Shown here in pieces: positions 1-64,000 of a DNA stretch of 64,000 bases. This DNA comes from Streptococcus sp. NPS 308 (GTDB lineage Bacteria > Bacillota > Bacilli > Lactobacillales > Streptococcaceae), in the NCBI RefSeq assembly GCF_002355895.1, contig NZ_AP017652.1:1149001-1213000 (forward strand), read 5' to 3'. The translations under genes and the position numbers were made by a program. Position 1 is the first letter of the stretch. Each line of letters opens with the position of its first letter. Under the pieces are notes generated by a model. The model was not told where the DNA came from, searched no databases, and worked only from the letters and a program-made list of their open reading frames with translations.

Positions 1-790
1 CTGGAACAAAGTTTGCTGCGAGGGCTGCATGGCGAGCACTCTTATAGTTGCGAACTTTTGCGCGGTAGTTTTGCACTTTAACATTTGTCTGCAAAGTCTT
101 AGCATAAGTGTGTTGGAATTGCTCGTATGTCGCATAAAGGGCTTCATAGGCACCACGACGCACTTCACGGTTTTTAGACTCCATCAAACGGATGTAAGTA
201 CCGTGTGAGAGTTGTACTTCATTGCCTTCGTCATCAAGAACGTATGGGAAGCTAATATCCGCATTATCCAAAATAGCAAAGGTTTCACTAGCAGCGCCAA
301 AGATTTCTCCTGCTCCAGCAAGCAATTCTTCTTCACGTTGCGAAAGAACATGGTCTTTCTTTTGCAAGAGCTTGTCAAAAAAGTGCTTATAAACTTGGAG
401 TTTTGGTTGAGCTTCTAGGAAGGCCGCATACTGCTCCTCACTAATCTCCATAAACTCAGGTTCATAGAATGAAAAGGCTTGTTCTAACTGACTGTATAAG
501 GTCATAGCCTTAGCATAGTACTCCTGATACTTGGCTTCACGCGTGTCTTGGTCATTTTTCATATGTGCATAGACATAAAGTTTTTCAACTTGGCGTTCCA
601 AGTCAAGTGAGAATTCTGTAATCTCAAGCAAACTGTCTGCTCTGTCCAAGAGATGCCCCTCATACTGGGCTGCTGTTTGTACTTTTTCAGTTAAGTCTTT
701 CAAGGCTTCTTCCCAAGCTTGATCTGTTGGGTAGATTGTTGAAAGATCCCATGTATCTTTTTCATTTATTTCATGTCGTTGTAATACCAT
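1..790 (-). CDS. pepF: Oligoendopeptidase F, N-terminal part (runs off window)
   Basis: Cytoplasmic zinc metallopeptidase of family M3 that cleaves short peptides after uptake. About 263 N-terminal residues are in the window; the HExxH active site lies beyond the left edge. The protein opens [20 protein letters not shown], typical of streptococcal PepF, whose usual length is about 600 residues. The ATG at 790 is preceded by a strong GGAGGAAT ribosome site. It lies 18 bp downstream of coiA on the same strand and may be read with it, as in pneumococcus (known order coiA-pepF). The frame is intact to the edge. Confidence 0.93.
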
Positions 791-808
791 AAGATTCCTC
801 CATCCTTT

Positions 809-1765
809 CTATTTTACCACATTTTTTGAGAAATATAAGTGATAAAAGGCTGGTGGATAGAGCTTTTGGCGATTATTTTTCGGATTTTTTTGATAGTAAG
901 CCTGAAAATTTCTATAATAGCTAGTCAAATCCGTTTCAATCTGCAAAAAATCACCTGACTCTATCGGTCTGACCTGGGGATACCAGTCGTCCAGTTGATG
1001 GTTTAATAGATTGTCTCTTTGATAATAAGCTTCCTCCTGCTTCTTCATCCAGTAGGACGTTTGGTAGTACAACTGCTGGCGAATGTAGTGACAGATAGTG
1101 GAATCTTGCACAACTGCAAAACGAGGTAGTTTTTGTTTTTGATAAGGAAATCGTAGGATTTCCAAGAGATTTCCTTGACCATAGGGAAATTCTTTGACCT
1201 GAAAATGAAGCTTGCCACGTAGGTCCTGATGCAAAAGATATTTGAGTCTCAAAACTTGTTTTTTGAAATCTAGTTCCCAAACATAGAAACCCATATTTTG
1301 ACTAAAATAGAGAAATCCCCTTTGCAGTTGTGTTAATCGCTCCTTTAACCAGAGTTTTTCTCCCAGTAGCCAAATAACTTTGTAGCCCTGACTACGGTAG
1401 CCTTGACTTCTGTCGCCTAAAAGCTTTTGAGACAAGGGACTGCACTGAACCTCCAGAGCTAGTTTCTCATTGACGAGAACATCTGCTATCTGCTGAATCT
1501 CGGGCAGACTATATTCTAAGGCGACCTGATTGTCCTTCTTGGCCCAGTGATAAAGGGCCTCTTTGTTGCCCATGTGTTCTGGACTTTCATTCTCGAAAAT
1601 AGCCATGCAATCCCTTAACCTTTCATGGGCAAAATGCGTCCGAATACTCTGTCCTTGGCGTAATCGTAGTCTGCCCCCACAGGCTGGACAAGTATAAGCT
1701 TGCTTGGTAACATCTTTTTCGAGAGCATTCACCAAATTTCCCTTGGCATCTCTGGCTACAAACAT
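809..1765 (-). CDS. coiA: Competence protein CoiA
   Basis: Late-competence cytoplasmic protein needed for recombination of incoming single-stranded DNA, working with RecA and DprA. 318 residues, the family's usual length. The N-terminus carries a zinc-like CPACGGRL motif followed by THFAH, then a nuclease-like fold segment with ALEVQCSPLS and KVIWLLGEKLW. A short in-line repetition (RSQGYRSQGY) sits just before the latter. The ATG at 1765 has an AAGGAGG ribosome site. A ComX box lies 22 bp upstream, so expression is expected only during competence. pepF follows directly. Confidence 0.96.
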   Translation of the reverse strand: MFVARDAKGNLVNALEKDVTKQAYTCPACGGRLRLRQGQSIRTHFAHERLRDCMAIFENESPEHMGNKEALYHWAKKDNQVALEYSLPEIQQIADVLVNEKLALEVQCSPLSQKLLGDRSQGYRSQGYKVIWLLGEKLWLKERLTQLQRGFLYFSQNMGFYVWELDFKKQVLRLKYLLHQDLRGKLHFQVKEFPYGQGNLLEILRFPYQKQKLPRFAVVQDSTICHYIRQQLYYQTSYWMKKQEEAYYQRDNLLNHQLDDWYPQVRPIESGDFLQIETDLTSYYRNFQAYYQKNPKNNRQKLYPPAFYHLYFSKNVVK

Positions 1766-1786
1766 GGTCTACCTCCTTTTCTCATT

Positions 1787-1794
1787 TATTCGAA
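1787..1794 (-). promoter_or_regulatory. ComX (cin/com) box of coiA
   Basis: On the minus strand this reads TTCGAATA, one base away from the streptococcal late-competence box TACGAATA. It is 22 bp upstream of the coiA ATG, the expected place for the -10-like element recognised by the alternative sigma factor ComX. Confidence 0.85.
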
Positions 1795-1830
1795 AAAAAC
1801 TAAAAAAGACTGGAATTCCAGCCTTTTCGG

Positions 1831-2208
1831 TTAAAGCTGCAAGCGACTTTCTAAAGCCTGCGTCAATACTTCAGAATAGTTCACTTTTTCACGATCTGCC
1901 AATCTGACCAACCACTTTGAAACCGTGACATTCTTTCGAATCGCCTTATTATTTTTCACAAAAGGCAATGGATTTACTTGAATCAAAGTTACAAATCCAT
2001 CAGGGGCTTTCAACTTAGCAATGTCACTAGGAGCAGGCAAAGCCAGTCCTTCGTCAATATAAGAAGCTAACACACTTTCAAGCATTTCATGAGCATTTTT
2101 CATGGCAAGTTCAATAGTTGCCCCCTCTGTCCCGCCTCCAAATTCAGGGAATTCATCCCAATATCCTTTGCCTTCCCTATGAAAAATAGTAGGATAAGAT
2201 TTTAGCAT
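1831..2208 (-). CDS. hicB: HicB-type antitoxin
   Basis: Antitoxin partner of HicA. 125 residues: an N-terminal HicB fold (YPTIFHREGKGYWDEFPEF, then GGTEGATIELAMKNAHEML) and a C-terminal ribbon-helix-helix-like DNA-binding tail (KNVTVSKWLVRLADREKVNY). The start at 2208 is chosen because GGAGGTGTGTT lies directly before it; a longer frame to 2229 has no such site. It lies 26 bp after hicA, in the toxin-first order usual for hicAB. It should bind HicA and repress the shared promoter. It is part of an island between coiA and tehB. Confidence 0.9.
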   Translation of the reverse strand: MLKSYPTIFHREGKGYWDEFPEFGGGTEGATIELAMKNAHEMLESVLASYIDEGLALPAPSDIAKLKAPDGFVTLIQVNPLPFVKNNKAIRKNVTVSKWLVRLADREKVNYSEVLTQALESRLQL

Positions 2209-2234
2209 AACACACCTCCACTGTTCCAAATCTA

Positions 2235-2423
2235 CTACAAGCCCAAATCTTTTAATATTTTTCTCTCTAAACCTTTTCCTAGATCCTCATTACCATGAAC
2301 TGAAATAGTGACAAGATAGGGGATCCCTTCTTTCTTAAAATGATGATGACTTTCTCTCTTACGTACTTCAATCCATCCATTTGCAAGAGCTAATTTTACC
2401 ATTTCCTTACCTATAATGGGCAT
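2235..2423 (-). CDS. hicA: HicA-type mRNA interferase toxin
   Basis: Small toxin of 62 residues with the double-stranded-RNA-binding-like HicA fold. The family cleaves mRNA using a conserved histidine; here the motif is KRESHHHFKKEG with three adjacent histidines. The C-terminus GKGLERKILKDLGL is also typical. First gene of a two-gene operon with hicB and preceded by a good promoter. The active-site region and length look intact, so the pair is probably functional. Confidence 0.9.
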   Translation of the reverse strand: MPIIGKEMVKLALANGWIEVRKRESHHHFKKEGIPYLVTISVHGNEDLGKGLERKILKDLGL

Positions 2424-2446
2424 TTATAGTCACCTTTCTAATTTAA

Positions 2447-2475
2447 ATTATACTTATAATGCGTATATATGTAAA
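2447..2475 (-). promoter_or_regulatory. hicAB promoter
   Basis: On the minus strand, TTTACA and TATAAT are separated by exactly 17 bp, ending about 24 bp before the hicA start codon. The spacer is AT-rich, and HicB probably binds here. No perfect operator palindrome was identified by eye. Confidence 0.65.
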
Positions 2476-2568
2476 TCCTTCTACCTTATCTATTCGGAAA
2501 AGTATGAATTTTCTTCAACTCACTACAGTTGACAAAGAGCTATTTTTTATATTAAAACAAGTGTCAAA

Positions 2569-2602
2569 ATAAGACAGTAACCTTGAATAGTTACTGTCTT
2601 AT
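2569..2602 (-). terminator. Terminator after surface protein gene
   Basis: A 13-bp inverted repeat (ATAAGACAGTAAC / GTTACTGTCTTAT, 8-base loop) lies 50 bp beyond the stop codon of the surface protein. On the minus strand it is followed by a short TTTTG tract. Confidence 0.7.
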
Positions 2603-2653
2603 CTCATTATTTTTTAAAGCCTTGATAGATTTGACAAATGATAGAAAAGAGAC

Positions 2654-5600
2654 TTATAATCTGGTAACCTTAGAAATATAGTATGGCGTTTTATTTATTC
2701 CACCATCATACTTCTTATTATTTTTCTTCAATAGGTATTTCTGATAAGGTGTAGCAACCCCATCATTAAGATAAGTTTTTACTTCAATGCCATTATCAGA
2801 AACTACCCATTTGTTACTTGGTTCAATATGTAGCGGAGAAGCATATCCTCCTCGCCCACCTTTGGCAACTTCATAGAAAGCTTTGTCTGCCTGTGAATAA
2901 AACCATTCTATCGGAAATTTTTTATCATTAGCCAATTTACGCCATTGTTTCTCAGTATAATCCTTCAAAGGTACACTTACTTTTTTAGCAGGCGCGTGTA
3001 AAGCCTTAATAACATCTTCCAGTTGATAGGTTTTATCCCCTTTATATGTATTGTAATAATCTATTAATTCACCTGGGTTAAACTGGCGCACATACAAAGA
3101 GTCAGCGTTCATAACAGCTTTAGATTTTACCAGTTTAGAAAATTGATAAACATGACCATTGTAAATAATTTCTTTAATAGCAAGTTCATCATCAACAGGC
3201 ACTTTACTTATCGGCTCATTACTTTCTACAAATGCCCAACCTTTATCTTTATTAAAAATTACAGCTCTTGTTAACTTCTCCGGCATTCGTTTTTTGAAAT
3301 CATAAATCCAGTCACCAACTTCTTTTGGTAAATCTTTAACTGGACGACCTGGTAAATAAAGAATAAATTCTTTTCCAGGAGATTTCGCATTTGCTATTCC
3401 ATAAGGTTCAGTTGTATCAATTTTCACACCATTAACAATCTTTGTTTCTCCCGCCTTAGGATAGTCCAAATCAGCTAAAGTCATCTTGTATTCATAGTCA
3501 TTAACTTTAACTAGATTTTTAAATTTACCTGTAAATTTAGAAAGATACATTTGACCATTTGGATAAGTTGAACCAGTAACTCCACGATTCATATCAAGGA
3601 AAGTTCCTTTGACACTACCATCTTTGGAAATGGACATTCCTGTGTACCATCCTCCGGCACCACTAGTAAAGATGAATGGTTTAGTTAGTTTTTCAAATAA
3701 TTCTTCTGGATTGCGAACTAGTTCAACCTTATAATCATTTCCTAAATCAAGCTCATATTTTTTATATATTAATTTACCATCAAATAAGGTTAATTCATAA
3801 TTTAATTCCTTGAATCCTTCGAGATTAAATCCCAGAGTTTTAGCTTGCTTCAAAATTTCTAATTCAGCCTTTAAGGTTAGATAACCAAACTCTTCGATGG
3901 AAATTTTTTTATCATTTATAGAAATAGTTGATGTAATAAGTTTATCATTTTTTCCAGTAATTAGATCTTTCTTATCCTCCACTGAAAGGCTTGTTCTCGA
4001 ATACGAAGATTCTATTCCTAACCCTGCATTAGCAGAAATAGAAACTGTATCTATTCCTAATATTTTGGGTTTTACTTTTATTTCTGGACCACTTTGGACT
4101 GTAGCTTTAGCTTTTACTTCTCCCACTTTCATTGTATGATGGACAGCACGCTTAAATTCAGGAACCCAATTTTGTAACTTTATTGAATTTTGAATTGAAT
4201 ATGTACTTGATACCGAAACAGTTAAACTCCCTTCAACAGTTGTTTTAAGACTTATAGGGATATGTACTGTCACTCCCGTAACCGGTGTAGGTAAAATCAA
4301 TTCTCCCAATGGAATCTCTATTTCTTCTGATGCACTAAATTCTAAAGAACCTTCTGTGGTAAAACTCAATTCATTATTGATATCAAAATTCATAAAATCT
4401 AGTTTAGGAGTCCAGAAATTTAAATCAACAGCCTCTGACCAAACCTTACCTTCAATATTAAATGATAGCGTTCCTTTGATGCTTTTATCATCATTTCTCT
4501 TACCAGACAATGAGACTGATGATGAAAAAGATCCTTCAAGAGAGACACTTCTAAATAGACTTGTATCTGTATTTGATTCTTTTTTTACAGTGACTCCTTT
4601 AGCTGGAATAAAAGTAGCACTACTAATATTAGATGACCAAGCTTTTGTGTTGATATTTTGTACAACCTCGTACAATGATGGAACACTATATTCAATAACT
4701 GATTGATTATTAATAGTGCTAATTGATTTGATTTTGATAGCTTTTGAAGTCTCATAAATCTTAGATGGTGGGACCACAAGAATATCACCTGCTCTGGCAT
4801 TAATTTCTTTAGACAGTACTAATTTTTTCCCATCGTCACTTTCGCTCTGATATTGACCGTCATTAACGTAAATTACCTTGCCTTTTAGATGATAGTCCAC
4901 CATATCATCTGAATATTTTCTTCCTAATTCAAAACGTCCCTTTATATTTTCAATTATCGGATCACCATAAGATAGAGCAGTGACTTTAGCTTCGAAGTCT
5001 TTAGATTTTAAAGTATAAGATTGATTAGAGATTAAATGAGCAAACATATAGCCATCAAAATCAGTATTAACTTCAGTAATTAATTTATTATCTTTATAAA
5101 CTGATATAGATTTTTCTTCAAGTGCATTATTGTTACTATCGTATGCGTGTCCTGAAACAACTACATCTTTCCTAGACAACCCATTTTTGGGGGTACCTAT
5201 ATGATAAACTTTAGTAATTAATGGTATATCTTTGCTAATTACTAATTCCGTTTGTTGTTCTTTGTTACTTAGAACCCGTTTTTTCTTAACATTTACCGTC
5301 ACATAACTAGCTTGAATATCTCGTAATTGTCGCTGACCTTCAAGCATTGTATTATCATAGACTTCTATCGTCTTGATCTGAAGCAACTTTCCTTCATCTG
5401 GTGAAGCAAGATTTAGAAACGGTGTTCTATTTTTTACTAACTCACGAACTTTTTCACGGTCAGTGACGACTGTTTTATTTTCAGATTCAGTAACCTCGAC
5501 TGTATAGTAACTTGAGTTAGGAATTTTTTGTGTTGTAGCTTTGGAATCAGTAGCAAGATTCTCAGCTGAGTTCGCACTTGGTGCTACTTCACTAATGTTT

Positions 5601-7075
5601 GGTTGAGTTCCTATTTTCTTCGTTCCAATCAGAAGAACTTTATTTTGAGGTTCTTCTCTTGTTTCTGAGATTGTTTCCTGTACAGTTTCTACATTATCCA
5701 CTAGGGTAATCTTTTTAGTAGAAACTTTCTTCCCAAGTTTCCCTTCTGTTTCTACCTTAGTCTCACCTTCAGCTAAAGAGCTATCCTTCTTAACAACCAC
5801 TTCAAACGGAATGTCTTCTGTAGAGCGTATAGTACGAATAACTTTTTTGGCTTTAACTATTGTGGACTCTGCAATAGTTTCCAAGCTAGAGCTTGAAGTC
5901 TCAACTGGAGCTGGAATTTCTTCTTTTTTATCCTCTCTTACTGATGATTCTGTTGAAGGTGCTGTTCCTAGATTTTCAATTTCTGAATTTTTTTCAACTG
6001 TTTGTTTAGCAGGGGTTGGGGTAGTTTTAGCTGGCGTCTCATCTTCCACAACTTCCTCAGACAATATTTCCACTAATGTAGATGGGATGACAACATTTGT
6101 TCCCTTAAGAATGTCAGCAGTTGTTTTTTCTTCATATACAGTATCTTTCTTGTAAACTTCAGTTACAGTTCGAATTATAACTGGCTGACCATTCTGAACT
6201 TCTCGTGTTTCAACAGGTTGACTCGTGCTAACTTTTATATAACCAGTGACATCTTCTAAAGTTTTCCCAGAATCATCCACTTTAATAATTTTATCAATAA
6301 CTTTAGGGTCTACAGGCTTAACTGGTTCATCTTCTTTTGGTGGCATTATTGGTTTAATAGGCTCCACTTTACCACTACTACCATCATCAATAGCATCTTT
6401 CCCAGGATTATCCGTTGGAACAATAGTATCCTGAATTTTATTTTCCTTTGCTGGAAGTGAAGTTGCAGGTGTAGTTGGATTCATATCTAGATCTTTTCCA
6501 TCAATGTAACCTACAAACCGATATCCAGAAATATTCACTTTACCATCTGGGAGAGTTGTACCTACTGTTATCATTTCGGTATGGTTATAGTTAGATAAAG
6601 TAGCAACAGTCAAAGCAGATACAGTTGTTACCGTCAAAGCTCCTCCAACCAAAGAGATTGACAAAATACTCTTGACAATCTTCTTATCTGAGTTACCAGA
6701 TTTTTTTATGATATAAGCAACCAACAGTAGACCTGTTCCAATAATAGAAGCCAAGGACAATGCATTACTTCCAGTATCTGGTAAAATATTATTTGTAGTA
6801 TCTCTACGATAGATAACAAACAAATCTGAACCATCTACAAGATCCTTTGGTAACTCGTTTACAATAAGTTTTTTCTCTATTTCTGTTAGCTCATCCATAG
6901 TAGCATATTTATAGTTTACTGTAATATCTGTTTCAGTAGCTGAAGCTGTTTCAAGAGGAAGTGAAGAAAAGCCAATAATCCCAATAACTGCAGACACTGC
7001 CCCAATGCCTGAAACTTTTCTGAGACTAAACCTTCTTCTGCGTTCATATACATTTAACTTATCTTTTTGTTTCAT
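2654..7075 (-). CDS. Large surface protein with N-terminal LPxTG anchor and G5-like domain
   Basis: 1473 residues; function unknown. Residues about 10-45 form a YSIRK-type signal (RRRRFSLRKVSGIGA then a hydrophobic core). LPDTG lies at 98-102, followed by hydrophobic segments at about 106-123 and 136-160. This N-terminal sorting-motif layout is known from pneumococcal Zmp/IgA1 proteases, where most of the protein stays outside after anchoring. A Pro/Ser/Thr/Glu-rich stretch follows, then a G5-like domain near 415-490, a carboxypeptidase-regulatory-like beta domain near 640-690, a long beta-rich region, and near 1135-1200 a domain seen in many Firmicutes extracellular proteins (TSGAGGWYTGMSISKDG). 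I see no HExxH, so it is not a Zmp protease. Ribosome site AAAAGGAG; own promoter and terminator. Confidence 0.85.
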   Translation of the reverse strand: MKQKDKLNVYERRRRFSLRKVSGIGAVSAVIGIIGFSSLPLETASATETDITVNYKYATMDELTEIEKKLIVNELPKDLVDGSDLFVIYRRDTTNNILPDTGSNALSLASIIGTGLLLVAYIIKKSGNSDKKIVKSILSISLVGGALTVTTVSALTVATLSNYNHTEMITVGTTLPDGKVNISGYRFVGYIDGKDLDMNPTTPATSLPAKENKIQDTIVPTDNPGKDAIDDGSSGKVEPIKPIMPPKEDEPVKPVDPKVIDKIIKVDDSGKTLEDVTGYIKVSTSQPVETREVQNGQPVIIRTVTEVYKKDTVYEEKTTADILKGTNVVIPSTLVEILSEEVVEDETPAKTTPTPAKQTVEKNSEIENLGTAPSTESSVREDKKEEIPAPVETSSSSLETIAESTIVKAKKVIRTIRSTEDIPFEVVVKKDSSLAEGETKVETEGKLGKKVSTKKITLVDNVETVQETISETREEPQNKVLLIGTKKIGTQPNISEVAPSANSAENLATDSKATTQKIPNSSYYTVEVTESENKTVVTDREKVRELVKNRTPFLNLASPDEGKLLQIKTIEVYDNTMLEGQRQLRDIQASYVTVNVKKKRVLSNKEQQTELVISKDIPLITKVYHIGTPKNGLSRKDVVVSGHAYDSNNNALEEKSISVYKDNKLITEVNTDFDGYMFAHLISNQSYTLKSKDFEAKVTALSYGDPIIENIKGRFELGRKYSDDMVDYHLKGKVIYVNDGQYQSESDDGKKLVLSKEINARAGDILVVPPSKIYETSKAIKIKSISTINNQSVIEYSVPSLYEVVQNINTKAWSSNISSATFIPAKGVTVKKESNTDTSLFRSVSLEGSFSSSVSLSGKRNDDKSIKGTLSFNIEGKVWSEAVDLNFWTPKLDFMNFDINNELSFTTEGSLEFSASEEIEIPLGELILPTPVTGVTVHIPISLKTTVEGSLTVSVSSTYSIQNSIKLQNWVPEFKRAVHHTMKVGEVKAKATVQSGPEIKVKPKILGIDTVSISANAGLGIESSYSRTSLSVEDKKDLITGKNDKLITSTISINDKKISIEEFGYLTLKAELEILKQAKTLGFNLEGFKELNYELTLFDGKLIYKKYELDLGNDYKVELVRNPEELFEKLTKPFIFTSGAGGWYTGMSISKDGSVKGTFLDMNRGVTGSTYPNGQMYLSKFTGKFKNLVKVNDYEYKMTLADLDYPKAGETKIVNGVKIDTTEPYGIANAKSPGKEFILYLPGRPVKDLPKEVGDWIYDFKKRMPEKLTRAVIFNKDKGWAFVESNEPISKVPVDDELAIKEIIYNGHVYQFSKLVKSKAVMNADSLYVRQFNPGELIDYYNTYKGDKTYQLEDVIKALHAPAKKVSVPLKDYTEKQWRKLANDKKFPIEWFYSQADKAFYEVAKGGRGGYASPLHIEPSNKWVVSDNGIEVKTYLNDGVATPYQKYLLKKNNKKYDGGINKTPYYISKVTRL

Positions 7076-7142
7076 ATTTATCTCCTTTTATATCGATATT
7101 CCAGTTCCGTATATTTAAAACAAAAATTCTCACATCATTCAT

Positions 7143-7172
7143 ATTTTACAACCAATACAACTATTTTGTCAA
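7143..7172 (-). promoter_or_regulatory. Promoter of the surface protein gene
   Basis: Minus-strand TTGACA at 7172-7167 and TAAAAT at 7148-7143 with an 18-bp spacer, giving a leader of about 60 nt. A cre-like half palindrome (TGAAAGCGCTTGACA, 7167-7181) overlaps the -35 box, which hints at CcpA control. Confidence 0.65.
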
Positions 7173-7226
7173 GCGCTTTCATTTTTCGTTAGCAAATTAA
7201 GAACAAATCAAATTGTTCAGTTCAAG

Positions 7227-7660
7227 TTAGACAGCAAGAAGAATTTCTCTGAGCGACTTGTAGTACAATCATTTTTTAGGATAGTTGTTATTCCAATTTT
7301 CAATGAAAGCGACTTCTTTGGGAGTCGTTTTCTTAGTTCATTTATGTAACCATCTATGAATGAGCCTGTTGTGATTGTCATTAGTTCTTCTTTCCAAAGA
7401 GGAACAGGGATATGCATAGTAGATATGTTTCTTAGAAAACACATCAGACAAGTGGTTGAATCCTGTTCAATTATCTGTCGTGATGGAAAGAATTTAATGC
7501 TGTTTTAAGATGAATTTTAGAGCCTGATTGACAGAATCAGCGCTTTTATTTGAAATCAATAAGACTGTCTCACGTTTGATTTCAGTATGGACAGTTTAAA
7601 GAGCTCTTTTCCAAGTAAAGAAGCAATTTTTCTATTTGATTCCCCTTCTTTTTTCCCGAC
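7227..7660 (-). pseudogene. Broken IS30-family transposase
   Basis: Reading three frames of the minus strand recovers pieces of an IS30-type transposase in order. First comes a helix-turn-helix piece (SNRKIASLLGK), then HTEIKRETVLLIS joined directly to SADSVNQALKFILKQ, then ITTDN, then NHNRLIHRWL, KTTPKEVAFIENW and a C-terminal YKSLREILLAV followed by a stop. The central part is deleted and there are several stops and frameshifts, so it is inactive. It marks the edge of the accessory island next to tehB. No clear terminal inverted repeats were seen. Confidence 0.75.
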
Positions 7661-7672
7661 CTTCATGTATGT

Positions 7673-8533
7673 TTATTTTACTTTTTTGGCTAACATGGTC
7701 GCAAAGCGTAGTTGAATGCGATTGCCATTTTCATCACGACGGTGCAGATGTCCTGGATTTTCATTGTACTTGACCAACTCCCAATCCTTGTAGTAGTCCG
7801 CCAACTCCCCTTCTTTAAAAGTGAATGGGAAGTTGACTGAGCAAGGATAATCCTCTGTATCCATGGCACAGACGATAAGGTTATAGCCACCGACCGTGGT
7901 GTGTTGCTGCATATTTTGGATAATAGCTGGAATACGGTCCGCTTGAAGAAACATGAGAACAACTGTCGATACTATGAAATCATAGTCTCGGCTAATGCTG
8001 GCTGAATTGATATCATAAAGTCCTACAGGCATGTCTAGATCCTCTTGCTCTACGATGCTTTGCAAGATTTCAAGGGACAATTCATTTTGATCCACAGCTG
8101 TCACATCAAAACCATTCTGTGCAAGAAAGAGAGAGTTACGGCCTTGACCACAACCCAAATCCAAGGCTCTTCCTGGTTTCACCGTCTGCATGGCCTCTAG
8201 GACCTCTGAATGGACTGGATTGGTCTGGTATTTCTTAGGGAAATAATCCTCAGGTTTACAATAAAATTCCAAGTACCATTCTACATCGTCTGTTGCCGCC
8301 TCTACTCGGTGCCAAGCTTGCGGTTGCGCCATAGGGTTGTCTGCACCTGCCTCAAAGAGGTGCTCAGCTAGAACCTCACCATCTTCGGTTAATTCAATAA
8401 ACTTGAGTGCCCCCTTCAAGACAGTAATTTTTCCCCAAGTGCCGACTTTAGTATTGTGCTTTTGCTGAACAGCTTCAGGCATGGTCTGTTTATTCCACAA
8501 GGGCATCCGTTTATAGGCAATTAGTTTTTCCAT
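7673..8533 (-). CDS. tehB: TehB-like SAM-dependent methyltransferase
   Basis: 286 residues. A cupin-like N-terminal domain (about 1-95) precedes a class I methyltransferase domain with motif [10 protein letters not shown] at about 124-132. This two-domain form of TehB is common in streptococci. The family is named for tellurite resistance through methylation, but its natural substrate is uncertain. It follows smpB by 14 bp on the same strand, so rnr-smpB-tehB may be cotranscribed. The ATG at 8533 has an AGAGGAATAAT ribosome site. Confidence 0.9.
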
Positions 8534-8547
8534 TATTATTCCTCTTC

Positions 8548-9015
8548 TTATCTCTGGTTCACAGCTTTCATCACACGCGCGATGTCGCGGTTTTGTTCAC
8601 GTCGCTTGATCGACTCCCGTTTGTCATAGTCATGTTTCCCTTTGGCAAGTCCTAAAAGGAGCTTAGCGTATCCATCTTTGAGATAGACTTTGAGGGGTAC
8701 AAGGGTCATTCCTGTCCCTTTGGTCTCTTGTTCCAATTTTTGAATTTGCTTCTTATGGAGCAGGAGTTTGCGACGGCGTTCTGGTTCCTGATTCCAGATA
8801 TTGCCCTCTTCGTAAGGAGCGATATGAACATTGCTCAGCCAGACTTCTCCATTTTTTACTTGGGCAAAGCCGTCCTTGAGATTGATTCGAGCAGCTCGAA
8901 CGCTCTTGATCTCCGTTCCTGTCAGGACCATTCCTGCCTCTAGCGTATCTACGATTGTATAGTCGTGGTGCGCCTTTTTATTTTGTGCGACGACCTTTCC
9001 CTCGCCCTTTGCCAT
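8548..9015 (-). CDS. smpB: SsrA (tmRNA)-binding protein SmpB
   Basis: 155 residues. Binds tmRNA and delivers it to stalled ribosomes for trans-translation. Recognisable blocks are [36 protein letters not shown] and the basic tail [16 protein letters not shown]. The start overlaps the 3' end of rnr by 38 bp, a translational coupling known in related genomes; RNase R itself acts with tmRNA-SmpB in nonstop mRNA decay, so the pairing is functional. Confidence 0.97.
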
Positions 9016-11332
9016 GCTTGGCTCCTTTCTTAGCTACTTCCTTGTAAAAAGGTTTCTTGCCTTTTTTCTTTCTATCTTTTTGTGAATGCTTTTGCTTATC
9101 ATTTGAGCGTCCTGATTTTCTCTTGTCTTCCTTCTTGTCTGAACGACGACTTGAACCACGACCCCTGTCTCTGCGACCAGCTTGTTTCAAGCCTTTTTCA
9201 ATGACATCAAACTCACTAGGTACGAAAGAGAAATCAATCTCTCCTGTCATCTTATCGGCTCTTTCAACTCGAATGCGAATCTGCTGTCCCACACGGAAAG
9301 TTGTACCCGATTTCTCTCCACGGAGTGTCAAATCACGCTCATTGAAATGATAAAATTCAGGTAGGTTAGTGATGTGAATCAAGCCTTCAACTGTATTTGG
9401 CAATTCAACAAAGAGACCGAACTTGACGATGCTGGATACAACTGCGTCGTACTCTTCACCCACGTATTCTTCCATGTATTCAGCCTTTTTCATGGCTTCT
9501 ACTTCACGCTCTGCCTCGATGGCACGACGTTCACGGTTGGAAGACTGGGTTGCAATCTCTGGAATCACTTGTTCAAAATGCTCTGCTATTTCCTTGGAAC
9601 GACCATAGTCCCGAATCATACGGTGGACAAGGAGGTCTGGATAACGGCGAATCGGACTGGTGAAATGAGTGTAATAGTTAGCAGCAAGACCATAGTGACC
9701 ATGATTGTGCTCTGAATAGCGAGCCTGTTGCATGGAACGGAGAAGCATCATGGATAATACATCCGCATAGGGTTCTCCCTCAACCGCACGCATGATATCT
9801 TGAAGGGCCTCCTGACTAATTTCGCTAGCAGTTCCATAAATTCGCAATCCAAAGCTCGAAGCGTAATCAATAAACTTTTGCACCTTTTCAGCCTTGGGCT
9901 CCTCGTGAATCCGATAAATGAAAGGGAGGTCCAGCTTGCTAAAGTGCTCTGCAACTGTTTCGTTTGCAATCAGCATAAAGGACTCGATCATCCGTTCAGC
10001 AACGCCACGTTGACGGAGGACAATATCCACAGGCTTGCCTTTTTTATCCACCAAAATCTTTGCTTCGCTGGTATCAAAATTAAGGGCACCACGTTTCTCA
10101 CGCATGCTTTCTAGCCTTTCATGAAGCTTGGCCATTAATTCGATACTAGGAACAATTTTCTTAAACTCCTGTCTCTTTTCCTCATCGCCAGCTAGGATGT
10201 CATTGACAGCGCTATAGGTCATACGAAAACTAGTCTTGATAACCGTTTGGGTAATGGTGTAGTTGACTACACAACCATGTTTATCAATTTCCATAATGGC
10301 AGACTGGGTCAGGCGGTCAACTTGTGGATTGAGAGAGCAGATGCCATTTGACAAACGCTTTGGAAGCATTGGAACCACTCGGTCTGTTACATAGACAGAA
10401 GTTGCGCGGTTAAGGGCTTCCTTGTCAAGGGCAGAGCCCTCAGTCACATAGTAGGAAACATCCGCGATGTGAACTCCGAGTTCCATATTGCCATTTTTCA
10501 AAGGCTTGATGTGAACTGCATCGTCCAAGTCCTTGGCATCCGCTCCGTCAATGGTAAAGGTAAGCTCATCTCTTAAATCAAGACGCCCTTCCATATCCTT
10601 TTGAGACGGAGTATCTGGTACACTTTCTGCCTCCTTGAGAACAGCCTCTGGAAATTCAGAGACAATATCCATAGACTCTAAAACTTCCAAGACATCAATC
10701 CCAGCATCTGTCGAGTGTCCAACTACATCCAGTACACTAGCGACAAAGAAATCGTGTTTTCTACTTGGGTATTTGTCGATAAAGACCTTGAGAACCTCTG
10801 TCCCTTCAAGTTTGAGGGCTGGTTTCTTAACATAGATTGGTTGGCTGATTTTCTGATTTTTTGAACGGATGTAGCCCGCATACTTGGGTTTTTCCTGATC
10901 CAGAACGATTTGCCCGACAACGGTTGTCAAACTGTGTTCTAGGATATCGATAATCTTAGCTTCGGCAGCTGTTCCCTTGTTACGATCAGCAACTTTTTTG
11001 ATGACCACCTCAACGGTATCGCCATCAATGGCATAGTTGACATCGTTTTTTCCTACAAAAAGGTCGTCCTCTTCGCCTTCTAGACTAACAAAACCAAAAC
11101 CATTTTTATGGGCATGAAAAATCCCTTTGAGGGTAATTTCATGTTTCTTCTTTTGGTCCAGACATAAACTACCATCATCTTCAAAACGAATCTGGTGCTT
11201 TCTTTCCATGAGAGACAGGGTTTTAATCAACTCACGGAAATCCTTGGATCCATCCTTTCCGAGAGCCTGAGCTAGGTCATTTACCGTCACTCGCCCCTTC
11301 TCTTGCAAATATTCTTTAATTTTATCTTTCAT
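8978..11332 (-). CDS. rnr: Ribonuclease R
   Basis: 784 residues, a 3'-5' exoribonuclease that degrades structured RNA. Domains in order: N-terminal winged-helix and cold-shock OB folds ([15 protein letters not shown] near 70-85), the RNB catalytic domain with [13 protein letters not shown] near 262-274 (metal-binding aspartates), an S1 domain ([20 protein letters not shown]), and a strongly basic Lys/Arg tail of about 70 residues. Start 11332 has only a weak AGAAAG ribosome site. It overlaps smpB at its 3' end and lies downstream of secG. Confidence 0.97.
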
Positions 11333-11427
11333 GTTTTCTTTCTAGATTTTTATATTTTTTTTTGAGTGATAATTTTATAAGTGTCATTAAAAATAAAAAT
11401 AGGCAAAGACCTAGTCTCGCCCATTTC

Positions 11428-11661
11428 TTATCTACTTGATAATACCGTCAATGCTAAGGCAATGGCTAGCCAGAAAAAGACTAAAATACCTGTCAAACGT
11501 TGCATCACAGCTTCAAAACCACGCGCTTTACTACGTTCAAACAAATCACCTGAGCTGGCATCAAATACATTGCTGGATTGGTTCTTGGTCGGTTGCATGA
11601 AAATCGCAATCACAATCACAACAGATAATACTAATAAAATGGTTAATAATAGGTTATACAT
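11428..11661 (-). CDS. secG: Preprotein translocase subunit SecG
   Basis: 77 residues with two membrane segments (about 3-22 and 53-74), the normal size for Firmicute SecG. Accessory subunit of the SecYEG channel. Hallmark MQPTKNQSSNVFDASSGDLF loop between the helices. Strong AAGGAG ribosome site before the ATG. Lies between rpmG and rnr, as in pneumococcus. Confidence 0.93.
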   Translation of the reverse strand: MYNLLLTILLVLSVVIVIAIFMQPTKNQSSNVFDASSGDLFERSKARGFEAVMQRLTGILVFFWLAIALALTVLSSR

Positions 11662-11700
11662 ATCAAACTCCTTAAAATCCCTATTATTTTACCATAAATT

Positions 11701-11850
11701 CTACTTAGATTCAAGATGTAAAGTCACTTTTCTTTCCTTTGGACAATATTTTAGAACTTCAATCTTGTCTGGATGGGTTTTTGAGTTCTTACTAGTTAGA
11801 TAATTCATGCTACCACAAGAGGAGCATTTGAGATTAATTTTTACTCGCAC
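11701..11850 (-). CDS. rpmG: 50S ribosomal protein L33
   Basis: A 49-residue protein, [20 protein letters not shown] at the N-terminus and ending VTLHLESK. It starts with GTG at 11850 and overlaps the end of pmrA by 10 bp. It keeps the first CxxC pair (Cys9, Cys12) and Cys36 but the fourth zinc-ligand cysteine is replaced (YCPKERK), so it is an incomplete zinc ribbon. Streptococci usually carry more than one rpmG; this is the copy linked to secG. Confidence 0.9.
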
Positions 11851-13067
11851 GAGATTTCCTTTACTTTTAATAATGATCTAAATTGAACTAAGTTACATAA
11901 ACAGCTGAAAGCCACACAGGCAGCCGTCGCATAAAAAACAGAGTGGTAGCCATATTGCCCCGCGACTGCTGAACCAGTCATAGGGCCAACAACACCTCCA
12001 AGGTAGAAAAAGACTTGGTTAAAGGCAAAAATCCTTGAAATGCCAGCTTTGGGAGTCATTTTACTAAGCAAGGCATTGATACCTGGTATCAGAGCGCCCG
12101 TTCCTAAACCAAAGAGAAAACGATACAAACCGAGTTCAAGGGGACTAGTCGCACTGGCACACAGAATATAGATGATGACTGAATACATCTGAGCCAGAAT
12201 CAGAAGTCGATGATTCCCTAGCTTATCACCAAGCTTTCCCATCACTCCAGCGCTCATCATACTAGAAAATCCCATACTAGATACAATCAAGCCTGAGACG
12301 AAGAGGAGATTTTCGTTCTGCCCTAAGTCCCGCACATAGAGAGCCAGAATGGGTCCAATCGATTGAGCTGAAAATTGTATGACAAAGGTAGTCAAAAATA
12401 AACTAATCAAAAGATGAGAGTGCTTGATTGAACCGAGCAATTCTTTTGTTGGTATTGCTTTCTCCTTAGCTATTGGCTGAAAATCCTCCTTGATAAAGAA
12501 AATGGTTAAGAGTGCAGCTAAAAACAAGAAGCCACCAATCAACAGAAAAACATTTCGAATACCAAAAATTTCAGCAACCAGGCCCCCAACAAAGGGGCCC
12601 GTTAGAGTTCCAGCTACTACTCCCGTTGATAAAGTCCCCAAAGCATAGCCAGACTTATCCTTAGGAACTTGACTGGCTATTAAAGCCGTCGCATTTGGTA
12701 CGAAACCTGTAAATACACCATTTAGTAATCTAAGAAAGATTAACCAATAGATATTCGGAACAAAGGCCAAACCTCCCATAGTAAGGGTCATGGCAAGGCC
12801 TGCTCGAATCATCATGGGTTTTCGACCGTACTTGTCAGCAAGAATGCCCCAGATGGGAGAAACTAAAGCTGCGGAAACAGCAGAAACAGAAATGGCTAAT
12901 CCAGCATAAAAAGCAACTTGGTCGCTTTCAATTCCCAACTGCTCTACAAAGATAGGCATAAAAGGGACGACTAAGGATATACTGGCCCCAGTTAGAAAAC
13001 TACCAAACCAGGCGACACGAAGATTCTCTTTCCAACTAATCTCTTGCACAGCTATCGCCTCCTTCAA
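11841..13067 (-). CDS. pmrA: MFS multidrug efflux transporter PmrA
   Basis: 408 residues, 12 predicted membrane helices, major facilitator superfamily. Motif A is seen as [14 protein letters not shown] near residues 73-86. Closely resembles pneumococcal PmrA, a proton-driven exporter linked to fluoroquinolone and dye efflux. Its start overlaps the 3' end of coaE by 32 bp and its stop overlaps rpmG, so it sits within a tightly packed transcription unit from era to rpmG. Confidence 0.92.
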
Positions 13068-13641
13068 GTAACTTGACTACTTGACTTACAAGCTGATCAC
13101 GACTGCCATTGTTATCTAGTATACGACTCGCCAATTTTCTCTTTTCTGCTAAAGACCACTGGGCGGAAAGACGGGACTTGGCAACTTCCTTAGAAAGATG
13201 ATCCCGTTTCATGAAACGTTCTAATTGGATATCATAGTCCACATAGATCAGCCACGTTTCATCAAACCAGGCACTGTAGTCCTGTTCAAAAAGCAGGGGA
13301 ATATCCATGAAAAAAATCGCTTCTGTCTGAGCTAACTGGTCACGCAATGCTGCCAGTTCCTCACGAATAATCTCCCCTTGGGTTTGCTTAGACCATTCTC
13401 GTTCTTCAGGATTTGAAAAGATGAGACTAGCCAGAAGAGGGCGATTGAGTTCTCCATTTTCTAAGATGATTTTCTGTCCAAAGTGCTGGACTAAGACCTG
13501 ATAAAGGTGGCCCCCAGGTTTTTGTAGATCATGGACGACTGCGTCGGCATCCACCACTTGAAAACCTTTCTGTCTCAAAAAATTTGTCACAGTTGATTTA
13601 CCAGAGGCAATTCCTCCTGTGATTCCAATGATTTTCCCCAT
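13036..13641 (-). CDS. coaE: Dephospho-CoA kinase
   Basis: 201 residues. Last step of coenzyme A synthesis: phosphorylates the 3'-hydroxyl of dephospho-CoA with ATP. P-loop GGIASGKST at about residues 8-16 and DADAVVHDLQ follow the family pattern. The ATG at 13641 is chosen ([10 protein letters not shown]); a longer frame exists upstream inside mutM. Its ATG shares a base with the TGA of mutM (TGATG), indicating translational coupling. Confidence 0.96.
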   Translation of the reverse strand: MGKIIGITGGIASGKSTVTNFLRQKGFQVVDADAVVHDLQKPGGHLYQVLVQHFGQKIILENGELNRPLLASLIFSNPEEREWSKQTQGEIIREELAALRDQLAQTEAIFFMDIPLLFEQDYSAWFDETWLIYVDYDIQLERFMKRDHLSKEVAKSRLSAQWSLAEKRKLASRILDNNGSRDQLVSQVVKLLEGGDSCARD

Positions 13642-14465
13642 CAGTCCCTCCTTTGACACTGAGGACAAAAATGAGTTCCTCGTCCACCGAGATGGAATTT
13701 CTCAATGATGGTGCCACAGCGTGAACATGCTTGACCAGTCTTATCATAGACCTGATGAAAATCCTGCATGGTTCCATCTTCCCCAAAGGCATTGGTATAG
13801 GTTCGAATAGTTGAACCCCCTTTTTCAACAGCCTGACCCAAAACAGCAATGGTCTGGTCATGAATTGCTTTCGTTTCCTCTGCTGTCAAAGTCTGGGAAG
13901 ATCTAGCTGGATGAACCTGAGCTCGCCAGAGAACCTCATCCACATAGATATTTCCAAGACCAGCGACCAAGGTCTGGTCTAGGAGGTGGGATTTTACAGG
14001 CTTTTTAGACTTGGCTAAGGTAGCTTGAAAGACCTGCAAATCAAAGTCCTGTTCTCTTGGCTCAGGACCTAGTTTCTTAGAAATAAAGTAGGCATCCAAT
14101 AGGTCGGGTGCCAGCAGTTCCATAGTACCAAACTTGCGTACGTCCTCATATACAAGAGTGCCACCATCCTCAAAATGAAAGAAAACATGGGCGTGCTTGC
14201 GTTCAGGAACCTGGTCTGGATAGTAAAAATACTTGCCCTCCATCCGCAAATGGGAAATCAAGACCTTGTCTGTTAGGTAAAAAAGCAAATATTTTCCACG
14301 ACGTCCCATTGACACAACAACTTGACCAGGCACTTCCTTTTGAAACTCATCCAAATCTGTCTTGATCATCTTAGGATAAGCAATCTCTATATTAGAAATC
14401 TTCTTTCCCAAAATCAATTTTTCTAAGCCACGACGAACCGTTTCAACCTCAGGTAATTCAGGCAT
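13641..14465 (-). CDS. mutM: Formamidopyrimidine-DNA glycosylase
   Basis: 274 residues. Excises 8-oxoguanine and other oxidised purines and nicks the abasic site. The start at 14465 is fixed by chemistry: processed Pro2 is the catalytic nucleophile and the chain begins [16 protein letters not shown]-terminal zinc finger is intact ([20 protein letters not shown] then CPQC). The longer upstream frame is not used. Ribosome site GAAGGAGGGACT. Followed by coaE with a TGATG overlap. Confidence 0.97.
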
Positions 14466-14513
14466 AGTCCCTCCTTCTGTAAAAACAAGAAGCAGGCATG
14501 CGCCCACCTCTAC

Positions 14514-15413
14514 TTAGTATTCTTTCTCATTATAACCAAAGTCAGCCAAATCTAGCTTTTTATCACGCCAGTTTTTCTTGACCTTGACCCAAGTTTCTAG
14601 GAAAACCTTGTCCCCTAGCATGAGTTCGATATCACGACGGGCCATGGTCCCAATTTTCTTGAGCATGGCGCCACCTTTACCGATGATAATACCTTTTTGA
14701 CTATCACGCTCGACCATGATGGTTGCACGGATATGAACCTTGTCGGTCTCTTCATCACGCTTCATAGAGTCCACCACAACTGCAACTGAGTGGGGAATCT
14801 CTTCTCTAGTTAGGTGTAGGACTTTCTCACGGATCATTTCAGAAACCAAGAAACGCTCTGGATGGTCTGTGATTTGATCAGATGGGAAATACTGGAAACC
14901 TTCCTCTAGATTTTCACTCAGAATATCGATTAGATGAGAAACATTATTACCCTGAAGGGCTGAGATAGGAACAATTTCCTTAAAGTCCATCTGATTTCGG
15001 AAATCATCAATCTGAGCCAAGAGTTGATCTGGATGGACCTTGTCAATCTTATTCACCACCAGAATCACAGGAACCTTGGCAGCTTTCAGACGCTCGATAA
15101 TCATATCGTCGCCCTTACCACGTGGCTCATCAGCTGGCACCATGAATAGAACAGTATCCACTTCACGCAGAGTACTGTAGGCAGATTCCACCATGAAATC
15201 TCCAAGAGCCGTCTTAGGCTTGTGAATCCCCGGCGTGTCGATAAAGACGATTTGTTCCTTATCCGTGGTGTAAATCCCCATGATTTTATTGCGCGTTGTT
15301 TGCGCTTTGTCACTCATAATGGCAATCTTTTGCCCCATGACGTGATTTAAAAATGTTGACTTCCCAACATTGGGACGTCCCAAAATAGCTACAAAGCCTG
15401 ATTTAAATGTCAT
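14514..15413 (-). CDS. era: GTPase Era
   Basis: 299 residues. Essential GTPase for 16S rRNA maturation and 30S assembly. G1 GRPNVGKS, G3 DTPGIH and G4 NKID are present, and the C-terminal KH domain contains [13 protein letters not shown]. Order ybeY-dgkA-era on one strand is conserved in Firmicutes and links rRNA processing factors. Spacing to dgkA is 16 bp. Confidence 0.98.
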
Positions 15414-15429
15414 AATTTCCTCTTAGTGT

Positions 15430-15825
15430 TTAAAATAGTATATCCCAAATGCGTGGGAGAAAGATAAGTGCACCAATCACCGCGGCAAGAAGAGAAACCA
15501 CAAGTACGGCACCTGCTGCCATGTCCTTGGCTTTCTTTGCCAACATAGAAAAGTGATAGTGACTGGCTAGATCCACCACATTTTCAATAGCAGAGTTAAT
15601 AATTTCAAATGCTACTACCAAGAAAATGCTCATTAGGAGAAAGAGCCATTCGATCCGTGATACCTGAAAAACAAAACCTGCAAGGATAACTACTAGAGCC
15701 GTTACTGCATGTTTTCGCATATTGCGTTCTTCCTTGATAGCAGTCAGAATGCCTGTCAGGGCAAATTCTAAACTAGAAATCAGGTCACGATTTTTCCATT
15801 TTCGTTTATTGTCTTGTGAGTCCAT
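15430..15825 (-). CDS. dgkA: Undecaprenol/diacylglycerol kinase family protein
   Basis: 131 residues, three membrane helices, DgkA fold with the family block [18 protein letters not shown]. In Gram-positive bacteria this family mainly phosphorylates undecaprenol, feeding the carrier lipid pool for wall synthesis. Overlaps the end of ybeY by 20 bp, so it is translated from the same message. Confidence 0.93.
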
Positions 15826-16303
15826 AGGCTGTCAAAATTTCTTCTTGTAAACCGAACATCTCCGCTTCTTCTTCCGGAGTGTAGTGATCGTAGCCGTTGA
15901 TATGTAAAAAGCCGTGTACTGCCAAGAAGCCCATCTCACGCTCAAAGCTGTGGCCATATTCCTCAGCCTGCTCATGCGCTTTATCGATAGAGATGAAAAG
16001 TTCCCCAATATAGGCATCAAACTCAGACATCATTTCTGCTAATTCAGGGTTTTCCAGCAGATCTTCCTCATCAAAGGAGATGTCCAATTCCGGTTTATAT
16101 TCAAGGCTGATGACATCTGTCGGACGATCTGTATCACGGTACTCGAGGTTGAGTTCGTGGCTACGCTCGTTGGTCACAAAAGTAACTGCCATCTCCTTGT
16201 CTTCTTTTCCTATTTTTTGGGCAGCAAATTCCAAAATCTCTTGGGTTTGTTGCAAGATTTCTTGTGAAACTTGACCAGTTTCATCTACCATTTCAATATA
16301 CAT
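15806..16303 (-). CDS. ybeY: Endoribonuclease YbeY
   Basis: 165 residues. Zinc-dependent RNase involved in 16S rRNA 3'-end maturation. The metal-binding motif [11 protein letters not shown] is intact near residue 128. An in-frame second Met (16291) exists, but the start at 16303 matches the usual streptococcal N-terminus [13 protein letters not shown]. First gene of the ybeY-dgkA-era unit; a minus-strand TATAAT lies at 16338-16333. Confidence 0.96.
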
Positions 16304-16332
16304 GTACTTCTCGATTCTCTTTACTTGGCTTT

Positions 16333-16377
16333 ATTATACCATATTTCCATGATTTTATTCTACCTTTTTGATATAAT
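16333..16377. promoter_or_regulatory. Divergent promoter region ybeY / pavA
   Basis: Minus strand: TATAAT at 16338-16333 facing ybeY. Plus strand: extended -10 TGATATAAT ending at 16377, facing pavA. Matches to the -35 consensus are poor on both sides. Confidence 0.5.
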
Positions 16378-16407
16378 ACTATGGAATACAATCACAAGGA
16401 GAGAACG

Positions 16408-18063
16408 ATGTCATTTGACGGATTTTTTTTACACCACATGGTTGAGGAATTGCGAAGAGAGTTAGTCAATGGTCGCATCCAGAAAATCAATCAACCTTTT
16501 GAACAAGAATTGGTCTTGCAAATCCGCAGCAATCGCCAAAGTCATCGCCTGCTCCTTTCTGCTCATCCCGTTTTTGGACGCATTCAGCTGACCCAAACGA
16601 CCTTTGAAAATCCAGCCCAACCTTCTACCTTTATCATGGTTTTGAGAAAGTATTTACAAGGTGCCGTAATTGAGTCCATCGAGCAAATCGAAAATGACCG
16701 CATCGTGGAGATCACGGTTTCCAATAAAAACGAGATTGGGGATCATATCCAGGCGACTCTCATTATCGAAATCATGGGCAAACACAGCAATATTCTCCTC
16801 GTGGATAAAAGTAGCCATAAAATCCTCGAAGTCATCAAACACGTTGGTTTTTCACAAAATAGCTACCGCACCTTGCTCCCCGGATCGACCTATATCGCTC
16901 CCCCAAGTACCGAATCTCTCAATCCTTTTACAGCCAAGGATGAGAAACTCTTTGAAATCCTGCAAACACAGGAATTAACAACTAAAAATCTTCAAAGCCT
17001 CTTTCAAGGTCTGGGACGCGATACAGCAAATGAATTGGAAAGCATACTGGTTAGTGAAAAACTTTCTACCTTCCGTCAGTTTTTCGCACAAGAAACCAAG
17101 CCTTACCTAACGGAGACCTCCTTCAGTCCAATTCCCTTCGAAAATAGTGTAGGAGAGCCTTTTACCAGCCTTTCAGAGCTCTTGGATACCTACTATAAGG
17201 ACAAAGCCGAGCGCGATCGCGTCAAACAACAGGCCAGCGAACTCATTCGCCGCGTTGAAAATGAACTTCAAAAAAATCGCCACAAACTCAAAAAACAAGA
17301 AAAAGAATTACTGGCGACAGACAACGCTGAGGAGTTTCGCCAAAAAGGGGAATTGTTGACAACCTTCCTTCACCAAGTACCTAATGACCAAGATCAGGTT
17401 ACCTTGGACAACTACTACACCAATCAACCTATCACCATTGCTCTTGATAAGGCCCTGACTCCCAGTCAGAATGCCCAACGCTATTTTAAACGCTACCAGA
17501 AACTCAAAGAAGCTGTCAAATACCTGACTGAACTGATTGAAGAAACCAAGGCCACCATTCTTTATCTAGAAAGTGTCGAGACTGTGCTCAATCAAGCTGG
17601 ACTGGAAGAAATCGCTGAAATCCGTGAAGAATTGATCCAAACAGGCTTTATCCGTAGAAGACAGCGAGAGAAAATCCACAAGCGCAAAAAACCAGAACAA
17701 TATCTGGCGAGCGATGGCAAGACCATCATCTATGTCGGACGCAACAACCTACAAAACGAGGAGCTCACCTTTAAAATGGCCCGCAAGGAGGAACTTTGGT
17801 TCCATGCCAAGGACATTCCTGGAAGCCATGTCGTCATCTCAGGAAATCTCAATCCTTCTGACGAAGTTAAGACGGACGCTGCGGAGCTAGCTGCCTACTT
17901 CTCCAAAGGGCGCTTATCAAATCTCGTGCAAGTGGATATGATTGAAGTCAAGAAACTCAACAAACCAACAGGAGGAAAACCCGGTTTTGTTACTTATACT
18001 GGACAAAAGACCCTCCGTGTCACACCAGACCCCGAAAAAATCGCATCCATGAAAAAATCCTGA
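16408..18063 (+). CDS. pavA: PavA / RqcH (NFACT family) protein
   Basis: 551 residues, identical in length to pneumococcal PavA. NFACT-N domain from MSFDGFFLHH, a long coiled coil in the middle (about 260-320, 380-420), and the C-terminal NFACT-R domain with DIPGSHVVI. First described as a fibronectin-binding adherence factor without signal peptide; the family is now known as RqcH/Rqc2, which adds alanine tails to stalled nascent chains on 50S subunits. The start at 16408 has AAGGAG 8 bases upstream; an in-frame ATG at 16381 overlaps the promoter and is unlikely. Transcribed away from ybeY. Confidence 0.95.
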   Translation: MSFDGFFLHHMVEELRRELVNGRIQKINQPFEQELVLQIRSNRQSHRLLLSAHPVFGRIQLTQTTFENPAQPSTFIMVLRKYLQGAVIESIEQIENDRIVEITVSNKNEIGDHIQATLIIEIMGKHSNILLVDKSSHKILEVIKHVGFSQNSYRTLLPGSTYIAPPSTESLNPFTAKDEKLFEILQTQELTTKNLQSLFQGLGRDTANELESILVSEKLSTFRQFFAQETKPYLTETSFSPIPFENSVGEPFTSLSELLDTYYKDKAERDRVKQQASELIRRVENELQKNRHKLKKQEKELLATDNAEEFRQKGELLTTFLHQVPNDQDQVTLDNYYTNQPITIALDKALTPSQNAQRYFKRYQKLKEAVKYLTELIEETKATILYLESVETVLNQAGLEEIAEIREELIQTGFIRRRQREKIHKRKKPEQYLASDGKTIIYVGRNNLQNEELTFKMARKEELWFHAKDIPGSHVVISGNLNPSDEVKTDAAELAAYFSKGRLSNLVQVDMIEVKKLNKPTGGKPGFVTYTGQKTLRVTPDPEKIASMKKS

Positions 18064-18090
18064 TTTCACTTGAAATCAGGATTTTCTATT
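18054..18090 (+). terminator. Terminator of pavA
   Basis: Perfect inverted repeat of about 15 bp (AAAATCCTGATTTCA / TGAAATCAGGATTTT) with a two-base gap, overlapping the pavA stop codon and followed by a T-rich stretch. Confidence 0.85.
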
Positions 18091-18096
18091 ACAAAT

Positions 18097-18160
18097 TTAC
18101 TCTGCAATCAAGGTTTCCAAACCAACCTTCATCATATTTGTGAAGGTGTTTTGATTTTCT
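18097..18160 (-). pseudogene. Stray 3' end of a second deoD
   Basis: On the minus strand this reads [20 protein letters not shown] followed by a stop, almost the same as the C-terminus of the intact deoD at 19140-19850. The homology extends about 60 bp and then stops. It is a gene fragment left by a duplication or rearrangement, lying between the pavA terminator and sir2. Confidence 0.85.
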
Positions 18161-18263
18161 CAGCCAGTTTTTAATAACTCTCAAAGAGCGAGATTTTGGT
18201 CAATAAATGAGATAGTTTTCACTTTCAAGTAACAAGGTTTTGTTGCTATCTTCTAAAATCCTT

Positions 18264-18995
18264 TTATTGACTCAATTTCGAAAAGACTTCCCCAATCTTG
18301 CCTTCAATGACCAATGTAGCTTGGCTATCTTGTGGAATACTGGTTTTATTGATAAGGACCAGATTTGTTCCAGAAAAATAGTTTACTAGGCTAGCTGCAG
18401 GATAAACAACCAAGGAAGTCCCACCAATAATCAGCAAGTCTGCTTGCCGAATAGCTTGTGCAGCTTGACTAAAAACATCCATGTCAAGTGATTCTTCATA
18501 CAAGGTCACGTCAGGCTTGATCACCTTGCCACAGTCTAAGCAGTGGGGAACAGGTCCCTCGAGGGCTAGAAAGGCAGTTAAATCATAGAAACGATGACAA
18601 CCTAGGCAGTAGTTGCGGTCCGCACTCCCATGCAATTTAAAGACCTTTTGGGAGCCTGCCATTTCATGAAGACTATCGATATTTTGTGTCACAACAGCCT
18701 TTAGCTTGCCAATTTTTTCCAAAGCAGCTAGGTAGTAATGAGCAGCATTAGGCTTGGCTTCTGGATAAATCAGGTATTTCTTATAGAAGTCAAAAAAATC
18801 TTCTGGGTAGCGCTCAAACATGGTCCGAGAAACAAGTTCTTCTGCCGTAAAATGACGGCCTAACTGATGACTATAAACACCATCTGAACTACGAAAATCT
18901 GGGATATTAGACTCGGTTGACACTCCTGCCCCTCCAAAGAAAACAATCCGTTGGCTTTGATCTATCAAGTCTTGTAATTGTTCAATTTTATCCAT
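18264..18995 (-). CDS. Sir2-family NAD-dependent protein deacylase
   Basis: 243 residues. Removes acyl groups from lysine using NAD. Motifs in order: GGAGVSTESNIPDFRS (NAD binding), TQNIDSLHEMAGS, the catalytic His in KLHGSA, and two cysteine pairs CLGC and CLDC for structural zinc. ATG at 18995 is preferred because AAGGAG is 9 bases upstream; a GTG directly before it is also possible. Lies between the deoD fragment and the intact deoD. Cellular targets unknown; cobB/srtN-like. Confidence 0.92.
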   Translation of the reverse strand: MDKIEQLQDLIDQSQRIVFFGGAGVSTESNIPDFRSSDGVYSHQLGRHFTAEELVSRTMFERYPEDFFDFYKKYLIYPEAKPNAAHYYLAALEKIGKLKAVVTQNIDSLHEMAGSQKVFKLHGSADRNYCLGCHRFYDLTAFLALEGPVPHCLDCGKVIKPDVTLYEESLDMDVFSQAAQAIRQADLLIIGGTSLVVYPAASLVNYFSGTNLVLINKTSIPQDSQATLVIEGKIGEVFSKLSQ

Positions 18996-19020
18996 CACAT
19001 TTCTCCTTAAGCTGGGTTCT

Positions 19021-19054
19021 AAAAAAGTTGAAAATCAATAGTTGGATTTTCAAC
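19021..19054 (-). terminator. Terminator after deoD
   Basis: GTTGAAAATC / GATTTTCAAC inverted repeat with an 8-base loop, followed on the minus strand by six or more U residues. Lies between deoD and sir2. Confidence 0.8.
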
Positions 19055-19139
19055 TCTTTCTTTATCATTGCTTAGATATTGAAAATAGATCACTTACAAC
19101 AGTTCTTGTAACTAATGTAATTGAAAAGCTATTCTCTGA

Positions 19140-19850
19140 TTACTCTGCAATCAAGGTTTCCAAGCCGACCTTCATCATATCGGTGAAGGTGTTTTGGCGT
19201 TCTTCTGCAGTGGTGTCTTCATCTGGATTGACCAAGCTATCAGAAATGGTCATGATAGCAAGTGCATCGACGTGGTGTTGGGCGGCAAGATAGTAAAGAG
19301 CTGCTGCTTCCATTTCCACAGCCTTGACTCCCCATTTACCAAGCTCGATGTTCTTTTCAAAGTAGTTTGAGTAAAAGACATCTGATGACAAAACATTCCC
19401 AACGTGGGTAGTCATTCCGAGTTCTTTGGCGATATGGTAGGCCTTATCTAGTAAATCAAAGCTAGCGATTTGTGGAAAATCATACTGTGGCCAGTCATTC
19501 CGGATGATGTTTGAGTTAGTCGCAGCTGCTTGCGCCAAGACCAATTCACGAACGTGAACATCTTCATTTAATGAACCCGCAGTTCCCACACGGATCAATT
19601 TCTTCACACCGTAATCCACAATCAACTCACGCGCATAGATAGAAATGGATGGCATCCCCATCCCAGTTCCCATGACAGATACACGGTGACCCTTGTAAGT
19701 ACCAGTGAAGCCAAACATGTTACGCACTTCGTTAAAACAAACAGCATCTTCAAGGAAATTCTCCGCAATAAACTTAGCACGAAGAGGATCCCCCGGAAGA
19801 AGAATTTTATCAGCAATTTCACCCTGCTGAGCAGCAATATGGATAGACAT
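19140..19850 (-). CDS. deoD: Purine nucleoside phosphorylase DeoD type
   Basis: 236 residues, hexameric-type phosphorylase that splits purine (deoxy)nucleosides into base and ribose-1-phosphate. Starts [15 protein letters not shown]; also [12 protein letters not shown] and the substrate-binding block [15 protein letters not shown]. The start at 19850 gives the canonical length. No Shine-Dalgarno sequence is visible before it, and the frame stays open for 19 more codons encoding a hydrophobic stretch, so the real signals are unclear. Part of the salvage cluster punA-deoB-rpiA. Confidence 0.94.
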
Positions 19851-20270
19851 AGTTAAGATATAAAGGGCGACAGAGAACAAAGTAAAAATAGGAAACTGAC
19901 GAAGCATCGCAGATGTTAGACAGTTTATCTTTTTTACACAGTTCTCCGCCCGTATTCAGTTCAGCAAATACGGTTTACCCATCCTTTCTTTAATTTATAT
20001 TTGATATTTAGAAAGATACCAAACCCGTCAAAAAGCAAAGGGAAAATAGGAGTTGGGTGCAGTGAGCGATGCTCGCTAGACCAACTGTCTTTTTCTCACT
20101 GCTTTTAGGGTGAGTTCAATTCCTTTCTTTCTTAATTTTTATGATATAGAAGAGAACAGTCCGAATTCAATTCAAACCCGAACTCCCCTTCCTTTCTGAA
20201 TTTCTAGAAAAGCTTTCCGCTCGTGTTCAAATCTGAACACTTCACTCAACTTTTCTATGATAAGTATTGA
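19851..20270. other. Gene-free 420-bp gap between punA and deoD
   Basis: No open frame of convincing coding quality. It contains several similar CTTTCTT-AATTT-like stretches on the plus strand, a small GAGC/GCTC hairpin near 20070, and TTCAAATCTGAACACTT-type imperfect repeats. In pneumococcus I recall a chloride-channel gene between punA and deoD; it is absent here, so this may be its scar. Confidence 0.4.
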
Positions 20271-21080
20271 TTACAATTCTGCAATAATCGCTTTAAGCAA
20301 GCCTTTGAAGTCGCCTTTGACACGTTCAGTCACTTCTACAACTTCTTCGTGGTTGAGTTCTTCTTGGAATCCTGCAGCATGGTTAGTGATACATGAAATA
20401 CCGAGAACTTTCAAGCCCGAGTGAGCTGCAACAATAACTTCAGGAACTGTAGACATACCAACTGCATCTGCTCCCAAAGTCTTATAGGCACGAATTTCTG
20501 CTGGGGTTTCATAAGTCGGACCTGTTACACCAATATAGACACCTTCATCAAGCTTGATACCAAGTTTTTTAGCCACTTCATGGGCAGTAACACGGTATTC
20601 AGGTGTGTAAGCTTTTGACATATCTGGGAAACGAGGACCAAAATCATCCAAGTTTTCACCCATCAATGGATTTTGGCCTGTCATGTTGATATGGTCTGAG
20701 ATAGCCATCAAAGTCCCTGGGCCAAATCCGATACCACCAGCTGCATTGGTTACAATGACACCCTCACATCCAAGAACCTTCATCACACGTACTGGGAAGG
20801 TCACAACTTCCAGAGGATTTCCTTCGTAGAAATGGAAACGACCTTGAAGAGCCAAGACCTTGCGACCTGCAAGGTCACCATATACCAATTTACCAGCATG
20901 ACCAACTACTGTAGAGCGGCCCCAGTTTGGAATATCTGCATAGTCTACTACAACTGGATTTTCGATTTCTTCTGCCAATTCTCCAAGTCCTGATCCAAGG
21001 ATTAAACCGAATTCAGGCGCTAGGATACCCTTTTCTTTCAGGAAAGCAGCTGTTTCCTTGATCTTATCTAAAAATGTCAT
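20271..21080 (-). CDS. punA: Purine nucleoside phosphorylase, trimeric type
   Basis: 269 residues. Phosphorolysis of inosine and guanosine. Motifs: LILGSGLGELAEEI, GRSTVVGHAGKL, LQGRFHFYEG, VTNAAGGIG and the base-binding TNHAAGFQEE. ATG preceded by AAAGGAG. 14 bp downstream of the DUF1697 gene in the rpiA-deoB-DUF1697-punA run, so expression is probably joint. Confidence 0.96.
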   Translation of the reverse strand: MTFLDKIKETAAFLKEKGILAPEFGLILGSGLGELAEEIENPVVVDYADIPNWGRSTVVGHAGKLVYGDLAGRKVLALQGRFHFYEGNPLEVVTFPVRVMKVLGCEGVIVTNAAGGIGFGPGTLMAISDHINMTGQNPLMGENLDDFGPRFPDMSKAYTPEYRVTAHEVAKKLGIKLDEGVYIGVTGPTYETPAEIRAYKTLGADAVGMSTVPEVIVAAHSGLKVLGISCITNHAAGFQEELNHEEVVEVTERVKGDFKGLLKAIIAEL

Positions 21081-21093
21081 TGTGTCTCCTTTA

Positions 21094-21636
21094 TTATTTT
21101 TTTAGCATTTGACCGATTTTGTCAAAAGTTTTAGCATTGCGAATGGTGATTTGGCGGTAGAAAGGCATCTTGAGTAAGTTTTTGTGATAGGCAGTTGCAT
21201 AGTAGGATTCTTCAGAGAATTTCCCCCAGAAAATACCAAGTTTTCCGAAATGAACGACTTCATCTTCCAGTTCCAAACTGTTCACTTTCTCGATCACTTG
21301 ATCCACATCCAAGCTCTCCGTGTAGAAGAGCACATCTTTTCGAGCCAGGTCTTTGGTCCACCATTCAGGCAGATTCTTCAGCTCTTCTTCATAATCTTCC
21401 TGACTAAGCAAAGAAAAGCTCTGAATAAATGGATAATGGACTGCAAAGAAAGCCTTTAACTTTTCAACCAATTGGGCTTTGGGAGCTGTAGAAGTAAAGA
21501 AAATATTGCCACTGTTGATGTAGGTCTCAACCTTTTCCAGTCCCAACTCTGTCAGTTCTTGACGAAGTTGCGCCATGACAACCTTATTTTTCCCACCGAC
21601 ATTAATGCCCCTTACCAGTAAAGCATAGCGTTTCAT
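21094..21636 (-). CDS. DUF1697 family protein
   Basis: 180 residues, soluble, starts MKRYALLVRGINVGGKNKVV, the typical DUF1697 opening, followed by TYINSGNIFF. Function unknown across the family. It lies 1 bp after deoB, a fixed position in pneumococcal relatives, which suggests cotranscription with nucleoside salvage genes. Confidence 0.9.
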   Translation of the reverse strand: MKRYALLVRGINVGGKNKVVMAQLRQELTELGLEKVETYINSGNIFFTSTAPKAQLVEKLKAFFAVHYPFIQSFSLLSQEDYEEELKNLPEWWTKDLARKDVLFYTESLDVDQVIEKVNSLELEDEVVHFGKLGIFWGKFSEESYYATAYHKNLLKMPFYRQITIRNAKTFDKIGQMLKK

Positions 21637-21637
21637 C

Positions 21638-22849
21638 TTACACCAATTTATCTAAGAAACTTTCCCCAATCATGGCAGTTTCCACACCAAAGTTATCCGC
21701 AACTGTCGCTGAGATATCTGCAAAATGTCCGACAGGAATGAGACCATTTCCTTTAAAGCTAGGGCTGTATGCTAAAAGTGGGATATATTCACGAGTGTGG
21801 TCTGTTCCTGCATATGTTGGATCATTTCCATGGTCAGCAGTAATCAAGAGAAGGTCGTTCTCTCTCATAGCTGCGATAATTTCAGGCAAGCGTTCATCAA
21901 ACTCATGCAAGCAATCACGGTAACCATGAGCATTACGACGATGGCCGTAAAGGGCATCAAAGTCAACTAAGTTTGTGAAGGAGAATCCTTTTTCAAACTC
22001 AGCAAGTCCCATGGTCTTCAATAATGTATCAATTCCGTGGCTGTTTGACTTGTTGTGGCCCATGTCGTGGTTGATACCCGCACCGTTAAAGATATCGTTG
22101 ATCTTACCAACAGCGTAAGTATCGATGCCAGCTTCGTTCAATTTATCCAAAACAGTAGGTGCAAATGGAGATACTGCCAAGTCGCGACGATTTGCTGTAC
22201 GAGTGAAGTTACCTGGTTCACCAACATACGGACGGGCAATGATACGGCCTAGAAGGGCAGGACGCTCAAGGGTAATCGAACGAGCGTATTCACAAATACG
22301 ATAAAGTTCATCCAAAGGAATGATGTCTTCGTGGGCAGCAATCTGCAAAACAGGGTCAGCTGAAGTATAGATAATCAACTCTCCAGTTTCCATTTGACGT
22401 GGTCCGAAATCATCGATAACAGCCGTACCTGAGTAAGGTTTGTTGGCTTCACGAATGACCTTGCGTCCTGAAAATTCTTCGATTTTTGTCAGGATTTCTT
22501 CTGGGAATCCGTTCCAGAAAGTATCGAAAGGATCGGTAATGTTGAGTCCCATGATTTCCCAGTGACCTGTCATAGTATCCTTACCACGCGACACTTCTTC
22601 TAATTTTGTTGCATATCCTGTTGGATTGCTTTCTGCTGGTACAGTCTTCAGCGGTGTTTCGCGAGGAATATTTCCTAGACCGATTTTAGCCATGTTTGGC
22701 ACATTCAAACCAACTGTTTTTGAAATGTGTCCCAGTGTGTCAGAAGCTCCATCTGGAACTCCTGCATTGACAAAGTTATTGGCATCTGGTGCAGCACCGA
22801 TTCCTACAGAATCCAGTACCACCAAGTGAATACGATTAAATTTTGACAT
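21638..22849 (-). CDS. deoB: Phosphopentomutase
   Basis: 403 residues. Converts (deoxy)ribose-1-phosphate to the 5-phosphate. Alkaline-phosphatase superfamily metal ligands are in [14 protein letters not shown] and [18 protein letters not shown]; the phosphoacceptor Thr lies in [11 protein letters not shown]. Links DeoD/PunA products to central metabolism. ATG with AAGGAG upstream. 23 bp after rpiA. Confidence 0.97.
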
Positions 22850-22872
22850 AGTGTATCTCCTTATTATGTTGA

Positions 22873-23556
22873 TTAGTTTGCTTTTGTTGAAGTTAAAATC
22901 TGAACCCCGTCTCGTCCAGCAACGATGACCTTATCCACCATTTGGTTGAACAAACCATGCTCTACGACACCAACGACATGGTCCAATTCTTGCCCGAAAG
23001 CAATTGGATCTTCAATGACATCCAAGGCTAGGTCAATGATAAAGTTCTGCATATCGGTCACAAAACGTTGGCCGTCTTTTTTACGGAAACTTGGTTTGTA
23101 GCCAGCTCGCTCAAACCGACGAAAGACCTGTTCTGCGCCATACTGAACCACTTCTACAGGCAATTTAAAAGCACCTAGTTTCTCTACCAGTTTGCTTTCG
23201 TCAACCACCCAAATGTATTCTTTTGAGGGCGTTGCGACAACCTTCTCCATCAGAAGGGCACCACCACCACCTTTGATCCCGTTGAACTGGCTATCTACTT
23301 CATCCGCCCCGTCAACCGTCACATCGACAAAGTCTACTTGATCAATCGACTTGAGCGGGATATTCAGACCTTCTGCCTGTTTACTAGTAACACTGGAAGT
23401 CGTTACAGCAGTAATCTGCAAACCTTCTTCCTTAATCCGACGACCGATTTCTTCTACGAAATAGTAGGCAGTAGAACCAGTACCGAGTCCAACTACCATG
23501 CCATCCTTGACAAACTCAGCAGCCTTGATACCTGCCATTTTCTTCAGATTTTCCAC
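22873..23556 (-). CDS. rpiA: Ribose-5-phosphate isomerase A
   Basis: 227 residues. Interconverts ribose-5-phosphate and ribulose-5-phosphate. Family blocks [22 protein letters not shown] and [11 protein letters not shown]. The start is GTG at 23556, chosen because GGAGGT lies 6-7 bases before it; the next ATG (MAGIK) lacks one. Leads the rpiA-deoB-DUF1697-punA run. Confidence 0.96.
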
Positions 23557-23586
23557 TCAAACACCTCCATTAAAGAGCTATTTTTA

Positions 23587-23595
23587 TTATAACAT
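23587..23595 (-). promoter_or_regulatory. rpiA extended -10 promoter
   Basis: Minus-strand TGTTATAAT (extended -10) about 30 bp upstream of the GTG of rpiA. No convincing -35. Confidence 0.5.
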
Positions 23596-23625
23596 GTATC
23601 CGTTTTTATTTCATGGATACACTGG

Positions 23626-23656
23626 AAAAACCCGAACATTTTTATTTCGGGTTTTT
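23626..23656 (-). terminator. Terminator after U32 gene
   Basis: AAAAACCCGA / TCGGGTTTTT inverted repeat with an 11-base loop, just past the U32 stop codon; the arms provide U-tracts in either direction. Confidence 0.85.
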
Positions 23657-23661
23657 ATGTC

Positions 23662-24591
23662 CTATTTAACCATATCAGGATCGTAATCATAGAATCCTGT
23701 ATCAAGGAAACGGTTTTTAGGGTGTAACTTGCGCACTTCCTCATCTAACAAGAAGGCTTGGTCATGGCTAAAGTTGCCCTCTTGGATCAAGCGACGCGCT
23801 TGAATAAAGAGTTTGGCAATTTCTACAAAATTCTGACCAGGTGTATAGAGCCCCTCTAGCTTCCAGTGAGTGAAACCATGCTCTACCAATTCTGTCAATT
23901 TGGTCATCAAATCAAGGTCATTGTTAGCAAAGATATGGGTACCATGATTATCTTCAAAGATGGAGTAATGGCTCTCTGGATCACTTGGTTCAGCCAAGAA
24001 GAGGTCACGCTTACGTGTCTTTTCATCATCGATATGTGTAAAGTTATAATAGTTTTGTAAAAGCGGACGTTTAGAATGATGAATGACACTAGCACCGTAA
24101 ACCAAGACTTCAGCAGGAATTTCCAAAATCTCTGGCATCTTGAAGAGCTCAGCAGATGGAATTTCACGCGCCAAAACCGCCTCAGAAGCACCCGCCTTTT
24201 GACCCCAGAAGTTAATCTGACGACTGCTAGTCACCATAGTTGAAGCATCGTAGATGGTCTTAAAGGAATAGCCATCACGGTTTACCACGTAAAAGACACC
24301 AGCGTCCCCAACAGTAATATAGTCTGTCTTGATTTCTTCCAAGAAGTCTAGGAAGGGCTTGATACGGTCCATCATATCTTGGTGCATGAGGGCATTAACC
24401 GCGACAATCAATTCCTTGCCTGCTTCATGAACCAACTTAGCGATGGTGCGTAACTCTTCATAACTAAAGGTGGTTGGCAAACGGAGTCCAAAATCTTTCT
24501 CACCGACATAGATACGGTCTACGCCAGCTTCAAGTAACTGTTCAACTTGTTCAATACTTTCAGCAGTTGCTGTAATAATAATCTTTTCCAT
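23662..24591 (-). CDS. U32-family peptidase-like protein
   Basis: 309 residues, the short U32 type. Begins MEKIIITATAESIEQVEQLL, with GVDRIYVGEKDFGLR and the family segment HHSKRPLLQNY. Annotated as collagenase-like peptidase, but short U32 proteins such as B. subtilis YrrN are required with a longer U32 partner for 5-hydroxyuridine formation at tRNA position 34, so an RNA-modification role is at least as likely. No long U32 partner lies next to it in this window. Own terminator; apparently monocistronic. Confidence 0.85.
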   Translation of the reverse strand: MEKIIITATAESIEQVEQLLEAGVDRIYVGEKDFGLRLPTTFSYEELRTIAKLVHEAGKELIVAVNALMHQDMMDRIKPFLDFLEEIKTDYITVGDAGVFYVVNRDGYSFKTIYDASTMVTSSRQINFWGQKAGASEAVLAREIPSAELFKMPEILEIPAEVLVYGASVIHHSKRPLLQNYYNFTHIDDEKTRKRDLFLAEPSDPESHYSIFEDNHGTHIFANNDLDLMTKLTELVEHGFTHWKLEGLYTPGQNFVEIAKLFIQARRLIQEGNFSHDQAFLLDEEVRKLHPKNRFLDTGFYDYDPDMVK

Positions 24592-24681
24592 AAGGAAAAT
24601 TATACCACAATTCTCAAAAATCAGCTATGAATACTAAGAGTTTTATAAAAAGTCAAAGTCATTTTTGAAGTTTGCAATCAA

Positions 24682-24712
24682 AAAGTGAACAGTAACCAGA
24701 ACCGTCCACTTT
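24682..24712 (-). terminator. Terminator after the ABC exporter operon
   Basis: AAAGTGAACAG / CCGTCCACTTT pair over 11 bp with G-U pairs, and the minus-strand transcript continues into a U-rich run. It lies just past the ATPase stop codon. Confidence 0.65.
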
Positions 24713-24717
24713 CTTTT

Positions 24718-25398
24718 TTATGCATGTATTTTTTCTACTAGGTGTCCATCATTCATAACATAAATACGGTCAACCTTATCAAGAAGACGTGTATCATGAG
24801 TAATCATAACAACTCCTCTACCTTGTTCGTGGGCAATGGCAGCCAACATCTCCGTTACTTGGTAGGCACGCTGGGTATCCAGACTGGCCGTTGGCTCATC
24901 TGCAAGTACGATGCTTGGATTGTTATAGAGCGCTCTAGCTATTGCCGCACGTTGACGTTCGCCACCCGATAGGGCCTTTGGATAATGATCTTTTACTTTT
25001 TCCAAATCCAACAACTCAAAGAGCTCTTTTCGGTCACTTTTACTATTTTCTCCCTTATCCAGTCTGTCAATCAAATCCAGCTGTTCTTTGACCGTTAGAA
25101 AAGGAATTAGGTTTGAAGCCTGAAGAATGAAACCAAACTCTCTAAAACGGAGATCTGTTTTTTCCTTCTCCGTTAAACTGCTTGTTTCCTTCCCCTTGAC
25201 TAGAATCTTTCCACTCGATGCTTCCTGAAGTTGTCCAAGAGTTGTTAGAAACGTTGTCTTACCAGAGCCAGAAGGCCCAACGATAGCTACGAACTCTCCC
25301 ACATTTAGCTGAAAATTCGTCTCATGCAGGGCTACAACTTTCATCTTTCCTTCCCCGTAGGTTTTTGTCACTTGAGTCATTTCAATCAATGCTGTCAT
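24718..25398 (-). CDS. ABC transporter ATP-binding protein (MacB/LolD type)
   Basis: 226 residues. Walker A GPSGSGKTT, signature LSGGERQRAAIARAL, Walker B SIVLADEPTASLD. Pairs with the FtsX-like permease 13 bp upstream. In pneumococcus the equivalent pair (SP_0786-0787, from memory) works with a membrane-fusion protein and is tied to LL-37 and antibiotic tolerance. The start at 25398 is set by AAGGAGAATAGT; the longer frame begins inside the permease gene. Confidence 0.93.
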   Translation of the reverse strand: MTALIEMTQVTKTYGEGKMKVVALHETNFQLNVGEFVAIVGPSGSGKTTFLTTLGQLQEASSGKILVKGKETSSLTEKEKTDLRFREFGFILQASNLIPFLTVKEQLDLIDRLDKGENSKSDRKELFELLDLEKVKDHYPKALSGGERQRAAIARALYNNPSIVLADEPTASLDTQRAYQVTEMLAAIAHEQGRGVVMITHDTRLLDKVDRIYVMNDGHLVEKIHA

Positions 25399-25411
25399 AC
25401 TATTCTCCTTA

Positions 25412-26467
25412 TCACTCTGCAATCGCAGTAATCGGGTCCACCTTTAGCAAGCGTGGAAGTGAAATGACACCACCTAGAAGGGCCATCAAGGAAATTACCA
25501 AACTTAGGACCGAGTAGGCTATCCAACTTGGATAGAAAAAAAAGGTAGCTGGTAAGACTGAAATCACTCCTCCGATTGCCAGCAGGGCTAAAGCAATCCC
25601 CATACCAGCTAGGAGGAAGATTTGACAGAACAGAGACCATACAATGGTTTTGATCTGTATCCCTTGAGCTCGCATTATTCCATAAAGACCTAGTTTTTGG
25701 ATGGTAATGATATAAACAAAAATCCCCACAATCAAGCCTGTGATAACAATCATAGCAAGAATCATTCCTGAAAATACATTCACCTGAGGTGTGTAGCCAG
25801 GAATTTTCGATATCATTTTTGGAATGGAAATCTGTTTCAGACCATACCCAGCCACTTCTATGTCATTTTTCAATACCAAGGCAGAGATAGAACGATTGGC
25901 TTTCAAGGTTCCTTGTAAGGTCCAATAAGTTGCCAGACTCGTAAAGACAACAGGCTCAGTGAAAAATTTATTTCCTTGAGTCAAGCCTACGATCTTGTAA
26001 CCTGACTCGCTTCCATTAAGCTGAATGGCATCACCTAGCTTCATCCCATAGTTCTCAAAAGACTGATCCACGACAACCTCATCATCTCCTTCAGGATAAC
26101 GACCCTCCGTCAAACTAGGAGAGATAAAAGCGTCCCAGTCTAGAGCAAAGATGGAAACATTGACCTTTTCACTACCATCGACTAGATTGGTTACAGCAAA
26201 CATATAGCCCAATGGAGCAGCCTCTTCAGAACTCTTATTCTTGTAGTCCTTTTCAGGAATAAAAGATGCTGTCAAATTATCATTTGCGTAGTCGGATAAA
26301 ACGACACCCGTTGCTTGCCAATTATCAATAGCGGCTCGGTTGTTTCGCACAAGACCAAGAGCTAGACTGGTCATAAAAAAGACCATAAAAGCGATAAGAA
26401 AAATGGTAGTTAGAATCAAACTATATCGAAGTTTGTTTCGTACTATTTCTTTGATAGCAAGATACAT
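25412..26467 (-). CDS. ABC transporter permease, FtsX/MacB type
   Basis: 351 residues. One N-terminal membrane helix (about 18-40), a large extracellular domain (about 45-225), then three helices near 235-260, 280-310 and 315-340, the MacB layout. Partner of the ATPase downstream. I see no membrane-fusion adaptor gene beside it in this window, unlike the pneumococcal three-gene operon. ATG preceded by AAAGGAG. Confidence 0.9.
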   Translation of the reverse strand: MYLAIKEIVRNKLRYSLILTTIFLIAFMVFFMTSLALGLVRNNRAAIDNWQATGVVLSDYANDNLTASFIPEKDYKNKSSEEAAPLGYMFAVTNLVDGSEKVNVSIFALDWDAFISPSLTEGRYPEGDDEVVVDQSFENYGMKLGDAIQLNGSESGYKIVGLTQGNKFFTEPVVFTSLATYWTLQGTLKANRSISALVLKNDIEVAGYGLKQISIPKMISKIPGYTPQVNVFSGMILAMIVITGLIVGIFVYIITIQKLGLYGIMRAQGIQIKTIVWSLFCQIFLLAGMGIALALLAIGGVISVLPATFFFYPSWIAYSVLSLVISLMALLGGVISLPRLLKVDPITAIAE

Positions 26468-26852
26468 GCTTATCTCCTTTAACTTTTCCCCAGAGGTAGT
26501 TTAAAAGCCACCCAGACCAATAGACAGAATCTCTGTCCTTCCATCCATTCAAAACAACTCCTACCAATACTCTACAAAAGTATCCAGGTAGCAACTCAAC
26601 AAATCATCTTAGGAAAAAGCCTCAGCTTGCTATCAATTTATATAAGTTATCCTTTCCTTTCTCAGTATATCTATAATAGAGAAGGTTAGGTCATCTGTTT
26701 TAAGTGTAACATCCATGCTACCATTTTCCCTTGTAGGTGTCAAGAGAGCGACTTAGAAGTTGATAAGAGACTTTAGTAGTTTTGTAACAATTCTGTAATA
26801 ATTCTCTGCATAAAAAATGATAAAATAGTTATGTACTGTTAAGGAGAGAATC
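26468..26852. other. 385-bp divergent intergenic region
   Basis: Separates the ABC exporter (minus) from the DUF3270 gene (plus). No gene seen. Plus-strand TATAAT at about 26681-26686 and an extended -10 TGATAAAAT at 26819-26827 could serve the DUF3270 gene. A lone TTTAAG (CiaR half-site-like) lies near 26700. Confidence 0.4.
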
Positions 26853-27137
26853 ATGTCCGCAAGAAAACTAGAAGCTTATGAGTTTGAACAAGCTCCCGAA
26901 TCAAAACAAACTCCGCTTTACCAAGATTACACACCTGAAGCCCCAGTTGGCCCTAACCTAAAAGAGATTTTATTTTTTGTAAATATCGCTTGTTTCTGTA
27001 TTTTTATGGCACTCTTTAGTTTTATCTTTTTAGCCTTAAAATTTAATACAGCTTTATCATTTATCGCTGCTATGGCAACAAGCTTCGCACTTTTACAACT
27101 TCAACGAAAGATAATGAAACGAAAATTTTCAAAATAA
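26853..27137 (+). CDS. DUF3270 family membrane protein
   Basis: 94 residues, starting MSARKLEAYEFEQAPESKQT. A soluble N-terminal third followed by two closely spaced membrane helices (about 40-60 and 64-83) and a basic tail. Restricted to streptococci as far as I know; function unknown. Converges on ciaH, a constant neighbour in pneumococcus. Ribosome site AAGGAGAG. Confidence 0.85.
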   Translation: MSARKLEAYEFEQAPESKQTPLYQDYTPEAPVGPNLKEILFFVNIACFCIFMALFSFIFLALKFNTALSFIAAMATSFALLQLQRKIMKRKFSK

Positions 27138-27166
27138 AGGTTGGTAGTGGTACCAACCTCTTTTCT
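27138..27166 (+). terminator. Terminator of the DUF3270 gene
   Basis: AGGTTGGTA / TACCAACCT with a four-base GTGG loop, followed by CTTTTCT, directly after the stop codon. Confidence 0.85.
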
Positions 27167-27174
27167 AGTTATCT

Positions 27175-27202
27175 AAAAAGACAGTTTTATAACTGTCTTT
27201 TT
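27175..27202 (-). terminator. Terminator of ciaRH
   Basis: Perfect 12-bp stem AAAAAGACAGTT / AACTGTCTTTTT with a four-base loop; symmetrical, so it may work in both directions between the convergent genes. Confidence 0.9.
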
Positions 27203-28539
27203 TATTTATTCTTTCGTTTTGAAGGAGATTGAATAGCAATCTTAACTTCAAAAATTGTTCCTCTAGGTTTGTTATCTTTTACGCTAATCGTTCCTCGTAA
27301 GGCATCAACAATCTGCTTAGCCAAAGAAAGTCCCAAACCAAAGCCACCTTTCTGACGAGTTCTTGCCTTGTCTACACGGTAAAATCGGTCAAAGATTTTC
27401 TTCTTGTCAGCAGCTGAAATTCCAATTCCGTTATCCGTTACTGTAAGATAGAGGTGGCGATCTGTAGCATAGACTACAAACTCAATTTTCCCATCTTCTT
27501 CGGTATACTTGATGGCATTGTCAAATAAAATGGTCATGAGTTGTTTTAGGAGCAACTGATCGGTCATGAATGGACGATAAATTCGATTTTCATAGTTGAA
27601 AACACGATCATTTTCATAGGCAATCAACTCATAGTTGGCAAAGGTTGTTTTAAAGAATTGTGGAGAAACTTCTGCTATTTCTGGTTTGATTCCATCATCT
27701 CGACGTGCAAGGTTGAGAAGATTGGTCGTAAGGAAACGCATGTTGCGAACTTCTTCAAGACTGGAAGCAATACTTTCGCTGGATTCCATGATGGTTGCCT
27801 CTGGTTTTCGAAAGAGATTCTCTAAGCGATTTTGTAAAACGGCTAAAGGCGTTCTCAGTTCGTGACTAGCATTTTCAACAAAGGACTTCTGCTTTTGCAT
27901 GCTTTCCAGCAAGGGTTTGACACTGACACGTGCCAGGTAAACACTGGCAATTAAAGACAGGAGCCAGAAACTAGCCATGACTACAACAATTAAATGCTCG
28001 TGATTTTGGCTGATTTGCTCAAGCTGGCTGGTATTGATTAGAACCGCCGCATATTTGACATTACTTGATACGGTGGAAGAGTTGGTTTCCATCAAGACCA
28101 TTCGATAGGTTTCTTCCTGACCATAGCTGTTGAAAACTTGGATTTGCCGAATATGATTCAACTCTTTCTTGTCCAGTTTGATCTTGTCCAAGCCTAAAAA
28201 GCGATTGCCCAGTAAGAGTTGGTTAAAATCCTTGTCAAAAAGCAAAACTTCTGTATTGGAGCTAACATTGGGCTTGATTTCAGCCTTGCTGGCATCCGCT
28301 GTTGCTGTTTGAATATCCTTGACTTCCTCAGTTGCCCGATTCAGGGCTAACTGAATGACCGCTTGAGGACTACTACTAAGGGCTTGTAGTTTTTCATCTA
28401 CAGAAGTATAGAGACTCGAGTGCATGACCTGAAGGATAATCAAGGTCATAGCAGAGAAAATCAAGGTGAACACTCCGAAATTTCGAATGAAATAGCTGAA
28501 ATCATCTGCGTACCATGTTTTTTTTAATTTATTGAACAT
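27202..28539 (-). CDS. ciaH: Sensor histidine kinase CiaH
   Basis: 445 residues. Two membrane helices (about 20-42 and 183-203) enclose an extracytoplasmic sensor domain. H-box [11 protein letters not shown] with His226, N-box [13 protein letters not shown], and G-boxes GIGISAAD and [11 protein letters not shown] are all intact. With CiaR it controls competence, beta-lactam tolerance, autolysis and small csRNAs in pneumococcus. Overlaps ciaR by 11 bp. Confidence 0.97.
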
Positions 28540-29203
28540 CTTTTAAAATATACCCGACACTACGCAAGGTTTGAAGATTTTCAGCAAATGCTGTTCCCTT
28601 CAATTTCTTACGAACTTTTGAGACATAGACTTCTACAACGGAAATCGTCGTATCGCTATCAAATCCCCATAGACGGTCAAAAATCTGTGTCTTGGGAAGA
28701 ATGACATTTTGATTTTGAAGGAAGTAAACCAATAACTCAAACTCTTTTCCGAGCAGTTCCACAGGAGTATCTTCCACTTTTACTTCATTCGTTGAAAGAT
28801 TGACGATAACATCCCCATAGGTCAAGGTGTTTTCATTAAACTTACCTGAACGCTTGAGAAGGGCTTGAATCCGCATTTTGAGTTCTTCTAGGTAGAAAGG
28901 TTTGGTGAGATAGTCATCCGCTCCCAACTCAAAACCATGTCCCTTGTCATCCAAACTTTCCTTGGCGGTCATGATAAGGACTGGTGTCGTGATTCCTTTT
29001 TCTCGCAACTCTTTCAAGACTTGGAAACCATTTTTTTCCGGCAACATCAGGTCAAGCAAAATCAAGTCATAGACGCCACTTTCTGCTTCGTAGAGACCTT
29101 CTTCTCCATCAAAGACCTGCATGACATCTGCAAAATCATCTAAAAAGTCAAATACTGAGTTTGACAGACCTAGGTCATCTTCTACTAATAAGATTTTTAT
29201 CAT
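28529..29203 (-). CDS. ciaR: Response regulator CiaR
   Basis: 224 residues, OmpR family. Receiver domain with acidic pocket VEDD and phosphoacceptor Asp51 in [13 protein letters not shown], followed by a winged-helix DNA-binding domain. Activates genes with TTTAAG-N5-TTTAAG direct repeats. ATG preceded by AAGGAGGAG. Downstream of pepN, separated by a strong terminator and its own promoter. Confidence 0.97.
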
Positions 29204-29227
29204 CAGAAACTCCTCCTTGTTATGATT

Positions 29228-29249
29228 ATTATACCAAAATTGCCTTAAA
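29228..29249 (-). promoter_or_regulatory. ciaRH promoter with CiaR-like repeat
   Basis: Minus strand TTTAAG-GCAAT-TTTGGT at 29249-29233 resembles the CiaR repeat with a degenerate second half. It runs into TATAAT at 29233-29228. Placement close to the -10 would suit autoregulation. Confidence 0.55.
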
Positions 29250-29296
29250 AAAAACTCAACTCTCTCTTGTTTTTAGAGAGAAAGTTGAGTTTTTTA
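29247..29296 (-). terminator. Terminator of pepN
   Basis: Long stem: AAAACTCAACTCTCTCT pairs with AGAGAG-AAGTTGAGTTTT around a short T-rich loop, followed on the minus strand by a run of eight U residues. Lies between pepN and ciaR. Confidence 0.9.
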
Positions 29297-29313
29297 TTTA
29301 CATTTCGAATGAA

Positions 29314-31860
29314 TTAAGCTTTAGCATATTGGGCTACAACAGCTTCAACTGCTGCTTTCTCACGCTTAATCAAGTCAACACGCGCTGCGATATCCTTGAT
29401 TCCCATCTTGATATTACGGCTAAGAGCAAGGTCAGAAAGTTGTGGCTCAAAGAAGGCCTTGTATTCTGCCAAGCGTTGCTCTGTTTTAAAGATATGCGAT
29501 GGGAAGATGACAAAGCTATCAAAGCTCATATCTCCACCAAGGGCTGCCTTGATCCAATCCCAGTTTTCACGCGCCCAAACCCAAACAGTTTCTTGGGTAG
29601 CTTTGTGTCCGAGGAATTGGAGGTACCATGAAGAAAGGTCTTGTGGTTTCACTACAAATTTATCTTTCCATGAGCCAATCAGGGTTTGGATATTGTCGGC
29701 ATCTGTACTGTATGCAAGAGCCGCTGACAGCTGACGTTTGAAGACAGCATCTGTCGCATGAGTGTAGAGGTCCAGATAAGTTGCGACCAAATCCTTGGTC
29801 TCATGGTGTTTCATCTCATTGATGAGAACTTGAGCACGGATGGCTGCTGGAAGGCCTGCAAGATTATCCTTGTGAGCTGCAAAGATTTGGCTAGCAAGTT
29901 GACTAGCTTCTGCATCATTGGAACGAATCATCATAGAAACGGCCAACTGACGAACCAATTCATCCTCATCTGATTCTCCATCTTTGGCTTCAAAACCAAG
30001 ACGGTCATAGTTATGACGAGCCAATTTAGCAACCAGACTGTTAAAGGCTTTCTCAGTTGCTGTTCCTTCATCAATAAAGCGCTCAAGAGCAGCAATCACT
30101 TGAGAAACAGCTGAAACAACAAGGTAAGACTCTTCCTTAGCAAGTTTATCAAGGACTGGGAGCAAATCAGCATAAGAAATATGACCTGCCTCAGCCAACA
30201 AACGACGTTCTTGAACAATTTGCAGTTTGCTTGTGTTATCAAGTGTCTCTAGCTCAGCAAGAACAGCTTCTAATAAGTTTCCTTGATAGTCGGTAATATA
30301 GTGGGCAGTATTTTCAGTGTTGAGACGAAGAGCTCCTTCATTTTCAGCAAGAAGAGCGGCGTAGCCAGGGATTTCGATACTTTCAGTTTCAAGTGTATCT
30401 GGCAAGCCTTTCCAGTTGCTGTTCAGTGGTACAACCCAGAGACGGTTCTTGTCTTCGTGCTCACCGATAAAGAATTGTTTTTGCGAAATCTTCAAGACGT
30501 CATTTTCAACTTTGACAGTGAGAACTGGATAACCAGGTTGTTCCAACCAAGAATCCATGAAGGCAGCAACATCACGTCCTGAAGCTTGTCCGAGAGCATT
30601 CCAAAGGTCACGACCAATGGTATTTCCATATTGGTGCTTTTCAAAGTAAGCATGCAAGCCTTTAGCGAAATCAGCATCTCCTAGCCAACGTCGAAGCATG
30701 TGCATGAGACGGCTTCCTTTGGCATAGACGATAGCGCCGTCAAAGAGGGTATTGATTTCATCTGGGTGTTTAACTTCAACATGGACAGACTGAACACCAT
30801 CCGTCGCATCGCGTTTAAGTGCCGCTGGAACACCACCTGTTTGGAAATCTTCAAAAATATTCCAACTTGGCTCGATGGCATCCACACAGACGTATTCCAT
30901 CATGTTAGCGAAGCTTTCATTGAGCCAAAGGTCATCCCACCATTTCATAGTCACGAGGTTTCCAAACCATTGGTGAGCCAACTCATGCGCTACAACTAGG
31001 GCAACTTGTTGACGGCTAGCAAAGGTTGAGTTCTCATCCACAACCAAGTATACTTCACGGTAGGTTACCAGACCCCAGTTTTCCATTGCACCCGCTGAGA
31101 AGTCAGGGAGGGCGATATGAAGAGATTGAGGGATTGGATATTTAACTCCGTAGTAATCTTCGTAAAACTCAATCGAACGAACGGCGATGTCCAATGAGAA
31201 ATCAAGGTTTGATAGTGGATGTGCTTTGGTCGAGTAGACACCTACGAGGGTACCATTTTTAGTTTTAGCAGTAACCCCTTGCAAGTCACCAGCTACAAAA
31301 GCCAACAAGTAAGAAGACATGCGAGGTGTTGTCTCGAACTTCCAGATGCCTGTTTCCTTGCGGTTTTCCACATCAATCTCAGGCATGTTTGACAAGGCAA
31401 CTTCACCTTCTGCCTGGTCAAAGCGAAGAGCGAGATCAAAGGTTGCTTTGGCTTCTGGCTCATCCACACATGGGAAGGCTTCACGCGCAAAGTGGCTCTC
31501 GAACTGCGTAGACAAGACTTCCTTCTTGGCACCATCCACTGTGTAGTAAGAAGGGTAAATCCCTGTCATGTTATCTGTGATTTTTCCTGAAAAAGCGATG
31601 ACTAATTCAACTTGACCAGCCTCAGCCAATTCGACATGAAGGGCTTCATTTTCATGATCAACTGTAAATGGGCGAGCTTGACCCGCAACTTTTACAGAAG
31701 CTATTTCCAAGTCCTTTTGGTGAAGGGAAATACGTTCACTCTTGGCTTGACCAGTGATGGTCACCTTCCCAGAAAAGGTCTTGGTCTCACGACTCAAGTC
31801 TAAGAATAAATCATAATGTTCAGGAACAAATTGCGTAATAAAATGTTCAACTGCTTGCAT
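29314..31860 (-). CDS. pepN: Aminopeptidase N (M1 family)
   Basis: 848 residues. Cytoplasmic zinc aminopeptidase that trims peptides from the N-terminus. Exopeptidase motif GAMENWG near 253 and zinc site HELAHQWFGN near 291 with the third ligand in NESFANMMEY. C-terminal ERAP1-like helical domain. ATG with AGGAGAAAACT. Located directly upstream of ciaRH, as in pneumococcus. Confidence 0.97.
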   Translation of the reverse strand: MQAVEHFITQFVPEHYDLFLDLSRETKTFSGKVTITGQAKSERISLHQKDLEIASVKVAGQARPFTVDHENEALHVELAEAGQVELVIAFSGKITDNMTGIYPSYYTVDGAKKEVLSTQFESHFAREAFPCVDEPEAKATFDLALRFDQAEGEVALSNMPEIDVENRKETGIWKFETTPRMSSYLLAFVAGDLQGVTAKTKNGTLVGVYSTKAHPLSNLDFSLDIAVRSIEFYEDYYGVKYPIPQSLHIALPDFSAGAMENWGLVTYREVYLVVDENSTFASRQQVALVVAHELAHQWFGNLVTMKWWDDLWLNESFANMMEYVCVDAIEPSWNIFEDFQTGGVPAALKRDATDGVQSVHVEVKHPDEINTLFDGAIVYAKGSRLMHMLRRWLGDADFAKGLHAYFEKHQYGNTIGRDLWNALGQASGRDVAAFMDSWLEQPGYPVLTVKVENDVLKISQKQFFIGEHEDKNRLWVVPLNSNWKGLPDTLETESIEIPGYAALLAENEGALRLNTENTAHYITDYQGNLLEAVLAELETLDNTSKLQIVQERRLLAEAGHISYADLLPVLDKLAKEESYLVVSAVSQVIAALERFIDEGTATEKAFNSLVAKLARHNYDRLGFEAKDGESDEDELVRQLAVSMMIRSNDAEASQLASQIFAAHKDNLAGLPAAIRAQVLINEMKHHETKDLVATYLDLYTHATDAVFKRQLSAALAYSTDADNIQTLIGSWKDKFVVKPQDLSSWYLQFLGHKATQETVWVWARENWDWIKAALGGDMSFDSFVIFPSHIFKTEQRLAEYKAFFEPQLSDLALSRNIKMGIKDIAARVDLIKREKAAVEAVVAQYAKA

Positions 31861-31911
31861 AGTTTTCTCCTATTCTAAGTTTAAGAGTTTTTCTCTTATT
31901 CAAACAAACTT

Positions 31912-31920
31912 ATTATATCA
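31912..31920 (-). promoter_or_regulatory. pepN extended -10 promoter
   Basis: Minus-strand TGATATAAT, an extended -10, about 52 bp upstream of the pepN ATG; weak T-rich -35. Confidence 0.55.
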
Positions 31921-31981
31921 TGTTTTGCTTAAGAAAAAAGGATTGGACGGTGATTTCCAAAACTTTCTTTCTCCTAGCAGT

Positions 31982-32422
31982 CTACAGTGGGTAGACTTTA
32001 CGAAATTCTTCTAAAACAACCTTGCTGTCAGGCGTAAAAGTTAGTCCTGCCTCTCTCAGCCACTCGGCGAAACAGTCCTCATGAACCTGACGCCAATAGG
32101 CTAGGGATTTGTCACCTTCCCCTTCCTTAAAGGCATGTTCAGCAGAAACTTGATTGAAAGGCTGAACGGAAACCTTAGTAATTTCGACAATGCAGACAGC
32201 CTGATTTTGACTGTCTAAAATAACATCGAAGGTCCCTTCTTGTGGAAGGGGTTCGTTATCAACTGCATAAAGATCATAGGCTGATGCAGTTGCCGTCTTT
32301 TCACCTTTTAAAACCAAATCTGCCAAGAGATCGGCTTCCACTCCAAAAGCCCAGGCATCTATCTCATCTCCAATCGAGGGGTTGATTTTCTTGTATGCAT
32401 TCCACATTTCTTGCGGTGTCAT
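31982..32422 (-). CDS. ASCH domain protein
   Basis: 146 residues beginning MTPQEMWNAYKKINPSIGD. The ASCH fold is seen as GEKTATASAYDLY, then FDVILDSQNQAVCIVEITKV and the closing AEWLREAG block. ASCH proteins are thought to bind RNA; some are nucleotide or RNA-modified-base amidohydrolases. The start at 32422 is supported by AAGGAG 6 bases upstream; the frame to 32491 overlaps the neighbouring gene fragment. Borders the immunity array on its pepN side. Confidence 0.85.
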   Translation of the reverse strand: MTPQEMWNAYKKINPSIGDEIDAWAFGVEADLLADLVLKGEKTATASAYDLYAVDNEPLPQEGTFDVILDSQNQAVCIVEITKVSVQPFNQVSAEHAFKEGEGDKSLAYWRQVHEDCFAEWLREAGLTFTPDSKVVLEEFRKVYPL

Positions 32423-32477
32423 GGGTTGCTCCTTACCTTGTAATTCTGATACTTCGTCCCTAAAAAAGAGCTTGCGA

Positions 32478-32846
32478 TTACTCAATTCCATCCTCTTTGT
32501 TATACTCTATCATGCATTTTACAGCATATTCTATCCATTCCCAAAAATCGTTAAATTCTTTTCGTTGCTCCCATCCTTCGGCAGCAAAACCATGAATGAG
32601 TTGGACCTTATTGCCCTTTCCTATTTCAAAACAAGCTGTATCATCACAATCCCCTCTTTTGGCAAATGGAATCAACTTTCTTGTCGGGTACCTTTCCTGC
32701 AATCCCTCATACAAAGATAGGGCCCATTCTGAATCCAATAGATACCAACAATCAAAATCAACTAAATTGAGTTCGATCAATTTTTTAAACGATTCAGGAT
32801 ACTGGAATACCCTTTCGTCCGGATGTTGAGCAGTAAATCCGTACTT
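32478..32846 (-). pseudogene. SMI1/KNR4-like gene copy lacking its start
   Basis: The open frame begins after a stop at 32847-32849 and encodes KYGFTAQHPDERVFQYPESF followed by about 100 residues including IPFAKRGDCDDTACFEIG and EWIEYAVKCMIEY, a SUKH-like pattern. No ATG is available; only a TTG at 32780 without a ribosome site. A paralogous fragment at 34506-34646 has the start but lacks this C-terminal part. So this is the 3' portion of a duplicated gene. It may still be expressed from the TTG, which is why some callers give 32478-32780. Confidence 0.65.
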
Positions 32847-32856
32847 TCATTCCACC

Positions 32857-33411
32857 CTAATAAGTAGTTTTGATTATTTCTCCCGAACGAATATAGGTTT
32901 TAAAGAAGTTTTTAGGTACAGAGGCAACCTTAGGTGTAATGGATAAGCCATAGTTTGCAAAATCTAAAGCTAGCTTCTTAGAATCGATTGCATCATAATA
33001 CTCAACATACAATCTGCATAAGTTCACTTTGGTGATAGAGAATTGTTTTAACAACCAATCCTTATCAATATCCTTCTCGGGTTCTATGCTCGAAAATACG
33101 GTTGGATATGATGAATACTGAGCAGTAAAATCGATGACCTCTTGGACAGCCTTTTCCAATTCAGCTTGATCCATGCCATTTCTATTATCGATAGAACATA
33201 ATCGAGTTCTTAAAGCACAATCCACTTCTTCTAAAAGTCCCGATTCCAGAAAGAGAGGATGAAGGCCAACATTCACGAAATAGGCACTACCATCTGATTT
33301 TCGTTGAAAATAGATGACCGTATAAAAATCATGATTAATTTTATAATAGTTATAGGTTCGCTTTAGTCGCGAAAAGCCATTTTTTAGGAAGAGTTCTTTG
33401 GCCTCTTTCAT
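32857..33411 (-). CDS. DUF4304-like protein, copy A
   Basis: 184 residues, soluble. FLKNGFSRLKRTYNYYKIN and VIYFQRKSDGSAYFVNVGLH are the DUF4304 pattern. The family is found among immunity genes of polymorphic toxin systems; biochemical role unknown. About 87% identical by hand count to copy B (34799-35353), with the last 60 residues nearly identical and the first 35 much more diverged. Good ribosome site AGAGGTTAAGAA. Confidence 0.75.
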   Translation of the reverse strand: MKEAKELFLKNGFSRLKRTYNYYKINHDFYTVIYFQRKSDGSAYFVNVGLHPLFLESGLLEEVDCALRTRLCSIDNRNGMDQAELEKAVQEVIDFTAQYSSYPTVFSSIEPEKDIDKDWLLKQFSITKVNLCRLYVEYYDAIDSKKLALDFANYGLSITPKVASVPKNFFKTYIRSGEIIKTTY

Positions 33412-33462
33412 TTCTTAACCTCTATTTCTAAAAGAATGTGGAGAGTTCCTCATCGCATTTTC

Positions 33463-33513
33463 CTAGGAATCTAAATGGGTATAGGTGATTCCTATAATAC
33501 CTTGCGATTGCAT
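33463..33513 (-). pseudogene. Fragment of a paralogue of the 106-residue gene
   Basis: The minus strand reads MQSQGIIGITYTHLDS then a TAG, matching the C-terminus GKVVGITYIHIDS of the intact gene at 35402-35722. It occupies the same position relative to DUF4304 copy A as the intact gene does relative to copy B, so it is a leftover of a tandem duplication. Confidence 0.7.
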
Positions 33514-33546
33514 GAGTTATTGACGATCTCCATCTATTCTACACAA

Positions 33547-34476
33547 CTAGTCTAAGATTGTTCCAAGTATTATCTTATTTTGCTCTGATATCTGAAATTC
33601 AGTCATGAAATAGGGTAAAAAGTCATCAAGCAAGGGATGGCTAATTTCATCTATGGAGAGTCCTCTTTTCTGACGTTCTTTTAGTAAAACTAAGATTTCA
33701 ATTGGGAAATACTGCCATAATAAGGTATTGAATTCTACTAAATGACTGTCTTTGGTGTTCGCTAAATGATAATCACACATGGATAAAATCGTTTCTCTAA
33801 AAACATTCATATCATCTGAAAAAATGGTTTCAAAAATCTGTTTATAGGCATCATTCACATTATCATAAGGATTAGAGTCCAAAGGTTTATATTTTGCATC
33901 ACAGGCATTTTCGAGCAAGCTTGCTAACCTGTCTCCCTGTCCATTTCCATAAAGAAAAACGGCTAAAGGCAATAAACTACTGGACGAAAAGAAAATAGGT
34001 TTCTTCCCTTTTTCAACTTGGGCTTCTTTAAAATATACTAATTTATCAATTAAAAACTCTACATAAGTATAATCTAAATAGGCAATCGCAAATAAGATAT
34101 TTAAACAAATGTCTGTGTCAAAGTTTGAACCGCCTTTAGCTAAATATTTAGCAGAAGCCATGTCTGCCATTACAGAACAAAAACAGCCATTTAGCAAAGA
34201 TTGATAGGTTTCAGATGTCTTATTTTCAATAAACTCAGAAACCAAAGTATATGGTTGAATAGCATGAATCATCCGTACATGTTTATAGGAGTAGGTTTCT
34301 GTTTTCCCGTTTTCCTCCCAATTTATCTCAAGGCTTTTTTTGCCTGCTTTTAATGCTTCTAAAATTGCTTTAGTAGTAAAAAGCTGTGCTTTTTCAAGAT
34401 CAAAATCTCTCGCCTTTAGTACTTGATTTTTAATGGTTGTTAATTTCCTTTTTTGATTTGAAAGTGTTTTATTCAT
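33547..34476 (-). CDS. Unrecognised protein in immunity array
   Basis: 309 residues, no signal peptide or clear membrane helix. Family not recognised. Predominantly helical-looking, with MADMASAKYLAKGGSNFDTD and ILFAIAYLDYTYVEFLIDKL. The start at 34476 (MNKTLSNQKRK) is chosen because GAGGT lies just before it; the frame extends to 34557 through the neighbouring gene fragment. It interrupts the SMI1/KNR4-like copy B, so its insertion may have truncated that gene. Probably an immunity-type protein by context only. Confidence 0.65.
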   Translation of the reverse strand: MNKTLSNQKRKLTTIKNQVLKARDFDLEKAQLFTTKAILEALKAGKKSLEINWEENGKTETYSYKHVRMIHAIQPYTLVSEFIENKTSETYQSLLNGCFCSVMADMASAKYLAKGGSNFDTDICLNILFAIAYLDYTYVEFLIDKLVYFKEAQVEKGKKPIFFSSSSLLPLAVFLYGNGQGDRLASLLENACDAKYKPLDSNPYDNVNDAYKQIFETIFSDDMNVFRETILSMCDYHLANTKDSHLVEFNTLLWQYFPIEILVLLKERQKRGLSIDEISHPLLDDFLPYFMTEFQISEQNKIILGTILD

Positions 34477-34505
34477 ATTGACCTCGTTAAATTTCATCTC
34501 AAATA

Positions 34506-34646
34506 TTAATCTTTTCTTGACCAGAGAAATGCCCATTCCGAATCTAAAAGATACCAAATATCAAAATCAACTAAATTGAGTTCTATCATTTTTTTAAAAG
34601 ATTCAGGATACTTGAATATACTTTCATCCATTAAATAATTTTTCAT
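34506..34646 (-). pseudogene. SMI1/KNR4-like gene copy lacking its 3' part
   Basis: 46 residues starting MKNYLMDESIFKYPESFKKM and ending EWAFLWSRKD. Residues 13-39 match the copy at 32478-32846 (YPESFKK, IELNLVDFD, WYLLDSEWA) and then diverge into a stop. It has a start codon and an AAGGA site, so it is the 5' complement of the other broken copy. Confidence 0.7.
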
Positions 34647-34649
34647 TTC

Positions 34650-34733
34650 TTATTTCCTTTTTGGTTCAAGACTGACATAGAATGCTAAGGAAACATTGTT
34701 TTCAACCTCTTCGATGAGTTCTTTAACATTCAT
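34650..34733 (-). CDS. Possible 27-residue small protein
   Basis: Short frame MNVKELIEEVENNVSLAFYV ending LEPKRK, preceded by GGAG with seven bases spacing. It lies between DUF4304 copy B and the SMI1/KNR4-like fragment, and is absent from copy A where the equivalent DNA is deleted. Could be the head of another degraded gene. Confidence 0.3.
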   Translation of the reverse strand: MNVKELIEEVENNVSLAFYVSLEPKRK

Positions 34734-34798
34734 TTCTTTTCTCCTATTTCTTCCTTTTATCAGAATGTTGATCAGTCAATCAGACCTTTCATTCCACC

Positions 34799-35353
34799 CT
34801 AATAAGTAGTTTTGATTATTTCTCCCGAACGAATATAGGTTTTAAAGAAGTTTTTAGGTACAGAGGCAACCTTAGGTGTAATGGATAAGCCATAGTTTGC
34901 AAAATCTAAAGCAAGCTTCTTAGAATCGATTGAATCATAATACTCAACATACAATCTGCATAAGTTCACTTTGGTAATAGAGAATTGATTTAACAACCAA
35001 TCCTTCTCAAGATCCTTCTCGGGATCTATGCTCGAAAATACGGTAGGATACGATGAAAACTGAGCAGTAAAATCGATAGCCTCTCGCACAGCCTTTTCCA
35101 ATTCAGCTTGATCCATGCCATTTCTATTATCGATAAAACCTAATCGAGTCCTTAAAGCACAATCCACTTCTTCTAACAGTCCCGAGTCCAGGAAGAGGGG
35201 ATGAATGCCAATATTCACGAAATAGGCAGTCCCATCTGATTTTCGTTGAAAATAGATGACCGTGTAAAAATCTTTCTGTACCTTGTAATAGTTATTTGTA
35301 CGATTGAGTCGAGAGTAACCATACTTTGAGAATATTTCTTTCGCATGCTTCAT
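34799..35353 (-). CDS. DUF4304-like protein, copy B
   Basis: 184 residues, paralogue of 32857-33411. Begins MKHAKEIFSKYGYSRLNRTN and ends GEIIKTTY. The first ~125 bp of shared DNA at the 3' end, including 8 bp beyond the stop codon, is identical between the copies, suggesting recent duplication or gene conversion, while the N-terminal third has diverged. Likely immunity-type protein. Confidence 0.75.
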   Translation of the reverse strand: MKHAKEIFSKYGYSRLNRTNNYYKVQKDFYTVIYFQRKSDGTAYFVNIGIHPLFLDSGLLEEVDCALRTRLGFIDNRNGMDQAELEKAVREAIDFTAQFSSYPTVFSSIDPEKDLEKDWLLNQFSITKVNLCRLYVEYYDSIDSKKLALDFANYGLSITPKVASVPKNFFKTYIRSGEIIKTTY

Positions 35354-35401
35354 TATATTACCTACTCTTTCATAAGTTTTGAGAGTTTTTATTACAGTTT
35401 A

Positions 35402-35722
35402 CTAGGAATCTATATGGATATAGGTTATCCCTACAACTTTCCCGTTCTCAATATTGTATTGTTTCACTAAATTAACGTAGTTAATCAATCCTTCATTACT
35501 AATCTCTTCTAGTGTTGCTGGTACTATGTTGTGTTTTAGTTTAAAATCTCTAGCTTTATTCAAATCACCTACATCTTCTATAGATGTCCAAAAAAGCATA
35601 TATTCATCACAATAAAAATAGATCTGATTATCATAGAACTCAGGTATTTTACAGAACTCAACTCCATCACTTTGCCTTTCCAAGGCTTCACTATCACGAT
35701 AAACAAAGTAAGTTTTCTTCAT
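35402..35722 (-). CDS. Unrecognised 106-residue protein in immunity array
   Basis: Soluble, starts MKKTYFVYRDSEALERQSDG and ends GKVVGITYIHIDS. Family not recognised. Ribosome site AAAAGGAG. A fragment of a second copy lies at 33463-33513. It precedes DUF4304 copy B by 48 bp in the same direction, so the two are probably one cassette. Confidence 0.65.
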   Translation of the reverse strand: MKKTYFVYRDSEALERQSDGVEFCKIPEFYDNQIYFYCDEYMLFWTSIEDVGDLNKARDFKLKHNIVPATLEEISNEGLINYVNLVKQYNIENGKVVGITYIHIDS

Positions 35723-36011
35723 CTCTTATTTCTCCTTTTAGAAGCTTTTCTTTCTGATCTATTTAGATTTATAATCACATTACAAAGACAAGTTTAACCA
35801 TTTTGAATTATCAGACCATTCTTTCTTATTTTTCCGTTATTCTGCGTAAGTACTCTTCCCAGGTAAGGGTGATAAACCTTAAATAGACCATCCTCACTCA
35901 GCTAAGTCTTGGGGTTAGGCTGTCAACTACTCTTAAAATGCGCGACCTCGAAGTTATGAAATTTCAATATTCTTCAAACTCAAAGGGAAATAGATAACTA
36001 GCATTCTTGCT
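35723..36011. other. 289-bp gap in the immunity array
   Basis: No start-to-stop frame of note. The minus strand holds a short in-frame stretch DGLFKVYHPYLGRVLTQNNG that might be the residue of a degraded gene, with a TAA soon after. Nothing recognised. Confidence 0.35.
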
Positions 36012-36752
36012 TTATCCCTCTCGCATGCAAACATGTGGTAATTCGCTTCTAAGAAGTTCCCTTTGCTTCTGATTCGTTCTTCCTGTTGTTAAAAATCGAA
36101 GATGTTTTAGATACTTCAGGTAGCTAACTGTAGATGCGTATTTAAAAATATTGGTATCGACAAAATCTAAAAAACGAAGTTCACTAAATGGCTGGATGAA
36201 ATCCAATTCCGGTAAGTTTTTATTTGCCGTAAACGAAAGATAGAGCAGCTGATTTAAATCCCTAATAAAATTAAAGTTCGGCAACTTTACACCAAAATCA
36301 AAGTGTAGATAACACATACCTTTCTGAATAGAAATATTCTCTATACTTTCCAAATTTGTCATAGAAGATATCCCTAGAGCTTTCACACAATCATTCTGAG
36401 GCAAGATAATCTTTCTTACTCTTCTAGCTCCCACTACTAGAATCTTTTCTACATGTTCGTATTTTGAAAAGTCTATCACATCACTTTTACTTCCCATCAA
36501 GTAAAGCGTCCTTGTATTGCTTGGCAAAGAAAGCTGATTAAAATCTACATCTTTCAACATATCCTCTGGATTTTCAACAATATACTTTTGCCTTAACAGC
36601 CGATTTATATCGATGAATTCTTTATAAGTTAATTTTTCGTCCAATAATGGAGCAAGGTCTTCAATGTTAGCCAGAGGTTCCATTGCCATTAAAACCTCTC
36701 TATCTGAAATTCCTTTTTTTATTATTTCTAAATATTTATCTATACTAGTCAT
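36012..36752 (-). CDS. Leucine-rich-repeat-like protein in immunity array
   Basis: 246 residues. The N-terminal helical region (MTSIDKYLEIIKKGISDREV) is followed by irregular leucine-rich strands (RTLYLMGSKSDVIDFS, ILVVGARRVRKIILP, LESIENISI, LLYLSFTANKNLPELDF, RFLDFVDTNIF), reminiscent of short LRR immunity proteins. No signal peptide. The start at 36752 has AGAGGTC upstream; the frame extends 7 codons further. Function unknown. Confidence 0.65.
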   Translation of the reverse strand: MTSIDKYLEIIKKGISDREVLMAMEPLANIEDLAPLLDEKLTYKEFIDINRLLRQKYIVENPEDMLKDVDFNQLSLPSNTRTLYLMGSKSDVIDFSKYEHVEKILVVGARRVRKIILPQNDCVKALGISSMTNLESIENISIQKGMCYLHFDFGVKLPNFNFIRDLNQLLYLSFTANKNLPELDFIQPFSELRFLDFVDTNIFKYASTVSYLKYLKHLRFLTTGRTNQKQRELLRSELPHVCMREG

Positions 36753-36779
36753 CTTTGACCTCTTTTCGTTCATACAACT

Positions 36780-37169
36780 CTAGGAATCAATTTTTAAGGG
36801 ATTTATCTCTGCAATTCGAACTATATCAGAAATCCCTGTTAGAAGGACACCATTATTATTTATAAAGTCAAATTGAACCTTATTTTCTAAAAAAATGAGT
36901 TCTACTTGACCTTTAACCTTATGAATCCCCTTAGAATAAAAATGGATTTCATCTAAATTAAAAAACTCTAAATTAATTTTTATGGCATTGAATGCACTTT
37001 TCTGCCACTTTTCAGGGAAATTAGTTGGGAAATCAAATACATAAAGGACAAGATCTAATTTGTAATCGTAACATAATACAGTATCAAGAAATACATTATT
37101 CAAGTCCAAATCACCATCAAACAAATGAATAATCTTTTCCTTACCCACTGCTTTTTCAAACCATTTCAC
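36780..37169 (-). CDS. Imm50-like immunity protein
   Basis: 129 residues. The layout WFEKAVG...LFDGDLDLNNVFL...LDLVLYVFDFP...PEKWQKSAFNAIKINLEF resembles Imm50 (immunity protein 50), an all-beta family of polymorphic toxin systems. Starts with GTG at 37169, preceded by AAGGAG with eight bases spacing. 27 bp upstream of the LRR-like gene. Confidence 0.65.
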   Translation of the reverse strand: MKWFEKAVGKEKIIHLFDGDLDLNNVFLDTVLCYDYKLDLVLYVFDFPTNFPEKWQKSAFNAIKINLEFFNLDEIHFYSKGIHKVKGQVELIFLENKVQFDFINNNGVLLTGISDIVRIAEINPLKIDS

Positions 37170-37266
37170 AATATGAACTCCTTTTTAAAAATGAATATAA
37201 GTCTTCTTTTTAAGATTCATTGTTTCCCTCTTTAAGGAGATGGTAACTTCTCTCTTTAAGTAGGTC

Positions 37267-37893
37267 TTAGAATAGCCTAATCCTCCTGCCGTCCTTTCCT
37301 TTGGATACATCCTCAATGATTGTATTTATATGTACTTCATTAAATTGACGGGAAAAGTCTACAATTTTCTGGCGATTCTGTTCTGGATATAGATAAGATG
37401 CAGCCAAAATGAACATAAACGGAGCGATTGTTCCTCTTATATTTTCCAAATAAACATCCTTGGTGATAAAGGTCATGATTTTCTCAAAATCGTCATCTTT
37501 CAGCACAATCTTTCTTAGATAGAGTGCTGCACAAGTACCTGCAGCTTGCAATAAGTTATTCGATTCCAAGGACTCATAAACAAAAGACAAGTTCTCTGTT
37601 TCTAAATTTTCTAGATAAGCAATCGCTACTGCTAGAGAGCGATAGGTTACAAGGGTTGGAATATCTCTCAGCAGCAATGACTTGAGATAGGGGACTTCTT
37701 CTGTACAATCCGTTGCGGCCATGGCGTAGAGCAAGTACATTTGTGATTCCCATGATTTAGGCTTTTCCATCTCCCCTTCCAAGGCCTGATGCAAGAATGG
37801 TCCATATCCTTTTAGTCTGCCTTTTAAAATTTTTTTCGCTGCCTTTTTTACCAAGGGCGTTCGTCCTGAAGTCAACTCATCTACATAGTCCAT
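37267..37893 (-). CDS. HEAT-repeat-like protein in immunity array
   Basis: 208 residues, all-helical. Paired helices such as TPLVKKAAKKILKGRLKGYG, SQMYLLYAMAATDCTEEVPY and LAVAIAYLENLETENLS suggest HEAT-like repeats. Similar proteins occur as immunity-type genes next to WXG/LXG and contact-dependent toxins. Ribosome site AAGGAG. 12 bp from the neighbouring Imm26-like gene. Confidence 0.65.
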   Translation of the reverse strand: MDYVDELTSGRTPLVKKAAKKILKGRLKGYGPFLHQALEGEMEKPKSWESQMYLLYAMAATDCTEEVPYLKSLLLRDIPTLVTYRSLAVAIAYLENLETENLSFVYESLESNNLLQAAGTCAALYLRKIVLKDDDFEKIMTFITKDVYLENIRGTIAPFMFILAASYLYPEQNRQKIVDFSRQFNEVHINTIIEDVSKGKDGRRIRLF

Positions 37894-37904
37894 CTAAAAC
37901 TCCT

Positions 37905-38423
37905 TTATTTCATTTGCTTGTCCAGTTCTTCTTCCAATATTCTGTTATAAACTATACTTCCGACACAGGCTTCCCAGTCTAGGTCCTCAACTTCTTCCCT
38001 AGAAAAAATCTTAGGTTCCCGCCTACCGTCTAGCCAGACCTTCCCAAAGTGAAGACCATTTGGGTCTCCCCACTTAAAGGCTAAATCATTAAAAGGGCTT
38101 GGATCAAAATCCGCTTGGTGACCAATTATCTGCCAAGACCATACTGGACTTCGATCAAACAAGGTGAAGGAATCTACAATGATGGGCTTACCTATAAATT
38201 GAGCACGACTTAGCTCTTCAACTGTTATAGTAGGACTTGCTTGAAAGATATTGAAAAATTGGATGACATGACCAACATTCACTTTTCCAAGGATTTGACC
38301 AAATACAAACATTTCCTCCGAAAATTGATAGCAAAAAATATCACCAATTTTAATAAATCGAAGTTTTGTTCTTGGCTTTTCATTCCACTCAAGAATCTTT
38401 ATCTGGGGCAATTTTTTCTGCAT
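37905..38423 (-). CDS. Imm26-like immunity protein
   Basis: 172 residues. The opening (LRFIKIGDIFCYQFSEEMFV then FGQILGKVNVGHVIQFF) follows the Imm26 pattern of an SH3-like beta barrel. Rich in Trp/Phe. Expected to neutralise a nuclease-type toxin by direct binding; cognate toxin not in the window. Confidence 0.65.
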   Translation of the reverse strand: MQKKLPQIKILEWNEKPRTKLRFIKIGDIFCYQFSEEMFVFGQILGKVNVGHVIQFFNIFQASPTITVEELSRAQFIGKPIIVDSFTLFDRSPVWSWQIIGHQADFDPSPFNDLAFKWGDPNGLHFGKVWLDGRREPKIFSREEVEDLDWEACVGSIVYNRILEEELDKQMK

Positions 38424-38442
38424 AATTAATTTAAATCCTTTC

Positions 38443-39003
38443 CTACTGCTCTTTATTTAAGATATGACATAGATCATCTCTTAGAACAATTCCATCGTCT
38501 TCTATCAGATAGGCCATGTGCTCCCAGAAGGGCAATTCTTGTTCAAGGGGTTCTTCCAAGGCAAGTACTTGATCATTCAAGTTTGCCGCAATCTCTTCGA
38601 CTGCATCTTGCTCAATCTCATAAAACTTCGCTTTCAAAAGAAAGATGCTTGATAGAAAGAGCGAATAAGAAGAATTAAAAGCTTGCAAGGAAGAATTGAC
38701 AAAAACTCTATCTTCTTGAAAAACTTCTCTTCCTTCTTGATTGCAAAGCAAAAAGATCTGCTCTTTTTCTCCAATCACAAAAGCACCTAAAAAACATTGC
38801 CCAAAAAGACTGTACTTTTCAGAACCTTTCCTAAGTTCCACCAGCTCCTGTTCAGTTTTGATAAAAGAAAATCCCATTTTGGAATAATCTTCTAAATAAG
38901 CAAAGAGGTTGAAAAGAATCTCATCAAAACTAAAGATTTTCTCCTCTGAAGGCACCACACAAAAACCGTTCTCTTTCACTAATTCATCGATATTCCCAGT
39001 CAT
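38443..39003 (-). CDS. Possible SUKH-4-like immunity protein
   Basis: 186 residues, acidic, soluble. The central block FGQCFLGAFVIGEKEQIFLL followed by NQEGREVFQEDRVFVN and an aromatic helix SSYSLFLSSIFLL resembles SUKH-4 proteins. Confidence in the family is modest. Ribosome site AAAGGATTGAGAA. Confidence 0.55.
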   Translation of the reverse strand: MTGNIDELVKENGFCVVPSEEKIFSFDEILFNLFAYLEDYSKMGFSFIKTEQELVELRKGSEKYSLFGQCFLGAFVIGEKEQIFLLCNQEGREVFQEDRVFVNSSLQAFNSSYSLFLSSIFLLKAKFYEIEQDAVEEIAANLNDQVLALEEPLEQELPFWEHMAYLIEDDGIVLRDDLCHILNKEQ

Positions 39004-39053
39004 TTCTCAATCCTTTCTTCTGATAACTAGCTCTGAGGTTGTTCACATAAGAG

Positions 39054-39871
39054 CTAGTCAAGACCCCAGTCCAGTTCCAAACACTTGGCTACATCCTCAA
39101 AATAATCATCCCAGGCCCATTTGTAATCCTTCCGACTCAATAGATAATCCACATACTTTTCATTATTCCAACTCTCTGTATAGATAGAAAGAGCTCGCCT
39201 TTTTCTAGCATCTTGGATTGTCGCAATTTTTTTCTGAGCCTTCTTTGACCGTTCACTCAAATTGTTTATATAGAGAATATCCGGATCCTCAGGACAAATG
39301 GTCTCCGTCAAGTCACACCTTGTAAACCCGACAAAACTGAGATGAGCCTCTGATAGATCTTTTCTACTTTCTTTGTCTTCGACCCAAAAGTACATTCAGA
39401 CAGTTTTCCAATGATTTTATTAGACTGAAATTCTGGTAGGGGAAAGAAAATATCGTGCATCCTACACTTTTTAAAGAGACAATCCCTCATCTCACTGACA
39501 TTCTCCAAAAGAGGACGCTCCATCTGACAAGAAAGAAAGGTAGACGATATAATGTGACTGTCATAAAATAAAGTTCCATTTAAATTGCATCGTTTGAAAG
39601 TACAGTTTCGAATAACTGTATGATCTTTGAAGCTGATTTCCCTCAAATCACAGTTTTCAAAGAAGACATTGTCAAAGATACAGTTTTCAAACACGAATCG
39701 TGAACTCTCTAGTATTCTGATGCTTGTTTCCTTAAAGTGCTGATTCCGAATAAAACGAATCCTTCTTGCTTCCTCTATTAGATTTTCAATCGATAGCTTC
39801 TCACCACTGTTTAGGATGATCTGTCCATCCTTTATGATAATCCCATCTTTCTCAACCATCTCCTGCTCCAT
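39054..39871 (-). pseudogene. Frameshifted pentapeptide-repeat protein
   Basis: The 5' frame (39871 to 39308) encodes pentapeptide-type repeats: FVFENCIFDNVFFENCDLRE, then CTFKRCNLNG and CLFKKCRMHD. Near 39390 it runs as ECTFGSKTKK and soon ends. The next frame continues naturally as FWVEDKESRKDLSEAHLSF, GFTRCDLTE and ends CLELDWGLD at 39054. Adding one T to a TTTT run at about 39386-39389 would join both into one protein of 272 residues. So either a real frameshift or a sequencing error. Pentapeptide proteins also occur as immunity-type genes; function here unknown. Confidence 0.75.
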
Positions 39872-39902
39872 CTTCTCATACTTCTCTTATAACCGACTAC
39901 AC

Positions 39903-40292
39903 CTAGTAGTATGCGATTTCTCCTAAACCATATTCTAATATTTCAAGACTATTGAGGGAGAATTTAAAGCCTCTACCATGCTCCGAGTCCTCTTTCAGTC
40001 CAAATTTCAAGCCGAAAATTAAATCTATATCCCTTTGCTCAGACAAGATAAAAATGGAAAGGAGTCTTGCACTTGCTAATTCTGTAAATTCCTTCTGAAT
40101 TTTTGCCAAAGCTTTTGGATACCATACTGATGATTGATCCAGGAGATTATCTAGTTTTGCTCTGTAAGACGGAGTCAACTCCTCATTGATAACCTCTAAA
40201 GAATCACTTAAAGTAAGGCAGATATTTTCTCTTTCCTCTGGAATCGATACAAACATCTCGTTATGGACATCAAATTGATATTCTCTCATCAT
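39903..40292 (-). CDS. DUF6985/DUF2004-like protein in immunity array
   Basis: 129 residues. N-terminal EYQFDVHNEMFVSIP and C-terminal FGLKEDSEHGRGFKFSLNSL (an acidic-HG motif) resemble small beta proteins of the DUF2004/DUF6985 kind that cluster with immunity genes. Two adjacent Met codons; the first has AGGAG five bases upstream. Assignment tentative. Confidence 0.55.
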   Translation of the reverse strand: MMREYQFDVHNEMFVSIPEERENICLTLSDSLEVINEELTPSYRAKLDNLLDQSSVWYPKALAKIQKEFTELASARLLSIFILSEQRDIDLIFGLKFGLKEDSEHGRGFKFSLNSLEILEYGLGEIAYY

Positions 40293-40344
40293 TTTCTCTC
40301 CTAATGCTATCAGTCATCAGATACCATTTCGCTAATCAGCCTAG

Positions 40345-40683
40345 CTAATCATTAAAGGGCATAAAATTATCGTGCTGATTATAATAATTCAAAGCATCAA
40401 CCAAGTTTTGGAGACTTGCATCTGGCTTTTCTTCGAGCGCTACGGTGAGAACATCAATCAACTGCTCTCCATAGTAGACTAGCTGGAGGTTTTGTTCCGC
40501 CACTTCTGTCGGGTAGACATCACGGTCTTCCACGACATCTGGATAATTTGATACCCAATATAGGCTATTAAGTGTTAGTTCTCCATCCTCCTTGGCATAG
40601 AGACAAAAATCATCTGATGATAACTTGTCCACACGCACCTGCTCGATAATCTGCTCAAGTGAACGTTCTAAATATTTACGCAT
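40345..40683 (-). CDS. Small acidic protein, DUF7716-like
   Basis: 112 residues. Pattern LYAKEDGELTLNSLYWV ... EDRDVYPTEVAEQNL ... LVDALNYYNQHDNFMPF looks like the DUF7716 family, seen among immunity genes. The second of two adjacent ATGs is chosen since AAGGAG is five bases before it. Tentative family call. Confidence 0.55.
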   Translation of the reverse strand: MRKYLERSLEQIIEQVRVDKLSSDDFCLYAKEDGELTLNSLYWVSNYPDVVEDRDVYPTEVAEQNLQLVYYGEQLIDVLTVALEEKPDASLQNLVDALNYYNQHDNFMPFND

Positions 40684-40708
40684 CATTTCTCCTTTTTAGT
40701 CTCACGCT

Positions 40709-41122
40709 TCAACAAAGGAATTCAAAAAAATCCTCCAAAGATGGCCATTGACCATACACCTCAGCTGTTTCTTCTAGAACATAGAAATACACCTTGCCAT
40801 AATCCTCTTCCCTTAGAGAAAGAGCATAGTTACCCGATCCAGGATCATAGGCAAAATGGAGAAGATCTGCGCCCTTAAATCCAGCAGGCACAGCCTCATC
40901 GTCAAACCATGTAAGAGACTTTTTAATTTCGTCAAGTGAATTAAAGGAATTGAAAGGAAAGAGATGACAATCATCGTGAACACCCCTTACTTGGGGCTGG
41001 ACTCCGTTGTGCTGGAGATAAAAGCCCAACATAGTTTTTGGCAATTTCTTCCCAAGAATCTCCTCAAATTGTAAAAGGTCTTCTTTTGAAATCGGTGAAT
41101 CTGCTTCCAGCACTCTAAACAT
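40709..41122 (-). CDS. SMI1/KNR4 (SUKH-1) family immunity protein
   Basis: 137 residues. Clear SUKH hallmarks: EEILGKKLPKTMLGFYLQHN (substrate-pocket entry), LLHFAYDPGSGNYALSL and GKVYFYVLE, ending with WPSLEDFFEFL. SUKH proteins neutralise a wide range of toxin domains. AGGGAG ribosome site. Followed in the transcript by the DUF7716-like gene 25 bp on. Confidence 0.85.
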   Translation of the reverse strand: MFRVLEADSPISKEDLLQFEEILGKKLPKTMLGFYLQHNGVQPQVRGVHDDCHLFPFNSFNSLDEIKKSLTWFDDEAVPAGFKGADLLHFAYDPGSGNYALSLREEDYGKVYFYVLEETAEVYGQWPSLEDFFEFLC

Positions 41123-41140
41123 GATTACTCCCTTCCAGTT

Positions 41141-41476
41141 TTACAATTCTTCCTCTAAAATCTTGTCAATAAAGTCATAGACGTTTGCAGCTACTTTCTG
41201 CATTTCTAAGGAACCTAAAGCACCTAAGTCATTTTCATAAATGGAATCATCTGCATTTTTCTTGATAAAATAAGCCAAATCTCCCTCTTGACCAATCAAA
41301 AAGAAGTCTGGTTCATCTACTTCTATCTGATAGGTCTCATTACGCTCTAATAGATCCTCATTAGCATATAAACAGATACCTGAGTCACCAATCTTATAAG
41401 GATCCACTTCGTCCCATTCTGATAAAAACTGATAATAGAGATTTGGTAACACAAATCCGAACTCATTTCTTTTCAT
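41141..41476 (-). CDS. Short SMI1/KNR4-like immunity protein
   Basis: 111 residues. FGFVLPNLYYQFLSEWDEVD and FFLIGQEGDLAYFIKKNADD give a compact SUKH fold, ending in a helix VAANVYDFIDKILEEEL. GGAGG ribosome site. First gene of the immunity array in transcription order, 18 bp ahead of the longer SUKH-1 protein. Confidence 0.75.
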   Translation of the reverse strand: MKRNEFGFVLPNLYYQFLSEWDEVDPYKIGDSGICLYANEDLLERNETYQIEVDEPDFFLIGQEGDLAYFIKKNADDSIYENDLGALGSLEMQKVAANVYDFIDKILEEEL

Positions 41477-41512
41477 AACTTACCTCCACATATTCACTAA
41501 ATACCAACTATG

Positions 41513-42211
41513 CTACTTCAAAGACCAGCCACCATCAATCGTCAAGATTTGCCCCTGCATGGCGCTTGCTTTTCCGTTTGCTAGAAAAAGTGTAAGATCT
41601 GCTATTTCCTCTGGCTCAATCCAGCGCTTGATAGGCGTTTCACTAGCCACCCAGTCAGCTAAGCCACCGGGTTCAAAGTCGGCAGCTGTCATAGCTGTCT
41701 TGACAGCACCTGGAGCAATCCCAAAGACCTGAATTCCAGCTTCCGCATAGTCTAGAGCCAACTGCTTGGTAAATCCAGCCAAGGCATGCTTAGAGGAAGT
41801 ATAGGCGTGTCCACCTCCGCCAGCTAGACTTGAAGCAATCGAACACATATTGATAATGATTCCTTTTTTATTTTCCAGCATTTGTATCAAATAATGTCGT
41901 GTCATTTCAACTGGAGTCACATAGTTGATTTCAAAAATCTCTTGAATTTCCTGTGCTGATTGTTCCAAAAGCGGTTTATAATCATCCAAAACTCCAGCAG
42001 TATTGCACAAAACATCCACCTGAGGGCACCAGTCAAAAACAGGTTTCAAGTCCAAGGTCAAATCTCTCTGTAAAAAGTGGAAATCACCATCTAAAACTGG
42101 ATTTTCTCCTTGATCCACACCATAAACTTGATAGCCATTCTCTAAAAAGAGACGAGCTTGAGCCAGACCGATCCCTGAACTCACTCCCGTAATCAATACG
42201 CGTCTAGTCAT
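41513..42211 (-). CDS. Short-chain dehydrogenase/reductase
   Basis: 232 residues. NAD(P)-binding TGVSSGIGLAQA, NTAGVL and catalytic Ser-Tyr-Lys set in SIASSLAGGGGHAYTSSKHA. Ends with GQILTIDGGWSLK as in FabG-like 3-oxoacyl reductases; substrate unknown. Overlaps the DUF2829 gene by 8 bp, so the two are translationally coupled, as in pneumococcus to my memory. Confidence 0.92.
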   Translation of the reverse strand: MTRRVLITGVSSGIGLAQARLFLENGYQVYGVDQGENPVLDGDFHFLQRDLTLDLKPVFDWCPQVDVLCNTAGVLDDYKPLLEQSAQEIQEIFEINYVTPVEMTRHYLIQMLENKKGIIINMCSIASSLAGGGGHAYTSSKHALAGFTKQLALDYAEAGIQVFGIAPGAVKTAMTAADFEPGGLADWVASETPIKRWIEPEEIADLTLFLANGKASAMQGQILTIDGGWSLK

Positions 42212-42440
42212 GCACTTCTACCCAATCCGTCGCCAAAACATCACAAGGTGTCGGACTCCACATGGAAAAACCTTCCCCTTCTCCAGACACGTTGATTAGG
42301 AAATAAGGCGTCACTTCAAGTGCAACCCCGTTTTGTTCGATAGTGTCAAAGAGTTGCACATAGTTTTCAGCCCCTCCCCAACCAGTTCGTACATATTTTT
42401 TCTTGGCCTTTAATCCAGGCAGGATTTCTTCAAAAGTCAT
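42204..42440 (-). CDS. DUF2829 (Tad2-like) protein
   Basis: 78 residues: MTFEEILPGLKAKKKYVRTG, then WGGAENYVQLF, and the closing W-P-D-L-DW pattern SMWSPTPCDVLATDWVEV. This is the DUF2829 fold, to which the phage Thoeris inhibitor Tad2 belongs; Tad2 sequesters the cyclic-ADP-ribose signal of Thoeris defence. Whether this chromosomal copy binds nucleotides is unknown. Ribosome site AAAGGAG; cotranscribed with the SDR gene. Confidence 0.88.
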   Translation of the reverse strand: MTFEEILPGLKAKKKYVRTGWGGAENYVQLFDTIEQNGVALEVTPYFLINVSGEGEGFSMWSPTPCDVLATDWVEVHD

Positions 42441-42552
42441 GCTGTTCTCCTTTAATGCTACATTCTTAGTTTAATTATAACAAAAAACCGTTTTCCAACG
42501 GCTTTTTGACTGTATCTTACTTCAATAAAACTAATAGCTATCCAATTTTTTA

Positions 42553-43368
42553 TTATTTTAGTTCAATCAATTTATTGTAGATTTTCTCGGTCAGTTCTTT
42601 CTGTTGCGTTCCTGTTAAATGGTGAGAAGTGCGAATTAATACAGTTCCATAAACATAGTGTGATCCTGGATTTAAAGCAGTTCCATCAAAAGCACTGATA
42701 TAAGTATTGCGTTTTTCTGCATCTTCTTTTGTCTTATAAACCTCTATATTTCCTCCAACATCATTGCCTTTCTGAACAATATCTGAGCCTTCTACAGATT
42801 CAGTCACTTGATTGTCAACAAAATATACAGACGCTGTATACCCACCTTGTTTATTCAATTTTTTATTAGGGTCATTATCCTCCGTAACAGATTGTACTCC
42901 AGTAATTGATTCAATTTCTTTGAGCCTTTCTTCAATAAAAGAACTTGAAGGATTTGTAATTTGTTTTAATTGAAGAATGCTATTTTGATAATGAGTCTGT
43001 TTGTCAGATAAATTCTTTTTTGTTTCACTATAATCTAATGGTTGACTTAATTCTTCAATTTGCTTTTCAATTTGCTCAGTTTGTTTTTCAATATCTGGTA
43101 TTTTACGAAGTGAATCTTTGCTATCCTTTATAGTTGATTTCAATTCTTCCAATGTCTTAGAATCAAGAGGTTCTTCATTATTCTCAATAACCTTTTCAGC
43201 CTCAGCTATTTGATCTTCAACTTCTTTATTCTTTTCATTTAAATCCTTTACTACATCTTCAAACTTAGTTACAGCAGCTTGATGAGGCGCATAAGATAAG
43301 AAATAGTATCCTGTTGCCAAACCTAAAGCAATAAAAATGATAAGCCCGACCATCATTGATTTCTTCAT
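42553..43368 (-). CDS. Membrane-anchored coiled-coil protein (EbhA-like)
   Basis: 271 residues. N-terminal membrane helix (about 5-25, GLIIFIALGLATGYYFLSYA) with the rest probably outside. A long coiled coil (about 35-145) rich in Glu/Lys follows, then a globular C-terminal domain containing GGYTASVYFVDNQV and YISAFDGTALNPGSHYVYGT. Similar proteins in streptococci are labelled EbhA. Function unknown. Located next to lytB. Confidence 0.8.
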   Translation of the reverse strand: MKKSMMVGLIIFIALGLATGYYFLSYAPHQAAVTKFEDVVKDLNEKNKEVEDQIAEAEKVIENNEEPLDSKTLEELKSTIKDSKDSLRKIPDIEKQTEQIEKQIEELSQPLDYSETKKNLSDKQTHYQNSILQLKQITNPSSSFIEERLKEIESITGVQSVTEDNDPNKKLNKQGGYTASVYFVDNQVTESVEGSDIVQKGNDVGGNIEVYKTKEDAEKRNTYISAFDGTALNPGSHYVYGTVLIRTSHHLTGTQQKELTEKIYNKLIELK

Positions 43369-43512
43369 TTTAAACTCCTTGAATTATAAATAATTTTTTT
43401 ATATTTTAATATGTTATTTGATAAATTTCAAGTTTGTAAAGCTATTCAATCAACTCATTGTCTATTAAAAAAACGATAACCACTTTGCAGTAATTACCGT
43501 TGATTTTTTTGA

Positions 43513-45765
43513 TTAGTCTTTCCCACCAAGTCTACTATTGATGGTCATCATGATGCTGGCTATTTTCTCACCCCAGTAAGGATCAGAAGCATAGCGAACA
43601 TTCATTCCGGTCGCCTTGTTTCCAAGGTGGTCTCTGCCGTAGTCAATGTAATTCTCACGAATCCACTTGGCAGCTCCTAGAATTCCTTTATCCACATTAT
43701 CAAAGCTCTTGGCTGAGAGATAAGGGCTCGTATCATAAGCCGCAATACCAAAGAAGTTGTTCTTATCTCTGGCAATTTGACTGCGACCCCAAGCACTTTC
43801 AAGGGCACTATGGGCCATCAAGTAAAGGGCATTGACACCGTAACGTTCCTCAGCTTCTTTGAAAGTCGCTCCTTTACCTGCTAGAGGACTATCCTGCAAG
43901 TTCATCATGGAGTAAATTTTATTCAACTCAGCTGCACTATAATTACTTGGCTCTCTCAAGTTTTTATAGAGGAAAGGATTTTTAACCGTAAAGCCATCAA
44001 AATGCTCACCATCAGTCGAGTAGTACTTCTTACCAATAACCATAGCAGATGTGTGTGGAGCTACTTTGATACTCGTATAAGGAGAGAGTTCATGATAGAG
44101 GAATTTCCCATCACTAGTATAATGTGGGATAAACTCGCTTCCTTCGTCCACAGCTGTCAAATCACTTTGATTCATATAGCCAGACAAGCCAGAAATCGAA
44201 ACTGCAAGTCGGCCGCCTTTTCGCGTCGAGCTATCCAGTGAAACAATGCTTCCTTGGTTAATGTAACTCAAGATTTCTCCAGATGCACTATAGACATAGG
44301 CTGTAATTGGTTTAACTTTGTAATACTTGGTTTTATCCGCAACATGCCATCTACCAGAAGCATCCAAGGTATGACCATCCACAGTTTCATTTTTTGCCAT
44401 ATAACCGCCGGATTTAAGGTAATACCATGATTGGTCGGATGAATCGTAGATTAATTCTTTCTCAGCCATCTTTCCATTTGACTTGAGGTAGAACCAATTG
44501 TTCTTGTACCATACCCACTCACTCGCAGCCATATAACCACCAGATTTGAGATAGTAGTAACCATTATCCCAGAGCCATTCTTTATTGGCATAATTTCCAT
44601 CAGAGTTAATATAGAACCAAGAGTTATAATTCTTGTCAAAGAGCCACCCTTTGCCAGCTTTTGCTCCACTGCTCGTCACATAACTGCGGTCAATCCAAGT
44701 TTCCGTAGAGAGGTAGCCGCCTGATTTGAAATGGTAATCCTTGCCTTTGATGGTTTGCCAACCTTTTTCAGCATAGGTTCCGTCAGCTTTCAAGTAAAAC
44801 CAAGAGTTATAAGTCTTGTCAAAGAGCCATTCCGATTTCAATTTAGCTCCACTTTTAGCAACATAGAAGCGGTCAATCCAGCGCTCGGTAGAAAGATAGC
44901 CGCCTGATTTGAAATGGTAATCTTTTCCATCAATTGTTTGCCAGCCTTTTTCAACATAGTCGCCTTCGGCATTGAGATAGAACCATGATTCGTAGTTCTT
45001 ATCGAAAATCCAGCTTGTTTTCGCCTTATGGCCACTTGAAGTTACATAAGATTTTCCAAGCCAGGTATTTGTAGCCAGATAACCACCCTGTTTGAAGTAA
45101 TAATCTTTCCCTTTAACTGTTTGCCAACCGTTTTCTGCGTAGTTGCCATCCGCTTTCAGGTAGAACCAACTGCTATAATTAGCATCATAGATCCAAGCCT
45201 GTTTTACCTTATTTCCTTTATCAGATAGGTAGTGAGAGCCATGCCAGGTATTTTTTAAGATTTTACCTTGTGAATTGATGTAGTACTGGTTCTCACCTTG
45301 AGTAATCCACTCATCTTTGGCCATTTTCCCGTCTTCTTTAAGGTAATATTTTTCCTGACCTTGTTGAATCCACTCATTTTGAGCTTTCTGACCATCAGAC
45401 TTGAGATAATACCAGGATTCTTGTTCCTGATTAAATACCCACTGTTCCTTGGCTTTAGCACCACTTTCAGTCACATAGTACTGGCCAATCCACGTTTTCG
45501 AAGCTAATTTTCCAGCTTCGTTAAAATAGTAATCCTTACCAGCAACAGTCAACCAACCGTTTTCTGCACGTTGACCATCTTCTTTAAGATAAAACCAGTT
45601 CTGATGCGTTTGGTCAAAAAGCCATTGCTTGGTTGCTGGTTTCCCGTCTGATTTGAGGTAGGTCTTTCCTTGCCACGTCCCCTCTTCTGCTTTTGCTGTC
45701 TCCACTACAGTAAAAAAACACCCCAATAAGCCAGCACTTACTAGGGCCACTTTCCATCGTTTCAT
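43513..45765 (-). CDS. lytB: Choline-binding endo-beta-N-acetylglucosaminidase LytB
   Basis: 750 residues. Signal peptide ends near VETAKAEEG (about residue 27). Choline-binding repeats run from about 30 to 475, with WFYLKADGNYAENGWQ-type units in a regular alternation with shorter YYFKQGGYLATNTWLG units. An SH3b-like segment and the GH73-type catalytic domain follow, with MAHSALESAWGRSQIA carrying the catalytic Glu near 653. LytB separates daughter cells at the pole. The DNA of the repeats is internally similar, so copy number may vary. Upstream of it lies pyrDb. Confidence 0.97.
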   Translation of the reverse strand: MKRWKVALVSAGLLGCFFTVVETAKAEEGTWQGKTYLKSDGKPATKQWLFDQTHQNWFYLKEDGQRAENGWLTVAGKDYYFNEAGKLASKTWIGQYYVTESGAKAKEQWVFNQEQESWYYLKSDGQKAQNEWIQQGQEKYYLKEDGKMAKDEWITQGENQYYINSQGKILKNTWHGSHYLSDKGNKVKQAWIYDANYSSWFYLKADGNYAENGWQTVKGKDYYFKQGGYLATNTWLGKSYVTSSGHKAKTSWIFDKNYESWFYLNAEGDYVEKGWQTIDGKDYHFKSGGYLSTERWIDRFYVAKSGAKLKSEWLFDKTYNSWFYLKADGTYAEKGWQTIKGKDYHFKSGGYLSTETWIDRSYVTSSGAKAGKGWLFDKNYNSWFYINSDGNYANKEWLWDNGYYYLKSGGYMAASEWVWYKNNWFYLKSNGKMAEKELIYDSSDQSWYYLKSGGYMAKNETVDGHTLDASGRWHVADKTKYYKVKPITAYVYSASGEILSYINQGSIVSLDSSTRKGGRLAVSISGLSGYMNQSDLTAVDEGSEFIPHYTSDGKFLYHELSPYTSIKVAPHTSAMVIGKKYYSTDGEHFDGFTVKNPFLYKNLREPSNYSAAELNKIYSMMNLQDSPLAGKGATFKEAEERYGVNALYLMAHSALESAWGRSQIARDKNNFFGIAAYDTSPYLSAKSFDNVDKGILGAAKWIRENYIDYGRDHLGNKATGMNVRYASDPYWGEKIASIMMTINSRLGGKD

Positions 45766-45875
45766 TTAAATGCTCCAATAACGTTTTCTAATCCCTATTG
45801 TAACATAGTTAATCGACGGAAATATTACAAATTGATGAAGATTCTATTTCTTGTTGACGATAAGGAAGACCTAGC

Positions 45876-47625
<1,750 letters not shown>

Positions 47626-47658
47626 GATTTTCCTCCTTAAATTTTAAGGGGACCAGAT

Positions 47659-47687
47659 AAAGAAAAGACCTTGCTATTGCAAGGTCT
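47659..47687 (-). terminator. Attenuator terminator of the pyrK leader
   Basis: AGACCTTGC / GCAAGGTCT stem with four-base loop, then UUUCUUU on the minus strand, ending 35 bp before the pyrK ATG. Works with the PyrR site upstream. Confidence 0.85.
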
Positions 47688-47770
47688 CAGTCGAGATAGG
47701 ACAGAACTCATGGACACACCTAAAAAGTCTCCACAGAGAATTCCCTATCACTTTTATCTGACACCTTGTG

Positions 47771-47784
47771 AGTCTCTCTGGACT
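47771..47784 (-). promoter_or_regulatory. PyrR-binding RNA motif
   Basis: Minus strand AGTCCAGAGAGACT matches the PyrR anti-antiterminator loop consensus ARUCCAGAGAGGYU. With the terminator at 47659-47687 it forms a UMP-responsive attenuation leader for pyrK-pyrDb. A promoter TATACT lies near 47810. Confidence 0.85.
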
Positions 47785-47830
47785 CCCCTTAAAGGTTAAA
47801 TTTGTATTAGTATACTCTTTCAAAGTAAAA

Positions 47831-47864
47831 AAGTCAAGTAGAAAACGAACATTCTACTTGACTT
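47831..47864 (-). repeat. Direct repeat copy A (terminator hairpin after HEPN gene)
   Basis: A 13-bp stem (AAGTCAAGTAGAA / TTCTACTTGACTT) placed 8 bp beyond the HEPN stop codon and followed by T-rich minus-strand DNA. The 32 bp at 47833-47864 match 49778-49809 with one difference. Confidence 0.85.
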
Positions 47865-47872
47865 GTGATCTA

Positions 47873-49312
47873 TTAACCAATTTGCAAACTATTAAAATCA
47901 CCAATAAAATTTTCTAAGTCTCTCATAGAAGTTTGAATTTTTACCACCCTTCCATTCCATCTATCTTCAAAGCTGACTATCACTTCATTGTAATTGGTGT
48001 CAAATTTAAAGTTTCCATGAGAAATAGCATTCCTAATTTTTGTACAAACAAATTCTTTATTTAAATCGTGAGTTATCATTTTCTGATTACCAAATTTTAA
48101 ATAATAATCATTGGCAAAATCAATCATATCCTGATCATCATAGACAAATTTTGAAACATCTAATTCGCTATAATCAAGTTCGGGCAAATCATCATCCTCT
48201 AACCTTAAGGCAAAATTAAATATTTTTAAAATTGTAAACATGTAGCGGAAAAATATTATCGACTCTGAGTCCTCTTGCAATTCATCCAAACTTCTCAAAA
48301 TATCGTTTTTGCCTTCTTCTAGCTTTCCTTCCGAGTATAGAGTAAAACAATTTATAATTCTATCGTTCAATTGTCGTATATGCACAAAGAAGTTTGATAT
48401 TTCCGTCTCTGGATCACAGAGTGCTTTGTAAAGATATGGTAAATGTTCCTTATCTCCATTCTCTTTTTCGATTATATTATGAAGAACACTAATTTTTTTT
48501 TCATCCAATATCTGCTCTTCAACTCTAAAATCACTAGAGTTTAAGAAATCATCCATTCTTTGCAAACCAAATTCACTATCTAAATCCGATTGATAATCTA
48601 AAAACTGAATCATCGGATGAATTTGTCCAGGGATATATTGAACTGAATCATTCTCGAAAGTTACTACAGTAAAAACATGATGCGGTTTAAATTCATGTTC
48701 CTTGAAAGAAAAATTACTTATGAATGAATGTTTATATGGTAGCCCCAAGACAGATTGATTTGAGTAATATCGACTAATAAATTCATGTATCACAGGCTCT
48801 AACGCAATTCCCATATATTTTAGATGTCCTTTATCTTTATTAAAAATACCATATAAAATCATTACACCTGGCTCACACATAGAAAAATTACCATACTGCA
48901 TATGTGCGAAAGCATTGCGTAATCGTACAATTTCATCATAAATATTTCCAGGCTGTGGTTCAGTGTCAATAATTAGATGAGCAAATCCATCCAAATAAAA
49001 GTTGTAATTTTCATTTATGAAATTTCTGTACGATTCATAGTTGATTTCCTTCAAATCCATTTTAAAATTATCAAGGTATTTAAATTGCTTTGTTGCCTTC
49101 AAATATTCTTTTTCTAATTTATTTCTATTATATATCATTAAAGATGCATCAAGAAACACTCTAAATTTTGAAAATTCAACAAGAGTTAGCTCACCAAAAT
49201 TTCTAGAGAATATTTTTTCTTTGATTTTATCAATATCAAGTTTACCCTCGTATAGTTTCGATAGTTCTTCAATAATCTTTGCATTGCTAATCAAATAGTG
49301 CGACATTATCAA
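47873..49312 (-). CDS. Protein with two HEPN-type RNAxxH motifs
   Basis: 479 residues, soluble. Two copies of the R-x4-H HEPN ribonuclease signature: LRNAFAHMQYGNF (Arg132...His137) and IRNAISHGNFKF (Arg427...His432). Both sit in helical surroundings. HEPN domains with this motif form RNase active sites in abortive-infection proteins, toxins, RloC/PrrC and Cas13; here no CRISPR or known partner is nearby. Starts with TTG at 49312 (AAAGG seven bases upstream) or ATG at 49306. AT-rich and codon use unlike the flanking core genes. Lies between gloA and pyrK with near-identical direct repeats on both sides, so it is probably acquired. Family not recognised further. Confidence 0.7.
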   Translation of the reverse strand: MIMSHYLISNAKIIEELSKLYEGKLDIDKIKEKIFSRNFGELTLVEFSKFRVFLDASLMIYNRNKLEKEYLKATKQFKYLDNFKMDLKEINYESYRNFINENYNFYLDGFAHLIIDTEPQPGNIYDEIVRLRNAFAHMQYGNFSMCEPGVMILYGIFNKDKGHLKYMGIALEPVIHEFISRYYSNQSVLGLPYKHSFISNFSFKEHEFKPHHVFTVVTFENDSVQYIPGQIHPMIQFLDYQSDLDSEFGLQRMDDFLNSSDFRVEEQILDEKKISVLHNIIEKENGDKEHLPYLYKALCDPETEISNFFVHIRQLNDRIINCFTLYSEGKLEEGKNDILRSLDELQEDSESIIFFRYMFTILKIFNFALRLEDDDLPELDYSELDVSKFVYDDQDMIDFANDYYLKFGNQKMITHDLNKEFVCTKIRNAISHGNFKFDTNYNEVIVSFEDRWNGRVVKIQTSMRDLENFIGDFNSLQIG

Positions 49313-49343
49313 CTTTATACCTTTTCTAATTTATTTTATGAAC

Positions 49344-49480
49344 TCACATTTTATTCCCAAACGCCTTCTTCCGTTCTTCCATAAACTCAATCAACTCTTT
49401 TTTGAAAATTTCCTTTTCTTCTTCGATCAGTCCTTTTGAGTCTACTCTCCCATGAAGCGTAAACAGGTTGCGAAATTTCT
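49344..49480 (-). pseudogene. Possible 3' end of a lost gene
   Basis: Minus-strand frame KFRNLFTLHGRVDSKGLIEE then EEKEIFKKELIEFMEERKK and GNKM, ending in TGA 32 bp before the HEPN start. It opens right after an in-frame stop and has no start codon. Looks like the highly charged C-terminus of a truncated protein that once preceded the HEPN gene. Confidence 0.4.
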
Positions 49481-49594
49481 AGTTTTTCATCCACTTCAAC
49501 TTAAATAAAGTTTGCTTTTTTATTAGTTCTTTTAAACATTTTAAAAATTCCATTTTTAAGCCTATAAACACTTTTTCAAAAATATCTCGATAAA

Positions 49595-49637
49595 TATATC
49601 TATTGGTTATAAAACATAAATATAACCTATAGGTATA
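49595..49637. repeat. Imperfect inverted repeat upstream of HEPN gene
   Basis: TATATCTATTGGTTATA and TATAACCTATAGGTATA flank a 9-base AT spacer; 15 of 17 positions pair. May be an operator or a structured RNA. Confidence 0.6.
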
Positions 49638-49698
49638 TCGGTTTTAAAAATAATAATGCTAACTTTTAGCATATAGATTTTTGAAAATTAAATAAAAA

Positions 49699-49739
49699 GT
49701 GTATCTGACAACCAGAGGATTGGTTGTCAAAACTACACT
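49699..49739 (-). terminator. Terminator-like hairpin in the HEPN insertion
   Basis: TGACAACC / GGTTGTCA with an 8-base loop, extended by outer AGTGTA / TACACT arms, followed on the minus strand by UUUUUAUUU. Confidence 0.65.
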
Positions 49740-49775
49740 AAACTTCCTACCTTTATTGTAAACGTTTTTGAAAAA

Positions 49776-49811
49776 GAGTCAAGCAGAAAACGAACATTCT
49801 ACTTGACTTTA
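49776..49811 (-). repeat. Direct repeat copy B (terminator of gloA)
   Basis: Hairpin AGTCAAGCAGAA / TTCTACTTGACT directly after the gloA stop codon. 31 of 32 bases equal copy A at 47833-47864. Confidence 0.85.
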
Positions 49812-49816
49812 CTGGA

Positions 49817-50197
49817 TTATTTTTCACGAATGACTTCAACCTTGTAGCCATCAGGATCTTTGACAAAGTAATAGTTTGGTGGGGTTCCTGGAAGTCCATT
49901 AGGCTCTGTAACCTCATAGCCTTTCGCGCTGTGTTCTTGATGAAGTGCCTCAAGGTCAGGTGTACTGAGGGCGATATGAGCAAAGCCATCACCTACCACA
50001 TAAGGGCCGTGGTCATAGTTATAGGTCAACTCCAACTCGTAGTCATCACCATCAAGTCCTAGATATACAATCGTGAAGGCATGATCTGGAAAATCTCTGC
50101 GACGCAATTCTTTAAAACCAAAAGCATCTTGATAAAATGCGATTGATTTTTCAAGGTTTTCTACTCGCAAGCAAGTGTGTAGCATTTTTGAAGCCAT
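49817..50197 (-). CDS. gloA: Lactoylglutathione lyase (VOC family)
   Basis: 126 residues with two beta-alpha-beta-beta-beta modules of the VOC fold: HTCLRVENLEKSIAFYQDAF, YDHGPYVVGDGFAHIAL and PNYYFVKDPDGYKVEVI. Metal ligands His and Glu are at the expected places (HTCLR, LELTYNYDHG, HIAL, VEVI). Detoxifies methylglyoxal adducts; streptococci often lack glutathione synthesis, so another thiol may be used. Follows rplT. Confidence 0.92.
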   Translation of the reverse strand: MASKMLHTCLRVENLEKSIAFYQDAFGFKELRRRDFPDHAFTIVYLGLDGDDYELELTYNYDHGPYVVGDGFAHIALSTPDLEALHQEHSAKGYEVTEPNGLPGTPPNYYFVKDPDGYKVEVIREK

Positions 50198-50255
50198 AGC
50201 TTTCTCCTTTATTTTTAAAAAGACTGGGACAATCCTGTTCCAGTCTTATCAATTA

Positions 50256-50615
50256 TTATTTACCAAGTTTTGCTTTAGCTGCATCTGCAAGAGCAGCGAA
50301 AGCTGCTGCATCGTTAACAGCTAAGTCAGCAAGCATTTTACGGTTAACTTCGATCTCAGCCAATTTCAAACCATGCATCAATTGTGAGTATGAAAGTCCG
50401 TTCATACGAGCTGCCGCGTTGATACGAGTGATCCACAATTTGCGGAAGTCACGTTTTTTCTGACGACGGTCACGGTATGCATAGTAGTAAGAGTTCATTA
50501 CTTGTTCTTTTGCAGTACGGAACAAGATGTGTTTAGCTCCATAGTAACCTTTTGCTAATTTAAGAATACGTTTACGACGTTTGCGTGATACAACGCCACC
50601 TTTAACACGTGCCAT
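50256..50615 (-). CDS. rplT: 50S ribosomal protein L20
   Basis: 119 residues beginning [20 protein letters not shown], standard length. Early assembly protein of the large subunit and, in Firmicutes, the repressor of its own infC-rpmI-rplT operon through the leader RNA. Ribosome site GGAGG. 51 bp after rpmI. Confidence 0.98.
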
Positions 50616-50666
50616 GTTTTATTTCCTCCAAATATTTCCTAGAATTGTTTACTTACTGTTAGGCTA

Positions 50667-50867
50667 TTATTTCAAGCGAGTAAGCATTGCTTTGATACGT
50701 TTGAAATCTCCTGAATGCACCATAGATGCTTTACGAAGATGACGACGTTGTTTCTTAGTTTTTCCGTGGAAACGGTGAGAAGTGTAAGCACGGAAACGTT
50801 TAAGTCCACCAGAACCTGTACGTTTGAAACGTTTAGCTGATGCGCGGTGTGTTTTTTGTTTTGGCAT
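50667..50867 (-). CDS. rpmI: 50S ribosomal protein L35
   Basis: 66 residues, [20 protein letters not shown] at the start and very basic. Ribosome site AAAGGAG. Middle gene of the infC-rpmI-rplT operon. Confidence 0.98.
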
Positions 50868-50899
50868 GATTTTTTCTCCTTTATTTAACTTTCTGACAA

Positions 50900-51421
50900 T
50901 TATTTTTTGTCAGTTGCTGGCGCCAACTGCATGAACATTTGGCGTCCATCCATCTTAGCTCGTTGTTCGATGATCGCAATATCTTGTGTTGCTTCAGCAA
51001 ACTCGGCTAAAACTTTTGCACCAATCTCTTTATGGGTGATCATACGCCCTTTAAAGCGAATGGATACCTTAACTTTATTTCCTTTTTCAAGGAACTTGCG
51101 TGCATTGCGAAGTTTTGTGTCAAAGTCACCCTTGTCAATAGTTGGACTCAGACGAACTTCTTTCACAGTAACAACACTTTGTTTTTTACGTTGTTCTTTT
51201 TGCTTTTTCTGGTACTCAAATTTGAACTTACCGTAGTCCATAATTTTAGCAACAGGCGGTTTTGCTTGGGGTTGAATTAAAACTAAGTCAACATTCGCAC
51301 TATCAGCCAATGCTTGCGCTTCGCTGAGTGGCTTGATGCCTAGCTGTTCTCCCTCAAGACCGATCAAGCGAACTTCACGTACACGAATTTCATCATTGAT
51401 GAATAAGTCTTGCTTTGCTAT
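50900..51421 (-). CDS. infC: Translation initiation factor IF-3
   Basis: Binds the 30S subunit and checks start-codon fidelity. N-domain [20 protein letters not shown], linker, and C-domain [20 protein letters not shown] are complete. Start choice: GAGGTG is followed after six bases by ATA (51421), the rare-codon start expected for IF-3 autoregulation (173 residues). The usual annotations with GTG at 51430 or the TTG further up have no room for a ribosome site. The other starts give 176 or more residues. Leads the operon and follows an attenuator leader. Confidence 0.9.
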
Positions 51422-51446
51422 GGTTTTCACCTCTTTTTTATTATTA

Positions 51447-51485
51447 GAGAAAAACAATAGCGGACTCGTAATGATACAAGCCCGC
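51447..51485 (-). terminator. Attenuator terminator in infC leader
   Basis: GCGGGCTTGTA / TACGAGTCCGC, an 11-bp stem with two G-U pairs and a four-base loop, then UAUUGUUUUU on the minus strand, 25-40 bp ahead of infC. Confidence 0.75.
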
Positions 51486-51487
51486 AC

Positions 51488-51585
51488 GTTATGATAGCGT
51501 TTCTTAGAAACTTTTCATCCGTAGGGCCAGGCAACTTGATGTCACAAGGCGAGAAGCTCTCACTTCTGCTTTTCTCAACTTTTAT
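51488..51585 (-). promoter_or_regulatory. Structured infC leader (L20-leader-like)
   Basis: The minus-strand leader contains GAGAAAAGCAGAAGTGAGAG / CTTCTC pairing and the block CTTGTGACATC, then the attenuator hairpin. This layout suits L20-mediated autoregulation. Precise class not confirmed. Confidence 0.6.
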
Positions 51586-51614
51586 ATGATACCAAGTTTT
51601 CTATTCCTTGTCAA
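51586..51614 (-). promoter_or_regulatory. infC operon promoter
   Basis: TTGACA (51614-51609) and TATCAT (51591-51586) on the minus strand, 17-bp spacer. Gives a leader of about 160 nt. Confidence 0.8.
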
Positions 51615-51650
51615 GATAAAAAGTCAATTTTTCGAAAAACTTTATCTATT

Positions 51651-53891
51651 TTATCGCACTGTTTCCATTCGCCAACTATTCCAACCTTTAAAGCGAATGG
51701 CTCCTTGCTGGTCTGTTCGGTAAATCTTACTCTTGATGCTTTCTAGTCGTGCCAAGGTTTCCTGATGAGGGAGTTTGGCACGATTGTTCTTGCCCACTGA
51801 AATAAGAGTAATTTCCGGTTTGAGCTTCTCTAAAAAAGCTGGACTAGATGAAATCTTTGAACCATGTTGACCTGCTTTCAAGATATCCACCTCTATGGTA
51901 GGGTATTGCTTTAAAAGTTCCTGCTCTCCCCTCTCCTTCAAATTCCCAGTAAAGAGAAAGTGCTTATCCAAGAGTTTTCCATAAAGAAGGAGAGAATCAT
52001 TACGATTCCCATCTCCAATCTGCCTTGTAGATAGGACTTCTAACTGATTCCCAAAAATCGGCAAGTTCTCCCCTGCAGTTACACTGCGTACCTTGGTTTG
52101 AGTCGCTTGTAGTTCTGCCACAAATTCCTTCTGTGTCAAACTTCCTTTTGACACTAAAATTTCGCCCACATGGAAAGCATTGGTCACCTCCAGCAAATCT
52201 CCAACATGCTCCTTGTCTGTATTGGTCAAAATCAGCTGATCAATCTTATCTACTCCTCGACTTTTCAGATAGGGAATCAAGGTTCTCTTGGCATTGCTGG
52301 TTGTCGACTTTTGCTGCCAAGCTTGGATTTTTTTGTCGGATTCTGCCTTTCCGCCCACATCTATGAGAATGTTTTTACCAGTTACATCCCTTAGAAAAAT
52401 ACTTTCTCCCTGCCCTACATCCAGCATGGTAATTTCATTTTCCAGCGGGTGTTTGGTTAAGAAAAAGAACCCTACGATAAAGAGGCTGAATCCTGCTAGT
52501 CTTTTGACATTTTTCCTAAAGTCATAGACCAAGGCCAATGAAACTAAGAGAAGAATCAAAAGCCATGCGTTGGGTTGGCCAAAGACCAAGGGCCTACTTG
52601 CCATCTGCGATACCAAGTGAATGATGCTCTCTAACCATTCAAAGGCAAGGTTAAGCTGAGTGACTGGGTAAACAAAAGACAGAATGAATAAGATAGACAA
52701 AAGCGGTAAGAAAACCAAGTCAAACAAGAAGGAAAAGACAAAGGTCAAAAGGATTGACCAAGGCTGAAATTCTGCAAAATAAAAGGACAAAATGGGCAAT
52801 ATTCCCAAGGAAATTATCAGACTTTCTCTGGCAACAGCCTTGAGCCCCTCCCCTTCTTTGCTTGTCATAGTCAAGATAAAAGCGTAGGCACAGGACAAGA
52901 CACCTCCTGCTGTCAGGAAAAAGTTGGGCATGATGATAAAGAGGACAAGAACCGTTAAGGCAAAATTGTCCAAGCCCTTAACACCATGTTGGGCTAGTAA
53001 TTTTTGTAAGAGACTACGAATGACCGAAGCTGAGAACCCTGTCAGACCTGCATAGATAAGGGAAAAAGGGTAGATCAGCCACTTCAACTTTTCTTGAGTC
53101 AAGCCCAATCGCAAAAGGAGCTTCTTAAACCCATCCATAAAAAATCCAACCTGCATACCCGACAAGGCAAAGAGATGGATAATCCCTAGACTGGAATAAA
53201 GCTCATTCATCTCCTCGAAGTCCGTATCCAGATGTCCAAAAAGAAGACCTGTCATATAGTTGCGCATAGGGTCGGGAAAGTGCGTCTTGATCCAAACTAC
53301 AGCCTTTCGACGTAAACTGGACAGATTTTCTCCTATATCCCAACTGCTAATCTTTTTCATTGACTGGATACTCTTGATAGTCAAAGTTTGGTAAATCCCC
53401 TGAGTTTTCAGATAGGCTTGGTAGTCAAAGCCACCAAAATTCCTCTGGCCTTCTGGTTCCGAAAGTTTTCCTTCTAGTTCTATCTCATAGAGCTCTGTCA
53501 AGGCTTGAAATTGCTCTTTCTCCTCCTCGGACTGGAGTTTATAGTAAACTTGGAAAGTACGTCCGTCAGTCTTGCCCCGAAAAGATAGACTATCTCCATT
53601 AACCTTAATAGTATCTGGTAAAATTCTCACCTTCTCTACAGACGCAACTAAGTCTTGACTAGCTTGTGTCTGTTGCCAGTTTTGAAACAGAAACCAAAAT
53701 CCAAAAAATCCACAAATCGCTAAAACTTTACCAGCCGATTTCCAAGGAAATTGGATAAAGAGACAAACTAGCAGAAAAACGAAACCTAGCAGCGCGAGAT
53801 AAGATACGGAGAAAATGGCGTAGTAAAGCCAAAGCAACAGAAAACTCAGATAGATTAGGGGGATAGGGAAGTTCTTAATCCACCGTAACAT
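51651..53891 (-). CDS. comEC: Competence DNA channel ComEC
   Basis: 746 residues. Membrane channel through which single-stranded DNA enters. N-terminal helices, an OB-like extracellular part (about 95-180), the Competence domain (about 205-480; GLLFGHLDTDFEEM, FALSGMQVGFF), and a C-terminal metallo-beta-lactamase-like domain from MLDVGQGES (about 492). Within it the usual HxHxDH is changed to NTDKEH, as I recall for other streptococci. Overlaps comEA by 17 bp. Also called celB. Confidence 0.96.
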   Translation of the reverse strand: MLRWIKNFPIPLIYLSFLLLWLYYAIFSVSYLALLGFVFLLVCLFIQFPWKSAGKVLAICGFFGFWFLFQNWQQTQASQDLVASVEKVRILPDTIKVNGDSLSFRGKTDGRTFQVYYKLQSEEEKEQFQALTELYEIELEGKLSEPEGQRNFGGFDYQAYLKTQGIYQTLTIKSIQSMKKISSWDIGENLSSLRRKAVVWIKTHFPDPMRNYMTGLLFGHLDTDFEEMNELYSSLGIIHLFALSGMQVGFFMDGFKKLLLRLGLTQEKLKWLIYPFSLIYAGLTGFSASVIRSLLQKLLAQHGVKGLDNFALTVLVLFIIMPNFFLTAGGVLSCAYAFILTMTSKEGEGLKAVARESLIISLGILPILSFYFAEFQPWSILLTFVFSFLFDLVFLPLLSILFILSFVYPVTQLNLAFEWLESIIHLVSQMASRPLVFGQPNAWLLILLLVSLALVYDFRKNVKRLAGFSLFIVGFFFLTKHPLENEITMLDVGQGESIFLRDVTGKNILIDVGGKAESDKKIQAWQQKSTTSNAKRTLIPYLKSRGVDKIDQLILTNTDKEHVGDLLEVTNAFHVGEILVSKGSLTQKEFVAELQATQTKVRSVTAGENLPIFGNQLEVLSTRQIGDGNRNDSLLLYGKLLDKHFLFTGNLKERGEQELLKQYPTIEVDILKAGQHGSKISSSPAFLEKLKPEITLISVGKNNRAKLPHQETLARLESIKSKIYRTDQQGAIRFKGWNSWRMETVR

Positions 53892-54525
53892 AGTCTTTTA
53901 ACTTTTCTATGGTCTTAGCGCCAATGCCAGAAACTTTCTTTAACTCATCCACCGACTTGAATTTGCCATTCGTCTCACGATGGTCGATAATATCCTGGGC
54001 TCGTTTTCCTCCCAAGCCTTTGACCTGCTTGAGTTCTTCCAGACTAGCTTTATTGAGGTTGACCTTCTTTTCTTTACTTGTCGAAGGAGTCGTTCCAGAG
54101 GTAGCCTGCTGACTAGCTGCTTCTTCTCCCTTAGTTGGAACATAGACAAGAGCCTCGTCACTGACTTTCTGTGCTAGATTGAGCGACTTACTATCTGCTT
54201 CCTCTGTCAATCCACCAGCTTTCTGAACAGCATCATGGACCCGACTTCCTACTGGCAAGTCATAGATCCCCGGTGATTTGACAGCACCTTTGACATCTAC
54301 TGTAATCAGCTCTTGTTCAAGAGGCTCTTCCTTTTCCTCCTTCTTCACTTCTTTTTCAGACGATGAATCCTTTGAAACGGCCGCGACTTCAGCCTGCAAA
54401 TTTGTTTCTGTGACGGATTTTTGCGTAGATGGCTTTAGCAAGAAAAATCCGCCCAAGGCCAAACCCAAACCAGCACATATGACAATGATTTTATACTCTT
54501 TGATTTTCTCGATAATGACTTCCAT
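53875..54525 (-). CDS. comEA: Competence DNA receptor ComEA
   Basis: 216 residues. One N-terminal membrane helix (about 12-30), a charged Ser/Glu linker, an SLBB-like domain (ITVDVKGAVKSPGIYDLP), then a C-terminal helix-hairpin-helix pair (LKQVKGLGGKRAQDII and LKKVSGIGAKTIEKL) that binds double-stranded DNA. Upstream ComX box; forms the comEA-comEC operon (celAB). Confidence 0.97.
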   Translation of the reverse strand: MEVIIEKIKEYKIIVICAGLGLALGGFFLLKPSTQKSVTETNLQAEVAAVSKDSSSEKEVKKEEKEEPLEQELITVDVKGAVKSPGIYDLPVGSRVHDAVQKAGGLTEEADSKSLNLAQKVSDEALVYVPTKGEEAASQQATSGTTPSTSKEKKVNLNKASLEELKQVKGLGGKRAQDIIDHRETNGKFKSVDELKKVSGIGAKTIEKLKDYVTVD

Positions 54526-54544
54526 ATTTTCTCCTCTCTTAAGT

Positions 54545-54552
54545 TATTCGCA
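54545..54552 (-). promoter_or_regulatory. ComX (cin/com) box of comEA-comEC
   Basis: Minus strand TGCGAATA, one base from consensus TACGAATA, 19 bp upstream of the comEA ATG. Same geometry as at coiA. Confidence 0.85.
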
Positions 54553-54559
54553 AGAGAAA

Positions 54560-54590
54560 TAAAAAACAGTCGAAAATTTCTTTTCAACTG
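54560..54590 (-). terminator. Terminator of the GNAT gene
   Basis: CAGTCGAAAA / TTTTCAACTG stem (one G-U), four-base loop, then UUUUUUAUUU on the minus strand. Insulates the competence operon from the gene upstream. Confidence 0.85.
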
Positions 54591-54591
54591 C

Positions 54592-55161
54592 TTATTTATT
54601 TGCAAAATAGTCTTCCTTAGTCAAGACATAATGAACTCTTGTGATGATTCGACCTGGTTCTTTATTATCCATTCTGGCATAGGGTTCTGCATGGGAAAAG
54701 CGCATGCCTGATTTCTGCATGACCTTGCCAGATGCAGGATTTTCCTTATCGTGTAAAGCAACTAACTTATTCATTCCAATCTTCTCAAAAGCCAGCTCAA
54801 TCACGGCTCGATTGGCTTCTGTTGTCAATCCTTGATTCCAATACTTTTTATTGATAATGTAACCAATAGCTGCCTTCTTAAGAACAGTATCAATCTTGTG
54901 CAAATCAATGGTACCGATAAACTGACCATTGCTTTTTAGTTCTATTCCCCACCGTCCCAAGGGATTGGCCAAGTAGAACTGAGCAATGTTATTCTTGGTT
55001 TCTTCCAAGCTTTGATTGGTTGGAAAAGTGTAGCGCGTATTTTCTCTGTCCGAGGCATACTCAAACATAGCTTCTGCATCATCCAAAGTTACAGGTCTAA
55101 GCACTAAACGCTCTGTCTCCACTATTGGATACTGGGCTAGTTTTAAAAAGATTGATTCCAT
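54592..55161 (-). CDS. GNAT family N-acetyltransferase (RimJ/RimL-like)
   Basis: 189 residues. VETERLVLRPVTLDDAEAMF is the characteristic N-terminus, with acetyl-CoA binding region IGYIINKKYWNQGLTTEANR and NPASGKVMQKSGM. Acetylates an amine, target unknown. ATG with GGAGGG. Single gene with its own terminator. Confidence 0.92.
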   Translation of the reverse strand: MESIFLKLAQYPIVETERLVLRPVTLDDAEAMFEYASDRENTRYTFPTNQSLEETKNNIAQFYLANPLGRWGIELKSNGQFIGTIDLHKIDTVLKKAAIGYIINKKYWNQGLTTEANRAVIELAFEKIGMNKLVALHDKENPASGKVMQKSGMRFSHAEPYARMDNKEPGRIITRVHYVLTKEDYFANK

Positions 55162-55340
55162 ACTTTCCCTCCTTGGAAAGGATTTTCAACCATTTTAGCA
55201 AAAAATAAAGGCCCTAGCAATCAGTTTCTCTTGATTTTTATCCATCTTTTATATAAAATTAGTACATCACAATAAATGATCTGGTTCTCTCTGTGATTGT
55301 TATGATTAGAATCCAGATATAGAATAAGGAGACAACCTTT

Positions 55341-56453
55341 ATGTTAATCGGAATTCCAAAAGAAATTAAAAATAACGAAAACCGTGTCGCCCTCACACCT
55401 GCTGGTGTCCATAGCTTAGTTTCTCGTGGGCATCGCGTCCTCATCGAAACAAATGCTGGTCTTGGTTCAGGATTTACTGATGCTGATTATCAAAAGCAAG
55501 GAGCTGAGATTGTCGCTACTGCTGCTGAAGCCTGGGCTGCCGAATTAGTCGTTAAAGTAAAAGAACCACTAGCTTCTGAATACGGTTATTTGCGCGATGA
55601 TCTTCTCCTCTTCACCTACTTGCACATGGCCGCTGCGCCAGAATTAGCAGATGCTATGTTAGCAGCAAAAACAACAGGAATTGCCTATGAAACTGTTCGT
55701 GATAATCAAGGACAACTACCACTCCTCGTTCCTATGAGTGAAGTTGCAGGTCGTATGGCTGTTCAAATCGGAGCTCACTTCCTTACCAAACAAGCTGGTG
55801 GCTCTGGTGTCCTACTTGGTGGTGTACCAGGTGTTCCAAAAGGAAAAGTAACCATTATCGGTGGCGGTGTCGTCGGGACACATGCTGCCCGCATCGCCCT
55901 CGGACTTGGTGCTCAAGTGACTATTTTAGATATCAGTGCGAAACGTCTCTCAGTGTTAGAGGAAGTCTTTGGGAACCAAATCCAAACTCTTATGTCAAAT
56001 TCATTCAACATTGAAGCAAGTGTGAGAGATGCTGATGTGGTAATTGGAGCGGTTCTTATCCCTGGTGCTAAAGCACCGAAATTGGTGACAGATGAGATGG
56101 TCAAACAAATGCGTCCAGGCTCTGTCATCGTTGACGTAGCCGTTGACCAAGGTGGCGTTATCGAGACAGCTGACCGTGTGACCACGCACGATGAACCCGT
56201 CTATGAAAAACACGGTGTTCTCCACTATGCCGTTGCCAATATCCCTGGTGCAGTTGCTCGTACTTCAACCATCGCCCTAACCAATGTCACTCTTCCTTAT
56301 ATCGAAGCTTTGGCCGGCAAAGGATTCGCACAAGCAATCTCTGAAGATGAGGGCTTGCGTCAAGGTGTGACCACTTATCAAGGTTACTTAACTAGCCTAC
56401 CAGTTGCTCAAGGACTCGATAAAGATCATACGTCTATCGACGAACTTCTTTAA
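55341..56453 (+). CDS. ald: Alanine dehydrogenase
   Basis: 370 residues. NAD-dependent interconversion of alanine and pyruvate plus ammonia. [20 protein letters not shown] start, catalytic Lys in VVKVKEPL and His in LHMAA, Rossmann motif [14 protein letters not shown]. Intact here; I recall that some pneumococci carry a broken copy. AAGGAG is 9 bases before the ATG. One of three plus-strand genes; ends at a bidirectional terminator shared with phoH. Confidence 0.96.
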
Positions 56454-56469
56454 AGCTAGACACTCATTA

Positions 56470-56503
56470 AAAAAAAGCAGTTCACATCTGAACTGCTTTT
56501 TTT
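56470..56503. terminator. Bidirectional terminator ald / phoH
   Basis: AAAAAAAGCAGTTCA / TGAACTGCTTTTTTT, 15-bp stem with four-base loop between convergent genes. Confidence 0.92.
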
Positions 56504-57490
56504 CTATTCTGTTTCTTGGTTCTTTTCTTCAACCTTAACTGGAGCTGGTTCATAGGCTCGGATAATTTGAGCGACAACTGGATGGCGAACCACATCCTTG
56601 GCTGAAAAATGAACAAAGTCAATTTGGTGAATGTTCTTGAGCTTTTCTTGGGCATCAATCAAACCTGACTTGACGTTCCGTGGTAGGTCAATCTGGCTAA
56701 TATCTCCATTAACAATCATCTTCGAATTAAAACCTAAACGCGTCAAGAACATCTTCATCTGCATGATGGTCGTATTTTGCGCCTCATCGAGAATGACAAA
56801 GGCATCATCCAAGGTCCGTCCACGCATGTAGGCGAGGGGCGCAATCTCAATGATTTCACGCTCCATGAGACGGGTGGTCTGGTCTTTTCCTAAAATCTGA
56901 TACAAGGCATCATAAACTGGTCGAAGGTAAGGATCCACCTTTTCCTTGAGATCACCCGGAAGAAATCCTAGACTCTCACCTGCTTCCACTGCTGGACGAG
57001 TAAGGATAATCCGCTTAACTTGCCCACGTTTAAGGGCAGTTACTGCCAAAGTCACAGCAAGAAAGGTCTTCCCTGTCCCTGCTGGTCCGATTCCAAAGGT
57101 CACATCATGCTGTTTGACACTGTCCACATAAAGTTTTTGACCTAAGGTTTTGACACGAATCGGTTTCCCAGTATTGTCCTTGATGATTTCTTCTTCGTAA
57201 AGGGCGACAAACTTGTCGATTTCATCGTTTTTGACCATGCTAATAGCCGTCACCACATCTGGCGTCCCAACTGTCATCCCCCGATTTACCAAAACCATCA
57301 ATGCCTGGATAACCTGACGGGCTTCCTCACATGCAGCTTCTTCTCCCAAAACCTGCACAATCTCCGTACGTGCATGAATCACCACATCAAGCTCTTCTTC
57401 CATCAAACGAAGATGGCGCTCATTGGAACCAAAAAGATGAAACAGGTCATCTGGATGACTCAGTTGAATGTCTATTGAATGTTCCTTCAA
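56504..57490 (-). CDS. phoH: PhoH family ATPase
   Basis: 328 residues. N-terminal KH-like region, P-loop GPAGTGKTFLAV, Walker B FVILDEAQNTT. PhoH-like proteins are linked to RNA metabolism; often next to ybeY, but not here. Starts with TTG at 57490, preceded by AGAGG with eight bases spacing, giving MKEHSIDIQLSHPDD as in pneumococcus. Confidence 0.95.
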   Translation of the reverse strand: MKEHSIDIQLSHPDDLFHLFGSNERHLRLMEEELDVVIHARTEIVQVLGEEAACEEARQVIQALMVLVNRGMTVGTPDVVTAISMVKNDEIDKFVALYEEEIIKDNTGKPIRVKTLGQKLYVDSVKQHDVTFGIGPAGTGKTFLAVTLAVTALKRGQVKRIILTRPAVEAGESLGFLPGDLKEKVDPYLRPVYDALYQILGKDQTTRLMEREIIEIAPLAYMRGRTLDDAFVILDEAQNTTIMQMKMFLTRLGFNSKMIVNGDISQIDLPRNVKSGLIDAQEKLKNIHQIDFVHFSAKDVVRHPVVAQIIRAYEPAPVKVEEKNQETE

Positions 57491-57570
57491 ATAAAGAACC
57501 TCTCTAATCCGTTTATTTCTTTTTATTATAGCAAAGAGAACAATAAAATACTAGCCTCATCTCATTGTCT

Positions 57571-57786
57571 CTAGTGTTCTAAGTATTCTTGCCAGATGGC
57601 GTCAAAGTCTCCTAGGTTGAAAGAGAAACTGGCATGTTCCTCCAAAAAGCGACTCACCTCATCAAAATCATCTGTGTGTTTTGGGAAGGCTGACTCTTCA
57701 AAAGCGAGGTCTGCCAAGATAGCTTTGGGACTGTTACTTTTAGGATTGCGCTCGGTCATGAGCCAAGTGTAAAATGATTTTCTCAA
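57571..57786 (-). CDS. YozE family protein
   Basis: 71 residues: [20 protein letters not shown] and ending [12 protein letters not shown]. YozE_SAM-like fold, function unknown. Starts with TTG at 57786, AGGAG six bases upstream, sharing TTGA with the stop of the GrpB-like gene. Confidence 0.88.
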
Positions 57787-58388
57787 TTCTTTCTCCTATC
57801 AAGAGTTTTTTGATGACACTTTTCTGATTCTTGAAAATTACTGGACTTAGCCTTTGATACGTAGTGGTTTATAAAATCTGTTTTAGCATCTGTATAGGCG
57901 TCTCGATTGTGTTCAAATTGTTTCCATAAACTTAGTTTTAATTCCTGATACGCTTGGGCAATATCTGGATGCTGGCAGAGATAATCTCTAAAATAAATCT
58001 CGTCATGATCTCCCGTCATTCGCAAATGTAAATGAAAAACTTTCTCGACAAATCCCTGCTCTGTATAGCCTTTATTTAGCGAAATCCTGTTAGGACTCTC
58101 CGACATCACTAGCCAACCATTCTTCACCAATAAATCCCTAACTCTTGCTAAATCCTCTATTCTACCTACTTCTAGCAGAATATCAACGATATTTTTGGCC
58201 CAAATATTAGGGATAGCAGTGCTACCGATATGTTCTATTCTTTTAATAACATTGGCACCCAATATTTTTTTCAGATTTGCTTCTTCTAATTCATACCAGT
58301 CTTTCCACTCTGACTTGTGCTCTACTAGAAAAATAGGAAAAAGTTGCCAGAGTTCCTCTAAACTCATTTCTTCAAGTTTCTTTATCAT
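57783..58388 (-). CDS. GrpB family (UPF0157) nucleotidyltransferase-like protein
   Basis: 201 residues. [20 protein letters not shown] is the GrpB signature, with [14 protein letters not shown] and [15 protein letters not shown]. Nucleotidyltransferase fold; substrate unknown. Overlaps the YozE gene by 4 bp and follows cvfB by 11 bp. Confidence 0.9.
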
Positions 58389-58399
58389 GTCTATAAGAC

Positions 58400-59254
58400 C
58401 TAAATCAACTCTGTCCCAAACTGGTCCTGCTTGATTTTGCCAGCCTTCATCAAGCCTCCGAGTGCTTTCTTGAACTGACCTTTAGAAATGCCAAAGGTTG
58501 CCTTGATGTCCTCAGGAGATGACTTATCATTCAAGGTCATGAAACCACCATTGCTTTCCAAGTAGGTCAAAATCATCTGGGCATCATTTTCCAACATCTC
58601 AAAAGAACGCGGTTTAAGGGAGAGGTTCAGAGTGCGGTCAACCTCGCGGAAACCAATGACACGCGCATCTAACACTTGCCCCAAACGTGGTTCTGCGTAG
58701 CGCTCACTTGGGTGAATGAAACCAAGCATGTTATTCTCTGGCAGATAGACAAAGGTTCCTGACAGCTTGAGACGATATACAATGGCTGGCCAGTTTTGGT
58801 TCTGCATGTTGTTGTAGGCAGGACGAGCCAGACGTTGGAAGTCTTCTTGATAAGCCAAGAACCCCCAGATACGGTCTTTCTTGTCCACTTCAAGACGGAT
58901 GTAGAGTTTGTCGCCCTTCTTAGGCCAGAGTTCCTTGAGCTCAGGGAGGATATCGAGTGACACAACGATTTCTTTATCAGGTAGACCGGTATCGACAAAA
59001 ACACCCAAGTCTTTACGAACTTCTGTTACGGTTCCCCAACCAAATTGGTCCTGAGTGGCAGTCACTTCTAAGGTTGTCAGACGTAGTTTTTGCTTCATAT
59101 CCGTGTAGGCAAAACCTTTGACCGTATCCCCTACTGTATGTTGACCTTCTTCCTTGGCAAGTGCATAGGTTTGACCATCCTTTTGCACAAAGTAAAAACG
59201 GTCATTTTCATCGATGATGAGTCCAACGATAAAACTTGCAAGATTTGTATTCAT
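58400..59254 (-). CDS. cvfB: S1-domain RNA-binding protein CvfB
   Basis: 284 residues. Three S1-like modules and a C-terminal winged helix; visible blocks are GTVTEVRKDLGVFVDTGLPD, MLGFIHPSERYAEPRLGQVL and GISKGQFKKALGGLMKAGKI. The family affects virulence gene expression in staphylococci. The start at 59254 (MNTNLASFIVGL) has AAGGA; the longer frame is rejected. Follows frr. Confidence 0.92.
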   Translation of the reverse strand: MNTNLASFIVGLIIDENDRFYFVQKDGQTYALAKEEGQHTVGDTVKGFAYTDMKQKLRLTTLEVTATQDQFGWGTVTEVRKDLGVFVDTGLPDKEIVVSLDILPELKELWPKKGDKLYIRLEVDKKDRIWGFLAYQEDFQRLARPAYNNMQNQNWPAIVYRLKLSGTFVYLPENNMLGFIHPSERYAEPRLGQVLDARVIGFREVDRTLNLSLKPRSFEMLENDAQMILTYLESNGGFMTLNDKSSPEDIKATFGISKGQFKKALGGLMKAGKIKQDQFGTELI

Positions 59255-59313
59255 AGTTCCTTCTTTCGAATAAAACTCAGCCAGCAATGCCAACTGAGTT
59301 TTTCTGTTTATTT

Positions 59314-59871
59314 TTAGACTTCCAAAAGTTCTTTTTCTTTATTGGCAGTCATGTCGTCGATGTGTTTCACAGCATCGTCTGTTACTTTTTGAATATCTTT
59401 TTCAAGAGTTTTCAATTCGTCTTCAGTGATTTCTTTTGCTTTTTCTTGTTTCTTGGCTTCGTCCATAGCATCACGACGGATGTTACGAATAGCCACTTTA
59501 GCATTTTCACCGACCTTCTTCACTTCTTTAGCAAGGTCACGACGAGTTTCTTCTGTAAGAGCTGGGATAACCAAGCGGATCACAGAGCCGTCATTAGCTG
59601 GTGTAATACCAAGATCAGAAGCGTTCAAGGCACGTTCGATGTCTTTCAATGAAGACTTGTCAAATGGCGTTACCAACAAGACACGCGCTTCTGGAATAGT
59701 GATAGAAGCGATTTGATTAAGAGGAGTTTCTACTCCATAGTATTCCACATAGACACGGTCCAGCAAGCTTGCGTTGGCACGTCCTGCACGGATACCCCCA
59801 AATTCACGAGCAAGTGAGTGGTGAGACTGGGTCATTCTTTCTTTAGCTTTTTCTACAATTGCGTTAGCCAT
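59314..59871 (-). CDS. frr: Ribosome recycling factor
   Basis: 185 residues, standard length. Splits post-termination ribosomes with EF-G. Blocks [37 protein letters not shown] and [14 protein letters not shown]. 8 bp after pyrH, a conserved pairing. Confidence 0.98.
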
Positions 59872-59879
59872 AATCTTTC

Positions 59880-60617
59880 CTATTCCTTTTCTTCGATATT
59901 GTTTGAAACTGTTGTTCCGATATTTTCACCAAATACGACACGTTTAATGTTGCCTGGTTGGTTCATGTTGAAGACCACCAAGTCAATGTCATTATCCATA
60001 GAGAGGGTTGAAGCTGTTGAGTCCATGATACGAAGACCTTTGTTGATAACATCACGGTGGGTCAATTCTTCAAACTTAACGGCTGTCTTGTCTTTCTTAG
60101 GATCGGCATTGTAAACACCATCGACACCATTTTTAGCCATCAGAATGGCATCTGCTTCGATTTCAGCCGCACGAAGAGCTGCTGTTGTATCTGTTGAGAA
60201 GTAAGGTGAACCAATTCCGGCACCAAAGATAACGATACGACCTTTTTCAAGATGGCGAAGGGCACGTCCACGTACGTAAGGTTCTGCAACTTGTTGCATA
60301 GAAATAGCTGTTTGCACACGCGTATCGACGCCAACTTGTTGCAATGAATCTGCCATCACAAGAGCATTCATAACAGTCCCAAGCATTCCAGTGTAATCTG
60401 CCTGAACACGGTCCATTCCTGCTTCTGCAGCAGGTTCTCCACGCCAGAGATTTCCTCCACCAATAACAAGGGCAATTTCGATCCCTAGACTATGAACTTC
60501 TTGAATCTCTTTTGCAATTTTTTGAACTGTTTGGATATCAATCCCTACGCCACGTTCACCAGCAAGGGCTTCACCTGATAACTTGATTAAAATACGATTA
60601 TACTTGGGGTTCGCCAT
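59880..60617 (-). CDS. pyrH: UMP kinase
   Basis: 245 residues. Phosphorylates UMP to [33 protein letters not shown] and the GTP-regulated fold of bacterial UMP kinases. Promoter just upstream; operon pyrH-frr-cvfB. Confidence 0.98.
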
Positions 60618-60644
60618 TTTTACTCTCCTTTTTTCATCCTACCT

Positions 60645-60653
60645 ATTTTATCA
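60645..60653 (-). promoter_or_regulatory. pyrH extended -10 promoter
   Basis: Minus strand TGATAAAAT, extended -10, about 30 bp before the pyrH ATG. Confidence 0.5.
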
Positions 60654-60700
60654 TAATTTCTAAGATTTTTATAGTATCATGAGCAATTCTTTCAAAAAAA

Positions 60701-62035
60701 TTAGACAGTTAAAAATTCCTCTAAGTCAGCAAGAGCACGCTCTGCAATTTTTTCATAACGATCCTTCTTATCACGGATACGCTCGCCTTCCAACTCCTTG
60801 ATAATCCCAAAGTTGACATTCATGGGCTGGAAGTGTTTGCTGTCCGCATGGGTGATGTAATGAGCCAGACTGCCAATCGCTGTTGTCTCTGGGAAAATAG
60901 CCTCGCTTTCTCCCTTGAAGAGACGAGCAGCATTTATTCCAGCAACCAATCCAGAAGCTGCTGACTCAACATAACCTTCCACACCCGTCATCTGACCAGC
61001 AAAGAAAAGGTTTGGTTGTTTCTTAGAACGGTAGGTCTGCTCAAGAAGATTTGGTGAATCCATGTAAGAATTGCGGTGCATAACCCCATAACGGACAAAC
61101 TCTGCATTTTCAAGACCAGGAATCATTTGGAAAACACGCTTTTGCTCCCCCCATTTGAGATGGGTTTGGAAACCGACGATATTGTAAAGACTACCAGCTG
61201 CATTATCCTGACGGAGCTGGACAACAGCATAAGGTGTTTTAAATTCTCCGTCACGAGGGCCTGTGTAATCATCTGGATACTCCAGACCGACTGGCTTCAT
61301 AGGACCATAAAGCATAGTTTTAATACCACGCTTGGCCATGACTTCGATCGGCATACAACCTTCAAAGTACTTTTCTTTTTCGAAAGAATTGAGCGGTGCT
61401 TCTTCCGCATTGACCAAGGCTTCATGGAAATCCATAAACTCTTGCTTGGTCATGGGAGCGTTGAGATAGGCCGCTTCTCCCTTGTCATAACGAGACTTGA
61501 GGTAGACCTTATTCATATCAATGGTGTTGACATCGATAATAGGCGCTGCCGCATCATAGAAATAGAAACCATCACCATCATTAAGGGCATGAATTTTTTC
61601 AGCTAGAGCATCGCTCGTCAAAGGGCCAGTAGCGACAACTGTAATAACATCTGTTGGTAATTCTGTAATCTCATCACGGACTACTTCAATCAGAGGGTGG
61701 TTGGCTACTTTTTCGGTTACCATCTGAGAGAAACCATCTCGGTCCACCGCAAGCGCCCCACCTGCAGGAACACGTGTAGCTTCTGCTGATTCCAATATGA
61801 CAGAACCTAATCGACGCATTTCTTCCTTGAGGAGCCCAACAGCATTAGTCAGGGCATCGCCACGAAGAGAATTGGAACAAACCAACTCCGCAAAATTGTC
61901 TGTTTTGTGCTGAGGTGTTGACTTGACACCACGCATTTCATAGAGTTTAACTGGAATACCACGTTCTGCGATTTGGTAGGCAGCTTCAGACCCCGCTAAA
62001 CCTGCTCCGATAACATTGATATAAGATTGAGACAC
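60701..62035 (-). CDS. trmFO: tRNA (uracil-54) methyltransferase TrmFO
   Basis: 444 residues. Folate- and FAD-dependent methylation of U54 in tRNA (formerly Gid). FAD motif [20 protein letters not shown] at the N-terminus, [10 protein letters not shown] and [19 protein letters not shown] start at 62035, with AGAGGT 9 bases upstream; it gives the canonical SQSYINV N-terminus, while the longer frame reaches into the leader. Confidence 0.96.
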
Positions 62036-62130
62036 GACACTAATACCTCTTTGGGTGGAACATCCGTCCATATCCAAACAAGCCCCTGGATTGTTTGACA
62101 ACCACAAATCTTTCTAATTTTTCTTTTACT

Positions 62131-62139
62131 AGTATAACA
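62131..62139 (-). promoter_or_regulatory. trmFO extended -10 promoter
   Basis: Minus strand TGTTATACT directly next to the rsmI terminator, giving a leader of about 90 nt. Confidence 0.5.
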
Positions 62140-62166
62140 AAAAAAGGGAAGAAGGCAAACTTCCCT
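62138..62166 (-). terminator. Terminator of holB-yabA-rsmI
   Basis: AGGGAAG / CTTCCCT stem with 8-base loop followed by seven U on the minus strand. Confidence 0.85.
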
Positions 62167-62168
62167 GT

Positions 62169-63047
62169 TTAGTCATTTTCTTGATTTTCTTCCCAATCGT
62201 GGTAGGCAGCGTAGAGCTGGCTTTTATTCCACTGGTAGAGTTTCGCAACTTCCTTAATGGCTTGATTTTTCTTCATTCCTTGCTGGATACGATGTTGGAT
62301 TTCTAAGAACAAGTCCTCCTCGTCCTTTTCCTCCACATCCTGACTGGCACCTTCAACGATGAGGAGACACTCGCCCTTGAGTGGCGTTTCAACCACGCTT
62401 GCCAGCAATTCAGAGATGGTTCCTCTTTGGTATTCTTCATAGATTTTGGTCAATTCCCTGACCAGGACCACCGAGCGGTTACCGTAGACTTCTAGCATAT
62501 TTTCCAATGTATCTGCCACACGATGGGGCGATTCGTAAAAAATCTGAGTTTCAGGATAGTCTTTTTTTGAGTCGAAAAATTGCTTTTGCTGGCCTGATTT
62601 TCTCGGTAAGAAACCATAAAAAATATGTGGTTGTGGCGCCAAACCACTGGCAATCAAGGCAGAAATCCCTGCAGAGGCACCTGGAACTGTGACAACTGCA
62701 ATCTCTTCTTCGATGGCTGCCTTGACTAAATCATGCCCAGGGTCTGAGATACTGGGCAGACCCGCATCGGAGACCTGAGCAATACTTTGCCCTGCTTTCA
62801 GGAAACCAATCAAATCAGGAATTTTTTCCTTGGCATTGTGCTCATGAAAGCTGATTTGCTTGGTCGGAATGTCAAAATGCTTGAGCAAAAGACCAGTATT
62901 GCGCGTGTCCTCAGCCGCAATCCAGTCCACCTCTTTCAAGGTCTGGATAGCACGAAAGGTCATGTCATCCAGATTGCCAATCGGCGTTGCCACTAGGTAA
63001 AGCTTGCCATAGGGAGATTGCCCCTTAAAACTTTTTTGAATCTGCAT
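62169..63047 (-). CDS. rsmI: 16S rRNA 2'-O-ribose C1402 methyltransferase RsmI
   Basis: 292 residues. Tetrapyrrole-methylase fold: LYLVATPIGNLDDMTFRAIQ, AEDTRNTGLLLKHF, SDAGLPSISDPG and FYESPHRVADTL. Methylates the ribosomal decoding centre. Two bp after yabA. Confidence 0.97.
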   Translation of the reverse strand: MQIQKSFKGQSPYGKLYLVATPIGNLDDMTFRAIQTLKEVDWIAAEDTRNTGLLLKHFDIPTKQISFHEHNAKEKIPDLIGFLKAGQSIAQVSDAGLPSISDPGHDLVKAAIEEEIAVVTVPGASAGISALIASGLAPQPHIFYGFLPRKSGQQKQFFDSKKDYPETQIFYESPHRVADTLENMLEVYGNRSVVLVRELTKIYEEYQRGTISELLASVVETPLKGECLLIVEGASQDVEEKDEEDLFLEIQHRIQQGMKKNQAIKEVAKLYQWNKSQLYAAYHDWEENQEND

Positions 63048-63049
63048 GC

Positions 63050-63367
63050 CTACTCCCTGTATAACAACTCGTCACAGAACATACATTCCTCGTCCTGTTC
63101 TCGGCGTTGTCCATAAAAATCATTACAAACGTGAAACCCGTCCTTATAGATTCGACGGACGCTTTCACGAACATGCTTGGCCTTGACGGGAGCATCTGCT
63201 TCTACCTCGCCTAAGCGTTCGCGCAACTTACTATTTTCCAAACGAAGAGCTGTATTTTCCTCTACCAAGCTCTTGAGATTTTTCTTAATGGCTTCCACAT
63301 CGGCCAAGGTCACCAATAACTGTTGGGAAAAATCGTCCAGCGCATCAAATAATTCTTTCTTATCCAT
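63050..63367 (-). CDS. yabA: Replication initiation control protein YabA
   Basis: 105 residues. N-terminal leucine-rich coiled coil ([20 protein letters not shown]) for tetramerisation and C-terminal zinc site with His, HVCNDFYG and CMFC. Binds DnaA and DnaN to limit initiation. Same operon as holB and rsmI. Confidence 0.96.
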
Positions 63368-63403
63368 AAACCAGCCCTTTCCTTTCTTTATCCTTCATTG
63401 AGT

Positions 63404-64000
63404 TTATATTTCTTTCAAGACCAGATATTCCAAGGCATTTTGAAAGCTGACATTAGCCTGCCACATTTTTCTAGCTTCTAGTAAATCTTGTAAAATCTGT
63501 CGAATCCTTGCTTGCAAGAGATCCTGCCCACAGAGCACCTCGAGGATTCGCAAAACCTGATCTTGTTTTTCCTTGTCATCTGCCAAGCTGGCTAATTTCG
63601 CCACCTGCAAATAACTCTCTTTTTTCTTAGCTAATAACCAGGTCAGCAGGCGTTCGCTCTCATCCACCAAGGTCCAAAAACTAGCCTGATTGACCAACTT
63701 TTCAGCTTCAGCACGTGATTGACAAAACTGGGCTAAGAGAGTTGCTTTTTTCTTGACCAGACCTGTTTGTTCTAATTGATGGATGAGCTTTTCTTCTTGC
63801 TTTTTAAAGTTGAAAATCTGGGTCCGACTACGGATTGTTGGCAAGATTTTTTCCTCATCGCTGGTCAAGAAGAAAATGTAAACTTCGCTCTGGGGTTCTT
63901 CGATGACCTTGAGCAGAGAGTTAGCTGCGTTGGGATGCATTTTTTCGGCCTGCTCGATAATAAAGACCTGCTGCTGGCTTTCAATCCCTGCTTGGGAAAA
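63404..64000 (-). CDS. holB: DNA polymerase III delta' subunit, C-terminal part
   Basis: About 198 C-terminal residues; the gene starts beyond the right edge. FIIEQAEKMHPNAANSLLKV and EEPQSEVYIFFLTSDEEKIL are the clamp-loader sensor region, followed by RSRTQIFNF. Loads the sliding clamp with the tau and delta subunits. Stop at 63404, 36 bp before yabA. Confidence 0.95.
   Translation of the reverse strand, partial: FSQAGIESQQQVFIIEQAEKMHPNAANSLLKVIEEPQSEVYIFFLTSDEEKILPTIRSRTQIFNFKKQEEKLIHQLEQTGLVKKKATLLAQFCQSRAEAEKLVNQASFWTLVDESERLLTWLLAKKKESYLQVAKLASLADDKEKQDQVLRILEVLCGQDLLQARIRQILQDLLEARKMWQANVSFQNALEYLVLKEI

Follow-up and report, generated by a model that had tools for sequence, protein, structure and literature searches.

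A tandem-HEPN protein inserted between gloA and pyrK in a Streptococcus genome, a probable antiphage RNase from a repressor-headed mobile-element slot

A gene lodged between gloA and pyrK in the chromosome of Streptococcus sp. NPS 308 encodes a protein with two HEPN-type R-x4-H motifs in one chain. We think it probable that this protein is a stand-alone abortive-infection antiphage RNase in which two HEPN halves make one composite site, and that its gene is a captured payload of an integrative and conjugative element (ICE). The gene occupies positions 47873–49312 (minus strand) of the window, as we call the whole 64,000-nucleotide stretch of DNA that was analysed. Antiphage RNases of the HEPN type, single-chain HEPN pairs and ICE-borne defence genes are already known. 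New, as far as we searched, are a family of tandem PF18736-like proteins and a slot for exchangeable payloads that follows an ICE-type repressor: among the top-ranked open-licence papers, titles and abstract openings contained no description of such a family or slot.

The gene and its insertion between gloA and pyrK

The frame is open throughout and encodes 479 aa from a TTG at 49312 or 477 aa from an ATG at 49306. The motifs, numbered in the 479-aa form, are R132–H137 (RNAFAH, within LRNAFAH; 48902–48919, minus strand) and R427–H432 (RNAISH, within IRNAISH; 48017–48034, minus strand). The pair exceeds chance expectation: two RN[AGS]xxH motifs occurred in none of 5000 residue shuffles of the protein, and two looser R[NDHEQ]xxxH motifs in 60 of 5000. 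The G+C content of the gene is 29%, as compared with 40% for the window. The neighbouring ORFs, inspected by eye, agree with gloA and pyrK as the flanks named in the original prediction.

The gloA–pyrK slot was surveyed in streptococcal genomes. A query running from gloA to the start of the HEPN gene matched 254 of 284 Streptococcus genomes, and the 30 best matches were taken as junction loci. In 28 of these 30 best-matching junctions the slot lacks a block that is present in the window (47865–49777), with sharp alignment breakpoints at 47861–47864 and 49769–49772; of the two other junctions, one (L044) is without the pyr side and the other (L047) is rearranged. The acquired block of 1,913 bp consists of the HEPN gene, a broken XRE-repressor gene and the DNA upstream of it. 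It is flanked by a 32-bp direct repeat forming a terminator hairpin, with the left copy at 47833–47864 and the right copy, which has one mismatch, at 49778–49809 (both plus strand). The four empty sites that were read have one terminator hairpin each, and 29 core copies were counted in the 30 junction loci. The remnant of the ImmR-like XRE repressor gene (49350–49536, minus strand) is spread over more than one frame and contains stops; the same gene is open in an S. mitis locus (L001) and in the four cassettes described first below. Beside the insertion, a PyrR-binding-site-like leader precedes pyrK (window 47657–47799, minus strand), scoring 46.4 of 54 bits, below the Rfam gathering score.

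The repressor-headed cassette and its payloads

The DNA upstream of and extending into the repressor gene (about 49434–49777, minus strand), which we refer to as the cassette head, recurs at other places in Streptococcus genomes. In the four copies read first, an open XRE gene is followed by a differing gene or gene pair and then by an M78 gene of ImmA/IrrE type, of which L050 has only a fragment. An FtsK-type gene and two small marker genes, which we take to belong to a Tn916-like conjugative element, adjoin three of these four cassettes, and L050 keeps one small marker; FtsK was assigned by Pfam for L048 and by similarity for the other loci. Close matches to the XRE protein (E ≤ 1e-25) were found in 53 of 284 Streptococcus genomes. 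Our 45 cassette loci comprise the first four, L001 and 40 further stretches, with L112 taken from another position in one of the genomes already represented.

Head DNA was matched in all 45 loci, in seven of them over less than 100 bp, and the best matches (L048, L001 and others) have 67–80% identity over about 340–360 bp. An ImmA-type M78 protease gene is present in 38 of the 45 loci and at least one of the three markers in 39; FtsK is seen in only 3, because the upstream part of most stretches is only about 1.5 kb long. The first ORF of at least 100 aa after the XRE gene has the same orientation as XRE in 41 of the 44 loci having one, and in four of these 41 (L105, L106, L116 and L121) this ORF is already the M78 gene. 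The payload of the S. mitis cassette is the HEPN protein: an open XRE gene ends 7 bp upstream of its gene, and part of one marker gene is found close by. The window likewise has the cassette head and the XRE gene, as a broken remnant, directly upstream of the HEPN gene on the same strand. We infer the cassette to be part of an ICE; the HEPN gene appears to be its payload, derived from a mobile-element slot and settled between two housekeeping genes.

This organization resembles the ImmR/ImmA modules of TnSmu1 and ICEBs1 as well as CapH/CapP, in that the payload slot is framed by an XRE repressor and an ImmA/IrrE (M78) protease. In contrast to these modules, the repressor of the window is broken, and an ImmA/IrrE (M78) gene is absent from L001 and, judging by the ORF list, from the gene order of the window. 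Passages of PMC10233336 describe cleavage of ImmR by ImmA in ICEBs1 upon DNA damage or cell signalling, propose the same for TnSmu1 and draw a parallel with CapH/CapP of CBASS.

The contents of the slot were compared with PADLOC profiles using 25 proteins picked by eye from 21 of the 45 loci; this set excludes L001, short contigs, near copies, loci whose ORFs were all small or broken, and most loci with a more distant head. Matches were obtained for 18 proteins at E ≤ 1e-5 and for 13 at E ≤ 1e-20, while 10 control ORFs, drawn at random from the 13 eligible in the window (320–800 aa), gave 3 and 0 (Fisher p 0.029 and 0.0035, respectively, for proteins that are not independent). Named after the PADLOC models that they match, the payloads include RT-Toprim_I-C in L089 (1.5e-215), RT_III-A with PRTase_III-A in L095 (7.3e-127 and 1.5e-57), PRTase_III-A in L091 (1.3e-25), BovA in L049 (2.8e-173), Septu-like pairs in L048 and L088 and the AAA partner in L102, OLD/AriA-like proteins in L084 and L092, a SIR2 protein in L050 (also Pfam SIR2_2), PDC-S15 candidates in L096 and L101, AbiH in L100 (1.9e-8) and JukB/IetA-like matches in L103 (5.7e-11 and 1.1e-8). 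The RT models presumably represent retrons, and BovA the Borvo system. Seven of the 25 proteins (L051, L082, L085, L094, L097, L109 and L110) had no PADLOC match. They are candidates for novel defence genes, and for this reason the XRE head could serve as a simple bait: genes following it in streptococcal genomes should reveal further unknown defence genes.

Several relatives of the HEPN protein also have defence-related neighbours. In L007 (Anaerovorax; 2983–11464) the relative directly follows Avs3a (2066 aa) and a gene that partially matches Avs3b, and in L005 the relative comes before a C5-methyltransferase and a putative restriction gene whose sole Pfam match is below the cut-off; L006 looks alike by eye. 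Among the neighbours scanned in L002, L003, L004, L008 and L009, no defence neighbour was recognised. Together, the PADLOC matches of other payloads behind the same XRE head and the proximity of relatives to Avs3a and the C5-methyltransferase argue for an antiphage role. The antiphage or toxin system originally predicted is supported in this indirect way, by the payload slot and by some of the neighbours.

The likely ancestral place of the gene in the regulatory region of a mobile element would also suit an exclusion or stability function, with the protein targeting rival conjugative elements or plasmids, not phages. By eye, a recombinase-like gene accompanies one relative on a Gardnerella stretch (L016), and an integrase-like gene accompanies another on a record of 7.6 kb (L124). 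However, many sister payloads match antiphage systems, and relatives are also seen away from obvious mobile-element genes, for example directly after valS in L004–L006 (by eye), which makes such a function unlikely.

The 7-bp spacing in L001 might alternatively reflect a toxin–antitoxin pair in which the adjacent XRE protein is the antitoxin, the window then holding an orphan toxin. We regard this as quite unlikely. The HEPN gene stays intact behind a broken repressor, which argues against the repressor as an antitoxin; the same XRE heads many unrelated payloads; and such an XRE gene directly upstream was not seen, by eye, in 8 of 9 genome loci of the HEPN family. For the comparable repressor of TnSmu1, data in a passage of PMC10233336 did not support a toxin–antitoxin role. 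The suggestion of a degraded multi-gene system holds insofar as the XRE partner gene is broken, but this partner looks like the repressor of a mobile element, not like an antitoxin.

For an antiphage protein the position itself is suitable, since a gene right behind the repressor is likely to be co-expressed in a dormant element, as an immunity gene should be. Immunity genes behind an element's own repressor can be likened to the rex genes of lambda, which ride behind cI. If the antiphage reading is true, such genes would let a dormant element pay for its keep, and a payload could be captured alone by the chromosome while the repressor decays. SpbK offers another likeness, as a single-gene abortive-infection function on a conjugative element; it is a TIR protein encoded by ICEBs1, as stated in a part of PMC8880864.

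Family conservation and the two HEPN-like halves

The family set consists of 61 proteins, 46 from a protein search (one identical to the window protein) and 15 from a second, profile-based search. With all 61 aligned, each of the 60 members that have residues at the first motif keeps its R and H, and each of the 56 that have residues at the second keeps its R, N and H together with the next G; the N inside the motifs is kept in 53/60 and 56/56, respectively. Following H, the first motif reads HMQYG and the second HG. This invariance and the open frame confirm an ORF with two R-x4-H motifs in one chain. Relatives that cover 95% or more of the query are listed with lengths of 458–551 aa; a SEC-C motif is present in 3 of 46 relatives, and the L003 protein starts with a SEC-C-like stretch (by eye). 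The family is sparse, occurring in 5 of 284 Streptococcus genomes and in at least nine loci of a species-level genome collection (a lower bound from two peptide patterns), five of them streptococcal and carrying the same ORFs as the five Streptococcus genomes. Two relatives are split into two frames, of 437 and 62 aa in S. peroris (L006, 9920–11418) and of 216 and 275 aa in a faecal phage-like record (L124, 2290–3751).

Outside the motifs, residues N60, N156, S304 and N305 are as invariant as the motif R and H, which could favour an RNA-binding or structural two-HEPN protein without an RNase role, its motifs being structural. Against this stands the retention of R and H in both halves, along with that of N at the above frequencies, although some family members share only about 30% identity with the window protein; we consider a non-RNase protein very unlikely.

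The AlphaFold model computed from a 46-row alignment (pLDDT 86, pTM 0.89) has two helix-rich halves with the same order of elements: helices leading into the motif helix, then three strands and a helix. In 477-aa numbering, these are helix 122–134, strands 138–144, 148–158 and 161–169 and helix 170–180 in the N-half, and helix 415–429, strands 433–438, 441–450 and 453–460 and helix 461–468 in the C-half. The motif H is the residue right after the end of helices 122–134 and 415–429; the motifs, which had been placed in likely helices, are thus located at helix ends.

A Pfam search of the window protein matched PF18736 in the C-half only, with 18.4 bits against a curated cut-off of 26.6. The same profile was found at E ≤ 1 in 19 of 46 relatives, and the precomputed annotation of the protein database assigns PF18736.8 to P0001 and many relatives. 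Searching 348 sampled genomes of the phylum for PF18736 yielded two genes with frames of 193–198 aa and one R-x4-H each (by eye). Of 83 PF18736 proteins found as relatives of one such gene, the 77 with lengths of 150–225 aa were kept for a single-HEPN profile. The C-half scored 46.7 with this profile, a value reached by none of 60 motif-preserving controls (maximum 36.5), and is therefore related by sequence to single-domain PF18736 HEPN proteins. The N-half scored 29.5, which 3 of 60 such controls reached (maximum 31.1), and the middle region did not match, 49 of 60 shuffles scoring as high. Direct comparison of the two halves beyond the motif was marginal, and fold searches with the window protein gave no significant or clear HEPN fold match. 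Sequence support for the N-half as a HEPN unit is weaker than for the C-half, and its assignment relies mainly on the invariant motif and the shared element order. The original proposal of two HEPN-type halves is borne out by motif invariance, the PF18736 similarity of the C-half and the repeated layout, and less so by the N-half and the fold searches.

Known systems and the proposed mechanism

The closest comparison is with PF18736 (pEK499_p136), which the window protein resembles in the profile similarity of its C-half and in an R-N-x-x-x-H motif followed by strands and a helix. While the two PF18736 genes from the sampled genomes of the phylum have a single R-x4-H (by eye) in frames of 193–198 aa, here two HEPN-type halves and a middle region are combined in 477 aa. 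Restriction–modification and Pgl neighbourhoods are listed for the pEK499_p136 family in a section of Anantharaman et al. 2013 (PMC3710099). The window protein had no Pfam match to the Abi_2 domain (AbiF/AbiD) at E ≤ 10 and matched none of the PADLOC families at E ≤ 10, and inspection by eye of the ORFs listed near the window gene and in L001–L009 revealed no MNT nucleotidyltransferase gene.

Intramolecular HEPN pairs define Cas13 and bear on how it arose, and twelve uncharacterised AlphaFold clusters with intramolecular HEPN dimers have been reported, according to portions of PMC12165695; the tandem-HEPN family may be among these clusters. Like Cas13 and the similarly sized Cas13an, for which a portion of PMC12165695 gives 429–577 aa with an intramolecular HEPN pair, the window protein has two HEPN motifs per chain in about 480 aa, but an RNA-guided Cas13-like effector or its ancestor is scarcely credible, as the flanks searched in the window and at ten loci contained no CRISPR array, and no AbiF RNA (RF03085) was detected in window 44000–53000 at E ≤ 1 or in L001–L007 at the gathering score. 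The HEPN motif differs from Cas13 in following the PF18736 layout.

An antiphage RNase is suggested by the motif invariance, the profile score of the C-half, the element order in both halves and the sparse occurrence. A composite HEPN site, as in Csx1/Csm6 effectors, is our working model. Each half of the protein would be a HEPN-like unit related to single-domain PF18736 proteins, and the two units would form a built-in dimer whose R-x4-H motifs would come together in a single composite RNase site. A sensor or brake is likely to reside in the middle region (about residues 180–290); upon infection the brake would be released, phage and host RNA would be cut, and the infected cell would stop. 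What we observe are the invariant motifs, the two-part layout, the cassette head, the empty site and the broken repressor; the RNase activity, the composite site, the trigger and the phage defence are inferred. The HEPN gene would once have been carried by a streptococcal ICE, as an exchangeable payload following its ImmR-type repressor, and, together with the cassette head, would later have been captured between gloA and pyrK, where the repressor decayed and the HEPN gene remained intact.

A broader generalization, to which we give an even chance, is that one-chain HEPN-pair antiphage RNases stem from fused or duplicated PF18736-type HEPN proteins and in streptococci form one of many interchangeable payloads of a defence slot, located within the ImmR–ImmA control region of ICEs, that can be captured alone. 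A compact and apparently guide-free HEPN pair would reveal a way of controlling such pairs that needs no RNA guide.

Elsewhere in the window, sixteen same-strand ORFs of 100–336 aa were noted at 31982–41476 (minus strand), two of which encode related 184-aa proteins (by eye). Some of these ORFs are SMI1/KNR4-like by eye, and the region may represent an array of immunity genes belonging to a polymorphic toxin system.
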